Source of the DNA: Bryobacteraceae bacterium CoA2 C42 | GTDB taxonomy: Bacteria; Acidobacteriota; Terriglobia; Bryobacterales; Bryobacteraceae | Length of the DNA stretch: 52,370 nucleotides | NCBI GenBank assembly: GCA_019931245.1 | Contig: JAINDL010000016.1 | Location: forward strand, 1-52,370 | Direction: 5' to 3' | In this document: one piece after another, positions 1-52,370 of the stretch | Layout of the letters: every line of letters starts with the position of its first letter | Position numbering within the stretch: the first letter of the stretch is position 1 | Notes under the pieces: model-generated | Databases searched by the model: none | The model's input: the letters and a program-made list of their open reading frames with translations, nothing else | What the model was told of the DNA's origin: nothing | Position numbers and translations under genes: made by a program

Positions 1-130
1 CTGCCCGGCGCAAACCAGGGCGGAAAGGAGGACTATCGAAGGTCAAAACACGTCAGAAAACACCGCCTTCCACCCACGCCTGCGAGGCTTCCGGCACGCG
101 GGAGGCGGCCGCTATGCCTGCTATGCATAA
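1..130. other. Left-edge segment of unknown origin abutting a truncated gene
   Basis: I translated all three plus frames here and none shows TonB-receptor sequence, although the receptor homology downstream starts abruptly just after a TAA at 128-130. The segment carries a short direct repeat GCTATGC (111-117 and 120-126) and a palindrome TATGCATA (122-129) right at the junction. It could be the end of an inserted or rearranged element, or an assembly join. No terminal inverted repeat or transposase can be recognised in so little sequence. Confidence 0.4.
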
Positions 131-142
131 TTCAGGTGGAAG

Positions 143-1927
143 ATGTCGCGGGCATTAACCTTGACCTACGGAGTGCGTTACTCGTTGATGCCTCCGATTT
201 ATGAGGCGAACGGTGTGCAGACGGTGGCGCGGGAATCGCTGTCGACGTTCTTCGATACGCGAGTGGCGCTGGCTGAGGTGGGTGCGCCGCAGTTCTTGGT
301 GAACCCCGTGACGTTCATCTTGAAAGAGCAGCCCGGAGGGCGGGACCTGTACCCGTTCCACAAGAAGAACCTGGCGCCGCGCGTCGCCTTGGCGTGGTCT
401 CCGCAGGGGGATAGCGGCCTGTCCAAGTTCTTTTTTGGCGGTCCTGGCAAGACGGCGATCCGCGCCGGCTGGGGCATGTTCTACGACGTGATGGGAGCCG
501 GTTTGATCACCAATTACGATGCGTCGGCGTTGGGATTGTCGACGAGCCTGCAGAATCCTTCGGCGCAGTTAACGCTGGCGACGGCGCCGCGCTTTACCGG
601 CCTCAACTCGATTCCGGCCTCGGTTCTGCCTGCTGCTCCTCCGGCGGGCTTCCCGCAGGTGGCGCCGAATTTGTTTGCGATTACCAACTCGTTGGATGAC
701 CGGCTGGCTCCGCCGTACACGATGAACTTGAACTTCTCGGCGGGCCGGGAGTTTAAGGGCGGCTTTTTTCTGCAAGGTTCTTATGTGGGCCGGCTATCGC
801 GTCGTTCTCTGACGAGCGAGGACATTGCGATGCCGATTAACATGAAGGATCCATCGAGCGGCCAGACTTACTTCCAGGCGGCGACGGCGCTGGCGCAGTT
901 GGCGAACGCGAACACGCCGGTGGCTTCCGTGGGCCGCCTGCCGTTCTGGGAGAACATCTTCCCGGGCGCGGCGACGGCAACGCTGTCGGCAACGCAGCGG
1001 GCCTATCAGAGTATTTCGAACAATGCTCCGGACTACTCGTATGCGCTGTATGAGATGGACGTGCTGTGTCGTCCGAGCTGCAGCAAGTATGGCCCGAACG
1101 CGTTCTACAACCGCCAGTTCAGCTACCTGCGGACCCTGCGTTCGATCGGCTCCGGCAGCTACCACGCGATGCAGTGGACGGCGCGGAAGCGCTTCAGCCA
1201 GGGCGATCAGTTGGAGTTCAACTATACCTGGTCGAAGTCGATCGACCTGGCATCGCGGCCGGAGAACTCGACGGCGACGAATGGCGTGATTATCAACGCC
1301 TTTGACCGGCGGCAATTCCGGGCTCCTTCTGATTACGATACGCGCCATCAGTGGAACGCGAACTTTGTATACGGCCTGCCGATGGGTAAGGGGCGGAAGC
1401 TGCTCGATAAGGGTGGAGCCGTCAATGCGATCGTCGGGGGCTGGCAGTTGAGCGGGCTGTACCGGCAGTCAACCGGGTTGCCGACTTCGGTGGGTAACGG
1501 ACGGTTCTGGCCGACCAACTGGAACATTACGGGTTACGCCACGGCGGTGGGTACCCCCGTTGTGGGTACGGCGCGCAACGCTCCGGCGCCTCCCGGTGGT
1601 ACGGGTGGCGTGAATCTGTTCCCGAATCCTGCCGAGGCGGTAAAGGCGTTTAATTACACGATGCCCGGGCAGTCCGGCGGGAGGAATATCGTGCGGGGTG
1701 ATGGGAACTTCAATTTGGACTTGAGCCTTGGCAAGAGCTTCAATATGCCCTGGAGCGAGAAACACACGCTGCAGTTCCGGTGGGAGGTGTTCAACGTGAC
1801 GAACTCGGTGCGGTTCGATCCGTTCGCTACCTCCGCGGATTTGGGCAACTTGGGTTCCTTTGGGAAGTATACAGACACCTTGACGCTGCCTCGCGTGATG
1901 CAGTTTGGTTTGCGCTACGACTTTTAG
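143..1927 (+). CDS. TonB-dependent receptor, C-terminal beta-barrel fragment (5'-truncated)
   Basis: The 594-residue product matches only the barrel half of Oar-like receptors. It opens at the segment equivalent to QDDWKVARNLTFNLGLRW of the complete receptor at 45.7 kb (about residue 593 of 1079) and ends in QFGLRYDF, with the terminal aromatic residue typical of outer-membrane barrels. Other barrel landmarks are NLAPRVALAWSP, YTWSKSIDL and the late RWEVFNVTN strand. It lacks the signal peptide, the carboxypeptidase-regulatory-like domain and the plug. Homology continues upstream of the ATG (F-R-W-K) as far as the in-frame TAA at 128-130, so the start codon is probably accidental. I infer a decayed gene or a rearrangement breakpoint rather than a working transporter. 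An assembly break cannot be excluded. Confidence 0.75.
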   Translation: MSRALTLTYGVRYSLMPPIYEANGVQTVARESLSTFFDTRVALAEVGAPQFLVNPVTFILKEQPGGRDLYPFHKKNLAPRVALAWSPQGDSGLSKFFFGGPGKTAIRAGWGMFYDVMGAGLITNYDASALGLSTSLQNPSAQLTLATAPRFTGLNSIPASVLPAAPPAGFPQVAPNLFAITNSLDDRLAPPYTMNLNFSAGREFKGGFFLQGSYVGRLSRRSLTSEDIAMPINMKDPSSGQTYFQAATALAQLANANTPVASVGRLPFWENIFPGAATATLSATQRAYQSISNNAPDYSYALYEMDVLCRPSCSKYGPNAFYNRQFSYLRTLRSIGSGSYHAMQWTARKRFSQGDQLEFNYTWSKSIDLASRPENSTATNGVIINAFDRRQFRAPSDYDTRHQWNANFVYGLPMGKGRKLLDKGGAVNAIVGGWQLSGLYRQSTGLPTSVGNGRFWPTNWNITGYATAVGTPVVGTARNAPAPPGGTGGVNLFPNPAEAVKAFNYTMPGQSGGRNIVRGDGNFNLDLSLGKSFNMPWSEKHTLQFRWEVFNVTNSVRFDPFATSADLGNLGSFGKYTDTLTLPRVMQFGLRYDF

Positions 1928-1950
1928 TCGGATTCGCGAGTTGTTGTTTG

Positions 1951-1993
1951 GCGCCGGAGGGGAGCCTGGATGATCCAGGTTCCCCTCCGGCGC
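1951..1993 (+). terminator. Long hairpin downstream of the receptor fragment
   Basis: Arms 1951-1970 and 1974-1993 pair over 20 positions (13 bp, one G-U, 6 bp) with a 3-nt loop TGA. No T-tract follows. It lies 23 nt after the receptor stop and well before the next start, so it probably ends transcription or protects the 3' end. Confidence 0.65.
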
Positions 1994-2102
1994 TGGTGTG
2001 TTGGGCCGTGGGGTTTTATAGACTCTGGGTATCGTTGCCGGTTTGTGCGGTGCGGGCGAGTCGTCCGCGGCGGAGCGAACTGGTCAGGAGGGGTAGTTTT
2101 TC

Positions 2103-3332
2103 ATGCGCAGATCCACGTTTCTCTCCGGTGCCGTTCTGGCGCCCACCTGGGCAGGCGCCACGCAGGCGCCGAGCCAGACCGTTCGCATTGGGGTGATCGG
2201 CACCGGGGGACGGGCCCGGCGGCTGATGGCCGGGCTCGACCGCGTGCCTGGGACCCGCATTGCGGGACTGGCCGACCTGTGGGACCCGGCGCTGGCCGAG
2301 GCGGCCAAGCTTTCACCGCCCGGCGTCTACACCACCCACAACTACCAGGAACTGCTTGCCCGGAAAGACATCGATGCCGTCGTGATCGGCTCGCCCAATC
2401 ACTGGCATGCCCAGATGACCATCGACGCCTGCGCGGCGGGCAAGGACGTCTACGTCGAAAAGCCGCTGACGCACACGATTGCGGAAGGGGCCAAGGTGAT
2501 TGCGGCGCAGAATCGCTACCAGCGCATCGTGCAGGTGGGCACGCAGCAGCGCAGCATGCCGCATCTGATCAAGGCGCGCGAGATCCTGAAATCCGGGCAG
2601 TTGGGGGCGATCCACAAGATCCACATGAGCTGGAACCGGAACATGCTCCGGCGGCTCTCGGCACCGCCGGCGGTGGCCTCCCGCGAGGTCTCCTGGCGGG
2701 ATTTCGTGGGTCCGGCGGCAACGCGGCAGGAGTTTGATGCCTACCGTTTTCGCAACTGGCGCTGGTTCTGGGATTTCGGCGACGGGATCTTCGGCGATCT
2801 GATGGTGCACTGGCTCGATACCGTCAACTGGATGCTCGATCTGCCGATGCCCGCAGCGGCGACCGCCATCGGCGACAACGTGCATGCGCAGGGGCAGTGG
2901 GAGACGCCGGACACGGTGCAGACGCTCCTGCACTACCCGGACCGCAAGCTGCAGATCTACTTTGAAGGCACCTTCATCAATCAGCGGAACGCCGCGATGA
3001 CCGAACTGATGGGCACGGAGGGGACCATGTACATTGACCGGGGCCGGTACGAGGTGATTCCGGAGCCGAAGCGGGGGCCGCAGGGACAGGCGCTCGCCAA
3101 TCCGCTGCAGGCCAGCGATTGGATTGTGGGGCAAGGCCCGCGGGGGGCCGATTTTTATCAGGATCCGGACGGCGAGTCGCTGCACCTGGCCGATTGGGTG
3201 GAGTGCATACGGACGCGGCGGCGGCCGTCGTGTCCGGTGGAAGAGGGCGTGTTGTCGTCGAACGGCTGCCACCTGGCCAATCTGGCGCTGCGCCGGGGGC
3301 AGGTGGTGCGCTGGGCGGAGGTGCAGGGATGA
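2103..3332 (+). CDS. Secreted Gfo/Idh/MocA-family oxidoreductase
   Basis: This is an NAD(P)-dependent sugar dehydrogenase family protein of 409 residues. A twin-arginine-like leader (MRRSTFLSG) precedes a Rossmann fold with the motif GVIGTGGRARR. The family lysine lies in VEKPLTHT and a downstream GDLMVHWLDT supplies the usual Asp/His pair before the C-terminal substrate domain. The start is backed by AGGAGGGG at 2086-2093. The stop overlaps the next ATG by 4 nt, so it is translationally coupled to a DUF1080 gene. Families in this pairing oxidise a glycoside hydroxyl to a ketone before cleavage. The actual substrate cannot be read from the sequence. The export signal implies periplasmic action with a tightly bound cofactor. 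Confidence 0.88.
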   Translation: MRRSTFLSGAVLAPTWAGATQAPSQTVRIGVIGTGGRARRLMAGLDRVPGTRIAGLADLWDPALAEAAKLSPPGVYTTHNYQELLARKDIDAVVIGSPNHWHAQMTIDACAAGKDVYVEKPLTHTIAEGAKVIAAQNRYQRIVQVGTQQRSMPHLIKAREILKSGQLGAIHKIHMSWNRNMLRRLSAPPAVASREVSWRDFVGPAATRQEFDAYRFRNWRWFWDFGDGIFGDLMVHWLDTVNWMLDLPMPAAATAIGDNVHAQGQWETPDTVQTLLHYPDRKLQIYFEGTFINQRNAAMTELMGTEGTMYIDRGRYEVIPEPKRGPQGQALANPLQASDWIVGQGPRGADFYQDPDGESLHLADWVECIRTRRRPSCPVEEGVLSSNGCHLANLALRRGQVVRWAEVQG

Positions 3333-3934
3333 GGGGCCGTTGGGGAGTCGCTTTGTTGTGGGTGGTGGCGGCGTGGGGGCAGGGGCCGGCGACGCCGCTG
3401 TTTGATGGCAAGACGCTCGACGGCTGGATCGTCGACACGCCGGGGCTGTGGCAGGTGCGCGATGGCATGATCGTCGGCCGGCACGACGGGCTCAAGTACA
3501 ACGACTTTCTGCGCACGCGGAAACACTACAAGGACTTCGAACTGCGGCTAAAGTTCCGGCTGGTAAACGGCGAAGGGAACACGGGGGTGCAGTTCCGGAG
3601 CCAGCCGGTGCCGGATTCGCACGAGGTAGCCGGGTATCAGGCCGACATCGGGATGCAGTACTGGGGCTGTCTGTACGATGAATCGCGGCGGAAGCGCGTG
3701 TTGGCGCAGGCGGCGGCGGGGAGTCTCGAGGGATTGGATAAGACCGGGTGGAACGAGTATGTGATTACGGCGCGGGGAAACCGCATTACGCTCGAGTTGA
3801 ACGGCAAGCGGACGGTGGACTACACCGAGCCGGAGCCGGGCATGGATAGCCCGGGCTTTATCGCGCTGCAGGTGCACAGCGGGCCGCGGATTGAGGTTTG
3901 GTTCAAGGATATCGTCCTGCGGGAGTTGCGCTAA
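3329..3934 (+). CDS. Secreted DUF1080 (3-keto-disaccharide hydrolase-type) protein
   Basis: The 201-residue product has a short signal peptide (about residues 1-18, ending WVVAAWGQ) followed by one concanavalin-like DUF1080 domain. Signature segments are PLFDGKTLDGW, YKDFELRLKFR, NTGVQFRSQP and GFIALQVHSG. The ATG overlaps the stop of the upstream Gfo/Idh gene (ATGA), which fixes the start. Members of this family are linked to cleavage of 3-keto-glycosides, and the coupling to an oxidoreductase supports that role here. The specific sugar is unknown. It is about half the length of the tandem DUF1080 protein at 49.7 kb. Confidence 0.86.
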   Translation: MRGRWGVALLWVVAAWGQGPATPLFDGKTLDGWIVDTPGLWQVRDGMIVGRHDGLKYNDFLRTRKHYKDFELRLKFRLVNGEGNTGVQFRSQPVPDSHEVAGYQADIGMQYWGCLYDESRRKRVLAQAAAGSLEGLDKTGWNEYVITARGNRITLELNGKRTVDYTEPEPGMDSPGFIALQVHSGPRIEVWFKDIVLRELR

Positions 3935-3943
3935 GCCGGGCCG

Positions 3944-3952
3944 TGTCAAAAT
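3944..3952 (+). promoter_or_regulatory. Candidate extended -10 element for alaS
   Basis: TGT-CAAAAT lies 15 nt before the alaS ATG in the 33-nt gap after the DUF1080 gene. The TGN prefix is typical of extended -10 promoters. No convincing -35 is seen, so this is a weak call. Confidence 0.3.
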
Positions 3953-3967
3953 AGGGAATTGACCCTC

Positions 3968-6607
3968 ATGACTGGCCACGACGTTCGTCAAAAGTTTCTT
4001 GATTACTTCGCCGCCCGCGGACATCGCGTGGTGCGCTCCTCCTCGCTGGTTCCCGCCAACGACCCGACGCTGCTGTTTACCAACGCCGGGATGAACCAGT
4101 TCAAAGACATCTTCCTGGGCATGGAGAAGCGCGATTATACGCGGGCTACCACGTCGCAGAAATGCGTCCGGGCCGGGGGCAAGCATAACGACCTCGAGAA
4201 CGTCGGTTACACGCGCCGGCACCACACGTTCTTCGAGATGTTGGGGAATTTCTCGTTCGGGGATTACTTCAAGACCGAGGCGATCGACTTTGCCTGGGAG
4301 CTGATCACCAAAGACTACGGTCTCGACAAAGACCGGCTCTACGTCACCGTGTTCCGTGAAGACGATGAGGCCGAGGAGCTGTGGCAGAAGGTCACCGGGA
4401 TTTCCAAGAGCCGGATCTTCCGCCTCGACGAGAAAGACAACTTCTGGCAGATGGGCGATACGGGACCGTGCGGGCCGTGTTCGGAGATCCACTACGACCT
4501 TGGCCCCGATGGCGCCGAGCCGGGGCGGGAGGGCGAGGCGTTTCCGCTCGATGGCGGGGGCCGGTTTGTCGAGATCTGGAACTTGGTGTTCATGCAGTTC
4601 GACCGGTCGGCGAGCGGGATTATGAACCCGCTGCCGCGGCCGTCGATTGATACGGGGATGGGCCTCGAACGGATTGCGGCGATTCTGCAGGGCAAGCTCT
4701 CCAACTACGACTGCGATCTGATCAGCCCGATCATTGACCATCTCGGCGGTCTGATCAAGGTGGACCCGGACCGCGATCCGCGCACCGGCGCCGTGCTGCG
4801 CATCAACGCCGACCACGCGCGGGCGGCGGCGTTTCTGATTCATGACGGCGTGGTGCCGTCCAACGAAGGGCGCGGCTACGTGCTGCGCAAGATCATGCGG
4901 CGGGCGCTGCGCAACGCGCGAATTCTGGGCGTGCAGGAGACTTACTTCCACAAGCTGACGCAGTTTGTGGCCGAGTTCATGAAGCCGGCTTATCCGGAGC
5001 TGCTGGAAAGCGTGGACCGTGTTACCCGCGTGGTGCGCGAAGAGGAGCACCGGTACGCCACCACGTATCAGGTGGCCGAACGGATCTTCGTCGATGAGGC
5101 CAAGCGGGCCGTGGGCGGTGTGCTGCCGGGGGCGGCGGCGTTCAAGCTCTATGACACCTACGGCCTGGCGATTGACGAGCAGGAGGACATGGCGCGGGAG
5201 TTCGGCCTCGAGATCGACAGCGAAGGCTTTGCCGAGGAGATGGAGAAGCAGCGGGAGCGGGCGCGGGCATCGTGGAAGGGCGCCGAGAAGGCGACCGTGG
5301 CGCCGGTTTATGGGCAGATTCAGGCCAAGCTGGGGCGGACGAAGTTCCTGGGTTACGAGACGCTGACCTCGCAGGCGTCGCGGGTTGTGGGCATTCTCGT
5401 CGACCAGCATCTGGTGGAGACGGTGGGCGCGGGCGTGGTGTGTGAGCTGGTGGTGGATGAGACGCCGTTCTACGCCGAAAGCGGCGGCCAGGTGGGCGAC
5501 CGCGGCGAGTGGCTGTGCAAAGGCGAAGTGGTGGCGACGGTGCAGGGGACTTATCCGGCGGTGCCCGGGTTGAGCGTGCACCGGATTACGACGACGGCGC
5601 CGCTGGCGGCGGACATGGTGCTGCAGGGAGCTGTCGCGGAGGGGCTGCGGTCGGCGACGATGCGGAACCATACGGCGACGCACCTGCTGCACGCGGCGCT
5701 GCGGCAGGTGCTGGGTTCGCATGTGAAGCAGGCGGGGTCGGTGGTGGACGGCGGGCGGCTGCGGTTTGACTTTGCGCACTATACGGCGATGGATGCCGAA
5801 GAGGTGGCGCAGGTGGAGTTCCTGGTGAACCAGGAGATCATGCGGAATACGGCGGTTTCGACGAGCGTGATGGAACTCGACGACGCGCTGTCGACCGGGG
5901 CGATGGCTTTGTTCGGCGAGAAGTACGGCGAGAAGGTGCGGGTGGTGCAGGTGCCGGGCTTCAGCCGGGAGTTGTGCGGCGGCACGCACGTTTCGCGGAC
6001 GGGCGACATCGGGCTGTGCAAGATTGTGTACGAGGGCTCGATTTCGGCCGGGGTGCGGCGGATTGAGGCGATTACGGGCAACGCCGCGGTGGAACGCTTC
6101 CAGGCGGCGACGAGTTCGCTGCACCGGGTGGCGCAGTTGATTCACGCCAATGAGCCGGAGTTGGTGGAGCAGGTGGAGAAGCTGGTGGCGCACCAGCGGA
6201 CGCTCGAAAAAGAGCTGCAGCAGTTGAAGCAGCAGATGGCGCAGGCCAAGGCCGGGCAGGTGGAGGCGCTGGCACGCGAGGTGAACGGCGTGAAGGTGCT
6301 GGCGGCGCGGGTGGATGGTCTCGACCGCGACCAGATGCGCGCATTGGCCGATACGCTGCGCAACAAGTGGAAGTCGGCCGTGGTGGTGCTGGGCACGGCG
6401 GACGGGGACAATGTGTCGTTGATCAGCGCCGTGACGAAGGACCTGACCGCGAAGGTGCACGCGGGCAAGCTCATTGGTCCGGTGGCGGCGGCGGTGGGTG
6501 GCAAGGGCGGCGGGCGCCCGGACCTGGCCGAGGCGGGGGGCAAGGATGCGAGCGCGCTCGATGCCGCGCTCGAGAGTGCTTACGCGGCGGTGGAAGGCGC
6601 GTTGTGA
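3968..6607 (+). CDS. alaS: Alanine--tRNA ligase
   Basis: It charges tRNA-Ala with alanine in the cytoplasm. The 879-residue product has the normal family length and order: class II catalytic core from MTGHDVRQKFLDYF with NAGMNQFKDIFLG and RKCVRAGGKHNDLENVG-type motifs (here QKCVRAGGKHNDLE), the tRNA-recognition domain, then the editing domain with zinc ligands H568/H572 (HTATH) and C670/H674 (CGGTH), and a C-Ala tail ending in the GKGGGRPDLAEAGG glycine-rich segment. I prefer ATG 3968 over the upstream TTG 3959 because family members begin at this point. The stop overlaps a GTG start of ypdA (GTGA), opening a chain of coupled genes. Confidence 0.97.
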   Translation: MTGHDVRQKFLDYFAARGHRVVRSSSLVPANDPTLLFTNAGMNQFKDIFLGMEKRDYTRATTSQKCVRAGGKHNDLENVGYTRRHHTFFEMLGNFSFGDYFKTEAIDFAWELITKDYGLDKDRLYVTVFREDDEAEELWQKVTGISKSRIFRLDEKDNFWQMGDTGPCGPCSEIHYDLGPDGAEPGREGEAFPLDGGGRFVEIWNLVFMQFDRSASGIMNPLPRPSIDTGMGLERIAAILQGKLSNYDCDLISPIIDHLGGLIKVDPDRDPRTGAVLRINADHARAAAFLIHDGVVPSNEGRGYVLRKIMRRALRNARILGVQETYFHKLTQFVAEFMKPAYPELLESVDRVTRVVREEEHRYATTYQVAERIFVDEAKRAVGGVLPGAAAFKLYDTYGLAIDEQEDMAREFGLEIDSEGFAEEMEKQRERARASWKGAEKATVAPVYGQIQAKLGRTKFLGYETLTSQASRVVGILVDQHLVETVGAGVVCELVVDETPFYAESGGQVGDRGEWLCKGEVVATVQGTYPAVPGLSVHRITTTAPLAADMVLQGAVAEGLRSATMRNHTATHLLHAALRQVLGSHVKQAGSVVDGGRLRFDFAHYTAMDAEEVAQVEFLVNQEIMRNTAVSTSVMELDDALSTGAMALFGEKYGEKVRVVQVPGFSRELCGGTHVSRTGDIGLCKIVYEGSISAGVRRIEAITGNAAVERFQAATSSLHRVAQLIHANEPELVEQVEKLVAHQRTLEKELQQLKQQMAQAKAGQVEALAREVNGVKVLAARVDGLDRDQMRALADTLRNKWKSAVVVLGTADGDNVSLISAVTKDLTAKVHAGKLIGPVAAAVGGKGGGRPDLAEAGGKDASALDAALESAYAAVEGAL

Positions 6608-7563
6608 CCGATGTCGTGATTGTCGGGGCGGGGCCAACGGGCCTCGCCTGCGGCATCGAGCTGAAGAAGCGGGGGGTGCGGGCGGTTCTGCTCGATAAGG
6701 GGTGCGTGGTGAACTCGCTCTACCACTATCCGCAGAACATGGTGTTTTTCACGACGCCGGAGTTGCTCGAGATCGGCGATATTCCGATGACATCGCTGAA
6801 CGATAAGCCGAACCGGGTGGAGGGATTGAAGTACTACCGGCGCGTGGCTGACCATTATGAGCTCGACATCCGGCAGTATGAGCGCGTCGAACGGATTACG
6901 GGCGAGGACGGGGCGTTTGTGACCGTTACCTCGCGCGGGGAGCACCGGTCGAAAAAGGTGATTCTGGCTACGGGATACTACGATATACCGAACCTGTTGG
7001 GGGTGCCCGGCGAGGAGTTGCCCAAGGTGATCCACTACTACAAAGAGGCGCACCCTTACTACGATCAGGACGTGCTGGTGGTGGGCGCCAAGAACTCGGC
7101 GGCGATTGCCGCGCTTGAGTTGTGGTGGACCGGGGCGCGGGTGACGCTGGTGCACCGGGGGGCGGGGATTCATCCGCACGTCAAGTACTGGATCAAGCCG
7201 AACATTGAGAACCGGTTGAAGAACGGGGAGATCAAGGGCTATTTTTCGTCGCGGGTGACGGCGATCCGGGAACGGGAGGTGGAGCTGGAGACGCCGGAGG
7301 GGCCGGTGACGCTGGCCAACGATTTCGTGTTTGCGATGACGGGCTACCGGCCGGACTTCGAGTTTCTGGCCGCGCACGGGATTACGCTGAACACCGAGAC
7401 GGGACGGCCGGCGGTGAACGCGGAGACCTACGAGAGCGCGCGGCCGGGGATGTATCTGGCCGGGGTGGTGGTGGCCGGGGTGCACACGAGCGAGATTTTT
7501 ATTGAAAATGGCCGCTTTCACGGCGGCGCGATTGCGCGGGATATCGCGGCGAAAGTGGGATGA
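6604..7563 (+). CDS. ypdA: YpdA-family FAD/NADPH oxidoreductase (putative bacillithiol disulfide reductase)
   Basis: The 319-residue flavoprotein starts with a dinucleotide-binding GAGPTGLACGIELKKRG. Family-specific stretches follow: YHYPQNMVFFTTPELLEIGDIP, LATGYYDIPN, KVIHYYKEAHPYYDQDVLVVG with GAKNSAA, FAMTGYRPDFEFL and EIFIENGRFHGG. These match YpdA closely, including the absence of a CxxC redox pair. Known YpdA enzymes reduce the disulfide of the low-molecular-weight thiol bacillithiol. No bshA/B/C genes occur in this window, so the thiol used is an inference. The GTG start is chosen because it overlaps the alaS stop by 4 nt and begins exactly at the FAD motif. Confidence 0.87.
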   Translation: MTDVVIVGAGPTGLACGIELKKRGVRAVLLDKGCVVNSLYHYPQNMVFFTTPELLEIGDIPMTSLNDKPNRVEGLKYYRRVADHYELDIRQYERVERITGEDGAFVTVTSRGEHRSKKVILATGYYDIPNLLGVPGEELPKVIHYYKEAHPYYDQDVLVVGAKNSAAIAALELWWTGARVTLVHRGAGIHPHVKYWIKPNIENRLKNGEIKGYFSSRVTAIREREVELETPEGPVTLANDFVFAMTGYRPDFEFLAAHGITLNTETGRPAVNAETYESARPGMYLAGVVVAGVHTSEIFIENGRFHGGAIARDIAAKVG

Positions 7564-8393
7564 AGATCGTCCATCTCGACAGCGGACGGCAGATGCGGGG
7601 CGGGCAGTGGCAGGTGCTGCAGTTGATTGCCGCGCTGGCCGCGGCCGGCCAGGAGCAGGTGCTGGTGGCGCCGCCGGACGGGCCGCTGGCGCGGCAGGTG
7701 AAGATCCCGGTACAGGCGCCGCTGAGCTGGTGGCCGCGGGGGGACGTCTACCACGCGCATGACGCGCGGATGCATACCTGGGCGGCGCTGCAGGGCAGGC
7801 GGCCGCTGGTGGTGTCGCGGCGGGTGGCGTTTCCGGTGAAGAACCGGTGGAAGTACCGGCTGGCGGATTGCTATATAGCGGTTTCGGAGGCCGTGGCGGA
7901 GGAGCTGCGGCGGGCCGGCGTCGAGGAGGGCAGGATTCGGGTGGTGTATGACGGGGTGGCGGAGCTGGAGCGGTCGACGCGGACGGGTCCGGTGATTGCG
8001 CCGGCCTCGGAGGACCCGATGAAGGGTACGGATTTGATCCGGGAGTCGGGCGTGGCGTGCCGGTTTTCGGAAAACCTGGTGGGGGATTTGGCGACGGCGT
8101 CGGCGATGCTTTACATCACGCGGCAGGAGGGGTTGGGGTCGGCGGCGCTGCTGGCGATGTCGGCGGGGGTGCCGGTGATTGCGTCGCGTGTGGGCGGGTT
8201 GCCGGAGATTGTGCGGGATGGGGAGACGGGGCTGCTGGTGGAGAATACGGGCGAGGCGATTCGGGCGGCGGTGGCGCGGGTGGGGGAGATGGGGGCGATG
8301 GGGGAGCGGGGCAGGGAAATGGTGCGCGAGCGGTTTCTGCCGCGGCACATGGCGGCTGCTACGCTCAGTGTTTATAGGGAGATGGCGGGATGA
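7560..8393 (+). CDS. Compact GT4-type glycosyltransferase
   Basis: The 277-residue product is a GT-B fold transferase. The N-terminal half starts MKIVHLDSGRQMRGGQ and carries VYHAHDARMHTWAAL and YIAVSEAVAEEL. The C-terminal half has the family signature EGLGSAALLAMSAGVPVIAS followed by VGGLPEIVRDGETGLLV. GT4 enzymes are usually 340-400 residues. Here the start of the second Rossmann domain is condensed to a few residues around EDPMKGTDLIRE, losing the usual GR-x-xx-KG strand region. It is tied to ypdA upstream and the prepilin peptidase downstream by ATGA overlaps. Donor and acceptor are not identifiable. BshA is an unlikely identity given the length. Confidence 0.8.
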   Translation: MKIVHLDSGRQMRGGQWQVLQLIAALAAAGQEQVLVAPPDGPLARQVKIPVQAPLSWWPRGDVYHAHDARMHTWAALQGRRPLVVSRRVAFPVKNRWKYRLADCYIAVSEAVAEELRRAGVEEGRIRVVYDGVAELERSTRTGPVIAPASEDPMKGTDLIRESGVACRFSENLVGDLATASAMLYITRQEGLGSAALLAMSAGVPVIASRVGGLPEIVRDGETGLLVENTGEAIRAAVARVGEMGAMGERGREMVRERFLPRHMAAATLSVYREMAG

Positions 8394-9184
8394 TCGAGGC
8401 AATCGCGGCGGGGCTGTTGGGGTTGCTGATCGGCAGTTTTCTGAACGTTTGCATCTACCGGTTGCCGCGGGACTTGACCGTTTGGTCGCCGGCGCGGAGC
8501 TTTTGTCCGGCGTGTGAGCGGAGTATTGCGTGGTACGACAACCTGCCGGTGGTCAGTTACTTAGGGCTGCGGGGGCGCTGCCGGCACTGCGGCGAGCGGA
8601 TTCCGGTGAGGTACTTGTTGACAGAAGTACTTTGTGGAACAATGTTCTTTGTGTCTGCGTGGTTTTGGGGCTGGAGTCTGGTGGCTGGGAAGATGATGAT
8701 GTTCAGTGCGATCAACCTTACGCTGTTTTTTTCTGATCTGGAAGAGCGGATTTTGCCGGACGAGTTTACGTTGGGTGGGGTGGCGGCTGGTTTGGTGTGG
8801 GCTTTTTTCGTAGCGCTGCCGATGGGATTGACGATGCTGTTTTTGCCTCTGGATACGCCGGCGCGCTGGATTTCGGTGGCTGAGGGAGGATTTGCGGCGG
8901 GGTTGGCGTACGGTTCGTTCCGGCTGCTGGGCTGGTCCTATGAGCGGTTTCGGGGGCGGGAGGGTTTGGGGATGGGCGATATGAAGATGGTGGCGATGTT
9001 TGGGGCGTTTTTGGGATTGATGTCGATGCTCGAGGCGATTCTGATCGGTTCGGTGCTGGGTTCGGTTTTAGGTTTGGCGTTTATCAAGCTGCGCCGGGAG
9101 GACAGTGCGCAGTATGAGTTGCCGTTTGGTTCGTTTCTGGCGGTGGGGGCGATGGCGACGGCTTGGCTGGAGGCTTTGCGGTAG
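8390..9184 (+). CDS. Prepilin leader peptidase / N-methyltransferase (A24 family)
   Basis: This membrane enzyme trims the leaders of type IV pilins or pseudopilins and methylates the new N terminus. The 264-residue product has the N-terminal IGSFLNVCIYRLP segment and the zinc-type cysteines C39/C42 and C64/C67 (CPAC, CRHC). The two catalytic aspartates lie in FFSDLEERILPDE (D116) and GMGDMKM (D197), and about seven hydrophobic segments are present. The presence of the cysteine pairs argues for a bifunctional PilD-type enzyme. No pilin genes are in the window. The ATG overlaps the glycosyltransferase stop (ATGA), an odd partner that suggests read-through expression with alaS. Confidence 0.92.
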   Translation: MIEAIAAGLLGLLIGSFLNVCIYRLPRDLTVWSPARSFCPACERSIAWYDNLPVVSYLGLRGRCRHCGERIPVRYLLTEVLCGTMFFVSAWFWGWSLVAGKMMMFSAINLTLFFSDLEERILPDEFTLGGVAAGLVWAFFVALPMGLTMLFLPLDTPARWISVAEGGFAAGLAYGSFRLLGWSYERFRGREGLGMGDMKMVAMFGAFLGLMSMLEAILIGSVLGSVLGLAFIKLRREDSAQYELPFGSFLAVGAMATAWLEALR

Positions 9185-9203
9185 CGGGGGATGGATGTTG
9201 CGT

Positions 9204-9209
9204 TACACT
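9204..9209 (+). promoter_or_regulatory. Candidate -10 hexamer upstream of uppS
   Basis: TACACT, in the context TTACACTGA, lies 14 nt before the uppS ATG. The same TACACTGA octamer precedes lpdA and the YjbR-like gene. No clear -35 is visible. Confidence 0.35.
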
Positions 9210-9223
9210 GAGAGGATACGCCG

Positions 9224-10039
9224 ATGAAAGCGCTGCTCGAAGCGATGGAACCCAACCACCCGGATTGGGCCCTGGCAATGGCACTGGACCCGGGCCGTTT
9301 GCCGGCGCATATCGCCGTGATTATGGACGGCAACGGGCGTTGGGCCGGGAAGCGGTTTCTGCCGCGGGTGGCGGGGCATAAGGCGGGGATTTCTCCGGTG
9401 CGGGAGACGGTGGAGACGTGCGCGCAGCTGGGTTTGCGGGCGTTAACGCTGTACGCCTTTTCGATGGAGAACTGGAAGCGCCCGGCGGCGGAGGTGGATA
9501 CGCTGTGGCATCTGCTGCGGTTGTACCTGCGCAACGAGTTGCGGACGTTGAGCGAGAACAATGTGCGGTTGGGGGCGATCGGGCGGATTGAAGATCTGCC
9601 GGGGGCGGTGCAGGAGGAGTTGGCGGCGACGATGCGCCACACCGAACGGAACACGGGTTTGCGGTTGAACCTGGCGATCAATTACGGCGGGCGGGTGGAG
9701 ATTCTCGACGCGGTGAACCGGTTGCTGGCGGATGCGAAAGCGGCGGGTAAGCTGGAGGATCTGCGGGTAGACGAGGAGTCGCTGGCGGCGCGGTTGTACA
9801 CGGGTGGGTTGCCGGATCCGGATCTGCTGATTCGGACGTCGGGGGAGCTGCGGGTTTCGAACTTTCTGCTGTGGCAGATCGCCTACACGGAGATTTATGT
9901 GACCGAGACGCTATGGCCGGACTTCCGGCGCGCGGATCTGTTGACGGCGATCCTGGACTACCAGAAGCGGGAGCGGCGGTTTGGTGGGCTGAGTGCGGCG
10001 GCGTCCGAGGTGTTTGCGGAAACGGTTTCGAGCCGGTGA
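9224..10039 (+). CDS. uppS: Isoprenyl (undecaprenyl) diphosphate synthase
   Basis: It condenses isopentenyl diphosphate onto a prenyl primer in cis to make the lipid carrier for peptidoglycan and other envelope polymers. The 271-residue product has the family signatures: IAVIMDGNGRWA with catalytic D35, AGHKAG, TLYAFSMENWKRP, and RTSGELRVSNFLLWQIAYTE near the C terminus. Residues 1-25 form a short non-conserved extension. A GAGAGGA ribosome-binding site sits about 8 nt upstream. The stop shares one base with the cdsA start (TGATG), the classic uppS-cdsA pairing of envelope lipid genes. Confidence 0.96.
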   Translation: MKALLEAMEPNHPDWALAMALDPGRLPAHIAVIMDGNGRWAGKRFLPRVAGHKAGISPVRETVETCAQLGLRALTLYAFSMENWKRPAAEVDTLWHLLRLYLRNELRTLSENNVRLGAIGRIEDLPGAVQEELAATMRHTERNTGLRLNLAINYGGRVEILDAVNRLLADAKAAGKLEDLRVDEESLAARLYTGGLPDPDLLIRTSGELRVSNFLLWQIAYTEIYVTETLWPDFRRADLLTAILDYQKRERRFGGLSAAASEVFAETVSSR

Positions 10040-10803
10040 TGCGCGTTCTCACTTCGGTGGCGCTGATTCCCACCGTCACGTGGCTGATTCTGTTTGCGCC
10101 GCAGCCGGTGTTTCAGGCGGCGGTGTCGGTTTTTGCACTGCTTTGCTGGCACGAGTTTGCGGGTTTGGCGGGGTACTATAACGCGCGACTGGTGAGCTGG
10201 CACGGTTGGATTCCGGGTTTGGTGATCCTGTACGCCGGGCTAAGCGGGACGATGCTGATGACGGTGATCATCCTGGGGGCGCTGGCGGCGGCGCTGCGGA
10301 ATCGCGAGCTGCGGGAGGGGATTCCGGCGACGGCGTTTTTTGCCTTGGGGTTGATTTATGCCTTCGGCGCGTGGCGGGCGGCGGTGGAGCTGCGGGTGAT
10401 CAGTCCGTATTGGGTGCTGTTTGCGAATGCCATTAACTGGGTGGGGGATTCGGCGGCGTATTTTGTGGGGCGGGCCGTGGGTAAGCGGAAGCTGGCGCCT
10501 CGCATCAGTCCCGGCAAGTCGGTGGAGGGGGCGGTGGCCTCGGTGCTGTTGGCGAGCGTGTTTGGTTTGGTGTTTGTGGAATACTTCCTGCCGGCAACGC
10601 CGTGGACGGTGGCGTTGGGGGTTTCGGTGGCGGGGAATGTGGCGGGGCAGGTGGGGGACCTGGCCGAGTCGGCGCTGAAGCGGGGCGCGGGGGTGAAGGA
10701 TTCGGGGACGCTGCTGCCGGGGCACGGGGGATGGTTGGACCGGCTGGATTCGAGCCTGTTTTCGATGCCGATTACGTTGTTCGTGCTGACGCTGATTTCC
10801 TAG
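10039..10803 (+). CDS. cdsA: Phosphatidate cytidylyltransferase
   Basis: It makes CDP-diacylglycerol from phosphatidate and CTP in the inner membrane. The 254-residue product is strongly hydrophobic, with about seven membrane segments. It ends with the complete family signature at the C terminus: SALKRGAGVKDSGTLLPGHG followed by GWLDRLDS, which contains the metal-binding aspartates. The start overlaps the uppS stop by one base. Homology and coupling both favour ATG 10039 over the longer in-frame extension back to 9871. Together with uppS it supplies the envelope lipid branch. Confidence 0.94.
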   Translation: MRVLTSVALIPTVTWLILFAPQPVFQAAVSVFALLCWHEFAGLAGYYNARLVSWHGWIPGLVILYAGLSGTMLMTVIILGALAAALRNRELREGIPATAFFALGLIYAFGAWRAAVELRVISPYWVLFANAINWVGDSAAYFVGRAVGKRKLAPRISPGKSVEGAVASVLLASVFGLVFVEYFLPATPWTVALGVSVAGNVAGQVGDLAESALKRGAGVKDSGTLLPGHGGWLDRLDSSLFSMPITLFVLTLIS

Positions 10804-10852
10804 GGTCGTGGCGTGGAAAGGCAGGAGGGTTCACGGCGCCGCTGGTTTGGTA

Positions 10853-10866
10853 CTTGGCCGGCCAAG
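10853..10866. repeat. Perfect 14-nt palindrome CTTGGCCGGCCAAG
   Basis: This fully self-complementary site lies 50 nt after the cdsA stop and about 250 nt before glnA. A dyad of this kind could be a dimeric regulator's operator, or the loop-less core of a weak terminator. Nothing in the sequence settles which. Confidence 0.4.
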
Positions 10867-10965
10867 CTGATTGGTGTTGTGGGTCCGGCTTGAGTGGCGT
10901 TGGCGTCCCGGGGGCGCTCACGGGAATTCTCCGCGCGAGGCGCAGTTTGCCTTAAAACTTTATTT

Positions 10966-10997
10966 TTGAGAGACCTATCAGCGGACGCGATAGGGTC
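10966..10997 (+). promoter_or_regulatory. glnA: Possible glnA promoter overlapped by an inverted repeat
   Basis: TTGAGA at 10966-10971 is a good -35 match, and 17 nt later GATAGG (10989-10994) is a mediocre -10. The -10 is one arm of an inverted repeat, GACCTATC (10972-10979) against GATAGGGTC (10989-10997, one bulge), followed by AAAATTTT. The overlap would allow operator or attenuation control. This is speculative. Confidence 0.25.
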
Positions 10998-11048
10998 GAT
11001 AAAATTTTCTGTTTGGCCAATTGCGGCTTCAATCCGGATTCCAACGCT

Positions 11049-11054
11049 ATACTT
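11049..11054 (+). promoter_or_regulatory. glnA: TATACT -10-like hexamer before glnA
   Basis: TATACT matches the -10 consensus at five of six positions and would give a leader of about 57 nt. The region 17 nt upstream has no good -35. It is an alternative to the promoter proposed at 10966. Confidence 0.3.
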
Positions 11055-11117
11055 GAGGGACGACGGGGGCCGCACGCCGTTGAGAGCGCCTACCGTACCC
11101 CCTACCCGAGGAGTTTG

Positions 11118-12548
11118 ATGTCGAACGAACTGCGCAACTTTTTATCGCTCTCGTATGAAGAGCTGGAAGAGTTGAATCTGCATGCCAAGGAGCAACGCAA
11201 GAATCGCGTTCCCGCTCACCAGATTCAAGAAGAGCGTCTGAAGTACCTCACCGACGAGAAGCGCATCAAGGCCGTAACGGTGCTTTTCAGCGACCTGGAA
11301 GGCCGGTTGCACATGCTCGACTACGACAAGAAATTCCTTGTCAAGAGTTGGGACAACATGACCTTCGACGGTTCTTCCATTCGTGGATTTACCGCTCAGC
11401 GCGAGAGTGACTTGCGTCTGGCCATGGACTGGGGCGCCTTCTACTGGGCTCCGGCCGACTACTTCGGCTCGGGCAAGGTGCTCGTTTTTGGCGAAGTCAT
11501 CGACAAAGACGGTTCGCCCTACGGCGCCGATATCCGTGGCATTCTCAAGCAGTTTGCCAACGGCGTTTATGATTCGCATGGATACACGCTGAACGCGGCC
11601 AACGAGATTGAAGGGTTCCTCTTCAAGGGCACCGACGCCGAGCGGCGGTACCATGAAACGGGCAAGTTCGAGTACGTCAACACCGGCGGCTACTACCACT
11701 CTCTGCCCGGCGACCCGCTGCGGACCTTCATCGACAACAGCGCCGAGGTACAGCGCGCGATGGGCTTCCAGAACGAAAAGGACCACCCGGAAGTTGCGCC
11801 TTCGCAGTTTGAGATCAACTACACCTACGGTGATGTGGTGACTGCCGCCGACCAGATTCAGATCTACAAGCTGATCTGCCGGCAGGTGGCGACCAACATG
11901 GGCATGACCGCGAGCTTCCTGCCGAAGCCCGTGGTGGGCGTCAATGGCAACGGGATGCACACCAACGTGTCGGTGATGAAGAACGGCAAAAACCTGATGT
12001 GGGATCCGAAGGGCGAGGAGAAGATCTCGAAGTTCGGCTGGCAGTTTGTCGACCGCATTCTGACGCACGGCAACGACATCTGTCTCGCGCTGAATGCTTC
12101 GGTGAACGCCTACCGCCGCCTCGACCCCCACTTTGAAGCCCCGAACCAGATCAAGGCTTCGGCGACCGACCGCGGCTCGATGGTGCGCATCCCGATCGGC
12201 AACGAGAAGAGCTCCCGCGTGGAGGTTCGCTCGGTGGGTCCGGACGCCAATCCGTACATGGTGCTGTATTCGGTGTTCAAGACCGGCCTCGACGGCAACA
12301 CGGATAAGATCAAGAACCTGCGCAACGCGGACCGCTATCTGCCGGATAACATCTACACGGCGATTGAAAACTTCCGCGCGGCGGACTGGACGACGCAGCT
12401 GCTCGGTAAGGACGTGAAGGACCGGTATGCCGATCTGAAGCAGGCCTCGGCGGACCGTTGCGCCCGGCAGTTGGGTACTTTCGTGAAGGCCTCGGAGGTG
12501 CAGTTCCACCACGAGGTTTATAATCAGTACCTCTGGAATCAGTTCTAG
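11118..12548 (+). CDS. glnA: Glutamine synthetase
   Basis: It assimilates ammonium into glutamine using ATP. The 476-residue product has the beta-grasp segment with FDGSSIRGF. The catalytic domain follows with NEIEGFLF, the ammonium/metal loop HPEVAPSQFEINY, the nucleotide-site segment NGNGMHTNVSV, and LNASVNAYRRLDPHFEAPNQ. The C-terminal region has no recognisable NLYDLP adenylylation motif, so adenylyltransferase control is not expected. It resembles the unadenylylated type I-alpha class. The ATG at 11118 follows GAGGAG at a good distance. The reading frame stays open upstream to 11013, but that part shows no homology. A perfect hairpin follows the stop. Confidence 0.94.
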   Translation: MSNELRNFLSLSYEELEELNLHAKEQRKNRVPAHQIQEERLKYLTDEKRIKAVTVLFSDLEGRLHMLDYDKKFLVKSWDNMTFDGSSIRGFTAQRESDLRLAMDWGAFYWAPADYFGSGKVLVFGEVIDKDGSPYGADIRGILKQFANGVYDSHGYTLNAANEIEGFLFKGTDAERRYHETGKFEYVNTGGYYHSLPGDPLRTFIDNSAEVQRAMGFQNEKDHPEVAPSQFEINYTYGDVVTAADQIQIYKLICRQVATNMGMTASFLPKPVVGVNGNGMHTNVSVMKNGKNLMWDPKGEEKISKFGWQFVDRILTHGNDICLALNASVNAYRRLDPHFEAPNQIKASATDRGSMVRIPIGNEKSSRVEVRSVGPDANPYMVLYSVFKTGLDGNTDKIKNLRNADRYLPDNIYTAIENFRAADWTTQLLGKDVKDRYADLKQASADRCARQLGTFVKASEVQFHHEVYNQYLWNQF

Positions 12549-12567
12549 GAACTGTTTCCGAAGTTGT

Positions 12568-12611
12568 AACAGAACGCCCCGGCCGACCCGCATCGGCCGG
12601 GGCGTTCTGTT
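12568..12611. terminator. Perfect 19-bp bidirectional terminator hairpin
   Basis: Arms 12568-12586 and 12593-12611 are perfectly complementary around a 6-nt loop (CCCGCA). TTT/AA tails flank both sides, so the hairpin can serve glnA from the left and the convergent POTRA gene from the right. Confidence 0.88.
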
Positions 12612-12620
12612 TGGCCAGCG

Positions 12621-13892
12621 TTAGGGTTGGGGTTGGCGCTGCTTCTTTTGCGCCGGCTTGGGCTCGCCCCGGAACTGGATGGTGACGTTGACGAGGAGCT
12701 TTCGGTCGTCGATGTCGAGCTTCGGTTCGATCTGGCCCACGCCGTCGAGCAGTCCTTCGTCGTGGATGCGCTGGATCACGCGGTTCGGGTAGCCGTCGCG
12801 GTAGGGCGCACCCTCCTGCAGGCCCCAGAGTTTGCGGATGTAGGGCTCGGTGACGATGTCGAGACCGGTGAAGTAGAACTTGCCCATGCGGTACTGCGGC
12901 CCCGGCGTCACGTGGACGAAGACGGTGACCTGCTTTTTGGCATCGTCGTAGGTCCGTTTCACTTCGGTGGCCGCCTTCATATAGCCGTTGCCGCGCAGCG
13001 CCTGGCGCATCTTGCTGACCCCTTCAAAGATCAGGCCGAAGTTGGCGACCTCGTCGCGCTTGAATTCGCCCGCGTCGGCCAACTCCTGCGGGGCGCCCAC
13101 TACCTTGACGTCGGCCAGGGTGTAGGGTTCGCCTTCGACCACGTGGACGACCACGGAGAGCCCGTCGACGTCGGCGGCGCGGGTCACCTCGATCTTGGGG
13201 AACGCCGCGCGGACCAGACCGCGGATCTCGTAGAGCGGCTTGACCTGGTTCAGTAACTGCTCGCGGAAGTTCTCTTCAATGTACGGGGTGCCGACGGCGA
13301 TCGACGCCATCTTGATCTGCAGGTCCGCCACCGGGACCGCGCTATTGCCGGCAAAGGCGACCTGGGCGATGACGGCGCGCGGGCGGTTGGGCCGGAACAC
13401 GATGTAGGGGTCGCCGGGGCGGTCGCCGTAGACGCGCCCGATGACGGGTATCTTCAGGTGTTCGGAGAGCATCCGCGCGTAGCGCTGGAGCACGTTTTCG
13501 GTGGCCGGGAGTTTGTCGGCGAACAGGGGATCCTGGCGCAGCAGCTGTTCGAGCACCGATTCCGGGCCGGGCAGCTCTTCGAACTTCCAGCTGAAGACGG
13601 TTTCGATCTCGGCGACTTCGTAGGTGACGGCGAAGCCGCGGAGGTTGGGGCCGGGCTTGTAGGAGTAGCCGACGCTGGCGAACAAGCCGCGGTCGATGAG
13701 CCGCTGCTGCGCAGCGTCGAAGTCCGGCTTGTCCGCCTGCTGGCCCACGCGGAGTCCGAGGGCGGCGATGACGTTGGCCTCGGGCAGGCGCCGTAGGCCG
13801 GTGACGCGAATCGCCTCCAGTTCAAAGGACGCCGCCGGGGCGGGTGTGGCCCACGGCAGCAGGCAAACGAAAATGGGAAGAAAACAGCGCAT
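12621..13892 (-). CDS. Secreted POTRA-repeat protein without a beta-barrel
   Basis: The 423-residue product has a signal peptide (MRCFLPIFVCLLPW through about residue 21). Several BamA-like POTRA modules follow, e.g. FELEAIRVTGLRRLPEANVI, VIAQVAFAGNSAVPVADLQI, YTLADVKVVGAPQEL and YRMGKFYFTGLDIVTEPYIR. It ends in a basic Q/K/P tail and has no Omp85 barrel, which would need about 350 further residues. POTRA domains bind unfolded outer-membrane proteins or partner chains, so a periplasmic accessory or chaperone role is inferred. I chose ATG 13892 because it begins at the signal peptide. The open frame upstream to 15272 is antisense to lpdA. It is divergent from lpdA with 51 nt between starts. 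Confidence 0.82.
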   Translation of the reverse strand: MRCFLPIFVCLLPWATPAPAASFELEAIRVTGLRRLPEANVIAALGLRVGQQADKPDFDAAQQRLIDRGLFASVGYSYKPGPNLRGFAVTYEVAEIETVFSWKFEELPGPESVLEQLLRQDPLFADKLPATENVLQRYARMLSEHLKIPVIGRVYGDRPGDPYIVFRPNRPRAVIAQVAFAGNSAVPVADLQIKMASIAVGTPYIEENFREQLLNQVKPLYEIRGLVRAAFPKIEVTRAADVDGLSVVVHVVEGEPYTLADVKVVGAPQELADAGEFKRDEVANFGLIFEGVSKMRQALRGNGYMKAATEVKRTYDDAKKQVTVFVHVTPGPQYRMGKFYFTGLDIVTEPYIRKLWGLQEGAPYRDGYPNRVIQRIHDEGLLDGVGQIEPKLDIDDRKLLVNVTIQFRGEPKPAQKKQRQPQP

Positions 13893-13927
13893 GAGCTCAG
13901 CGTTTTGGACGGCTCTCCCAAGTGCGA

Positions 13928-13936
13928 TGTTACACT
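13928..13936 (+). promoter_or_regulatory. lpdA: Extended -10 of lpdA at leaderless spacing
   Basis: TGT-TACACT ends 7 nt before the lpdA ATG, which would place the transcription start at the start codon. No Shine-Dalgarno sequence lies in those 7 nt. TTGGAC at 13905-13910 is too distant (20 nt) to be a normal -35. Confidence 0.45.
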
Positions 13937-13943
13937 GAAACCA

Positions 13944-15338
13944 ATGGCTTATGATCTGGTAATCATCGGCAGTGGGCCGGGTGGGTACTCCGCCGCGGTC
14001 CGGGCTGGACAGTACGGTCTGAAGACCGCGATTATTGAAAAGGCTCCGAAGATGGGGGGCACCTGTCTGCACGTCGGCTGCATTCCGACCAAGGCGCTGC
14101 TGCACAGCGCGGAGGTGTGGGACTATTTTCTGCATCCGGAGGAGCAGGGGGTGAGCTGTGAAAACCCGCGGCTGAACTACCCGGCCGTGCTGCAGCGCAA
14201 GACCACCATCATTAACAAGCACGCCAAGGGCGTGGAGATGTTGATGAAAAAGAACAAGGTGGAGGTGATCTGGGGCTTTGGCAAGATCGTGGGCCCGGGC
14301 CAGGTGGACGTGGTGACCAGTGAGGGCACCCGGCGGATCGAAGCCAAGAACATCATGATCGCCACCGGCTCCGAGGCGCGGATGATCCCGGGCCTGACGC
14401 CCGATGCCGACCGGATCCTGACCAATATCGAGATTCTGAATCTGACCGCGGTGCCGAAGTCGCTGGCCATTATCGGCGCGGGTGCGGTGGGGGTGGAGTT
14501 CGCCTCGATCTTCAAGCGGTTCGGCGCGGAAGTGACCGTGCTGGAGATGCTGCCGCGCGTGGTTCCGGTCGAGGACGAAGACGTCTCCCGGGAGCTCGAA
14601 AAGTACTTCCGCAAGATTGGCATTCGCGTCGAAACCGGCGCCAAGGCCGCCAACATTCAGCGGACCGAACAGGGCGTGTCGCTCGAGGTGACGCTGTCCA
14701 ACGGCAAGGTGGAGACGCTGCACGTTGAGAAGTTGCTCGTGGCGGTGGGCCGGAAGCCGAATACGGAATCGATTGGTCTTGAGAACACCAAGGCCGAGCT
14801 TGACCGCGGGTTCATCAAAGTCGGTCCCGATCAGCAGACGGCCGAACCGGGCGTGTACGCGATCGGCGATGTGGTGGCCGGAACGCCGCAACTGGCCCAT
14901 GTGGCTACGGCGGAAGGGCTGATTGCGGTCGCCAAGATCGCCGGGCGCGAGTATACGCCGATCAAGCGCAACCGCATTCCGGGCGCTACTTACACCGAGC
15001 CTGGCATCGGATCGGTCGGCTTGACCGAGGCGCAGGCCAAGGCGCAGGGCTATGACGTGAAGGTCGGCAAGTTCCCGTTCGTCGGCAACTCGAAGGCCAC
15101 TATTCTGGGCCACCACGAAGGCTTTGTGAAGGTGGTGAGCGATGCCAAGTACGGCGAGATCCTCGGCGTGCACATCATCGGCCCCCATGGCTACGAGTTG
15201 ATTGCCGAAGCGGTCGCCGCGATGGAAGCCGAGGCGACGGTCGACACAATGGTCAACACGATTCACGCCCATCCGACGCTGTATGAGGCGCTCGGCGAGG
15301 CGTTCAACTCCGTTTACGGGCAGGCGATCAACTTCTAA
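13944..15338 (+). CDS. lpdA: Dihydrolipoyl dehydrogenase (E3)
   Basis: This flavoprotein reoxidises dihydrolipoyl groups of 2-oxo-acid dehydrogenase complexes with NAD. The 464-residue product has the FAD motif IIGSGPGGYSAAVRAGQYG, the redox pair C41/C46 in GGTCLHVGCIPTKALL, an NAD-binding IIGAGAVGVEFASIFKRFG, the second FAD motif VYAIGDVVAG, and the C-terminal interface HAHPTLYEALGEAF with the catalytic His. The start at 13944 begins exactly at MAYDLVIIG. It is followed 3 nt later by lipB and then an E2 gene, a coherent lipoate-dependent unit. The E1 component is not in the window. Confidence 0.96.
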   Translation: MAYDLVIIGSGPGGYSAAVRAGQYGLKTAIIEKAPKMGGTCLHVGCIPTKALLHSAEVWDYFLHPEEQGVSCENPRLNYPAVLQRKTTIINKHAKGVEMLMKKNKVEVIWGFGKIVGPGQVDVVTSEGTRRIEAKNIMIATGSEARMIPGLTPDADRILTNIEILNLTAVPKSLAIIGAGAVGVEFASIFKRFGAEVTVLEMLPRVVPVEDEDVSRELEKYFRKIGIRVETGAKAANIQRTEQGVSLEVTLSNGKVETLHVEKLLVAVGRKPNTESIGLENTKAELDRGFIKVGPDQQTAEPGVYAIGDVVAGTPQLAHVATAEGLIAVAKIAGREYTPIKRNRIPGATYTEPGIGSVGLTEAQAKAQGYDVKVGKFPFVGNSKATILGHHEGFVKVVSDAKYGEILGVHIIGPHGYELIAEAVAAMEAEATVDTMVNTIHAHPTLYEALGEAFNSVYGQAINF

Positions 15339-15341
15339 CGC

Positions 15342-15992
15342 ATGTTGGTTCCCGCTGCCCTCCGCACCTGCGATGTCCGCGACCTCGGCGCTATGCGCTG
15401 GGGCGCGGCGTACGCGTTACAGGCGGAGTTGGTGGGGCAGCGGCAGCGGGGCGAGATCGGCGACCAACTGCTCCTGGTGGAACACCCCCATGTGGTGACG
15501 ATGGGCCGCAACGGCCAGTCGGCGCATCTGCTGGCCTCTGCCGAAGTGCTGGCGGCCACCGGAATCGAATACCACGAAACCAACCGGGGCGGCGATGTGA
15601 CCTACCATGGACCGGGCCAACTGGTGGGGTATCCGATTGTCCAGTTGAACGAATGGAAGCGCGACGTACACGCCTATGTGCGGGCGCTTGAAGAGGTGAT
15701 CATCCGGGTGCTGGCCGATTTCGGCCTCGCCGGAGAACGCGTGGCCGGGGCCACGGGCGTGTGGACCCGCGGCGCCAAGATCTGCGCCATTGGCGTGCAT
15801 CTGAGCCGTTGGGTATCCTCGCACGGCTTTGCGCTGAACGTGACGACCGACCTCCAATATTTTCAATACATTGTGCCGTGCGGGCTGACCAAGCCGGTGA
15901 CGTCGCTGCGCAAGTTGGGCGTGGCCGTTTCGATGGACGAGGTCAAGGCCGCCGTGCGCCGGCGATTTGCAGAAGTTTACGAATACCAGTAG
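15342..15992 (+). CDS. lipB: Lipoyl(octanoyl) transferase
   Basis: It moves octanoyl from octanoyl-ACP to the lipoyl domains of E2 and GcvH proteins, the first step of protein lipoylation. The 216-residue product shows the signature RGGDVTYHGPGQLVGYPI. The catalytic pair is K146 (in GAKICAIGVHLSRWVS) and C180 (IVPCGL). Its position between lpdA and the E2 gene places the lipoylation enzyme beside its likely substrate. LipA, needed to add sulfur, is not in the window. Confidence 0.95.
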   Translation: MLVPAALRTCDVRDLGAMRWGAAYALQAELVGQRQRGEIGDQLLLVEHPHVVTMGRNGQSAHLLASAEVLAATGIEYHETNRGGDVTYHGPGQLVGYPIVQLNEWKRDVHAYVRALEEVIIRVLADFGLAGERVAGATGVWTRGAKICAIGVHLSRWVSSHGFALNVTTDLQYFQYIVPCGLTKPVTSLRKLGVAVSMDEVKAAVRRRFAEVYEYQ

Positions 15993-16004
15993 GAGACCAC
16001 CCGA

Positions 16005-17306
16005 ATGATCGACGTAGTGATGCCCCAGATGGGCGAGAGTATTGTGGAAGGAACGCTGACCCGCTGGCTCAAGAAGCCCGGCGACAAAGTGGAGCGCGAC
16101 GAGCCGCTATTTGAAATTTCCACCGATAAGGTCGATACCGAGATTCCTTCCCCCGCTGCGGGGACGCTGGCCGAGACCCTGTTTGAGGCCGGCGCGGTGA
16201 TCAGCATCAATACCGTCGTGGCCCGGATCAGCGACGGCGTCGCTGCCCCGGCACCGGCTCCCGTGGCTGCCGCTCCGGCGCCGGAACCCCCGCCCGCTCC
16301 CCCGGCTCCGGCCCTCGTAGCGGCGGCGCCCGCGCCTCCACCCCCAGCTCCCGCTGCTGAGCCCGCCGAGGCCGACTTCGGGCTGCTCTCGCCGCTCGTC
16401 CGGAAGATGGCTCGCGAGAACAGCATCGATCTGGCCAATGTGAAGGGTACTGGAGCCGGTGGCCGCATCACCAAAGAGGATCTCGAAAGCTACCTCGCCG
16501 CCAAGGCGGCGCCGGCCCCCGCGCCGGCCGCTCCCGCTCCGGCTCCTGCGGCCGCCCCGGCCCCTGCCCCGGTTGCCGCCGCCGCTCCGCCTCCCCCGGC
16601 TCGCGCCGAGGCGGCCAAGTACCGCATTGAACCGATGTCGACCATGCGGCAGAAGATCGCCGAGCACATGATCGTCAGCCAGACCACTTCGGCCAACGTC
16701 ACCACGGTCCACAAGGTGGACATGACCAGCGTGGCCAAACTCCGCGACCGGCAGAAGGACGCCTTCAAGGCGCAGTACGGCTACAGCCTCACCTTCCTGC
16801 CCTTCGTGCTCGCGGCCACGGCCAAGGCGCTCCGGGAGTTCCCCATCTTCAACGCTTCGATCGACGGCAAGAATATCGTCTACCACAATGACATCAACAT
16901 CGGCATCGCCGTGGCGCTCGATGGCGGTCTGATCGTGCCCGTCATTCAGCACGCCGACGAGAAGAACGTGGTCGGCCTGCAGCGGGAGATCGTGGACCTT
17001 GCTGCCCGCGCGCGGTCCAAGAACCTGAAGCCCGCCGACATCCAGGGCGGCACCTTCAGCGTGACCAACTTCGGCAGCTTCGGCAGCGTCTTCGCTACCC
17101 CGATGATCAACCAGCCGAACGTCGCCATTCTGGGCGTCGGTACGGTGGAAAAGCAGCCGGTCGTCATCAACGACGCAATCGCCATTCGCTCCATCTGCTA
17201 CCTCGCCAACACCTTCGACCATCGCCTGATCGACGGCGCCCTGGCCGATCAGTTTACGGGCCGCGTGAAGCAGCTGCTCGAAAACTGGTCCGACTCGGTC
17301 CTGTAG
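16005..17306 (+). CDS. Dihydrolipoamide acyltransferase (E2) of a 2-oxo-acid dehydrogenase complex
   Basis: The 433-residue product has three domains. The lipoyl domain (1-78) carries the lipoylated K42 in STDKVDTEIPSP. The peripheral-subunit binding domain (about 125-165) has SPLVRKMARENSIDL and GTGAGGRITKEDLESYLA. The catalytic domain (about 204-433) ends in FDHRLIDGALADQF, giving H406 and D410 of the HxxxDG active site. Two long Ala/Pro linkers separate the domains. Specificity (pyruvate, 2-oxoglutarate or branched-chain) cannot be fixed without the E1 partner. AGGAG spans the lipB stop and serves as its ribosome-binding site. Confidence 0.93.
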   Translation: MIDVVMPQMGESIVEGTLTRWLKKPGDKVERDEPLFEISTDKVDTEIPSPAAGTLAETLFEAGAVISINTVVARISDGVAAPAPAPVAAAPAPEPPPAPPAPALVAAAPAPPPPAPAAEPAEADFGLLSPLVRKMARENSIDLANVKGTGAGGRITKEDLESYLAAKAAPAPAPAAPAPAPAAAPAPAPVAAAAPPPPARAEAAKYRIEPMSTMRQKIAEHMIVSQTTSANVTTVHKVDMTSVAKLRDRQKDAFKAQYGYSLTFLPFVLAATAKALREFPIFNASIDGKNIVYHNDINIGIAVALDGGLIVPVIQHADEKNVVGLQREIVDLAARARSKNLKPADIQGGTFSVTNFGSFGSVFATPMINQPNVAILGVGTVEKQPVVINDAIAIRSICYLANTFDHRLIDGALADQFTGRVKQLLENWSDSVL

Positions 17307-17314
17307 GTCTCGTG

Positions 17315-18325
17315 ATGTTGCTCCGGGGGGCCGCCTTCCTGATCGTTGCGATCGCGAACGCGGCCCCGCCGGACTGGCTCCCGCCTTTGGAGCAGGCTGC
17401 GGTGCTGGAAACACCGCTCATGCGGGCCGATACGCTGTTCTCGGCCGCCGAACTCGTCTCGGACGGACCCACCCGCCTGCGTCTCGTGCAGCAGGCTCTG
17501 CTTGCCGTAAGCGCCGCCCGTCTGGAGGAGGCCCGTGGCTTTTACCTGGCCGCCGCTGCCGATCTGCTCGCCGAGGTCGACCCGGTGCTCGCCCAGCGGT
17601 ACGCGGCCGAAGCCCCCACTCGCCAGGCCGCCGCCTGGCGGGCCGACTACCGCGGCCGCGCCTTCAGTTTTCTCATCCGCCGGCGGCCGGAGTTGGCCGA
17701 ACAGGCCATCCGCGCCGGTGCGTTTCACGTGCCCGCCGCGGCCGAAAAGCCGGAGCTTTTTCCCCTTTTGCTAACCAACTTTCCGGGCGACCGGGCCCGG
17801 CTCGAAGACGTGGAGCTGCTATTGCGGGCCGCCGAAGCGGTAGCCCCAGCGCTGGCCATTGAGGCCGTCACCGCCGCGCTAACCGCCCGGGGAACGCCCG
17901 AAGATTATGAGCAGGCCTGGATCGGGGAGGTTCGGCTAGCCGGCGGGATGCGCCAGGCCATGCGCATCCGCATTCTCCAGTTTGTGCGCCAGTTCCTGCC
18001 CGATCAGGGCTCGCGGTGGGCGGCGGAGTTCGACGACCTGGCCGGCATGCCCGCCGAACGGCCCGCCATTCGCATCGAACGCACCGAACGGGGCGACCTG
18101 GCCGAACGGCTCCTCGCCAAGGGCCCCAACGCCGAGTATCTGGACGCCGTGATGAGGGGTGCCTGTGTGGCCACGGATTTTGCGCGCCACCGGGAGTGCG
18201 CGGAAGCGGCGGCACGGGCCGCGGAGGTCTTCTCCCGGCAGAAGGCCCGGCCGGACGAGATGGGTCTGCGCAACGCCAGTCTCCGCGCCCGTTGGCTGCT
18301 TGAGGAGATCGCGGCGGAGCGTTAG
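17315..18325 (+). CDS. Secreted alpha-helical protein of unknown function
   Basis: I do not recognise this 336-residue protein. It starts with a hydrophobic leader (MLLRGAAFLIVAIANAAPP). The rest is rich in Ala, Leu, Arg and Glu, with helix-turn-helix periodicity that resembles degenerate TPR or HEAT-like helices (for example LRLVQQALLAVSAARLEEARGF written across residues 55-76). It lies 8 nt after the E2 stop, probably in the same transcript. A GTG at 17312 is an alternative start. It converges with the next minus-strand gene with only 9 nt between stops. Confidence 0.6.
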   Translation: MLLRGAAFLIVAIANAAPPDWLPPLEQAAVLETPLMRADTLFSAAELVSDGPTRLRLVQQALLAVSAARLEEARGFYLAAAADLLAEVDPVLAQRYAAEAPTRQAAAWRADYRGRAFSFLIRRRPELAEQAIRAGAFHVPAAAEKPELFPLLLTNFPGDRARLEDVELLLRAAEAVAPALAIEAVTAALTARGTPEDYEQAWIGEVRLAGGMRQAMRIRILQFVRQFLPDQGSRWAAEFDDLAGMPAERPAIRIERTERGDLAERLLAKGPNAEYLDAVMRGACVATDFARHRECAEAAARAAEVFSRQKARPDEMGLRNASLRARWLLEEIAAER

Positions 18326-18334
18326 GAAACAGCG

Positions 18335-19282
18335 CTAAATCTTTACCGGAGCAGGCTGCGCCCTTTTCACCAGTTTTTCGATCTCCGCCTGCGGCATGCT
18401 CATGGTCAACCGCACGTTGCGGGCCTGCGTCGTCAGCTTCATCGAATCAAAGGCTGACGCTAACCCGGCCACCTCCGGCTTATCCCGGTTCAACTGCACC
18501 ATCCCGGCGAGGAAGCGTGCCACGTCGGCCATGGCTGTCGCGTCCTTGTCGCTGCGCACGGCGGCCTCCATGGTGAGATGGAGCATCGTGGCGGCGAACT
18601 TCACCCCCATCGACGCCTGCTCCACGCTGCGGAACATATCGCCCTTCATCATGCCGTTCAGCTGCCCCGGAGCATTTTCCGGCATCTTCTCGGCCAACTG
18701 CGATACGGGAAGGGAGGTCACCATCCAGACGTCGTTTTCGCGGCTCATGTCCTGCGCCTTGGCGTAGGTCGCGGCCGGCAGACCCATGCCCCCCGCCCGG
18801 CGCTCGAGCGCCGCCTTGACCGCCGCCGCATCGCCCGCCACGGCCAGGCTGGCATCGACAAAGGCTACCGCGCTCTTTTCGCCCTTCTTGGCCAGCATTT
18901 CGACCCCAGTCACCACCTGCAGCACGGAAAGCCCGTTCCGCACGAGCGCCGCCCGCAGCCGGCCGCCGTCGAAGTTGCCGCGCACAAGCAGGAGCGAGTT
19001 CGCCCCCGCAGAGGTGTTGGTATCGACCGAAGCGATGACGACCTCGGTCACATCCCGCGCCGGATCAAATCCAGTCAACGCCAGGAACCTGGCCAGATCC
19101 TCGTCCCGCAGATTCATGTTCTTCATGAACAACTGCCCGAACGGGGATGATTTCGCGCGGGCCACGTCCATGCCGGCGATTACCTTCGCCTCCGGCATCA
19201 CCAGATTCAAAAGGCCGGCATCGGCCCCCAGGGCGGACGAAACCCAAAACAAACCAGCGGCGAGTAAACCACGGAAGATCAT
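18335..19282 (-). CDS. Secreted protein of unknown function
   Basis: The 315-residue product has a clear signal peptide (MIFRGLLAAGLFWVSSALG) and no family I can name. Segments such as PEAKVIAGMDVARAKSSPFGQ, FDPARDVTEVVIAS and SLAVAGDAAAVKAALERRAGG suggest two alpha/beta repeats facing each other. Similar proteins of unknown function are common in this phylum. I chose ATG 19282 over the longer 19324 start because it begins at the signal peptide and has AGGAG about 10 nt upstream. The minus-strand PQQ gene stops 64 nt away on the other side. Confidence 0.65.
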   Translation of the reverse strand: MIFRGLLAAGLFWVSSALGADAGLLNLVMPEAKVIAGMDVARAKSSPFGQLFMKNMNLRDEDLARFLALTGFDPARDVTEVVIASVDTNTSAGANSLLLVRGNFDGGRLRAALVRNGLSVLQVVTGVEMLAKKGEKSAVAFVDASLAVAGDAAAVKAALERRAGGMGLPAATYAKAQDMSRENDVWMVTSLPVSQLAEKMPENAPGQLNGMMKGDMFRSVEQASMGVKFAATMLHLTMEAAVRSDKDATAMADVARFLAGMVQLNRDKPEVAGLASAFDSMKLTTQARNVRLTMSMPQAEIEKLVKRAQPAPVKI

Positions 19283-19346
19283 ATTGCCATTGCTCCTGTT
19301 TCCCCTAACGAATGGTAGACGCAAAACGTTCCCGCGGAGTTTCCCG

Positions 19347-20654
19347 CTACCTCCTTCCGATCGCGTAGAGCGCCTCGCCCGTCCGGATGTACAGCTCGCC
19401 GCCTACCGCCACGGGACTCGCCAGCGTATAGCCCTCGACGCGGCTCACCCCCAGAACCTTGAACTCCGGCCCGGCCTGCACCACGGTCGTCACGCCCTCT
19501 TCGTTGGTGCAGTACAGCTTGCCGTCGGCGAGCAGCGGCGAAGAGCTGTAGGTGCCCAACTCGACCCGCTGTCCCTCGTAAACCACCTTGCCGCTGGCAA
19601 TCTCCAGGCAGTTCATGATGCCCTTATCGTTGAGCACGTACAAATATTTGCCGTCGCTGGCCGGCGTCGGTACGTCCGGGCCGAGGTTGTTGGTCCAGAT
19701 CTCACTCTTGCCCGTCATGTCGCCCTTGCCGCCCGCCCGCAGCGCCAGAAAAGGCCGTCCCCGGCTCGCCCCCCAAACGACAATGTCGCCGACTACCACG
19801 GCCGACGCTATCGTCCGGTTCGCTGGATTTGCCCCTGGGTTAAACCCGCCGATCCGCCACAACTCCACCCCCGTCGATGGCTCATGGCCCGTCACGATAT
19901 CGCCGCCCGTGATGATCAGCTGTTTCTTCCCCTGGACTATCGCGATTTGCGGCGTCGAGTAGCTGTCCTTGGACTCCTTCTGCGCCGGCGCCGGGCGCTC
20001 GTGGCGCCAGAGCGTCTTGCCGGTCTTCTTATCGAGCGCCAGGATGTAGGACGGCTTCTCGGTAGTAAAGCCGTGAATCACGTTGAGATACAGCCGGTCA
20101 CCCTCGAGCAGCGGCGAGGAGGCGTAGCCGTGGTTGATGCCGATTTCACCGTAGTCGGCCACCAGATCGCGCTTCCAGACCTCTTTGCCCGCCGCCGTGT
20201 AGCAGCCGATGCGGGCGTGCCCGGTGGTCGTCCAGATGTGCTGGCCATCGGTAATCGGCGAGGGCGAGGCCGAATTCTGCTTGCGCCACAGCCGGTTCCC
20301 GTTGTCGATCGTGACGCGCCACTTCTCGCTGCCGTCCTTCCGCCGCAGCGCGAGCAAAAAAATCTTGTCATTGGTCGGCTCGCCCGCCCGGCGCAGGTTG
20401 CGCGTCTCGTAGGTGGCGCTGGCGAATCCCGCCTCGGCCGTGGTCACGTAGATCGTATCGCCCCAGATCACGGGCGTGGCCGCGCTCCAACTCGGCATCT
20501 TCGTCTTCCAGAGCAGTCCTTCTGATTCGCTCCACTGCACGGGCAGGTTCCTGGCCGTGGGCGCGTTGCCATGCTGCAGCGGCCCCCGCCACTGCGGCCA
20601 GTTCGTATCGGCGGCCATCAGCGCGCCGGCGGTTAACAGGAGTAGCCACTTCAT
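19347..20654 (-). CDS. Secreted PQQ-like beta-propeller protein
   Basis: The 435-residue product has a signal peptide (MKWLLLLTAGALMAA) and the WPQWRG motif common at the start of such proteins in Acidobacteria and Planctomycetes. At least six propeller blades follow, with repeats such as LLWKTKMPSWSAATPVIWGD, HARIGCYTAAGKEVWKRDL, ILALDKKTGKTLWRHERP, GKYLYVLNDKGIMNCLEIAS and KLYCTNEEGVTTVVQAGP. The fold is shared by BamB and quinoprotein dehydrogenases. No dehydrogenase active-site set is evident, so a binding or scaffold role is more likely. It is divergent from the PIG-L gene with 49 nt between starts. Confidence 0.86.
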   Translation of the reverse strand: MKWLLLLTAGALMAADTNWPQWRGPLQHGNAPTARNLPVQWSESEGLLWKTKMPSWSAATPVIWGDTIYVTTAEAGFASATYETRNLRRAGEPTNDKIFLLALRRKDGSEKWRVTIDNGNRLWRKQNSASPSPITDGQHIWTTTGHARIGCYTAAGKEVWKRDLVADYGEIGINHGYASSPLLEGDRLYLNVIHGFTTEKPSYILALDKKTGKTLWRHERPAPAQKESKDSYSTPQIAIVQGKKQLIITGGDIVTGHEPSTGVELWRIGGFNPGANPANRTIASAVVVGDIVVWGASRGRPFLALRAGGKGDMTGKSEIWTNNLGPDVPTPASDGKYLYVLNDKGIMNCLEIASGKVVYEGQRVELGTYSSSPLLADGKLYCTNEEGVTTVVQAGPEFKVLGVSRVEGYTLASPVAVGGELYIRTGEALYAIGRR

Positions 20655-20661
20655 GATCCAC

Positions 20662-20667
20662 AGTCTA
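20662..20667 (-). promoter_or_regulatory. -10 hexamer of the PQQ-propeller gene at leaderless spacing
   Basis: On the minus strand TAGACT is followed by 7 nt (GTGGATC) and then the ATG. There is no Shine-Dalgarno sequence in the gap. The spacing is the same as for lpdA. Confidence 0.4.
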
Positions 20668-20703
20668 TTACTACTCGCGGGTATCCGGGTAAACTAGGGA
20701 GGA

Positions 20704-23181
20704 ATGTTTCTGCTCCGAATCGGTCTGCTGCTTGTCTGCTCCCTGGTGTCTGGGTTCGCCCAGCGCCCGCTTACCGGCTCCGCCAAGATCCAGTTGTCGC
20801 TCGAACGGCTGCAAACGGTCGGCAACGTACTCATGATTGCCGCGCACCCGGATGACGAAAACACCGCACTGCTGGCCTACTTCGCGCGCGGCCGCCATCT
20901 GCGCACCGCCTACCTGTCGCTTACCCGCGGGGAAGGTGGCCAGAACCTCATCGGCAGTGAGCAGGGCGAACTGATGGGCGTCATCCGCACCCAGGAGCTG
21001 CTCGCCGCTCGCCGCGTCGACGGCGCCGAACAGTTCTTCTCCCGCGCCATCGATTTCGGCTTCTCGAAGACCGCCGCCGAAACCCTCGCGAAATGGGACC
21101 GCGAAAAGGTCCTCGGCGATGTGGTCTACCACATCCGCAGCTTCCAGCCCGACGTCATCGTCCTCCGCTTCTCCGGCACCCCGCGCGACGGCCACGGCCA
21201 GCACCAGGCCTCCTCCCTGCTCGGCCGCGAAGCCTTCGCCGCCGCCGCCGACCCCGCCCGCTTCCCCGACCAGAAGCTCAAGCCCTGGAAAGCCAAACGC
21301 CTGCTGCTGAACGTCGCCGCCTTCACCCCCCAAATGCAGGCCGAAGCCGAAAAGATGCCCGACAAGATCTCCCTCGACCTCGGCGTCTACGATCCCCTCA
21401 CCGGCCTCTCGTTCGGCGAAGTCGCCGCCATCTCCCGCAGCCAGCACCGCAGCCAGGCCATGGGCGCCCGCGAAGACCGCGGAGCACAGAGGAACTACTT
21501 CGTTAACCTCGCCGGCGAACCGGCCACCCGCGACCTGCTCGAAGGGGTCGACACCAGTTGGGCCCGCGTCCCCGGCAGCGCCGAAACGGCCAAACTCCTC
21601 GCCGCCGCCCTCGCCGCCTTCAACCCGCGCCAGCCCCACGCCATCGTCCCCACCCTGCTCGCCGCCCACCGCGCCATGGCCAAGCTGAGCCACCCCGCCG
21701 TCCCCGCCCAGCTCCGCACCCTCGAAGAGACCATCGCCGACTGCCTCGGCCTGTTCGTCGACGCCAGCGCCGACAAGTACTACGCCGTCCCCGGCGCCCC
21801 GCTCAACGTCCGCCTGCTCGCCATCAACCGCTCGCCGGTCGCCGTATCCTGGACCAGCGCCACCATTCTCGAGCCGCAAACCATCAACAAGCCGCTCGCC
21901 CAGGGCAGCAACGAGGTCGCGGCCGCCACCGTCCAGGTGCCCGCCGCGCAGCCCTTCACCCGCCAATACTGGCTCGCCCGGCCGCGGCTTGAAACCCTGT
22001 ATTCCATCGACGACCAGACCGTCCTTGCCGACGCCGAGCAACCCGCGGCGCTCGCGGCCCGCTTCCAACTCACCGTCGCCGGAGAGCCGCTCGAACTTAC
22101 CCGCCCCGTCTGGCATCGCTACACCGACCGCATCTACGGCGAGCTCACCCGCCCGCTCGTCTTCGCCCCGCCCGCCACGGTCGCGCTCGGCGAGAAGTCC
22201 TATCTGTTCGCCACCGCCAAGCCGCGCGAGGTCTCCCTGCAGATCACCGCCATGCAGCCGGGCGCCCGCGGCATCGCGCGCCTCCGCGCCCCGGCCGGTT
22301 GGGTCGTCCAGCCCGCCACGCAGCCCTTCGCGCTCGCCGATGCCGCCGAACAGACCACCGTCAAGTTCCAGGTCACCCCGCCCGCGCGGGAGTCGACCGC
22401 CTCGCTCGAGGCCGCGGTCGAAGTCGATGGCCGCGAGTTTTCCCTCTCCATGGTGTCAGTCGAATACCCGCACATTCCTCCGCAGGCCGTCTTCAGCGAA
22501 GCCAAGGCCAAGGCCGTGCGGGTCGACGTGCAAACCCTCTCCCGCAAGATCGGCTACGTGATGGGCGCCGGCGACGAGGTGCCGCAGGCGCTGCGCCAAC
22601 TCGGCTGCGAGGTCACGCTGCTCTCGGCGGGCGACCTCGCCACCGGCAACCTGCAGCAGTTCGACGCCATCGTTACGGGCGTCCGCGCCTTCAACACCCG
22701 CGCCGATCTCCGCGCCAACATCCAGCGCGTCTACGATTTCGCCGCCGCCGGCGGCACCGTTCTCGTTCAGTACAACGTTGTCGAAGGCGGCTTCTGGGGC
22801 GGCAACCCGAAGATCCTCGAAAAGGCCGGCCCCTATCCCTTCACGACGGCCAACGAGCGGGTCACCGTCGAGGAGGCCCCGGTCGAATTCCCGGCCACCC
22901 ATCCGCTGCTGCAGAAGCCCAATCGCATCACCAACAAGGATTTTGAAGGCTGGGTGCAGGAGCGCGGGCTCTACTTCGCCTCCCGCTTCGACGACCGCTA
23001 CACGAGTCTGTTCACGATGAACGATCCTGGCGAGAAACCCATGAAGGGCGGAACCCTGTACGCTCCGATCGGGAAGGGGGCTTACGTCTTCAGTCCGCTG
23101 AGCTGGTTCCGCCAACTGCCCAACGGGGTCCCGGGCGCCTTCCGCATCTTTGCCAATCTCCTCTCGGCAGGCAAACCATGA
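20704..23181 (+). CDS. Secreted PIG-L family deacetylase with C-terminal ThuA-like domain
   Basis: The 825-residue product begins with a signal peptide (MFLLRIGLLLVCSLVSGFA). The PIG-L/LmbE domain (about 35-280) has the zinc motif IAAHPDDENTALLAYFARG and a second site in GTPRDGHGQHQASSLLGREA. A beta-sandwich middle region (about 340-600) follows. The C-terminal part (about 610-825) resembles a class I glutamine-amidotransferase/ThuA-like fold (QFDAIVTGVRAFNTRADLRA, GGTVLVQYN). PIG-L enzymes remove N-acetyl groups from amino sugars. The extracytoplasmic location points to glycan or glycoconjugate processing. A small membrane protein and a symporter follow directly, so product uptake is a reasonable inference. 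Confidence 0.83.
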   Translation: MFLLRIGLLLVCSLVSGFAQRPLTGSAKIQLSLERLQTVGNVLMIAAHPDDENTALLAYFARGRHLRTAYLSLTRGEGGQNLIGSEQGELMGVIRTQELLAARRVDGAEQFFSRAIDFGFSKTAAETLAKWDREKVLGDVVYHIRSFQPDVIVLRFSGTPRDGHGQHQASSLLGREAFAAAADPARFPDQKLKPWKAKRLLLNVAAFTPQMQAEAEKMPDKISLDLGVYDPLTGLSFGEVAAISRSQHRSQAMGAREDRGAQRNYFVNLAGEPATRDLLEGVDTSWARVPGSAETAKLLAAALAAFNPRQPHAIVPTLLAAHRAMAKLSHPAVPAQLRTLEETIADCLGLFVDASADKYYAVPGAPLNVRLLAINRSPVAVSWTSATILEPQTINKPLAQGSNEVAAATVQVPAAQPFTRQYWLARPRLETLYSIDDQTVLADAEQPAALAARFQLTVAGEPLELTRPVWHRYTDRIYGELTRPLVFAPPATVALGEKSYLFATAKPREVSLQITAMQPGARGIARLRAPAGWVVQPATQPFALADAAEQTTVKFQVTPPARESTASLEAAVEVDGREFSLSMVSVEYPHIPPQAVFSEAKAKAVRVDVQTLSRKIGYVMGAGDEVPQALRQLGCEVTLLSAGDLATGNLQQFDAIVTGVRAFNTRADLRANIQRVYDFAAAGGTVLVQYNVVEGGFWGGNPKILEKAGPYPFTTANERVTVEEAPVEFPATHPLLQKPNRITNKDFEGWVQERGLYFASRFDDRYTSLFTMNDPGEKPMKGGTLYAPIGKGAYVFSPLSWFRQLPNGVPGAFRIFANLLSAGKP

Positions 23182-23202
23182 TTCAGCAGGCAAACAATGA
23201 TT
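23168..23202 (+). repeat. Imperfect 16-nt direct repeat over a gene junction
   Basis: CAGGCAAACCATGATT (23168-23183) recurs as CAGGCAAACAATGATT (23187-23202), 15 of 16 identical with a 19-nt period. The first copy holds the PIG-L stop and the second supplies the ATG of the microprotein. A local duplication may have created this start site. Confidence 0.7.
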
Positions 23203-23313
23203 GATGAACCGCCACCCTTTCTCGGCACCTGGCCCCGGCTCTACGCCGCGGTCCTTATCTATCTCGCCGTGCTGATTGCCCTCTTCTACTGGTTCGGCCG
23301 GGCCTGGTCATGA
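23197..23313 (+). CDS. 38-residue membrane microprotein coupled to a symporter
   Basis: This ORF encodes MIDEPPPFLGTWPRLYAA followed by a single hydrophobic span of about 17 residues (VLIYLAVLIALFYWF) and a short basic end GRAWS. Its TGA overlaps the symporter ATG (ATGA), so the two are translationally coupled. Small partner proteins are known for some sodium:solute symporters (e.g. the DUF3311 group). This one is shorter than those, and I make no family assignment. The arrangement, one transmembrane helix and translational coupling argue that it is real. Confidence 0.6.
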   Translation: MIDEPPPFLGTWPRLYAAVLIYLAVLIALFYWFGRAWS

Positions 23314-24956
23314 GATTATTCGACTGGGTCGTGCTCCTTCTCTCGCTCGGCGGCGTCATCTTCTACGGCCTCTGGAAAGCCCGCGGCAGCAACACGACCG
23401 ACAACTACCTCCGCGCCGGCCGCACCATGCCCTGGTACGCCATGGCCCTCTCCATCATGGCCACGCAGGCTTCGGCCATCACCTTCATCTCCACTACCGG
23501 CCAGGCCTACGTCGATGGCATGCGCTTCGTCCAGTTCTATCTGGGCCTGCCCATCGCCATGGTCATCCTCAGCGTCACCGCCGTTCCCGTGTTCCACCGC
23601 GCCAATGTCTATACGGCCTACGAGTATCTCGAACAGCGCTTCGATAGCAAAGTCCGCCTGCTCGTCAGTATTCTCTTCCTCATTCAGCGCGGGCTGGCCG
23701 TGGGCTTGGCCCTCTCGGCGCCCGCCATCGTGCTCACCGTCATCCTCGGCTGGTCCGCCGAAGCTACCACCATCGTCATGGGCGTTACCGTCGTGCTCTA
23801 TACGGCTCTCGGCGGCGTCAAGGCCATCACCTGGACCGACTTCTACCAGATGCTCATCATGATGTTCGGTCTGGCGATTGCGCTCGCCACCGCCGTCTGG
23901 ATGCTGCCCGCCCACGTCGGTTTTCTCGGAGCTCTCGAAGTCGCCGGCGGGGCAGGGAAGATCAACCCCATTGTCACCGCCTTCTCCTGGAACGATCGCT
24001 ACAACCTCTGGAGCGGTATCTTCGGCGGCATGTTCCTCGCGCTCTCTTACTTCGGCTGCGACCAGAGCCAGGTGCAGCGCTATCTCACGGGCAGTTCCAT
24101 CGCGCAGAGCCGCCTCAGCCTTCTGTTCAACGGCGTCGCCAAACTGCCGATGCAGTTCCTCATCCTCCTGACCGGTTGTATCGTCTTCGCCTTTTTTACC
24201 TATAATCAGCCCCCGCTGCTGTTCCAGAAACACGCCCAGTCCCAGATTGAAAAGGCGCCCGAGTATCCCGAACTCAAAGCCCGCTACGATGCCGCCTTTG
24301 CCAAACGCCGCGCCGCCGCCGAAAACATCGCTCAGGATAAAGCAGCCTACCAGGCCGCCGCCGCCGAGTTCGACGGCGTGCGCAAACAAGGCTCCCAACT
24401 CGCCGAACGCGTGCTCGGCGAAAAAGGCTTCAACGACACCAACTACATCTTCCTCAACTTCGTCACGAACTACCTGCCCGCCGGCCTCGTCGGCCTCGTC
24501 ATCGCCGCCATTCTCGCCGCCGCCATGTCCACCATCTCGGGCGAGATCAACTCCCTCGCCACGGTTTCCATCATCGACGTCTACCGCCGCTACGTGAACC
24601 GCAACGCCGACGACCGCCACTACCTCTGGGCCGCCCGCGTCGCCACCACCTTCTGGGGCATCTACGCCGTCGTCACGGCCCAGTTCGCGCGTAACATGGG
24701 CTCGCTCGTCGAAGCCGTCAACCTGCTCGGCTCGCTCTTCTACGGCGGCATCCTGGGCGTCTTCGTCCTGGCGATGTACACCAGGCGCGTCGGCCCCTGG
24801 GCCGCCTTTATCGGGGTCATCGCGGGCGAGACGGCGATCTTTGCGCTCCACTTCAGCGGTATGACGTCGTTTCTCTGGTACAACGTCATTGGCTGCCTGG
24901 TGGTGATCGCCGTCGGCCTCGGCCTCTCTTTCGTCGAAAAGAAAAAGCCCGCTTAA
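23310..24956 (+). CDS. Sodium:solute symporter (SSS family)
   Basis: The 548-residue membrane protein has about 13-14 hydrophobic segments. Family landmarks are TDNYLRAGRTMPWYAMALS, ATQASAITFISTTGQAY, YTALGGVKAITWTDFYQ and a later AAILAAAMSTISGEINSLAT sodium-site helix pair. A charged helical insertion of about 60 residues (KHAQSQIEKAPEYPEL to LAERVLGEKG) lies between two membrane segments in the second half. The substrate is not determinable. The neighbouring secreted PIG-L protein suggests a sugar or sugar acid. The ATG overlaps the microprotein stop, and the TAA overlaps the stop of convergent glgC by 4 nt. Confidence 0.9.
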   Translation: MRLFDWVVLLLSLGGVIFYGLWKARGSNTTDNYLRAGRTMPWYAMALSIMATQASAITFISTTGQAYVDGMRFVQFYLGLPIAMVILSVTAVPVFHRANVYTAYEYLEQRFDSKVRLLVSILFLIQRGLAVGLALSAPAIVLTVILGWSAEATTIVMGVTVVLYTALGGVKAITWTDFYQMLIMMFGLAIALATAVWMLPAHVGFLGALEVAGGAGKINPIVTAFSWNDRYNLWSGIFGGMFLALSYFGCDQSQVQRYLTGSSIAQSRLSLLFNGVAKLPMQFLILLTGCIVFAFFTYNQPPLLFQKHAQSQIEKAPEYPELKARYDAAFAKRRAAAENIAQDKAAYQAAAAEFDGVRKQGSQLAERVLGEKGFNDTNYIFLNFVTNYLPAGLVGLVIAAILAAAMSTISGEINSLATVSIIDVYRRYVNRNADDRHYLWAARVATTFWGIYAVVTAQFARNMGSLVEAVNLLGSLFYGGILGVFVLAMYTRRVGPWAAFIGVIAGETAIFALHFSGMTSFLWYNVIGCLVVIAVGLGLSFVEKKKPA

Positions 24957-26206
24957 ACCTGCATCGTGGCCACGTCGACGTGGCTGCGATGGCCCTCCAC
25001 CACCACAATGCCGCTCTCGGTCACGTGGTAGCGTTTGGCGTCCTGCTCGAGATCGTAGCCGATCGTGGCGCCCTCGGGGATGCGGACGTTCTTGTCAAGA
25101 ATCGCCCGCTTGATCTTCGCCCGCCGGCCGATGTCGCAGTTGTCGAAGACGATCGAATCTTCAATCATCGCCCCGGCGTGAATCCGGCAGCCGCGGCCAA
25201 TCACGGAGTTCTTCACCGATCCGCCCGAAAGAATCGTACCGCCGGCCACAATCGAGTCGATGCCCACGCCGCGCCGCCCCTCCTCATCGAAGGTGAACTT
25301 GGCCGGCGGATCTTCGTACCCCGCCGTCCGCAGCCGCCATTCGCGGTTGTACAGGTTCAGCGCCGGGTCCACCGATCGGAGGTCCATGTTGGCCTCGTAG
25401 TAGGCCTCCAGCGTCCCCACGTCCCGCCAGTAGGACTGCGCTCCGGGCGGGTCGCCCGGAATCCGGTTGGTCTGGAAATCGTAGGCGAACAGCTCGCTCC
25501 GGCCGACGAGCGACGGCAGAATGTCGCGCCCGAAGTCGTGCGAAGAGTTCTCGTTTTCGGCGTCGGCGTAGAGTTCGCGCAGCAGCAGGCCGGTCGAAAA
25601 AACATAGTTGCCCATCGAGGCGAACACCTGGTCCGGTTTGCCGGGAATGGTGGGTGAATTGGGATTCTTCTCATGGAAACCATGGATGCGGCCGTCGTGG
25701 CCCGCTTCGATCACGCCAAACTCGCTCGCATACTGCTTGTCGACGGGAATGGCCGCCACCGTCGCCTGCGCCCGCTTCTGCTCATGGAACTCAATCATCT
25801 CGCGGATGTTCATCCGGTAGATGTGATCGGCGCCGAAGATCACCACCAGGTGCGGGTCAGCCTGCTCAATCAGGTTGATGTTCTGGTACACGGCATCGGC
25901 CGTGCCGCGGTACCACGTCTCGCCGGCCGAACGCATCTGCGCCGGCACCGGAATCACGAAGTGGTTCTTCAAAAGTCCGCTGAACTCCCACCCGTCGCGG
26001 ATGTGCTGGAGCAGCGACTGGCTCTTGAACTGGATCAGAACATAGGTCGAATAGACCCCCGAGTTCACCAGATTGCTGAGCACGAAATCGATGATTCGGT
26101 AGCGGCCGCCAAACGGTACCGCCGGTTTTGCGCGTTCCTTGGTCAGAGGATACAGGCGGGTGCCCTTGCCTCCAGCCAATACAAACGCCAGGACTCGAAG
26201 TTGCAT
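24953..26206 (-). CDS. glgC: Glucose-1-phosphate adenylyltransferase
   Basis: It makes ADP-glucose, the donor for glycogen synthesis. The 417-residue product has the nucleotidyltransferase core with LAGGKGTRLYPLTKERAKPA, YRIIDFVLSNLVNSG, TADAVYQNI, FGADHIYRMN, substrate loop GFHEKNPNSP and SMGNYVFS. A left-handed beta-helix C terminus follows (IDSIVAGGTILSGGSVKNSVIGRG onward). The start at 26206 begins the fold exactly and has GGGAG about 10 nt upstream. The longer reading frame to 26695 is antisense to the YjbR gene. No other glycogen genes are nearby. Confidence 0.95.
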   Translation of the reverse strand: MQLRVLAFVLAGGKGTRLYPLTKERAKPAVPFGGRYRIIDFVLSNLVNSGVYSTYVLIQFKSQSLLQHIRDGWEFSGLLKNHFVIPVPAQMRSAGETWYRGTADAVYQNINLIEQADPHLVVIFGADHIYRMNIREMIEFHEQKRAQATVAAIPVDKQYASEFGVIEAGHDGRIHGFHEKNPNSPTIPGKPDQVFASMGNYVFSTGLLLRELYADAENENSSHDFGRDILPSLVGRSELFAYDFQTNRIPGDPPGAQSYWRDVGTLEAYYEANMDLRSVDPALNLYNREWRLRTAGYEDPPAKFTFDEEGRRGVGIDSIVAGGTILSGGSVKNSVIGRGCRIHAGAMIEDSIVFDNCDIGRRAKIKRAILDKNVRIPEGATIGYDLEQDAKRYHVTESGIVVVEGHRSHVDVATMQV

Positions 26207-26320
26207 GAATTCACGCTCCCGCTGAAGCCGCTCTGCGCCCCAGCCAATTGATAAAAAAACAACTGCCTCTCTTCTATCGAACCACGTCCGGCGAGCGCAA
26301 GTTTTGCCCCTCCCTCCCGG

Positions 26321-26329
26321 TGGTACACT
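26321..26329 (+). promoter_or_regulatory. Extended -10 of the YjbR-like gene
   Basis: TGG-TACACT ends 9 nt before the ATG. The octamer TACACTGA is identical to that upstream of uppS and lpdA. Confidence 0.4.
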
Positions 26330-26338
26330 GAGGTCGAA

Positions 26339-26740
26339 ATGAGCCTCTCCTGGGTCCGTACCTTCTGCCGCCAACTGCCGGGCGCCACTGAGGAAATGAA
26401 GTGGGAAAAACTGGCTTTCTGTATCGACGGAAAAATCTTCGCCATCCTCAGCCTCGAACCCCTCAGTCTCGAACCCCTCAGTCTCGAAAACCATGACGTC
26501 ATGCTCTGCTTCAAGTGTCCGCCAGAGGCCTTTGGCGAACTCACTGAACTGCCCGGCATCATCCAGGCCCCCTACTTCGCCCGCCGCCAGTGGGTCGCGC
26601 TGGAACCCACCGCCGCCCTCCCCCGTCATCAACTCGCACCTCTCCTGCGCACCTCCTACGAACTCGTCCTCGCCAAACTGCCCCGCTACCGGCAAGCCCA
26701 GCTCCGCGGCGCCACCGCCCCGCCGGCCGCCGAGTCATAA
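26339..26740 (+). CDS. MmcQ/YjbR-family protein
   Basis: The 133-residue product matches the CyaY-like MmcQ/YjbR fold: W-x-R-T-F-C near the start, EEMKWEKLAFCIDGKIFAIL, a DVMLCFKCPPEAFGEL segment, the YFARRQWVALEP core and an SYELVLAKLP helix. Some relatives bind DNA or are encoded with toxin-like genes, but no activity can be assigned. An in-frame triplication lengthens one loop (SLEPL repeated), discussed as a separate feature. The gene stands between divergent glgC and a Gfo/Idh gene 12 nt downstream. Confidence 0.8.
   Translation: MSLSWVRTFCRQLPGATEEMKWEKLAFCIDGKIFAILSLEPLSLEPLSLENHDVMLCFKCPPEAFGELTELPGIIQAPYFARRQWVALEPTAALPRHQLAPLLRTSYELVLAKLPRYRQAQLRGATAPPAAES
26446..26490 (+). repeat. 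Three tandem 15-nt units inside the YjbR-like gene
   Basis: CCTCAGCCTCGAACC, CCTCAGTCTCGAACC and CCTCAGTCTCGAAAA follow one another at 26446, 26461 and 26476. They add SLEPL repeats in frame. The near-identity suggests a recent slippage expansion. Confidence 0.85.
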
Positions 26741-26752
26741 TAGAGGGTTACT

Positions 26753-27763
26753 ATGCGACTCGCCGTCATCGGACTCGGATTTATGGGCAGCACCCATCTC
26801 AAGGCGCTGCAGAACCTTCCTGGCGTGGAACTCGCCGCCGTCGTCAGCAACGACCCCAAGAAACTCGCCGGCGACCTCAGCGCCATCCAGGGCAACCTCG
26901 GCGGCCCCGGCGAAGTCCTCGACTTCTCCAACGTCAAACAGTACCGCATCCCCGAAGAGGCCTTCGCCGACCCCACCATCGACGCCGTCGACCTCTGTCT
27001 GCCCACCGACCTCCACGCGCCGCTCTCCCTCGCCGCCCTCCGCGCCGGCAAGCATGTCCTCGTGGAAAAGCCCATGGCCCTCGACCTCGCCCAGTGCGAC
27101 GAGATGATCGCCGAAGCAGAAAAAGCCGGCCGCGTCCTGATGACCGCCCAGGTCCTCCGCTTCTTCCCCGCCTACACTGCCCTCCGTGCCCAACTCGCCA
27201 GCGGCCAGCTCGGCCAGGTCCGTGCCGCCCTCTTCCGCCGCCGCTGCGCCGCTCCCTTCTGGAGCCAGTGGCTCAAGAACTCCGCCAAGTCCGGCGGCGG
27301 CGTCTTCGACCTCCTCATCCATGACATCGACATGTGCCTCCACCTGTTCGGCCTGCCCACCGCCGTCAGCGCCACCGGCTATGAAGACCTCAACGCCGGC
27401 ATTGACTTTCTGAACGCCACCCTCCACTACCCCGACATCGCCTCCGTCGTCGTCTCGGGCGGCTGGCACCATCCCAAGTCTTATCCCTTCTCGATGGAGT
27501 ACACCGTCTCGGCCGATGGCGGCACCGTAGACTACTCCACCGACAACCGCCCCCCCACCCTTTACAAGTTCGACGGCGAAAAAGAGACTTTGCCGCTCGA
27601 CACCGTCGATGGCTACGCCGCCGAAATCCAGTACTTCGCCGAATGCGTCAATGAAGGCAAGCAGCCCATCGTCTGCTCTCCCCGCGACTCGGCCAATGCC
27701 GTCCATCTGGCCCACCTCCTGCTGGCCTCCCGCGCCGCCGCCGGCGCCCGGATTTCGCTCTAG
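26753..27763 (+). CDS. Cytoplasmic Gfo/Idh/MocA-family oxidoreductase
   Basis: The 336-residue product has no export signal. The Rossmann fold starts MRLAVIGLGFMGSTHLKALQ, the catalytic lysine lies in VEKPMALDLAQCDEM, and GGVFDLLIHDIDMCLHLFG provides the conserved Asp/His pair. It differs from the secreted family member at 2.1 kb in both leader and substrate domain. The substrate is likely a sugar or inositol but is not readable. An SRPBCC gene begins 5 nt after its stop, so the two probably share a transcript. GAGGG 6 nt before the ATG serves as ribosome-binding site. Confidence 0.88.
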   Translation: MRLAVIGLGFMGSTHLKALQNLPGVELAAVVSNDPKKLAGDLSAIQGNLGGPGEVLDFSNVKQYRIPEEAFADPTIDAVDLCLPTDLHAPLSLAALRAGKHVLVEKPMALDLAQCDEMIAEAEKAGRVLMTAQVLRFFPAYTALRAQLASGQLGQVRAALFRRRCAAPFWSQWLKNSAKSGGGVFDLLIHDIDMCLHLFGLPTAVSATGYEDLNAGIDFLNATLHYPDIASVVVSGGWHHPKSYPFSMEYTVSADGGTVDYSTDNRPPTLYKFDGEKETLPLDTVDGYAAEIQYFAECVNEGKQPIVCSPRDSANAVHLAHLLLASRAAAGARISL

Positions 27764-27768
27764 TCCCG

Positions 27769-28290
27769 ATGTTGGCGAGCTACTTCCGGTTCCTGCTCCG
27801 CATCGCGCTCGGCACGCTCCTGGTGCTCGGCGCCGTCGTCGGCATCGGCCTTCTGCTCGATGAGAAACATGCCGCCACGCGGGAAACCGTCCTGGCCGCA
27901 CCGCCGCCCACCGTCTGGGCCACCATCACCGATTTTTCGAACGCGCCCAACCTGCGCCCCGGCCTCTCCCGCGTCGATGTCCTGCCGCCCGTCAACGGCC
28001 TGCCCGCCTGGCGCGAAGTCGAGCGCAGCGGCAAAGCCATCTCCTACGCCGTCACCGAAAGTCAGCCGCCCTCCCGCCTCGTCGTGCGCCTCACCGGGGA
28101 CGACCAGCCCTTCGCCGGCGTCTGGACCTACGAACTCAGCCCGGCCGGCTCCGGCACCCGCCTGCGCCTCACCGAAAACGGCGAAATCTACCACCCCATC
28201 TTCCGCTTCGTCTTCCACCTGTTTCTGAACCAGGCCGCGACCATCGAACAGTACCTCAGCGCGCTCGAAGCCAGGCACGGCAAGCAGTAG
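27769..28290 (+). CDS. Membrane-anchored SRPBCC-domain protein
   Basis: The 173-residue product has one N-terminal membrane helix (FLLRIALGTLLVLGAVVGIG) and then an SRPBCC/START-like helix-grip domain. Its typical parts are ETVLAAPPPTVWATITDFSN, PGLSRVDVLP, WREVERSGKAISYAV, and the C-terminal long helix FVFHLFLNQAATIEQYLSAL. The fold binds hydrophobic ligands. No specific function is implied. It follows the Gfo/Idh gene closely and converges with the next minus-strand gene, 6 nt apart. Confidence 0.8.
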   Translation: MLASYFRFLLRIALGTLLVLGAVVGIGLLLDEKHAATRETVLAAPPPTVWATITDFSNAPNLRPGLSRVDVLPPVNGLPAWREVERSGKAISYAVTESQPPSRLVVRLTGDDQPFAGVWTYELSPAGSGTRLRLTENGEIYHPIFRFVFHLFLNQAATIEQYLSALEARHGKQ

Positions 28291-28296
28291 CTGAGC

Positions 28297-29865
28297 TCAG
28301 GGCCGGCCTTCAAACTCCTTCTGCGTTACCAGCGGCAAGCTCACCGTCGCCGTCTCCCCTTCGCCCACCTTTACCGCTGTGAGCCGGTTCTGCATCTGCC
28401 GCTGCCTCTCCTCGTCCATCTCGGCCACCATCTCGGCGGTCTCCAGCGCCAAGGCCTGGTACTCGCCCGGCGCCAGCCCACCCAGCCGAAACCGCCCCTG
28501 TTCATCGATCGCCGCTACCACCGGAGCGTTCGGCATCGGCCCGGTTAGCCACACCAGTCCCCCTTTTGCCCCCGTCACCTGACCACTCACCACCGCCGGC
28601 TTGGTTCCGAACAGGATCTCCACCGGCGCCGCCGCCTCCCCCGCCGTCAGATCCAGGCTCATCCGCGGCACCGGCTGGCCGCCCATCGTAATCGCCTTCA
28701 GGTAGGTGCCCGGCGGCGCCGTCACGCTCACCGGCAGGACATCGCGACCCACCCGCGCCAGCACAAAGGTGCCGTCCGGCTTACCGGTGGTTTCCACGAT
28801 CCCCAACCCGGCCCCACCCAGCATCACGCGCACCTTGGTCCAATCCGCCGGGCTCCCCGTATCCGTCCGCATCTGCCCCTGCACCGTCAGCGGCGCCCCG
28901 GCGAACAGCACCAGGTTCTCCACCGGCCGGTCGCTCAACTGCACCGTCGTCCGGCCTACCACCACCGGCGCACCCTGCCCGAACTGCACCACCAGCAGCG
29001 TGTAGGAGCCCGGCGGCAACCCCGCCGTCTCGAACGCCCCATCCCCCCGAACGCGCCCGCCCCCCCCGGCGAACCCGCCGCGGCCCATTTGCGCCATCCC
29101 CGCTCCTCCCGTCGTCACCATCACCTGGTAGCCCTCCCGCCCCCCGCCCGGAGCGGTCCCCTGCACGCGCCCGCGGATCCGTTGCATGGTCGTCCGCCGC
29201 TGCACAATCGTCAAGCCGGTCGCGTCCTGCCCGGCCAGCACCACCACCGGCGCCGCACTGCTCTCCTCTCGCGCCGAAGGATAGTAAGTGGCCGGATACC
29301 CATACTCCTGCGCGCTGCCGGGCGCCAGAAAACTTCCCTCCCGCCGCGCTACCAGGTAGTACCGCCCCGGCGCCACTCCCGCCAGCCGGAACTCGCCCAG
29401 ATCATTGGTGGCCACCCCGGGCGATGGCCCCAGCCGCGCCGCCGCCCGGCTGCCCCGCGCCGGAACCAGCGCCACAAACGCCCGCTCCACCGGGTCCCCG
29501 TCCTCGTCCACCACCCGCCCCGCCACCACGCTCTGCGGGCTCATCCGGAACTCAATCCCGCTCACCGTCTGCCCGGCCTCTACCTTCACGCGGGTCCGGT
29601 AAGCCGCCCGCAAAAATCCATTCCGCGTGGCCGAAAGCCGGTACTCGCCCGGCGCGGCCGGAATCCGGAACGCCCCGTCGGCTCCGGTCATCGCCTGCAC
29701 GGCGCCCCGCTCGGTGGAGAGCGTCACCAGCGCTTTCGCTACCGCCTCGCCTGTCATTCCGTGCACCACCCGGCCGCTCACGGCCCCCATCGGCGGCGCC
29801 TCCTGCGCAACACCCGTTCCCAGGGCAAACAAAAGGCAAAACAAGCGCCAACTTCCACGTCGCAT
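28297..29865 (-). CDS. Secreted carboxypeptidase-regulatory-like domain protein
   Basis: The 522-residue product has a signal peptide (MRRGSWRLFCLLFALGTGVA). Several transthyretin-like modules follow, typified by AVSGRVVHGMTGEAVAKALV, GAFRIPAAPGEYRLSATRNG, VVAGRVVDEDGDPVERAFVA, GEFRLAGVAPGRYYLVARRE and a last RFRLGGLAPGEYQALALE. Such modules are stable extracellular beta-sandwiches, and in this phylum often lie at the N terminus of receptors. Here no barrel follows. The start at 29865 is preferred because it begins the signal peptide and has a -10-like hexamer 7 nt upstream. The frame open to 30024 crosses the gyrA start. It is divergent from gyrA. Confidence 0.78.
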   Translation of the reverse strand: MRRGSWRLFCLLFALGTGVAQEAPPMGAVSGRVVHGMTGEAVAKALVTLSTERGAVQAMTGADGAFRIPAAPGEYRLSATRNGFLRAAYRTRVKVEAGQTVSGIEFRMSPQSVVAGRVVDEDGDPVERAFVALVPARGSRAAARLGPSPGVATNDLGEFRLAGVAPGRYYLVARREGSFLAPGSAQEYGYPATYYPSAREESSAAPVVVLAGQDATGLTIVQRRTTMQRIRGRVQGTAPGGGREGYQVMVTTGGAGMAQMGRGGFAGGGGRVRGDGAFETAGLPPGSYTLLVVQFGQGAPVVVGRTTVQLSDRPVENLVLFAGAPLTVQGQMRTDTGSPADWTKVRVMLGGAGLGIVETTGKPDGTFVLARVGRDVLPVSVTAPPGTYLKAITMGGQPVPRMSLDLTAGEAAAPVEILFGTKPAVVSGQVTGAKGGLVWLTGPMPNAPVVAAIDEQGRFRLGGLAPGEYQALALETAEMVAEMDEERQRQMQNRLTAVKVGEGETATVSLPLVTQKEFEGRP

Positions 29866-29872
29866 CTTTAAT

Positions 29873-29878
29873 AGAATA
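29873..29878 (-). promoter_or_regulatory. -10 hexamer at leaderless spacing, carboxypeptidase-regulatory-like gene
   Basis: TATTCT on the minus strand is followed by 7 nt (ATTAAAG) and the ATG. There is no strong Shine-Dalgarno sequence. It faces the gyrA promoter element 25 nt away. Confidence 0.4.
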
Positions 29879-29900
29879 CAGGACTTACCTCTGCTTGATC

Positions 29901-29909
29901 TGTTATCAT
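29901..29909 (+). promoter_or_regulatory. gyrA: Extended -10 of gyrA
   Basis: TGT-TATCAT predicts a transcription start near 29916, leaving a leader of about 20 nt that includes the AAGGAG at 29924-29929. The -35 region is poor, as is common with extended -10 promoters. Confidence 0.4.
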
Positions 29910-29923
29910 AGGTCAAGTTTTGT

Positions 29924-29929
29924 AAGGAG
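29924..29929 (+). promoter_or_regulatory. gyrA: Ribosome-binding site fixing a TTG start for gyrA
   Basis: AAGGAG ends 6 nt before TTG 29936. No ATG or GTG in frame is nearer to the conserved N terminus, so this site supports the TTG initiation codon. Confidence 0.65.
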
Positions 29930-29935
29930 CGACCT

Positions 29936-32476
29936 TTGGCCGACGAACAGAATCCCAATCCGCCCGTCCCCGGCGCGAACAATACGGCTCTCATCCCCGT
30001 CAACATCGAAGACGAGATGCGCAAGTCGTATCTCGACTACGCCATGTCCGTCATCATCGGACGCGCGTTGCCCGATGTGCGCGACGGCTTGAAACCGGTG
30101 CATCGCCGCATCCTGTACGGCATGAGTGAACTCGGGCTCAGTTACAACCGCCCCACTCGCAAATCCGCCAAGATCGTCGGCGAAGTCATGGGTAAGTTCC
30201 ACCCGCACGGCGACAGCGCCATTTACGACGCCCTCGTCCGCATGGCCCAGCCCTTCTCGATGCGCTATCCCCTCGTCGATGGCCAGGGTAACTTCGGTTC
30301 GGTCGACGGCGATCCCCCCGCCGCCATGCGGTACACCGAAGCGCGGCTCACCAAAATCGCCGCCACCATGCTCGATGACATCGACAAGGAAACCGTCGAT
30401 TTCCGGGCCAACTACGACGATAGCGAACACGAACCCGAAGTCCTTCCCGCCCGCGTGCCGAACCTGCTCATCAACGGCAGCTCCGGCATCGCCGTCGGCA
30501 TGGCGACCAACATCCCGCCCCACAACATCCGCGAGATCATCGACGCCACCATTCTCCTCGTCAACAACCCCGCCGCCACCCTAGCCGAAGTCCTCGCCAT
30601 CGTCCCCGGGCCCGACTTTCCCACCGGCGGCTTTATCCTCGGCCGCTCGGGCATCCTCGACGCCTATAGCCGCGGCCGCGGCTCCATCAAGATGCGCGCC
30701 AAAGCCGACATCGAAAAGTCGGGCAAAGATCGCGAAGCCATCGTCGTCACCGAACTGCCCTATCAGGTCAACAAAGCCCGCATGATCGAGGCCACCGCCG
30801 GCCTCGTCAACGAGAAGAAGATCGAAGGCATCTCCGAGATCCGCGACGAATCCGACCGCGACGGCATGCGCATCGTCTTCGAACTCAAGCGCGGCGAACA
30901 GGCCGACATCGTGCTGAACAACCTGTACAAGCACACGCAGATGCAGATGAACTTCGGCGTCATCATGCTCTCGATCGTCAACGGCCAGCCCCGCGAACTC
31001 GGCATCGTCGACATGATCAAGCGGTTTATCGATCATCGCGTCGAAGTCGTCCGCCGGCGTACCAACTACCTGCTGCGCAAGGCCCGCGAGCGCGAACACA
31101 TTTTGCTCGGCTTCCGCCGCGCCCTGCAGAATCTCGATCAGGTCATCGCCATCATCCGCGCCTCGCGCACCCCGCGCGAAGCCCGCGACGGCCTGATGGC
31201 CTTTATCACCCCCGAAGAGGCCGCCGGCTACGCCGCCCTCGTCGACGCCACCGGCCCCCAGTTCACCGAACGCCAGGCCCAGGCCATCATCGAACTCCAA
31301 CTCCAGCGCCTCACCGGCATGGAGCAGGATAAGATCCTCAAGGAACTCGAGGAGATCCAGCGCATGATTGCCGAGTATCTCGAAATCCTCGGCTCGGAAA
31401 AGCGCCTGCGCGAAGTCATCACCGGCGAACTCGAGGAGATGCGCAAGGACTTCGGCGACGAACGCCGCACGCAGATCATCGAGGATACGGGCGAGATCCT
31501 GCTCGAAGATCTCATTCAACAGGAAGACGTTGCCATAACGGTTACCCGCGGCGGCTACCTCAAGCGCACCGCCGTCGATACCTACCGCCGGCAGACCCGC
31601 GGCGGCAAGGGCCGCATCGGCATGACCACGCGCCAGGAGGATGTCGTCGAGCACCTCATCATCGCCTCGACGCATAACTACCTGCTCATCTTCACCACCA
31701 AGGGCCGCCTCTACTGGCTCAAGAACTATGTCATTCCGGACTCCGGCACCGCCTCGAAGGGCAAGCACATCTCCGGCCTGATCAACCTCCAGCCCGACGA
31801 AGGCGTCAAGGCCTTCCTGCCGGTCAAGGAGTTCACCGCCGGCAAATACGTCATCATGGTCACCCGCAACGGCGTCATCAAGAAGTGCGAACTGACTGAG
31901 TTCGATAACCCCATGGCCCGCGGCATTATCGCCATCGCCCTCGACGAAGGCGACGAACTGATCCAGGCCATGATCTCCGATGGCAACAGCTTCGTCTTCT
32001 GCGGCACCCGCCAGGGCATGGCGATTCGCTTTGCCGAGAACGAGGTGCGGCCCATGGGCCGGCCCGCGCGCGGCGTCAAATCGATGGCGCTCGAAGTCGG
32101 CGACTACATCGTCGGCGCCGAGGTCACCGAGGCCGAAGGCCTCATGCTCGCCATCTCCGAGAACGGCTACGGCAAGCGCACCCCCATCGAAGACTACCGG
32201 CTCACGCATCGCGGCGGCTTCGGGGTCATCAACATGAAGACCACCAACAAAGTGGGTCATGTCATGGCTCTGATGAAGGTGACCGACAATACCGACCTCA
32301 TGATCATCACCGCCGAAGGCAAGATCATCCGCATCGAGTCCGGCGAAATCCGGCAGGCTGGCCGGTCGACCCAGGGCGTTCGTCTCGTCAAGATGGAGGA
32401 AGGCGACCGCGTCGCCGCCGCCTGCAAGGTGCCCGATTCCGGCCCCGAACCGGATGCCGAATCCGAAGTCCAGTAA
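29936..32476 (+). CDS. gyrA: DNA gyrase subunit A
   Basis: It is the DNA breakage-reunion subunit that introduces negative supercoils with GyrB. The 846-residue product has the catalytic Tyr133 in [12 protein letters not shown]. The quinolone-determining segment [20 protein letters not shown] has Ser94 and Asp98 in place, i.e. a sensitive-type sequence. The C-terminal DNA-wrapping propeller carries the GyrA box QTRGGKG (Q553), which separates it from ParC, and six-blade repeats follow. It starts at TTG 29936 with AAGGAG upstream. gyrB is not in the window. larE follows 9 nt later. Confidence 0.96.
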
Positions 32477-32479
32477 GAT
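32474..32479 (+). promoter_or_regulatory. larE: -10 hexamer of larE at leaderless spacing
   Basis: TAAGAT overlaps the gyrA TAA stop and is followed by exactly 6 nt before the larE ATG. No Shine-Dalgarno sequence is present. larE could therefore have its own leaderless transcript as well as gyrA read-through. Confidence 0.35.
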
Positions 32480-32485
32480 AAGCTC

Positions 32486-33364
32486 ATGGCTTCCCTGGTA
32501 CAACTCGGTTCCCCTTCCATCGATGCCGTGGCGCTGGCAAGCAAAGAGCAGTCGCTGTTTGCCAACCTCCGCGGCCTCGGGCGGGTGATCATCGCCTACT
32601 CCGGCGGCACCGACTCGGCCTACCTGGCCTGGGCCGCCGTCCAAGCTCTCGGGGATAACGCCGTCGCTATCACGGCCGACTCGGCCTCCATTCCCGCCTC
32701 TCACAAACGCGACGCCGAAGCCTTCGCCCGCCAGTACGGCATCCGTCACGAGTACATCGAAACCTTTGAGTTCGACAACCCGGATTACGTCCGGAACGAT
32801 AAGAACCGCTGCTTCCACTGCAAGGACGAACTGTTCACGCGCCTCGACGCCGTCTGCCTCGAACGTGGAATCGAAAACGTCGTCTACGGCGTCAACGTCG
32901 ACGACCTCGGCGACTGGCGTCCCGGCCAGGGCGCCGCCAAGGCCCACAACGTCAAAGCGCCGCTCGTTGAAGCCGGCCTCACCAAGGCCGAAATCCGCGA
33001 ACTGTCCCGCCGCGCCGGTCTGCCCACCTGGGACCGCCCGGCCAGCGCCTGTCTCAGTTCCCGCATCCCCTACGGCACGGCCGTCACCAAAGAGGTGATC
33101 AAAACCGTCGAAGACGGCGAAGAGGCCATCAAAGCCCTCGGCTTCCGCCAGTATCGCGTCCGCTTCCACGGCGACCTCGTCCGCCTCGAATTCGCCACCG
33201 ACGAACTCCCCCGCGCCTTCACCCCGGAGATGGCCCTCCGCTTCAAGGACATCTTCAAACCGCTCGGGTTCCACTACGTCACCATCGACTGCGAAGGCTA
33301 CCGCCAAGGCGCCATGAACGAAGCGATAGGATTATCCCATGCTTCGTCGCACGCTACTGCTTAG
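32486..33364 (+). CDS. larE: LarE-type sacrificial sulfur insertase
   Basis: Known LarE proteins adenylate a carboxylated nicotinic acid mononucleotide derivative and donate their own cysteine sulfur, building the nickel-pincer cofactor of lactate racemase. The 292-residue product has the PP-loop SGGTDS (39-44), a CFHCK motif (109-113) and RPASACLSSRIPYG, in which C189 matches the sacrificial cysteine. No larA, larB or larC is present. Its last 26 nt overlap the start of an enolase-superfamily gene, so the two are probably co-translated. A generic PP-loop sulfur transferase is the alternative, though the cysteine context favours LarE. Confidence 0.88.
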   Translation: MASLVQLGSPSIDAVALASKEQSLFANLRGLGRVIIAYSGGTDSAYLAWAAVQALGDNAVAITADSASIPASHKRDAEAFARQYGIRHEYIETFEFDNPDYVRNDKNRCFHCKDELFTRLDAVCLERGIENVVYGVNVDDLGDWRPGQGAAKAHNVKAPLVEAGLTKAEIRELSRRAGLPTWDRPASACLSSRIPYGTAVTKEVIKTVEDGEEAIKALGFRQYRVRFHGDLVRLEFATDELPRAFTPEMALRFKDIFKPLGFHYVTIDCEGYRQGAMNEAIGLSHASSHATA

Positions 33365-34439
33365 CCCCCTCGCCCTCGCCGCCCAACAGGCCAAACAACT
33401 CCGCATCACGGGCCTCCGGACCGAACTCAAGATCAACCCGCCCCGCGAGCCCAACTACGACGCCATCCACAAGCTCGGCGTCGACGCGGGCACCGTGACC
33501 CTGCGCCTTGAAACCAACGCCGGCATCACCGGCTACGCCACCTCCAACTTCGGCATGATCAAGGGCGGGCCGCAGGTGGTCCAAACCATCCTCGAACAGG
33601 AGCTGCGCCCCCTGCTCGTCGGCGAAGACCCGGCCTTCCCCAAACGCATCCGCGCCAAGCTCTGGCGCGAACTCGAGTATCACGGTGTCGGCGGCGTCGT
33701 CCATTTCGCCATCTCCGCCGCCGACATCGCCATCTGGGATATCCTCGGCAAACACGCCGGCCTGCCCGTCTGGAAGATGCTCGGCGCCTACCGCGACCGC
33801 ATGCCCTGCTACTCGATGTGCGGCTGGTACTACGATAACGACGACAACCTCGCCAAGTACAAGCGCTCCATCGAACAGGCCCTCAGCCACGGCTATAAGG
33901 CCATCAAGATCAAGACCGGCCGCTACTCCCTGGCCGATGACGAACGCCGCCTCCGCATCGCCCTCGACCTCTGCCCCCGCGTCATGCTCGACGCCAACCA
34001 GGTCTTCAACCGCAACGAAGCCCTCCGCCGCGGCCGTCTCTATCAGCAGATGGGCGCCTTCTGGTACGAAGAGCCGCTCCCGCCGCACGACATGGAAGGC
34101 TACGCCGAACTGGCCCGCGAGCTCGATATCCGCCTCGCCACCGGCGAAAATCTCTACACCAAATACGCCTTTGCCGACCTCATCGCCCGCAAGGGCGCCG
34201 ATGTCGTTCAGCCCGACAATCGCCGCGCCGGCGGCGTCACCGAATGGCTCGAAATCGCCGCCCTCGCCGACGCCGCCGGCCTCGAACTCGCCAGCCACGG
34301 CGGCGGCTCGGCCAACATGAACATGCTCCTCACCATGCCCAATGCCATCTACATGGAGACCGGCGGACCGCAGAAGAACATGGTCAACGGGGAAATCCTC
34401 GCCCCGCAGGCGCCCGGCATGAGCACCGAATCCGCATGA
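33339..34439 (+). CDS. Enolase-superfamily enzyme (mandelate racemase/muconate lactonizing type)
   Basis: The 366-residue product begins with a short export-like leader (MLRRTLLLSPLALAAQQ). The capping domain and the (beta/alpha)7-beta barrel carry the superfamily residues: the K190-x-K192 pair in YKAIKIKTG, metal ligands D218 (MLDANQ), E244 (YEEPLPP) and E270 (TGENLY), and a late acid/His pair around D293 and H320 (ASHGGG). The set suits a dehydratase or racemase acting on a sugar acid. It overlaps larE by 26 nt, and its stop overlaps the next ATG by 4 nt. The short leader raises the possibility of export. The substrate is unknown. Confidence 0.87.
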   Translation: MLRRTLLLSPLALAAQQAKQLRITGLRTELKINPPREPNYDAIHKLGVDAGTVTLRLETNAGITGYATSNFGMIKGGPQVVQTILEQELRPLLVGEDPAFPKRIRAKLWRELEYHGVGGVVHFAISAADIAIWDILGKHAGLPVWKMLGAYRDRMPCYSMCGWYYDNDDNLAKYKRSIEQALSHGYKAIKIKTGRYSLADDERRLRIALDLCPRVMLDANQVFNRNEALRRGRLYQQMGAFWYEEPLPPHDMEGYAELARELDIRLATGENLYTKYAFADLIARKGADVVQPDNRRAGGVTEWLEIAALADAAGLELASHGGGSANMNMLLTMPNAIYMETGGPQKNMVNGEILAPQAPGMSTESA

Positions 34440-35872
34440 CCCGACGTCAACTCTTCCTGCTGGCTCTGCCGGCCAAATCCACCGCCCTCACTCTCAACGA
34501 AGACAACAGCCACTACTTCTACTCGCGCGCCGGGCAACCACTCGACCGCGAGAAAGTCGCCAGTTGGGTCGACCAGTACGCCGGCACGCAGGTCCGCGAG
34601 TTACTCCTCTCGGCTAACTCCCAGCGCACCAGCTTCGCCAGCAAAGTCTGGGACCCCATCTGGAAGGGCTACGACCCCACCGGCCCCGACGATCAGCCCC
34701 TGTTCCGTTCCACCGCCCCGGCGAGCCGCGCCAGCGTCCGCCGCTGGGTCCACACCGCCTGGGACCTCGCCAATCGTAACCTCGATCCCTACTCCATCTG
34801 GATCGAACGCGCGCGGCAAAAAGGCCTGGCGCCCTGGATCTCCATGCGCATGAACGATCTGCATAATGTCGACGACCCCGACAGCTTCATGCACTCGACC
34901 TTCTGGCGCGAGCACCCCGAATACCGCCGCGTCCCCTGGCGCGCCGTCGACTGGCGGGACCGGGCCTTTGATTTCTCCCACCAGGCCGTCCGCGACTACC
35001 ACTTCGCCCTCCTTGAAGAGTACTGCGCCCGCTACGACTTCGCCGGCCTCGAACTCGATTGGATGCGCTTCGGCTTCCACTTCCGCCCCGGCCACGAAGC
35101 CGCCGGCGTCGAAATCCTCACCGATTTCGTCCGCCGCGCCCGCCGTCTGCTCAACACCTGGGAGAAGAAGCGCGGCCACAAAATCGCCCTCGGCGCCCGT
35201 GTCCCCTCGCGGCCGGAAACGGCCGTCAAACTCGGCATGGACGGCGCCCGCTGGGCCCGCGAAGGCCTGGTGCAGATGCTCGTCGTGACGCCCTTCTGGG
35301 CGAGTATCGAGACGGACATGCCCATCGAACTCTGGCGGCGCCTCGCCGGGGACCAGGTCATTCTGGCCGCCGGCCTCGAACTGCTCCTGCGGCCCTACCA
35401 CGCCTACCGCCCGCTGCAGTTCAACACCCTCGAAACGGCCCGCGGCGCCGCCGCCTCGCTGCTCTCCCGCGGGGCCGACAGGGTCTACTTATTCAATTAC
35501 ATGGATTCGGAGACCTCCATGCCGGACCATGAAAACTACCCGAAGTTACTCCGCGAGTGCGGCAGCCTCTCGACGCTCGCCCACAAACCGCGCCGGCATA
35601 TCGTCACTTACTCGGATACTTACGCCCCGGGCGAGGCGCAGGGCGCCCAACTGCCCAAGTCGCTCCGCCCCGGCGATTGGGCCAGCTTCCGCGTCCACGT
35701 CGGCCCTGCGCTGGAAACCCCCAAGCCGGTCTTTCAACTCGAAGGCGAACTGGCCGAAATCCGCTTCAACGGCGAGCGCGAACTGCGTCCCGGCGTGAGC
35801 GGCTACGTGGTGATCGACGTCCAGGCTCGCGTCGAAACCACGGTCCACTGGGTGGAGATCCAGGGCGCCTAG
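34436..35872 (+). CDS. Putative glycoside-hydrolase-like TIM-barrel protein
   Basis: The 478-residue product has a weak leader (MTRRQLFLLALPAKS). The barrel region resembles glycosyl-hydrolase-like families related to GH10/GHL proteins: RMNDLHNVDD, DFSHQAVRDYHFALLEEYC, the conserved FAGLELDWMRFGFHF with acidic residues at the strand end, KIALGARVPSRP, and LVQMLVVTPFWA. A small beta-sandwich closes the protein (about 425-478). I cannot name the family precisely or a substrate. It overlaps the enolase-superfamily gene (ATGA), so hydrolysis and acid-sugar conversion may be linked. Confidence 0.7.
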   Translation: MTRRQLFLLALPAKSTALTLNEDNSHYFYSRAGQPLDREKVASWVDQYAGTQVRELLLSANSQRTSFASKVWDPIWKGYDPTGPDDQPLFRSTAPASRASVRRWVHTAWDLANRNLDPYSIWIERARQKGLAPWISMRMNDLHNVDDPDSFMHSTFWREHPEYRRVPWRAVDWRDRAFDFSHQAVRDYHFALLEEYCARYDFAGLELDWMRFGFHFRPGHEAAGVEILTDFVRRARRLLNTWEKKRGHKIALGARVPSRPETAVKLGMDGARWAREGLVQMLVVTPFWASIETDMPIELWRRLAGDQVILAAGLELLLRPYHAYRPLQFNTLETARGAAASLLSRGADRVYLFNYMDSETSMPDHENYPKLLRECGSLSTLAHKPRRHIVTYSDTYAPGEAQGAQLPKSLRPGDWASFRVHVGPALETPKPVFQLEGELAEIRFNGERELRPGVSGYVVIDVQARVETTVHWVEIQGA

Positions 35873-35889
35873 CTCGGTCCGCCTTGTGT

Positions 35890-35895
35890 CACACT
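35890..35895 (+). promoter_or_regulatory. -10-like hexamer at leaderless spacing before the antitoxin gene
   Basis: CACACT, preceded by TGT, is followed by exactly 6 nt before the ATG. No Shine-Dalgarno sequence occurs. The same hexamer and spacing precede the TPR gene at 45.6 kb. Confidence 0.35.
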
Positions 35896-35901
35896 GGCGG
35901 T

Positions 35902-36156
35902 ATGACGATCGAGATTTCCGCCGAAGACGCTCAGATGCTCGAGTCGCTCGTCGCCTCGGGCCGTTATGAATCCATCGCCTCCTGCGTCCATGCCGCTCTC
36001 TCCGGACTCGCCGGCCGGTATGATGAAGCCGCTGCCGCCCACATTGACGAAGGGCTCGGTCAATTGGATCGGGGAGAGGGCCGGTCGCTCGACGAGGTCC
36101 TGCTGACTCTTGACCGCCGCAAGGCTGCCTGGCGCCAAAACAACGCCGCCTCGTGA
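35902..36156 (+). CDS. ParD/CopG-like antitoxin
   Basis: The 84-residue product starts MTIEISAEDAQMLESLVASG followed by RYESIASCVHAALSGL, a ribbon-helix-helix DNA-binding domain typical of ParD-family antitoxins. An acidic tail (HIDEGLGQLDRGEGRSLDEV) would wrap the toxin. It presumably neutralises the downstream ParE-like toxin and represses its own promoter. The stop overlaps the toxin's GTG start (GTGA), the usual coupling. The start at 35902 is preferred because the fold begins there. The upstream frame is antisense-like readthrough of the previous gene. Confidence 0.85.
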   Translation: MTIEISAEDAQMLESLVASGRYESIASCVHAALSGLAGRYDEAAAAHIDEGLGQLDRGEGRSLDEVLLTLDRRKAAWRQNNAAS

Positions 36157-36452
36157 GGACCCTTCGTTTCTCGCCCCGGGCCGAACAAGACCTGGCGGCC
36201 ATCTGGGAGCATCTCGCCACGCATGCCGGCGAGGAGCTTGCTGATCGTATTCAATCCGAACTTCTCGCCCGCTGCGAGAGTCTGGCGGCGATGCCGGGTC
36301 AGGGTACTCCGCGGCCAGAACTTTCCCTGCGTCCCGTTCGTTTCGTTCCGGTTTACTCGTGGCTAATCGTCTACCGTTCCTCCACGCCGCTTGAAATCGT
36401 TGCTTTCATCCACGGACGCCGGGATATCCGCAACGCTCTCCGCAGCCTCTGA
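36153..36452 (+). CDS. RelE/ParE-family toxin
   Basis: The 99-residue product has the compact ParE fold: LRFSPRAEQDLAAIWEHLA, an amphipathic helix pair, MPGQGTPRPEL, then the beta-strands VRFVPVYSWLIVYR and EIVAFIHGRRDIRNAL. ParE members poison gyrase, while RelE members cleave mRNA. The FIHGRRD ending is more ParE-like, and gyrA lies 3.7 kb upstream by coincidence or design. It starts with GTG at the antitoxin stop. The pair interrupts a run of catabolic genes. Confidence 0.85.
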   Translation: MRTLRFSPRAEQDLAAIWEHLATHAGEELADRIQSELLARCESLAAMPGQGTPRPELSLRPVRFVPVYSWLIVYRSSTPLEIVAFIHGRRDIRNALRSL

Positions 36453-36475
36453 GCCCGCTATATCATGGTTTCACC

Positions 36476-39304
36476 ATGTGGCGTCTCCGGTTGCTCCCCC
36501 TCCTCTGCCTCTCCCTTCACGCGGAAGTAAGTTTCAACCGCGATATCCGCCCCATCCTCTCCGACACCTGCTTCCGCTGCCACGGCCCCGACCAAAGCTC
36601 CCGCATGGCCGGTCTCCGCCTCGATTTGCGAAACGAAGCCACCGCGCCCCGCCGCGCCGGCGCCCCCATCGTCCCCGGCGACCCCAAAAACTCCCTCATC
36701 ATCCAACGCATCGAAGCCACCGGCCCCAGGCTCATGCCCCCGGCCTCCGCCCACAAAACCCTCACCGTTACCCAAAAGCAGCTCCTCACCCAATGGGTCG
36801 CCGAAGGCGCCCAATACGAAGGCCACTGGGCCTACCAACCCCTCCGCCCCGTCCCCGGCTCCATCGATAGCTTCATCAATCGCTCCCTCGCCGCCGCCAA
36901 ACTCACCCCCGCCTCCGCCGCCGACCGCCCCACCCTCCTCCGCCGCCTCTATCTCGACCTCACCGGCCTCCCACCCACCCCCGCCGAACTCGCCTCCCGC
37001 GAACCTTACGCAGCCATCGTCGACCGCCTCCTCGCCTCGCCCCGCTACGCCGAAAAACAGACCATGCTCTGGCTCGACGCCGTCCGTTACGCCGATACCT
37101 GCGGCTTCCACGGCGACAACGCCTTCCCCGCCTGGCCCTACCGCGACTACGTCCTCCGCTCCTTCCTCGCCAACAAGCCCTTCGACGCCTTCACCCGCGA
37201 GCAGCTCGCCGGCGACCTGCTCCCTAACGCCACCCGCGAGCAGCGCACCGCCACCGCCCTCCACCGCCTCACCCGCACCTCGGCCGAAGGCGGCATCCAG
37301 CCCAAAGAGTACCTCGCAAAGTACGCCGCCGACCGCGTCCGCACCGTCTCCTCGGTCTGGCTCGGGGCCACCCTCGGCTGCGCCGAGTGTCACGACCACA
37401 AGTTCGACCCCTACCTCGCCAAAGACTTCTACGCCATGAAGGCCTTCTTTGCCGACATCCAGGAGACCGGCCTGGTCCCCGACCGCGGCAAGGACTCCTG
37501 GGGCAAACAACTCCTCCTGCCCACCCCGGCTCAGGAAAAACGCCTCGCCGAACTCGCCGCCCTCCTCAAGCCCCAGTCCGTTCCCAAAGCGGAAACCTTC
37601 GGCTGGGTCGTCCAAACGCCGGCCCGGTTCGAGGCATCAAACGGCGCCGTCCTGAAGCTCGCGAAAGACAACTTACTCATCGCCTCCGGCCCCAATCCCG
37701 ATAACTCCACCTACACCGTCACCCTCGAAGCCGCCCCCGGCCCCTGGACCCACCTCGCCCTCGAAATCCAGTCCGACGAAACCCTTCCCGGCGCCAATAT
37801 GGCCCGGGGCGCCGACCGCCTCGTCATCACCGAAGTCACCGCCAGCGTCCCCCTCTCTCTCGCCGCCACCAACACGACGTTCTCTACCAAAGACCTGCCG
37901 GCCATGGCCGCCCTCGACGGCCAGCCCGGCACCGGTTGGGGCGTCAACACCTACGGCGACCCCCGCGCCGCCGTTCTCTCCCTCCGCTTTGCCAAGCCCT
38001 TCCGCGGCGGCCGCCTCACCGTCCGCCTCCATCACGACTCCGCCTTCCGCCGCGCCACCACCGGCCGCTTCCGCCTCGCGCTCTCGAAAGAACCCCTCGC
38101 CTGGCCCGCCCCCTTCGACGCCAAGAAGCCTACCCTCGCCGCCGAAGTCACCGGCCGCGAAGCCGCCTTCCACTCCGGCGACCTTGCCCGCGCCAAAGCC
38201 CAGCTCGAATACGATCTCCTGCGCGCCACCCTGCCTAAAGTCGTCGTCACCGAAAGCGGCCAGCCGGAGGTCACCCGCATCCTCCCCCGCGGCAACTGGA
38301 TGGACGACTCGGGCGCCGTCGTCGAACCCGCCATCCCCCAATTCCTCGGCAAACTCTCGACCAGTGGCCGCGCCTCCCGCCTCGATCTCGCCAACTGGAT
38401 CGTCTCGCCGGACAACCCGCTCACCGCCCGCGTCTTCGTCAACCGCACCTGGCGCCAGCTCTTCTCGACGGGCCTGTCGAAGGTGCTCGACGATCTCGGC
38501 TCGCAGGGCGAATGGCCCACCCATCCCGAGCTCCTCGATCACCTCGCCGCCAACTTCCAGCGCGACTGGGACATCAAAAAGCTGATCCGCACCATCGTCC
38601 TGAGCGAGGCCTACCAGCGCTCCTCCGCGCCCACCCCCGAGATGCTCGAACGCGATCCGGACAACCGCCTCTACGCCCGCCAGAGCCGCTTCCGCGTCGA
38701 AGCCGAAGCGGTCCGCGACATCGCCCTCGCCGCCTCCGGCCTGCTCACCGAACGGCTCGGCGGCCCCAGCATCCGGCCCCCGCAACCCGACGGCTACCTC
38801 GCCGCGCTCAACTATCCCATCCGCGACTACTCGGCCACCAAAGGTCCGGACCAGTACCGGCGCGGTCTCTATGTACACTGGCAGCGTACATTCCTCCACC
38901 CCGCCCTCATGACCTTCGACGCCCCGTCCCGCGAAGAGTGCACCGTGAACCGCGCGAGCTCCAACACCCCGCTGCAAGCGCTCGTCCTGCTCAACGACCC
39001 GGTCTTCGTCGAAGCCGCCCGCGCCTTTGCGCAGCGCCTCTTCACACAGGCCAAAACCTTTGACGGCCGCGTCCAGCTCGCCTATCAGACCGCGCTCAAC
39101 CGCCCGGCCACCGCCGCGGAAATCGAAGTCCTCCGCGGCCTGTACGCCCAGGCCAAAGCCGAACTCACCCCGGCCTCCGCCGCCGAACTGCTCCGCGTGG
39201 GCGAAGCGCCCCGCCTGGCCCCGAAACACGATGTCGAAGTCGCCGCGCTGCTGACGGTCGCCCGCGCCGTTCTGAATCTGCACGGCGTTGTGACGAGGAA
39301 CTGA
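36476..39304 (+). CDS. DUF1549/DUF1553 protein with N-terminal planctomycete-type cytochrome c motif
   Basis: The 942-residue product has a short signal peptide (MWRLRLLPLLCLSLHA). A haem-binding PSD1-type domain follows with C32-F-R-C35-H36 in the context FNRDIRPILSDTCFRC. DUF1549 comes next (LLRRLYLDLTGLPPTPAEL, LWLDAVRYADTCGFHGDN, GCAECHDHKFDP), then a middle beta-sandwich insertion (about 380-560) and DUF1553 (LANWIVSPDNPLTARVFVNR, SEAYQRSS, NRASSNTPLQALVLLND). A second CxxCH (CAECH) is in DUF1549. These proteins occur with DUF1501 partners in Planctomycetes and Acidobacteria. A role in extracellular redox or polysaccharide use is proposed but unproven. A -10-like TATCAT ends 9 nt upstream. 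Confidence 0.9.
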   Translation: MWRLRLLPLLCLSLHAEVSFNRDIRPILSDTCFRCHGPDQSSRMAGLRLDLRNEATAPRRAGAPIVPGDPKNSLIIQRIEATGPRLMPPASAHKTLTVTQKQLLTQWVAEGAQYEGHWAYQPLRPVPGSIDSFINRSLAAAKLTPASAADRPTLLRRLYLDLTGLPPTPAELASREPYAAIVDRLLASPRYAEKQTMLWLDAVRYADTCGFHGDNAFPAWPYRDYVLRSFLANKPFDAFTREQLAGDLLPNATREQRTATALHRLTRTSAEGGIQPKEYLAKYAADRVRTVSSVWLGATLGCAECHDHKFDPYLAKDFYAMKAFFADIQETGLVPDRGKDSWGKQLLLPTPAQEKRLAELAALLKPQSVPKAETFGWVVQTPARFEASNGAVLKLAKDNLLIASGPNPDNSTYTVTLEAAPGPWTHLALEIQSDETLPGANMARGADRLVITEVTASVPLSLAATNTTFSTKDLPAMAALDGQPGTGWGVNTYGDPRAAVLSLRFAKPFRGGRLTVRLHHDSAFRRATTGRFRLALSKEPLAWPAPFDAKKPTLAAEVTGREAAFHSGDLARAKAQLEYDLLRATLPKVVVTESGQPEVTRILPRGNWMDDSGAVVEPAIPQFLGKLSTSGRASRLDLANWIVSPDNPLTARVFVNRTWRQLFSTGLSKVLDDLGSQGEWPTHPELLDHLAANFQRDWDIKKLIRTIVLSEAYQRSSAPTPEMLERDPDNRLYARQSRFRVEAEAVRDIALAASGLLTERLGGPSIRPPQPDGYLAALNYPIRDYSATKGPDQYRRGLYVHWQRTFLHPALMTFDAPSREECTVNRASSNTPLQALVLLNDPVFVEAARAFAQRLFTQAKTFDGRVQLAYQTALNRPATAAEIEVLRGLYAQAKAELTPASAAELLRVGEAPRLAPKHDVEVAALLTVARAVLNLHGVVTRN

Positions 39305-39307
39305 TCC

Positions 39308-40675
39308 ATGACCCCTTTACACCGCCGCGCCTTTCTCGGCCGCACCGCCGCCGGCTTCGGACTCACCGCGCTGCAATCGATGCTGGGCGCCGGCCCCGGC
39401 CTGCACCATCCCGCCCGCGCCAAGCGCGTTATCTTTCTCTATCAGGCCGGCGGCCCCTCTCATCTTGAACTGTTCGACCCCAAGCCCAAACTCGCCGCCA
39501 TGCACGGCCAGGGCATGCCCGAAAGCTTCACCAAGGGCCAGCAGATCGCTCAGCTCCAGGGCAAGCCCCTGCTCTGCTTCGGCCCGCAGCACCCCTTCCA
39601 GCGTTACGGCCGGTCCGGCATTGAAATCTCCGCCCGGCTCCCGCACATTGGCGGCATCATCGACGATCTGTGCCTGGTCCGCTCCCTGTGGACCGAACAG
39701 ATCAACCACGACCCGGCGCACACGCTCATGAACACGGGCTCCATTCTCGCCGGCCGCCCGTCGATGGGCTCCTGGGCCGTTTATGGCCTCGGCACGGAGG
39801 CCAAGGACCTGCCGGGCTACGTGGTGCTTGTCTCGAACGGCCGCGGCGGCCAGGCCCAGCCCATCGCCGCGCGGCAGTGGTCGGCCGGCATGCTGCCTTC
39901 GAAGTTTCAGGGCGTGAAGTTCCAGTCGGTCGGCGATCCGGTGCTCTACATCGACAATCCGCGCGGCATGAACGCCAAGCTGCAGCAGCACTCCGTCGAA
40001 GCCATCACCGCCCTGCAGCGCCTGGAGCAGCAGTCGCTTGGCGACCCCGAAGTGCAGACCCGCATCGCGCAATACGAGATGGCATTCCGGATGCAATCGA
40101 GCGTCCCGGGGCTGATGGACTTCGGCGCGGAACCGGCCAGCGTGCTCGAAGCCTACGGCGCCAAGCCCGGTGACGGCTCCTTCGCTTCGAACTGTCTGCT
40201 GGCCCGGCGCCTGGCCGAACGCGGCGTCCGCTTCATTCAGCTCTATCACCGCGACTGGGACCACCACAACAAGATCAAAGAAGGCGTTGGCTACAAGACC
40301 GACGAAGTGGACCGTCCCACCGCGGCGCTGATTAAGGATCTCAAGCAGCGGGGCATGCTCGACGATACGCTCGTCATCTGGGGCGGGGAATTCGGCCGCA
40401 CCCCGATGTCGCAGGGCGGCGACGGGCGCGATCATCACATCAAAGGCTTCTCGTATCTGATGGCCGGTGGCGGCATCAAGCCGGGTACGGTCTACGGCGC
40501 GACCGACGAACTCGGCTACGCCGCGGTGGATAACCCGGTCAGCGTGCACGATCTCCACGCGACCATGCTCCATCTGCTTGGCATCAACCACCTGCGCCTG
40601 ACCGTGAAGTATCAGGGGCTCGACGTGCGGCTCACGGGCATCAGCGGCGAAGTGGTCAAGGGGATTCTGGCATGA
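39308..40675 (+). CDS. DUF1501 (sulfatase-like alkaline-phosphatase fold) protein
   Basis: The 455-residue product has a twin-arginine leader (RRAFLGRTAAGFGLTALQ). The DUF1501 body includes AKRVIFLYQAGGPSHLELFDPKP, GIEISARLPHIGGIIDDLCL, HDPAHTLMNTG-like and LVIWGGEFGRTPMSQGGDGR followed by HHIKGFSYLMAGGGIKPG. Many of these His/Asp positions resemble metal ligands of the alkaline-phosphatase superfamily. It starts 3 nt after the DUF1549/1553 gene, the usual partnership, and overlaps the DinB gene by 4 nt. Function is unknown despite wide occurrence. Confidence 0.92.
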   Translation: MTPLHRRAFLGRTAAGFGLTALQSMLGAGPGLHHPARAKRVIFLYQAGGPSHLELFDPKPKLAAMHGQGMPESFTKGQQIAQLQGKPLLCFGPQHPFQRYGRSGIEISARLPHIGGIIDDLCLVRSLWTEQINHDPAHTLMNTGSILAGRPSMGSWAVYGLGTEAKDLPGYVVLVSNGRGGQAQPIAARQWSAGMLPSKFQGVKFQSVGDPVLYIDNPRGMNAKLQQHSVEAITALQRLEQQSLGDPEVQTRIAQYEMAFRMQSSVPGLMDFGAEPASVLEAYGAKPGDGSFASNCLLARRLAERGVRFIQLYHRDWDHHNKIKEGVGYKTDEVDRPTAALIKDLKQRGMLDDTLVIWGGEFGRTPMSQGGDGRDHHIKGFSYLMAGGGIKPGTVYGATDELGYAAVDNPVSVHDLHATMLHLLGINHLRLTVKYQGLDVRLTGISGEVVKGILA

Positions 40676-41130
40676 CGCAATCGGTGGATGTACTCTTCCT
40701 GGGCCATTCGGTCCGCAAGCTCGAACAGATGGAGCGGATGATTCAGGACCGGCTGCCGCTGTTCCCCCCGGAGCGGCTCTGGCAGAAGAGCGGGGCCGAA
40801 GCCAACTCGGTAGGCAACCTGGTGCTGCATCTGTGCGGCAACGTGCGCTACTACATCGGCCATGGCCTCGGTGGTCAGCCCAATGTCCGCGACCGCGAGG
40901 CCGAGTTCTCCTCGAGCGGCCATGACGACCTCGCGGGGCTCCTCCGCGCCACGCTCGCCGAGGCGACGGCGACGCTGGCCGCGCTGCCGCCCGGGCGGCT
41001 CCCCGAGCCGGTCCCGGCTGGCCTCACCGTGCCGGCCGGCGTCACCACCGTGCTTGAACTCATCTACCAGATTGTCGGCCACTTCCAGCAGCACACCGGC
41101 CAGATCATTTTTGCGGCGAAACAGCTTTAG
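40672..41130 (+). CDS. DinB-like (DUF1572) four-helix protein
   Basis: The 152-residue product fits the DinB/YfiT metalloenzyme-like bundle. One histidine is in NLVLHLCGNVRYYIGHGLGG and two are in QIVGHFQQHTGQI, giving the three-His metal site. Members include thiol transferases that use bacillithiol or mycothiol, which is of interest given YpdA at 6.6 kb. It is coupled to the DUF1501 gene by an ATGA overlap. Its 3' end overlaps the convergent ankyrin gene by 26 nt. Confidence 0.85.
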   Translation: MTQSVDVLFLGHSVRKLEQMERMIQDRLPLFPPERLWQKSGAEANSVGNLVLHLCGNVRYYIGHGLGGQPNVRDREAEFSSSGHDDLAGLLRATLAEATATLAALPPGRLPEPVPAGLTVPAGVTTVLELIYQIVGHFQQHTGQIIFAAKQL

Positions 41131-42910
41131 CCAGCGCTTCAACCGCCCAGCTGGCCCCGGCCGCCGAGATCCACTGGTTGTAGCCGAACGGGTAGCCGCT
41201 GTCCATCTTCGGCTGCAGCGGATGCGCCCGCGTCTGCACGAACCAGGAGCCGTCCGGGTACTGGGTTCGCAGCAGATAGGCGATGGCCTTTGGGTTCGTT
41301 TCGTCAAGAGCCTGCAGGGCGATGCCGGTGGCGTAGGCGTCGGTGGGCAGATACGGCATCTGCGCCCAGCCGCCGTCCTCGCGCTGCGCCTGGCGCAAAT
41401 CAGCGGCCGCCGCGCGAATCAACGCCGGCGGTGCCTGCCCCCAGCGCAGGCCCAGCAGCCGCAGCGCCTGCTCCTCGACGCCCACGGGCTTCTGCCGCTC
41501 AAGCCAGCGGCGCGCCCGTCCGGCGCGGCTGGCGAACTCTTCGGCGCGCCCCGGGATGGCGTAGACGCTAAAGGCGCGGACGGCGTAGGCGGTGAGGCCA
41601 ACGTTGCTGTACTGCTGCGGAATGCGGTAGTTGTTGGTGCGGAGCGAACCGTCCGGCCCCTGCAGAAACGCGAGGTTCTGCACCTCGGCGTCGGTGAGCT
41701 TGTCGGCCGGGTAACTCTGCTTGGCGAGACTGTCGAGGACGTAGGCGGTAATATCCGGGACCACGAAGCCCGTACGCATCGCCGCGGTGCGAATGGTTTC
41801 CATCGCCACCAGCACGCGCAGCTCCCGCCGCGCCGCCGCTTCATCAAAGCCGATGCCGTGTTCTTTGGCGATGGCGATGGCGCCGGCCGGCTGATGGTTG
41901 CTGTGGCAGCTGGTGCAGCCGCGCGTCTTCCAAACGGCCGGGCCGGTGGTCTGCAGCAAGGGGATGGCGCGGGCGAGCGCCTCGCGGACGGACTTGGCCG
42001 GCGCCGCGGAAGGCGCCGGAAGCTTTTCGGCCTCGCCCCGGCCGCCGGCCGCGCGCAGGGCTTGCGCGATGGGGCCGTTGTCAAAGCGCAGCGCGAGAGT
42101 CAACGGCGTCAGGCCGTCCTCCTCCACCTGGTTCACCTTGGCCCCGGCCTTCAGCAGCAGGGCGACGGCGGCGGGGTCGCGGTCAAACGAGATCGCCGCG
42201 CGCGCCAGCGCCGTGTAGCCGCGGTTGTCGCGCAGGTCCACTTCGGCGCCGCGGCGGAGCAGCAGCTGCAATAGCGGGACGTGGTGCCGGATGGCGGCGT
42301 TGTGCAGCGCGGTCTCCCCGCGGTCACCGCGCTGGTCGACCGCGGCACCTTTGGCCAGCAGCAGTTCGGCGCAGGGCAGGCAGCTGACCTTGACGGTGCG
42401 GTAGAGCGCGGCGCTGCCGGGCGCGAGTTTGGCCCCGGCGGCGAAGAGCGCTTCGAGCGTTGCTACGTCGCCGGCCTGCGCGGCGCGGTCGAGCGGGGTG
42501 ATGCCCGCGCGGTTGGCCGCGTTGGCGTCGGCGCCGGCGGCGAGCAGCTGCTGGACAACGGCCGCGCCGCCGGACCGGCCGGCGGCGGCGAGCAGCGGCG
42601 TCACGCCATTGACGGCCGCCACGTTAGCCTGGGCGCCCTTGGCGAGTAACAGCGCCGTCTTGGTCTCGTCAAAGACGGCGAAGTGCAGCGCGGTGTAGCC
42701 CTCGCGGTTGGCCGCGTTGACGTCCGCGTTGCGCTCGAGCAGGTTGCGCACGGCCGCGGCGTCGGCTGTCAGCACGGCGTACATCAGAGCCGTTGTCCCG
42801 TCGGCTTTCGCCGCGCGGGCATCAATGGTGGCGGCATCGCCTTCGCGGAGCAGCAGAAACGGATCCGCCGCCAGCAGCGGGAGCGTGAAGAGAGCAAGGA
42901 ACGGACGCAT
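41105..42910 (-). CDS. Secreted ankyrin-repeat protein with CxxCH motif and terpenoid-cyclase-like toroid
   Basis: The 601-residue product has a short signal peptide (MRPFLALFTLPLLAA). About eight ankyrin repeats follow (20-300: DGTTALMYAVLTADAAAVRN, EGYTALHFAVFDE, GITPLDRAAQAGDVATLEAL, GETALHNAAIRHHVPLLQLL, DGLTPLTLALRFDNG). After an Ala/Pro linker comes C332-T-S-C335-H336, a c-type haem motif. The C-terminal 230 residues form an alpha/alpha toroid like prenyltransferase/squalene-cyclase repeats (REDGGWAQMPYLPTDAYATG, YPDGSWFVQTRA). Each part is familiar, but the combination is unusual. An extracytoplasmic cytochrome-like sensor or scaffold is a guess. It is divergent from the sulfatase with 25 nt between starts. 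Confidence 0.85.
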   Translation of the reverse strand: MRPFLALFTLPLLAADPFLLLREGDAATIDARAAKADGTTALMYAVLTADAAAVRNLLERNADVNAANREGYTALHFAVFDETKTALLLAKGAQANVAAVNGVTPLLAAAGRSGGAAVVQQLLAAGADANAANRAGITPLDRAAQAGDVATLEALFAAGAKLAPGSAALYRTVKVSCLPCAELLLAKGAAVDQRGDRGETALHNAAIRHHVPLLQLLLRRGAEVDLRDNRGYTALARAAISFDRDPAAVALLLKAGAKVNQVEEDGLTPLTLALRFDNGPIAQALRAAGGRGEAEKLPAPSAAPAKSVREALARAIPLLQTTGPAVWKTRGCTSCHSNHQPAGAIAIAKEHGIGFDEAAARRELRVLVAMETIRTAAMRTGFVVPDITAYVLDSLAKQSYPADKLTDAEVQNLAFLQGPDGSLRTNNYRIPQQYSNVGLTAYAVRAFSVYAIPGRAEEFASRAGRARRWLERQKPVGVEEQALRLLGLRWGQAPPALIRAAAADLRQAQREDGGWAQMPYLPTDAYATGIALQALDETNPKAIAYLLRTQYPDGSWFVQTRAHPLQPKMDSGYPFGYNQWISAAGASWAVEALAKAVSPQK

Positions 42911-42918
42911 GCTGCGTT

Positions 42919-42928
42919 ATGCTATCAG
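42919..42928. promoter_or_regulatory. Overlapping divergent -10 elements, ankyrin and sulfatase genes
   Basis: The 25-nt gap contains TATCAG (42923-42928, preceded by TGC) 7 nt before the sulfatase ATG. On the other strand TAGCAT (42919-42924, preceded by TGA) is 8 nt before the ankyrin ATG. The two hexamers share two base pairs, so polymerases could not occupy both at once. Confidence 0.35.
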
Positions 42929-42935
42929 GACTGTC

Positions 42936-44324
42936 ATGCAAAGACGAGCCTTCCTTGCTTCTCTTGGCGCCGCTCTTGGCGCCTCGGCGCTGGCCCCGGC
43001 CGCTCCCGCCAAGCCCAACGTACTGTTTATCGCCGTCGATGACCTCAACGATTGGATCGGCTGCCTCGGCGGCCACCCGCAGGCGAAGACGCCCAACTTC
43101 GACCGGCTCGCCGCCATGGGGACGCTGTTCACCAACGCCCACTGCGCCGCGCCGCTGTGCAACCCCTCCCGCGCCGCGCTCATGACCGGGGTGCGCCCCT
43201 CCACCTCCGGCGTTTATGACAACAACCAGCCGTGGCGGAACTCGCCCGCGCTGGCCAAGGCCGTTACTCTGCCGCAGTACTTTACGGCCCACGGCTACCG
43301 CGCGGTAGGCTCGGGCAAGATCTACCACGACTCCTTCCCGGACGCCGCCAGTTGGGCCGACTACTATCCGTCGAAGGCCAAGCAGAAGCCGGTGGACCCG
43401 CTGCCCCCGCGCGAGTCGATGAACGGGCTCAACGCCGCCAATCTGGACTGGGCGCCGCTGACGGTGCGCGAGGAAGCGATGGGCGATTTTCAGGTGGTCG
43501 ATTGGGTGGTCCAGCAGATGAACACCCCGCGCGACCAGCCGCTATTCCTCGCCTGCGGCCTCTACAAGCCCCATCTTCCCTGGTACGTGCCCCAGAAATA
43601 CTTCGATCTGTTCCCGCTCGATTCGATCGTGCTGCCGAAGATCAACGGCGACGATCTTGACGACGTGCCGCCCATCGGCCGGAAGTACGCCAAGCCCGAC
43701 GGGGACCACAAGCTGATCACCGGCGCCGGGCAGTGGAAGCAGGCCGTACAGGCCTATCTGGCCTGCATCGCTTTTGCCGATGCGCAGTTGGGCCGCCTCC
43801 TCGATGCCTACGAAAAGAGCCCGTTCCGGCAGAACTCGGTGATCGTCCTCTGGAGCGACCACGGTTGGCACCTCGGCGAAAAGCTGCACTGGCGGAAGTT
43901 CTCCCTCTGGGAAGAGGCCACCCACAACGTGCTGATGGTCGTCGCGCCTGGCGTGACCAAGCCGGGCAGCCGGTGCGACCGCACCGTCAGCCTGATGGAC
44001 GTCTACCCCACCCTCGTGGATCTGTGCGGCTTGCCGGCGCGGCAGGAGTTGGAAGGCGTCTCGTTGCGGCCGTTGCTGGCCGATCCGAAGGCGAAGTGGG
44101 AGCGTCCGGCCGTGACCACCTATTTCCGGAACAACCATTCGGTGCGGAGCGAGGAGTGGCGCTACATCCGCTATGAGGACGGCAAAGAGGAGCTTTATGA
44201 CCACAAGCAGGATCCGCTCGAATGGAAAAACCTCGCGGCCGATCCCAAACTGTCGGCCGTCAAAGAGAAGCTCGCGCGTTGGCTGCCCGCCACCAATGCC
44301 GAGGCGATTGCCAAGGCCCGTTAG
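42936..44324 (+). CDS. Secreted cysteine-type sulfatase
   Basis: The 462-residue product has a twin-arginine leader (MQRRAFLASLGAALG). The sulfatase core carries NVLFIAVDDLNDW metal ligands, the activation motif C75-N-P-S-R79 (formylglycine precursor), RAALMTGVRPSTSGVY, the metal site VLWSDHGWHLGEKLHW and an LMDVYPTLVDLCGL segment. It resembles iduronate-2-sulfatase-like enzymes acting on polysaccharide sulfates. Activation needs a formylglycine-generating enzyme, not found in the window. I chose the ATG at 42936 for its leader. The longer frame back to 42708 is antisense to the ankyrin gene. A Dabb gene follows 44 nt later. Confidence 0.92.
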   Translation: MQRRAFLASLGAALGASALAPAAPAKPNVLFIAVDDLNDWIGCLGGHPQAKTPNFDRLAAMGTLFTNAHCAAPLCNPSRAALMTGVRPSTSGVYDNNQPWRNSPALAKAVTLPQYFTAHGYRAVGSGKIYHDSFPDAASWADYYPSKAKQKPVDPLPPRESMNGLNAANLDWAPLTVREEAMGDFQVVDWVVQQMNTPRDQPLFLACGLYKPHLPWYVPQKYFDLFPLDSIVLPKINGDDLDDVPPIGRKYAKPDGDHKLITGAGQWKQAVQAYLACIAFADAQLGRLLDAYEKSPFRQNSVIVLWSDHGWHLGEKLHWRKFSLWEEATHNVLMVVAPGVTKPGSRCDRTVSLMDVYPTLVDLCGLPARQELEGVSLRPLLADPKAKWERPAVTTYFRNNHSVRSEEWRYIRYEDGKEELYDHKQDPLEWKNLAADPKLSAVKEKLARWLPATNAEAIAKAR

Positions 44325-44339
44325 CTGGCGCGAGGAACT

Positions 44340-44348
44340 TGCTACGAT
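44340..44348 (+). promoter_or_regulatory. Extended -10 upstream of the Dabb gene
   Basis: TGC-TACGAT ends 20 nt before the ATG, leaving room for the GAGGAGA ribosome-binding site at 44354-44360. The gene can thus be expressed apart from the sulfatase. Confidence 0.35.
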
Positions 44349-44368
44349 ATCCCGAGGAGAATCCGCCT

Positions 44369-44809
44369 ATGAAACTGTTTACCTTGTTTGCCGCTCTCAC
44401 GATGACCGCCGGCCTTGCCGCGGCCGCCGAAAAGACGATGATGCACTGCTTCGCGTTCACGCCGATTGAAACGGCCAGCGAAGCCGACTGGAAGGCGTTC
44501 TACGCCGCCACCGATGCGCTGCCCAAGAACATTCCCGTCATCAAGATGGTGTGGGCCGGCAAGCTGCGGGCGCCCCTGGCGCAGTTCACCGTCGACGCCG
44601 AGTCCCGCAAGAAGCTCACCGGTGGGGAGAAGGACGTGATGGCGAAGGCCAACCGCGTCGTGCGCGCCTACGGCGCCTGCTTCGCCATGGAAGGTGGGGC
44701 TGAGTCGCTGAAGACCTACACCGCCAACCCCTATCACAAGGTCTGGATGGCCGCCTACGAGAAGGTTCGCGTCGCCGGCACCACCACCTACGACATCCTG
44801 CCTCAGTAA
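44369..44809 (+). CDS. Secreted Dabb (stress-responsive A/B barrel) domain protein
   Basis: The 146-residue product has a signal peptide (MKLFTLFAALTMTAGLAAAA) and one dimeric alpha/beta-barrel domain, recognised by MMHCFAFTPIETASEADWKAF-type start, an IPVIKMVWAGKL strand, and the closing ANPYHKVWMAAYEKVRV. Such domains range from polyketide cyclases to proteins of no known activity. It has a good ribosome-binding site and follows the sulfatase. Its stop overlaps the convergent TPR gene by 7 nt. Confidence 0.8.
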   Translation: MKLFTLFAALTMTAGLAAAAEKTMMHCFAFTPIETASEADWKAFYAATDALPKNIPVIKMVWAGKLRAPLAQFTVDAESRKKLTGGEKDVMAKANRVVRAYGACFAMEGGAESLKTYTANPYHKVWMAAYEKVRVAGTTTYDILPQ

Positions 44810-45594
44810 CCTTCGCGCCGCAACTGCTCTACGGACACCCCGGCCTTTGGCGGTGTCCGTAGACGGTTGGCTTCCGCCCGCAGTTTTCTCGCCATTCGTT
44901 TTTCCGTCTCCCGCTCCGCGCGCGCCTCGAGAATCATTCGCCGCAAATATACGTTGCCCGCTCCCGCTTGGTCGATCCGTTCCTGCGCCCGGAGGAGCAT
45001 CGCCCGCGCTCTCTCCGGCCTCGTGAGCACCGAAGCATGCCAAAGCGCCGTGGCGTGCGTAAGTGGGTCGGTTTCAAGCAGCGGTAGCTGCGCCTCCATT
45101 TCTGAAAGCGCCTCGGCCCGGCGACCCTGCCTCGCCCAGAGCGTGGCAAGATTGAACCGCGTGCGCGCTGCCGCAAGCGTCCCCGGCCGGAGTTGGCGCA
45201 GTGCCTCTTCATACGCCGCTTCGGCCTCCGGTAACCGGTCGAGCCCTTGCAGAATGATGCCTGCTCCGTTCAGCAGGTCCGCCGTTCGGTGGAATGCGAG
45301 TGCCCGCTCGCATTCCACCCAGGCTTGAGAAAACTCCTGTTGTTCCGCGTACAGCGCGGCCATGTTCCCATGCAACACGGCCTCGTCCGCTGGATCCCGC
45401 TGCTCCGGCCGCAACTGCGCCGCCAGGCGCAGGGCGAAACGCCAATGGCTCTCTGCCACGTCGAACTCGCCGGCCCGCTGCGCGCTAAGCGCTTGTGCGT
45501 TGGCCTTGAGGAGTTGCGCGCGATCTGCCGTTTGCGCTCTGGCCGTCTGCGTTCCCAGAGTCGAGATCAGAACAAAAGCAAGAGTCATTCTCAT
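44803..45594 (-). CDS. Secreted TPR-repeat protein
   Basis: The 263-residue product has a signal peptide (MRMTLAFVLISTLGTQTARA). Four to five tetratricopeptide repeats follow: AQRAGEFDVAESHWRFALRL, AVLHGNMAALYAEQQEFSQA, AGIILQGLDRLPEAEAAYEE, RFNLATLWARQGRRAEALSE and a degenerate helical tail rich in Arg/Glu. It is probably a periplasmic protein-interaction scaffold with no specific partner visible. It is convergent with the Dabb gene and divergent from the large receptor, with 147 nt between starts. Confidence 0.8.
   Translation of the reverse strand: MRMTLAFVLISTLGTQTARAQTADRAQLLKANAQALSAQRAGEFDVAESHWRFALRLAAQLRPEQRDPADEAVLHGNMAALYAEQQEFSQAWVECERALAFHRTADLLNGAGIILQGLDRLPEAEAAYEEALRQLRPGTLAAARTRFNLATLWARQGRRAEALSEMEAQLPLLETDPLTHATALWHASVLTRPERARAMLLRAQERIDQAGAGNVYLRRMILEARAERETEKRMARKLRAEANRLRTPPKAGVSVEQLRREGY
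44829..44862. terminator. 11-bp hairpin in the 3' end of the TPR gene
   Basis: CTACGGACACC (44829-44839) and GGTGTCCGTAG (44852-44862) are perfect complements around a 12-nt loop. It lies 20 nt past the Dabb stop, inside the TPR coding region, and may end Dabb transcription. No T-tract follows. Confidence 0.45.
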
Positions 45595-45600
45595 GCCCTG

Positions 45601-45606
45601 AGTGTG
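45601..45606 (-). promoter_or_regulatory. -10-like hexamer at leaderless spacing before the TPR gene
   Basis: CACACT on the minus strand is followed by 6 nt (CAGGGC) and the ATG, with only a weak AGGG that is too close to be a normal ribosome-binding site. Confidence 0.35.
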
Positions 45607-45650
45607 GCCGCACCAGTTGCGGAAAACGTTTCTCTTGATTTCCTATGGCG

Positions 45651-45678
45651 TTGAAAAATAGCCAATTATTTTTTTCAA
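45651..45678. repeat. A/T-rich inverted repeat between divergent TPR and receptor genes
   Basis: TTGAAAAATA (45651) faces TATTTTTTTCAA (ending 45678), an imperfect dyad in an otherwise G+C-rich region. Either an operator or an UP-element-like sequence is possible. Confidence 0.4.
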
Positions 45679-45726
45679 TGGTCTGGGAAGCGGCCAGCCG
45701 GGCCTGCGCCGGCCGCACAGGGACTG

Positions 45727-45735
45727 TGGTAGAGT
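45727..45735 (+). promoter_or_regulatory. Extended -10 of the large receptor gene at leaderless spacing
   Basis: TGG-TAGAGT is followed by exactly 6 nt (GGCGCG) before the ATG. There is no Shine-Dalgarno sequence. The predicted transcription start falls on the start codon. Confidence 0.4.
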
Positions 45736-45741
45736 GGCGCG

Positions 45742-48700
45742 ATGAATTGTACGCGGGTTCTTGCGGTTTTGAGTTTGTTGCCATGCTTGCTGATGGGGCA
45801 GACCCAGTCCCGGCTGGCCGGGCTGGTAACCGACGATAGCGGGGCGGTCGTGGTGGGTGCGCGGGTGACCGCGCGCAACGTGCAGACGGGCGTCACGACG
45901 ACAGCCACCACGGGCGAGGCAGGGAACTATCTGTTTCCTGCGCTGCTGCCGGGCGGCTACGAGGTCTCGGTGGAGAAGGCGGGCTTCAAGCGTGCCGTGC
46001 AGGCGGGCCTCACGCTCGAGACGGGCATCACGCGCACGGTGGACCTGCGGCTGAGCGTCGGCGCGGTCTCTGAGACCGTCGAGGTCAAGGCGCAGGCGGC
46101 GCTGCTCGAATCGGAAACCTCTTCGGTGGGCCAGTTGATTGAGCGGACCACCGTGCTGAACATGCCGCTCGAAAGCCGGCGGACCGCGGGGCTCGTGCGC
46201 CTGCTGGGCGCGGTGACGTTTACGTCCGAGACGGGCGGCGAGCAGGTGCCGATGTTTTCAATGGCGGGTGGGCGCAGCCAGAACCAGATGTGGCAGCTCG
46301 ACGGGGCCGTGGTGCAGAACATGTCGCTGGGCGTGGCGCAGTTGCAGTTGAATCCGCCGGCCGAATCGCTGCAGGAGTTCAAGGCGGAGATGAGTAACTT
46401 TTCGGCCGAGTTTGGCCGGGCGGGTGGCGGGCTCATTCTGATGACGACCCGTTCGGGGACGAACGAATACCACGGGGCGGCGTATGAGTTTCTGCGCAAC
46501 CAGGCGCTCGACACGCGGACCTTTTTCGCGCCGCGGAAGGCCCCGCTGCGCTACAACATCTTCGGCGCCTCTTTCGGCGGGCCGATCCGCAAGGACCGCA
46601 CCTTCTTCTTCGCCAACTACGAAGGGGCGCGGCGGCGGGACGGGGTGACCATCTCGGGCCTGATCATGCCCCACGCCCCGGAGCGGACCGGCGATTTCTC
46701 GAACCGCCGGGACGTCGCCGTGTTTGACCCGGTCAACGCGCAGCCGTTTCCGGGCAACGTCATTCCCGCCACGCGGATCGATCCCATCGCCCGGCAACTG
46801 GTGGGGCTCTACCCGGCAGCCAACATCGCCTCCGACATCACGCGGGCGCCCAGCGCCAACTACACCGTCAACCTGTCGGACAAGTTGACGCAGGATTCGC
46901 TGACCACGCGCGTCGATCACGCGCTCGGCAACAACGACCGTGTCTTCGGCCGCTACAACGTCATTCGGGCGCCGCAGGACATCGCCAGCGCCTACCCGGA
47001 CCGCATCGCCGATACGCGGGCCGGCATCCGGGAGAACAAGATCCACGCGGCGCTCGGTTCGTGGATGCACAATTTTGCGCCGACCGTGCTGAACGAGGTG
47101 CGCTACGCCTATTCCCGCCGCATGCACATCAACCGGGCGGCGGGCACCGGCTCGGGCTTCAATGGGAAAATCGGGTTGCGCGGCGTCGATGAGAACTCCT
47201 TCCCGCAGATCGCGGTGACGGGGCAAGCGGGACTCAGCGTCGGGCCGAACGAGCGGATTCAGACCCCGATTCTGACCCACCATCTGGTGGACAATCTCAC
47301 CCTGATCAAGGGCAAGCACACCCTCAAGACCGGCTTTGAAATGCGGTACTCCCTGAACAAAGACGAACTGTCGCAGTCGGGCGGCGGGAGCTTTACCTTC
47401 AACGACCGCGGAACGCGCAGCGGCATGGCGGCGTTTCTGCTCGGGTGGACCACGAGCGCCGGACAAAGCAAACCGGACCTGCTCGAAGCGCGGACCGACT
47501 ATTACGGCTTCTATGTGCAGGACGACTGGAAAGTGGCCCGAAATCTGACGTTCAACCTGGGCCTGCGGTGGGAACTCGATACCCCCCGTTGGGAGCGGAT
47601 CGATAACCGCCAGAGCGGCTTCAACGGCACGGCGATCAATCCGGTGTCGGGAACCCCGGGCGTGGTGACCTTCTCGGGGCGCGACGGCCTCGGCAAGTAC
47701 GCCCATCCGTTTGACCGCAACAACCTCGCCCCGCGCTTTGGCTTCGCCTGGAAGCCAGGCACCCGGACGGTGGTGCGCGGCGGCTACGGCATCAACTATC
47801 TGGGCAGCTACTTCGGCGCCGTGGTGAACACGCTTTCGCAGGGCTTCGGTTCAAATTTTTCCTTCACCTCGCCGGACGGCGGCCTGACCCCGGCGTTTCT
47901 GTTCCGGACGGGATTGCCCACGGGAACCCGGGAGCCGATCGGGCCGGCCTGGGGCGCGGTGCGCGTGGGGCAGGCGCCGCGGTCGGCCCCAGACTTCATT
48001 TCGCAGAACCATGTCAACGGCTACTCGCAGCAGTACAACCTGACCGTGCAGCGGGAGTTGGCCGGCAACATGCTGTTGGAGGCGGCCTATCTCGGCAACC
48101 TGGGCCGTAAGCTGGGCGGCGCGGCCGTCAACATCAACGTGATTCCGCTGGTCAACGGACGGGGGCCCGCCACCCAGAGCCAGACGGCGCGCCTGTTTCC
48201 CCAGTTCAACGCCGTGAACCGTTTGACGCCGAACTGGGGCAGTTCCACTTACCACGCCATGAATTTGAAGGTGGAGCGGCGCTACGCCAACGGCTTCAAT
48301 CTCCTGGCGAATTATACCTGGGCTAAGTTCCTCGATAACATCGAAGGCGGTAGCGAGTTTGCCGGCGGGGAAGGGAACGGCTATACGCATCCGGAACTGC
48401 GGAGTCTGGATCGCTCCTACTCGGGCAACGACATCCGGCACCGCTTCATCGGGTCGAGCGTTTATGAACTGCCCATCGGGAAAGGCAAGCCGGTGGATCC
48501 GGGCCATCCGGTATGGAATGGCATCGTGGGAGGCTGGTCGATCGGGACAATCGCCGAGTTCTTCTCGGGCGCCCCGTGGGGGGCGATTGAGCAGACTAAC
48601 CTGACGAACACGTTCGCCGGGAGTCCGCGGCCGAACCTGACGTGCGACCCGCGGTTGGCCGGGGGAAGGACGCGGGGGGAGGCCTTGAATCAGTGGTTCA

Positions 48701-48981
48701 ATACCGCGTGTTTCGCGGGGCCGGCGGTGGGCGCTTTCGGCAACGCGGCGCGGGCGGTGGGGTTCGGTCCCGGGCAGGTGAATATCGACTTGTCGGTGAA
48801 CAAGCGGTGGGCCATCAGAGAGAAGTACGGGCTGCTGTTCCGGAGCGACTTCTACAACCTGCCGAACCGGCCGAACTTCAATGTGCCGGCCGCGGTGCGG
48901 GGACGGGGCGACTTCGGGCGCATCACGACAACGCGAGGGACCGGACGGCAGATTCAGTTAAGTATGCGCTTTGAGTTTTAG
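45742..48981 (+). CDS. Oar-like TonB-dependent outer-membrane receptor
   Basis: The complete 1079-residue receptor has a signal peptide (MNCTRVLAVLSLLPCLLMGQ). A carboxypeptidase-regulatory-like domain (about 22-105: RLAGLVTDDSGAVVVGARV, GNYLFPALLPGGYEVSVEKA) and a plug (about 110-240, with VPMFSMAGGRSQNQMWQLDG and FSAEFGRAGGGLILMTTRSG) come next. A long barrel ends in LSMRFEF with the terminal Phe needed for assembly. Such receptors take up oligosaccharides or bind surface proteins. The ligand is unknown. It shares the barrel type of the truncated copy at the left edge. A Spy/CpxP-like gene follows 100 nt later. Confidence 0.94.
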   Translation: MNCTRVLAVLSLLPCLLMGQTQSRLAGLVTDDSGAVVVGARVTARNVQTGVTTTATTGEAGNYLFPALLPGGYEVSVEKAGFKRAVQAGLTLETGITRTVDLRLSVGAVSETVEVKAQAALLESETSSVGQLIERTTVLNMPLESRRTAGLVRLLGAVTFTSETGGEQVPMFSMAGGRSQNQMWQLDGAVVQNMSLGVAQLQLNPPAESLQEFKAEMSNFSAEFGRAGGGLILMTTRSGTNEYHGAAYEFLRNQALDTRTFFAPRKAPLRYNIFGASFGGPIRKDRTFFFANYEGARRRDGVTISGLIMPHAPERTGDFSNRRDVAVFDPVNAQPFPGNVIPATRIDPIARQLVGLYPAANIASDITRAPSANYTVNLSDKLTQDSLTTRVDHALGNNDRVFGRYNVIRAPQDIASAYPDRIADTRAGIRENKIHAALGSWMHNFAPTVLNEVRYAYSRRMHINRAAGTGSGFNGKIGLRGVDENSFPQIAVTGQAGLSVGPNERIQTPILTHHLVDNLTLIKGKHTLKTGFEMRYSLNKDELSQSGGGSFTFNDRGTRSGMAAFLLGWTTSAGQSKPDLLEARTDYYGFYVQDDWKVARNLTFNLGLRWELDTPRWERIDNRQSGFNGTAINPVSGTPGVVTFSGRDGLGKYAHPFDRNNLAPRFGFAWKPGTRTVVRGGYGINYLGSYFGAVVNTLSQGFGSNFSFTSPDGGLTPAFLFRTGLPTGTREPIGPAWGAVRVGQAPRSAPDFISQNHVNGYSQQYNLTVQRELAGNMLLEAAYLGNLGRKLGGAAVNINVIPLVNGRGPATQSQTARLFPQFNAVNRLTPNWGSSTYHAMNLKVERRYANGFNLLANYTWAKFLDNIEGGSEFAGGEGNGYTHPELRSLDRSYSGNDIRHRFIGSSVYELPIGKGKPVDPGHPVWNGIVGGWSIGTIAEFFSGAPWGAIEQTNLTNTFAGSPRPNLTCDPRLAGGRTRGEALNQWFNTACFAGPAVGAFGNAARAVGFGPGQVNIDLSVNKRWAIREKYGLLFRSDFYNLPNRPNFNVPAAVRGRGDFGRITTTRGTGRQIQLSMRFEF

Positions 48982-49081
48982 CGGCCCCAGATACTTAACA
49001 ATCCTTAAACAACTTCTCTCTGGCAGTTGCGTTTATCGGTATAGAGACGGTTACCAACCGATTCCCTTGAGAGGAGTTCCG

Positions 49082-49597
49082 ATGAAACTACTATCCCTGT
49101 TGATTCCCGCATTCACCGCGGCGGTGGCCCTGGCGCAGCCGCCCGTTAATGAACTGAAAACTTTCCTGAACCTGACCGATGCTCAGGTGGCTTCGATTCA
49201 GGACGCCAACCGTTCGGCCATGCAGGCTACTCGCGATCTCGCCGATAAGCTCCGGACCAATCGCCAGAACCTGCGCAGCCTGTCCAGCCAGGCCAATCCG
49301 GACTCGGCGGCCGTGGGGCGTCTCGTACTGGAGGGGCAGACCTACGCCAAGCAGATCGCCGAGGGCCGGGCCAAAGCGCGGCAGACGGTGCTGACGCTGC
49401 TGTCGGCTGAGCAGAAGGCGAAGTTGAAGACGCTCGAAGAGGCGATGCAGTTGCAGGGAGAGATCCGCGCGGCGCAGCGGCTGAACCTGATTGCCGGCGC
49501 ACCGGAGGGGCCCGAAGGGCCGGGGGGACCGGGGATGCGCGGCCGGATGGGTGGCCGGATGGGCGGCGGGCACTTCGGTCACCACCGCGGCCAGTAA
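49082..49597 (+). CDS. Spy/CpxP-like periplasmic protein with Gly/His-rich tail
   Basis: The 171-residue product has a signal peptide (MKLLSLLIPAFTAAVALAQP). Two LTxxQ-like motifs (LTDAQVASIQD and LSAEQKAKLKTLEE) lie in a long helical bundle, as in Spy/CpxP chaperones and heavy-metal-sensing relatives. The last 30 residues are Gly, Pro, Arg and His rich (RGRMGGRMGGGHFGHHRGQ) and may bind metal. GAGAGGAG at about 49069-49076 supports the start. Its place after a large receptor suggests protection of outer-membrane protein folding. A perfect hairpin follows. Confidence 0.82.
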   Translation: MKLLSLLIPAFTAAVALAQPPVNELKTFLNLTDAQVASIQDANRSAMQATRDLADKLRTNRQNLRSLSSQANPDSAAVGRLVLEGQTYAKQIAEGRAKARQTVLTLLSAEQKAKLKTLEEAMQLQGEIRAAQRLNLIAGAPEGPEGPGGPGMRGRMGGRMGGGHFGHHRGQ

Positions 49598-49606
49598 GCA
49601 GGCTGT

Positions 49607-49641
49607 ATCCGCCAACCCGGAACCGCTCCGGGTTGGCGGAT
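49607..49641 (+). terminator. Perfect 15-bp hairpin after the Spy-like gene
   Basis: Arms 49607-49621 and 49627-49641 are perfect complements around a 5-nt loop (ACCGC). There is no T-tract. The right arm ends next to the start region of the following gene, so a terminator and that gene's upstream region overlap. Confidence 0.7.
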
Positions 49642-49654
49642 AATGCCAAGTGAC

Positions 49655-50773
49655 ATGTTTACCCGCCGCCATCTTCTTGCTCTCGCCGCCACGCCCTTGC
49701 TGGGTCAGGACGAGTCCGGTTTCCACGCTCTTTTCGATGGGCGCACGCTTCAGGGCTGGGAGGTCAAAGAAGGCCCCGAGTCCGCCTTCGCCGTTGAGGA
49801 GGGAGCCATTCTCGTCACCGAGGCGGCCAACTCGCCCACGTGGCTGGCCACCACGAAGACCTACGAGAACTTCGATCTCCGGCTCGAGTTCTTCGTCAAA
49901 GGCTGGATCGACTCCGGCATCTATCTACGGGCGCCCGAGCACGGTCCGGCCATCGACTGCGGCCTGTGCATCAAGATCTTCCACAAGGAAGAGAACCCGC
50001 CGAAGCCGGAGTCGATGGGTTCGGTATTTCCGCACGTGGCCCCGCGTCTCGTCAACGTGAAGAGCAAAGGGGAGTGGAACTCGATGCGGATTCTACTCGA
50101 AGGCTCCCGCCTGCAGGTCTGGACGAATGGCGCCATGGTGCAGGACCTGAACCTCAGCGAGCACCCCGATCTGCGCTACCGGTTGACGTCGGGCCGCATC
50201 GGCCTGCAGTCGCTCAGCTACCCGATCCGCTTTCGCAACCTCCGCGTCAAAGAACTGCCCGGCGCGATCGCGTGGCAGTCGCTCTACAGCGAACCGGCCG
50301 ATTTTCAAAAAAACTGGTTCGTCGAAGAGGGCAAGGCGAAATGGATGCCGCTCGGGCCGATCTTTCGCACCGATTACAACGGCCATCTGGCGACGAAGGT
50401 CAAATACAAGGACTTTGTCCTCGAGACTTACGTCCGGGCGCGCAAACATTCAAACGGCGGTATCTTCTTCCGCTCGGAGGGTTCGGGGCAGAAGCCGCAC
50501 TACGAGATCCAGATCCACGACGTCGAGGGGGCAGTGTATCCGACCGGATCGCTCTATGGTATTCAGAGGGCGAAGTATCCGCGGCTTGTGCCCGAGCAGT
50601 GGTTTCTGTTTCAGTTGTTTGTGAAGGGGCCGCACTGCGTCATCCGGATTAACGGAGAGAACGTGGTGGACTACCCGAAACTGGATCGGCTGGAGGCGGG
50701 CCATGTCCTGCTGCAGGCCCATCAAAGCGCCAGTTGGATTGAGTACAAGCAGCTTCGCATCCGGGAGATTTAG
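49655..50773 (+). CDS. Secreted tandem DUF1080 protein
   Basis: The 372-residue product starts with a twin-arginine-like leader (MFTRRHLLALAATPLLG) and holds two DUF1080 domains in series. The first (about 25-210) has FHALFDGRTLQGWEVKEG, YENFDLRLEFFVKGWIDSGI and YLRAPEHGP. The second (about 215-372) lacks a leading DG-x-x-LDGW motif but keeps YKDFVLETYVRARKHSNGGI, FFRSEGSG and HYEIQIHD. The family is tied to keto-glycoside cleavage. Duplication may give a binding plus a catalytic half. I chose ATG 49655 because the leader begins there and ATG 49643 abuts the hairpin. The earlier codon remains possible. kbl follows 3 nt later. Confidence 0.82.
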   Translation: MFTRRHLLALAATPLLGQDESGFHALFDGRTLQGWEVKEGPESAFAVEEGAILVTEAANSPTWLATTKTYENFDLRLEFFVKGWIDSGIYLRAPEHGPAIDCGLCIKIFHKEENPPKPESMGSVFPHVAPRLVNVKSKGEWNSMRILLEGSRLQVWTNGAMVQDLNLSEHPDLRYRLTSGRIGLQSLSYPIRFRNLRVKELPGAIAWQSLYSEPADFQKNWFVEEGKAKWMPLGPIFRTDYNGHLATKVKYKDFVLETYVRARKHSNGGIFFRSEGSGQKPHYEIQIHDVEGAVYPTGSLYGIQRAKYPRLVPEQWFLFQLFVKGPHCVIRINGENVVDYPKLDRLEAGHVLLQAHQSASWIEYKQLRIREI

Positions 50774-50776
50774 TCC

Positions 50777-51970
50777 ATGTCCCAGCCCGCTCCGTTAGCC
50801 TATCTCCGCGCGCAACTCGACGAGATTCGCGCGGCGGGATCCTTTCAGCGCCTGCGGGAGTTGGAGGGTCCCTGCCAACCCATCAGCCGGTATGACGGGC
50901 GGGAGGTGATCAATCTCGCCTCGAACAACTACCTCGGATTGGCGAATCATCCCAAGCTGAAGGAGGCGGCGATCGCGGCCACGCGGGAGTTCGGGGTGGG
51001 CTCTGGGGCGGTACGGACCATCTCCGGCACCATGGCCATGCATACGGAACTCGAGCGGCGCATTGCCGCGTTCAAGAACGTGGAGGCGTGCGTGGTCTTC
51101 CAGTCCGGCTTCACGGCGAACGCGGGTACGGTGTCGGCGGTCTTGGGTAAGGACGACCACATCATCTCGGATGAGTTGAACCACGCGAGCATTATTGACG
51201 GCTGCCGGCTGTCGCGGGCAAAGATTCACGTCTTTCGCCACGCCGATGCCGCCGACGCGGAGGCGAAACTGGCGGCGCTCGACGGCGTTCCCGGCCGCAA
51301 GCTGCTGATCACCGACGGGGTGTTTTCGATGGATGGCGACATCGGCCCGCTACCGGCGCTGGTGGAGTTGGCCGGTCGCTATGGCGCCATCATGATGGTG
51401 GATGATGCCCACGCCTCCGGCGTGCTGGGGCGCAACGGCCGCGGGACGGTGGACCACTTCGGGCTGCATGGCCGCGTGGACATTCAGGTGGGCACGTTGT
51501 CGAAGTCGATCGGGGTGCTCGGTGGTTACGTCTGCGGGAGCCGGGACCTCATTGACTACCTGCACCATCGCGCGCGGCCGTTCTTGTTTTCCACCTCCCA
51601 TCCGCCGGCCGTTACAGCGGCGTGCCTGGCGGCGTTCGACCTGCTCGAGCAGGAGCCGGAGCGGATTGCGGCGCTCTGGGAGAATACGCGCTACTTTCAG
51701 GCGGCACTGAACCGGTTGGGATTCCATACCGGTCGCACGGAAACGCCGATTACGCCGATTCTGGTCGGCGACGCCCGGACGGCGCACGCGTTTTCGGCGG
51801 CGCTGTTTGAGAACGGGCTACTGGCGACGGGCATCGGGTTTCCGACCGTGCCCGAGGGCAAGGCGCGCATCCGGACGATTGTTACGGCGACCCACACGCG
51901 GGCACACCTGGACCGCGCTCTCGAAATTCTCGCGCGGACGGGAAGGTCGATGGACCTGCTAAGGCCTTAG
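50777..51970 (+). CDS. kbl: Glycine C-acetyltransferase (2-amino-3-ketobutyrate CoA ligase)
   Basis: This PLP enzyme converts 2-amino-3-ketobutyrate and CoA into glycine and acetyl-CoA in threonine breakdown. The 397-residue product has the alpha-oxoamine synthase signatures NLASNNYLGLANHPKLKEAA, GSGAVRTISGTMAMHTELER, DELNHASIIDGCRLS, MMVDDAHASGVLG with the cofactor Asp, and the lysine K243 in GTLSKSIGVLGGYVCG. The sequence FVKPTS-like region differs from BioF, which makes kbl the better call, although BioF or a related synthase is possible. Threonine dehydrogenase is not in the window. It lies close behind the DUF1080 gene. Confidence 0.88.
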   Translation: MSQPAPLAYLRAQLDEIRAAGSFQRLRELEGPCQPISRYDGREVINLASNNYLGLANHPKLKEAAIAATREFGVGSGAVRTISGTMAMHTELERRIAAFKNVEACVVFQSGFTANAGTVSAVLGKDDHIISDELNHASIIDGCRLSRAKIHVFRHADAADAEAKLAALDGVPGRKLLITDGVFSMDGDIGPLPALVELAGRYGAIMMVDDAHASGVLGRNGRGTVDHFGLHGRVDIQVGTLSKSIGVLGGYVCGSRDLIDYLHHRARPFLFSTSHPPAVTAACLAAFDLLEQEPERIAALWENTRYFQAALNRLGFHTGRTETPITPILVGDARTAHAFSAALFENGLLATGIGFPTVPEGKARIRTIVTATHTRAHLDRALEILARTGRSMDLLRP

Positions 51971-52027
51971 CCCCAAATTCGTCCGCGTCGCCTAAAGCTT
52001 TTTTCCGTTTCGTCCGATATCCAGCCC

Positions 52028-52370
52028 ATGGTTCAGGATTATCTCCGGCCTCGGCTCGAGGTGCTGCGCAACAATCAGAACCCGGATGGCGGCTGGGCGT
52101 ATTTCCCCGGGAAAAGCTCCTGGCTGGAGCCGACGGCGTATGCGCTGCTGGCCCTGCACCGGGAGGCGGAATCGGAGGCGTGGCAGAAGGGTTGGCGTCT
52201 GCTGCGCTCGTGGCAGCGTCCGGATGGGTCCTGGCAGGCGAATGGGCAGGTCGCCGAGCCGCACTGGTCCACGGCGCTGGCCGTGACGCTGCACTGTTCG
52301 CAGCAGGTTTATGACGACTCGTTTCAACGGGGCGTGGCATGGCTGTTGGCCTGTTCCGGCGCCGAGTCGA
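52028..52370 (+). CDS. Squalene-cyclase/prenyltransferase-like toroid protein (partial, runs off window)
   Basis: The first 114 codons encode MVQDYLRPRLEVLRNNQNPD followed by GGWAYFPGKSSWLEPTAYAL, LRSWQRPDGSWQANGQVAEP and HWSTALAVTLHC. The QNPDGGWAY and QRPDGSWQ repeats with an intervening EPTAYALLAL helix are typical of terpenoid-cyclase-like alpha/alpha toroids. No signal peptide is evident. The 3' end lies beyond the window, so length and other domains are unknown. It shares the toroid type with the ankyrin protein at 41-43 kb. Confidence 0.75.
   Translation, partial: MVQDYLRPRLEVLRNNQNPDGGWAYFPGKSSWLEPTAYALLALHREAESEAWQKGWRLLRSWQRPDGSWQANGQVAEPHWSTALAVTLHCSQQVYDDSFQRGVAWLLACSGAES

Follow-up and report, generated by a model that had tools for sequence, protein, structure and literature searches.

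The hexamers found just upstream of many start codons in the genome of the uncultured acidobacterium Bryobacteraceae bacterium CoA2 C42 are very probably -10 elements of housekeeping-type promoters, at which transcription would begin at the start codon or a few bases before it, giving leaderless or short-leader mRNAs. About 12% of the genes of this genome would use such a near-start promoter beyond chance. In a sample of 0.97 Mb (about a sixth of the genome, 702 genes) TANNNT precedes the start codon by 6 or 7 nt (gap 6 or 7) in 60 genes, against 11.1 +/- 3.3 (maximum 22) in 200 dinucleotide shuffles. The original prediction had held, from eight genes, that the same spacing on both strands speaks against chance, and the count that bears on this, TANNNT by distance against shuffled sequences, set beforehand, revealed a sharp peak at gap 6-9. 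At gap 6 alone TANNNT stands in 35 genes versus approximately 5 per position farther upstream, and gaps 5-9 together account for 15.8% of genes versus 3.8% expected. The count at gap 6/7 was 56 of 662 genes when the window (the whole analysed stretch of 52,370 nt) was left out, 54 of 698 when the longest ORF was taken as the rule for start codons, and 49 of 696 when the first ATG was taken.

In the window, all eight hexamers lie at the distances claimed for them. Their description as TANNNT-like applies in the strict sense to five, whereas two read CACACT and one TATCAG; the two CACACT sites are weaker cases, and TATCAG, upstream of the sulfatase gene, is the weakest and doubtful. Two further lines of the list below (26324 and 20690) give hexamers at gaps 9 and 8.

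32474..32479, plus strand: TAAGAT, gap 6, larE ATG at 32486; its TA doubles as the gyrA stop codon
32486..33364, plus strand: larE-like gene (Pfam match NAD_synthase), predicted to be leaderless
33327..33332, plus strand: TAGGAT, gap 6, mandelate-racemase-like gene at 33339; lies within the end of larE
13931..13936, plus strand: TACACT, gap 7, lpdA ATG at 13944
13944..15338, plus strand: lpdA-like gene, pyridine nucleotide-disulphide oxidoreductase
20662..20667, minus strand: TAGACT, gap 7, PQQ/BamB-like gene; core kept in genome G009
19347..20654, minus strand: PQQ-repeat gene
29873..29878, minus strand: TATTCT, gap 7, carboxypeptidase-regulatory-like gene, ATG at 29865; identical in G009
45730..45735, plus strand: TAGAGT, gap 6, ATG at 45742 of a TonB-type receptor gene, a putative start
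35890..35895, plus strand: CACACT, gap 6, ATG at 35902; weaker candidate
45601..45606, minus strand: CACACT, gap 6, TPR gene, ATG at 45594
42923..42928, plus strand: TATCAG, gap 7, sulfatase ATG at 42936; departs from TANNNT and lacks conservation in G009
26324..26329, plus strand: TACACT, gap 9, ATG at 26339; kept in G009 with altered flanks
20690..20695, plus strand: TAAACT, gap 8, ATG at 20704 (PIG-L family); faces the PQQ-gene hexamer

Three of the eight starts (45742, 29865 and 45594) differ from those of the gene finder (45793, the TTG at 29832, and the next ATG at 45588, respectively), so that only 4 of the 40 window genes, as called, carry TANNNT at gap 6/7, namely larE, lpdA, the PQQ gene and the gene at 33339. 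The TAGGAT preceding the last of these was absent from the original list, and its conservation in near relatives is confounded because the site overlaps larE coding sequence. The TonB-type receptor hexamer has no match in the G009 C23 stretch. The name larE was taken over from the original prediction; the gene at 35902, which was named parD there, gave no Pfam match.

We infer that RNA polymerase would recognize a -10 element of the form TAnAMT, often with a G two bases upstream in the style of an extended -10, and start at the predicted site. The resulting mRNA would be leaderless or carry just a few bases ahead of the start codon, and would be translated without a Shine-Dalgarno helix, the ribosome binding the 5'-terminal start codon. 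The EM-fitted motif is itself an extended -10, with a gap distribution that has its mode at 6 (0.25), falls off steeply below it (0.023 for gap 5, 0.004 for gap 4) and decays slowly above it. A mode of 6 places +1 on the start codon, and the sharp lower edge is what is expected if transcription cannot start within the gene. At gap 5-9, a site scoring 5 bits or more precedes 14.9% of genes versus 0.9% of 4157 internal in-frame ATGs. The leaderless interpretation, already put forward in the original prediction, is thus supported, as far as sequence comparison goes, by the distance peak, its hard lower edge, the controls and the hexamers kept in nearer orthologues.

No -35 element was found beside the hexamers: a match of at least 4 to TTGACA occurs in 20% of 60 motif genes versus 12.6% of 1072 control positions (Mann-Whitney p 0.40). 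The 16S rRNA of this genome ends GGATCACCTCCTTT, and Shine-Dalgarno-like 5-mers, the positions of which overlap those of a near -10, seldom occur beside one. The earlier statement that genes with Shine-Dalgarno sites lack a near -10 holds by count (sites scoring 6 bits or more at gap 5-9 number 2 among the 108 genes that have such a 5-mer and 70 among the 569 that lack one), although this mutual exclusion is partly forced because both elements occupy the same bases. Loss of the anti-Shine-Dalgarno sequence as a cause was rejected, the tail being intact in 5/5 16S loci inspected, out of six retrieved.

The alternative that survives best, which we consider possible but unlikely, is that the promoter adjoins the gene and the mRNA retains a minimal leader of about 2-9 nt for translation. 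TANNNT is above background at gaps 8-15 too, hence some mRNAs may carry leaders of 2-9 nt. The gene at 20704 has, in addition to TAAACT at gap 8, a GGAGG at -6. Furthermore, the spacing varies at lpdA. All 13 same-genus loci with a readable N-terminus, own locus included, have TACACT, six of them at gap 7 and seven at gap 8, whereas in a second family belonging to the order TANNNT lies farther from the aligned ATG, at gap 11 in seven loci and at gap 15 in one. These counts leave out L111 and L115, which are cut, and L124 and L125, in which the match does not begin at residue 1. Against this stand the mode of the gap distribution and the larE loci: TANNNT lies 6-11 nt before the start in 22/22 nearer loci (window included), and at exactly 6 in 16 of them. 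The larE counts leave out L081 and L083, where the match stops short of the N-terminus, and L085-L100, which are from archaea apart from one Methylomirabilota. Conservation of the larE promoter across the phylum was not supported, as only 3 of 29 distant loci (42-57% identity, with uncertain starts) have a nearby start and TANNNT at gap 6-9, which is about the chance level.

Far less probable is the explanation that the start codons are wrong and the hexamers are ordinary -10s with the true start downstream, behind a normal leader. Start calls made from sequence are uncertain, as the three starts that differ from the gene finder's illustrate. However, the larE and lpdA proteins align from their first residue at starts adjoining the hexamers, and a mixture of wrong starts would not produce a maximum at gap 6 precisely, with so abrupt a fall below it.

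Among the same-genus orthologues of the PQQ gene, all 12 loci with a readable N-terminus have TANNNT ahead of an in-frame ATG or GTG, at gap 6 in eight of them and at gap 7 in four. This count omits L138, which is cut, and L139-L150, which belong to other families or are same-genus paralogues with approximately 50% identity. The CANACT of the TPR gene is kept in 4 of 7 orthologues. In G009 the T, A and T of the motif are kept at 26/27 hexamer sites versus 782/985 other upstream sites (Fisher p 0.017). The hexamers are retained in nearer orthologues while their flanks change.

Chance or base composition might be invoked, since TANNNT is short and loose, the sequence around starts has a higher AT content than the genome as a whole (65% GC), and the original prediction relied on eight cases only, three of which do not match TANNNT. 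This explanation is refuted for the set as a whole by the excess over shuffles, the control patterns and the control genome, and the hexamers kept in nearer orthologues also speak against it; single genes may still be chance. Control patterns at gap 6 in the 702-gene sample had no excess (TTNNNT 5 versus 6.9, AANNNT 9 versus 7.8), and the negative control, pSymB of the alphaproteobacterium S. meliloti, is flat (2/255 at gap 6/7), whereas the positive control, a plasmid of D. deserti (Deinococcus), has the peak (10/145). In a genome of the same order (G019) the count is only 8/228 genes, 3.5% versus 1.4% expected. Across the phylum, eight samples of 100 kb give a patchy picture at gap 6/7 and are too small for mapping a distribution: G058 8/72, G069 4/70, G078 4/79, G035 5/80, G049 4/68, G051 0/60, G074 1/75 and G034 0/70.

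Equally improbable, and largely ruled out by the larE loci and by the first of the following counts, is an operon artefact in which upstream stop codons supply the TA at short spacers: the larE TAAGAT does start with the gyrA stop codon, but only 4/29 co-directional gap-6/7 genes take their TA from an upstream stop, the excess is strongest in divergent genes (30/206 versus 4.4 in shuffles), L064 and L065 keep the larE hexamer although their gyrA stop codon is 13 nt farther away on the upstream side, and 11 larE loci without gyrA in the retrieved flank still have TATAAT (8), TATACT, TACTCT or TATAGT.

Leaderless genes in Acidobacteria are not new, having been predicted for the phylum in 2011. 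The text of Zheng et al. 2011 (PMC3160421) gives a predicted 9.7-19.4% leaderless genes for 3/3 Acidobacteria and describes TA-led genes, which in genomes of high GC content have TANNNT approximately 12 bp ahead of the start. The hexamers described here share with these a TANNNT signal approximately 10-12 bp upstream, an excess over shuffles and a distance bound to the start codon. The same text takes leaderlessness to be possible for operon-proximal genes alone; here, in contrast, 17/267 co-directional genes that start within 30 nt of the upstream gene or overlap it also have TANNNT at gap 6/7. By experiment, Zhong et al. 2025 (PMC12340547) report that in Deinococcus-Thermus an ORF-adjacent TANNNT acts as a promoter for leaderless mRNA; the element adjoins the ORF as it does here, but in another phylum and at approximately 30% of ORFs, and the term Acidobacteri was not found in the main text. 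No mapped transcript starts for the bacterial group studied here were found in the open-licence literature.

The counts in the genome sample and the conservation support leaderless expression as a regular mode in a mostly uncultured group. The hexamer could be used for correcting gene starts in such genomes, and a Shine-Dalgarno leader should not be assumed in expression constructs.

The predicted leaderless genes also often lie in divergent pairs around a very short stretch that would serve both as promoter region; the original prediction did not mention such pairs, and they add to what was predicted for the phylum. Where the starts lie 10-59 bp apart, TANNNT occurs at gap 5-9 on 33/54 sides, versus 20/136 in wider divergent pairs; sides from overlapping start calls were counted separately (3/16). 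Of the single sides in the short pairs of this genome, 35/54 reach 4 bits or more at gap 5-9, and such predicted elements are present on both sides in 10/27 short pairs versus 0/68 wide ones. Three divergent regions in the window are as follows.

20655..20703, between divergent genes: 49 bp, both start codons having a -10-like hexamer on their side
13893..13943, between divergent genes: 51 bp, POTRA gene (minus) and lpdA, with a clear -10 towards lpdA only
42911..42935, between divergent genes: 25 bp, ankyrin-repeat gene (minus, TAGCAT, gap 8) and sulfatase (TATCAG, gap 7)

In G009 neither hexamer core of the third region is intact, and its two halves match 10 kb apart. The excess was not replicated elsewhere, the pairs being too few: 2 of 31 divergent pairs are short in G019 (0/4 sides), 5 of 28 in the pooled larE loci and G009 (at least 3/10 sides), 5 of 100 in the eight phylum samples and 1 of 8 in a 50-kb E. 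coli stretch.

It is an evenly balanced possibility that a substantial fraction of the divergent pairs of this genus is driven by a single compact, leader-free bidirectional promoter of approximately 16-58 bp, with both coding sequences beginning exactly at the transcription starts, the -10s back-to-back or overlapping, and the whole intergenic region forming one RNA polymerase footprint. Such pairs would provide naturally occurring bidirectional promoters of minimal size, with the starts of transcription and translation coinciding on both strands. If true, such a layout would also allow larE and similar genes to retain a promoter of their own within the end of the upstream gene.

Related arrangements are known. 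In E. coli, Warman et al. 2026 (PMC12825309) report divergent transcript starts mostly 18 bp apart, and also 10 and 23 bp; those bidirectional promoters have opposite-strand -10s, shared or overlapping, within a very short stretch, as the predicted elements do here, but here the distance between transcription starts would equal that between start codons, and 'leaderless' and 'start codon' are absent from the main text of that paper. The main text of Zheng et al., which draws on a 2010 genome set, likewise lacks 'divergent' and 'bidirectional' (PMC3160421). The csoR-cueA divergon of Bradyrhizobium has overlapping -10s, and the leaderless mRNA of one side has been mapped (PMC5057107). For M. tuberculosis, divergent promoters in close juxtaposition are described as common, and both prpD and the regulator divergent from it are leaderless (PMC3898074). 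As described in these two papers, they are single cases from other phyla, without a count, over a whole genome, of leaderless promoters in short gaps between divergent genes. In the genomes compared here, the gap of one divergent pair, of the HlyD type, is 36 bp in four genomes and 22 bp in two, and both hexamers are always 6 nt from both ATGs.

A direct scan of the window (64.8% GC; host genome 6.07 Mb in 237 contigs) located all eight hexamers (8/8) which the original prediction had placed 6 or 7 nt before start codons, and this observation is confirmed. The -10-like form TANNNT applies to five of the eight (larE, the receptor, lpdA, the PQQ gene and the carboxypeptidase-regulatory-like gene); the other three are CACACT, found twice (35902 and 45594), and TATCAG before the sulfatase gene. 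A further hexamer, TAGGAT, which had not been listed, was found by the same scan with a gap (the distance between hexamer and start codon) of 6 nt before the mandelate-racemase-like gene 33339. Three of the eight predicted starts (45742, 29865 and 45594) disagree with the gene finder used here, which is why only 4/40 window genes carry TANNNT at gap 6 or 7 when called starts are used.

Window genes preceded by the eight hexamers, with scores under the fitted motif described below; the scores are not independent of the fit, as window genes with coinciding called starts were fitted too
start 13944, lpdA, 8.6 bits
start 45742, receptor, 8.3 bits
start 20654, minus strand, PQQ gene, 8.1 bits
start 32486, larE, 6.0 bits
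start 35902 (35902-36156), small gene called 'parD', a name unverified since a Pfam search gave no match, 5.2 bits
start 29865, minus strand, carboxypeptidase-regulatory-like gene, 4.9 bits
start 42936, sulfatase, 4.4 bits
start 45594, minus strand, TPR gene, 3.5 bits

The proposed count of TANNNT by distance was carried out on 0.97 Mb of the same genome, window included, with genes called by a codon-pair model blind to any upstream signal (702 usable genes). The hexamer ended 6 nt before the start in 35/702 genes and 7 nt before it in 25/702, the mean further upstream being about 5 per position. Together these make 60/702, versus 11.1 +/- 3.3 (maximum 22) in 200 dinucleotide shuffles. The peak persisted when window genes were removed (56/662) and when longest-ORF (54/698) or first-ATG (49/696) starts were used. 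In the same gene sample TTNNNT and AANNNT gave no comparable peak at gap 6 or 7, and CANNNT rose slightly at most at gap 6 (11 vs 8.2). GANNNT was raised there (22 vs 9.0), possibly from purine-rich Shine-Dalgarno-like sequence. The identical pipeline returned 2/255 for Sinorhizobium meliloti pSymB (300 kb, 62% GC) and 10/145 for a Deinococcus deserti plasmid (200 kb).

An EM fit with TANNNT as the starting point yielded G at -2 (0.65), followed by T, A, n, A, A/C and T, which has the shape of an extended -10 promoter. The gap distribution peaked at 6 (0.25), dropped to 0.023 at 5 and tailed off slowly above 6. With a cut-off of 5 bits or more, 14.9% of genes had a site at gap 5-9, versus 0.9% of 4157 internal in-frame ATGs; a search beside the hexamers revealed no -35 signal. 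With the usual -10 geometry, a gap of 6 places transcription +1 on the start codon. The simplest account is that the hexamers are promoter -10 elements positioned for leaderless or near-leaderless mRNAs, and the leaderless interpretation originally proposed is supported at the level of sequence by the excess over shuffles, the motif position and conservation. The 16S tail GGATCACCTCCTTT is intact in this genome, therefore ordinary Shine-Dalgarno initiation is still available.

The observation is correct and adds a new genome to a known kind, both prediction and experiment having come earlier. Table 2 of Zheng et al. 2011 (PMC3160421) gives leaderless genes as predicted in 3/3 Acidobacteria genomes, at 9.7-19.4%, a range with which the excess of about 12% found here agrees, and Zhong et al. 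2025 (PMC12340547) report experimental demonstration of such promoters in Deinococcus. Across the phylum, leaderless usage seems uneven: 3/8 other acidobacterial samples (G051, G074 and G034; loci L280-L284 and L295-L304) had no TANNNT peak or chance level only, and G019, a genome of the same order, showed a weak excess.

In named records, the sequences closest to this larE come from metagenome-assembled Acidobacteria, Bryobacterales among them, and the host is accordingly treated as a Bryobacterales-like acidobacterium. In the 21 acidobacterial loci (of 39 returned) whose match reached the N-terminus, plus the window, TANNNT was present in 22/22, at gap 6 in 16, gap 7 in four, and gaps 8 and 11 in one each, mostly followed by a conserved N-terminus of the MA(T/S/A)LV type. 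Upstream lies gyrA in 11/22; the other 11 have none within the fetched flank (short in L069 and L076), and 8/11 of these carry TATAAT as the hexamer. L064 and L065 retain the larE hexamer with gyrA ending 13 nt farther upstream. Farther afield in the phylum, 29 larE loci with uncertain true starts were compared; TANNNT stood at gap 6-9 from an in-frame start close by in 3, about chance (3.8 expected). The conservation claim for this putative promoter is therefore limited to nearer relatives.

Other hexamers are also conserved. In same-genus loci with a readable N-terminus, TACACT stands at gap 7 or 8 before lpdA in 13/13, and in 12/12 orthologues of the PQQ gene an in-frame ATG or GTG follows TAGACT or TAAACT at gap 6 or 7; the TPR gene has a gap-6 CANACT in 4/7. 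For lpdA of another family of the order (L116-L123), TANNNT lies 11 (7 loci) or 15 nt (1 locus) from the aligned ATG, which suggests that families have changed between a leaderless and a short-leader form. In G009, a genome whose contig is syntenic to the window (36/40 window genes alignable), the T, A and T positions match the window at 26/27 sites across nine TANNNT genes, versus 782/985 other upstream positions (p 0.017). TACACT of gene 26339 is retained there amid an otherwise altered stretch; TATCAG of the sulfatase gene is not, and neither is T1 of the facing TAGCAT.

The part worth following up is the divergent leaderless pairs, which the original prediction had not noticed: lpdA, the PQQ gene and the sulfatase gene have start codons 51, 49 and 25 bp, respectively, from those of their divergent partners. 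Such short gaps might be possible because neither gene would need a leader. In the sample from this genome the starts of 27/103 divergent pairs lie 10-59 bp apart, the corresponding figures being 1/39 in pSymB, 0/27 in the D. deserti plasmid, 1/8 in E. coli (50 kb) and 2/31 in G019. TANNNT at gap 5-9 occupies 33/54 sides of these short gaps versus 4.1 +/- 1.9 (maximum 10) in 200 shuffles of the gaps, 20/136 sides of wider pairs and 3/16 where start calls overlap. Opposite-strand hexamers overlap or abut in several pairs of the 16-28 bp class. E. coli is reported to have bidirectional promoters that share -10 elements and whose transcripts start 18, 10 or 23 bp from each other (PMC12825309), and single divergent leaderless cases are reported for Bradyrhizobium (PMC5057107) and Mycobacterium tuberculosis (PMC3898074); no description of such pairs as a common layout was found in the open-licence literature searched. 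Judged by their hexamers, these putative pairs are clearly seen so far only in this genus.

Both facing hexamers of the PQQ-gene pair (20655-20703) persist in G006 and G012, where the ATGs are 48 bp apart, and in G009, with the spacing of the window and ACG at the partner's ATG (20704). Two candidate signals accompany gene 20704 (PIG-L family), TAAACT at gap 8 and, beside its ATG, a perfect GGAGG; G009 retains them all. The lpdA pair has a clear hexamer on the lpdA side only, its partner's start being poorly fixed. The two genes of the sulfatase pair match 10 kb apart in G009, and a single match covers both in G010, G001, G006 and G012 (match positions only).

The clearest divergent case lies outside the window (L056:890-925, with L306-L310), where a gene for an HlyD-type membrane-fusion protein faces one for a 183-aa protein. 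Both hexamers lie at gap 6 within a 36-bp gap in this genome, G010, G009 and G001. G006 and G012 have a gap of 22 bp, in which both hexamers are still 6 nt from both ATGs, overlapping as ACTGTATCAT, an arrangement reproduced in 0.09% of random 22-mers (65% GC). In G007 the plus-side hexamer is also at gap 6, the minus-side start being only putative.
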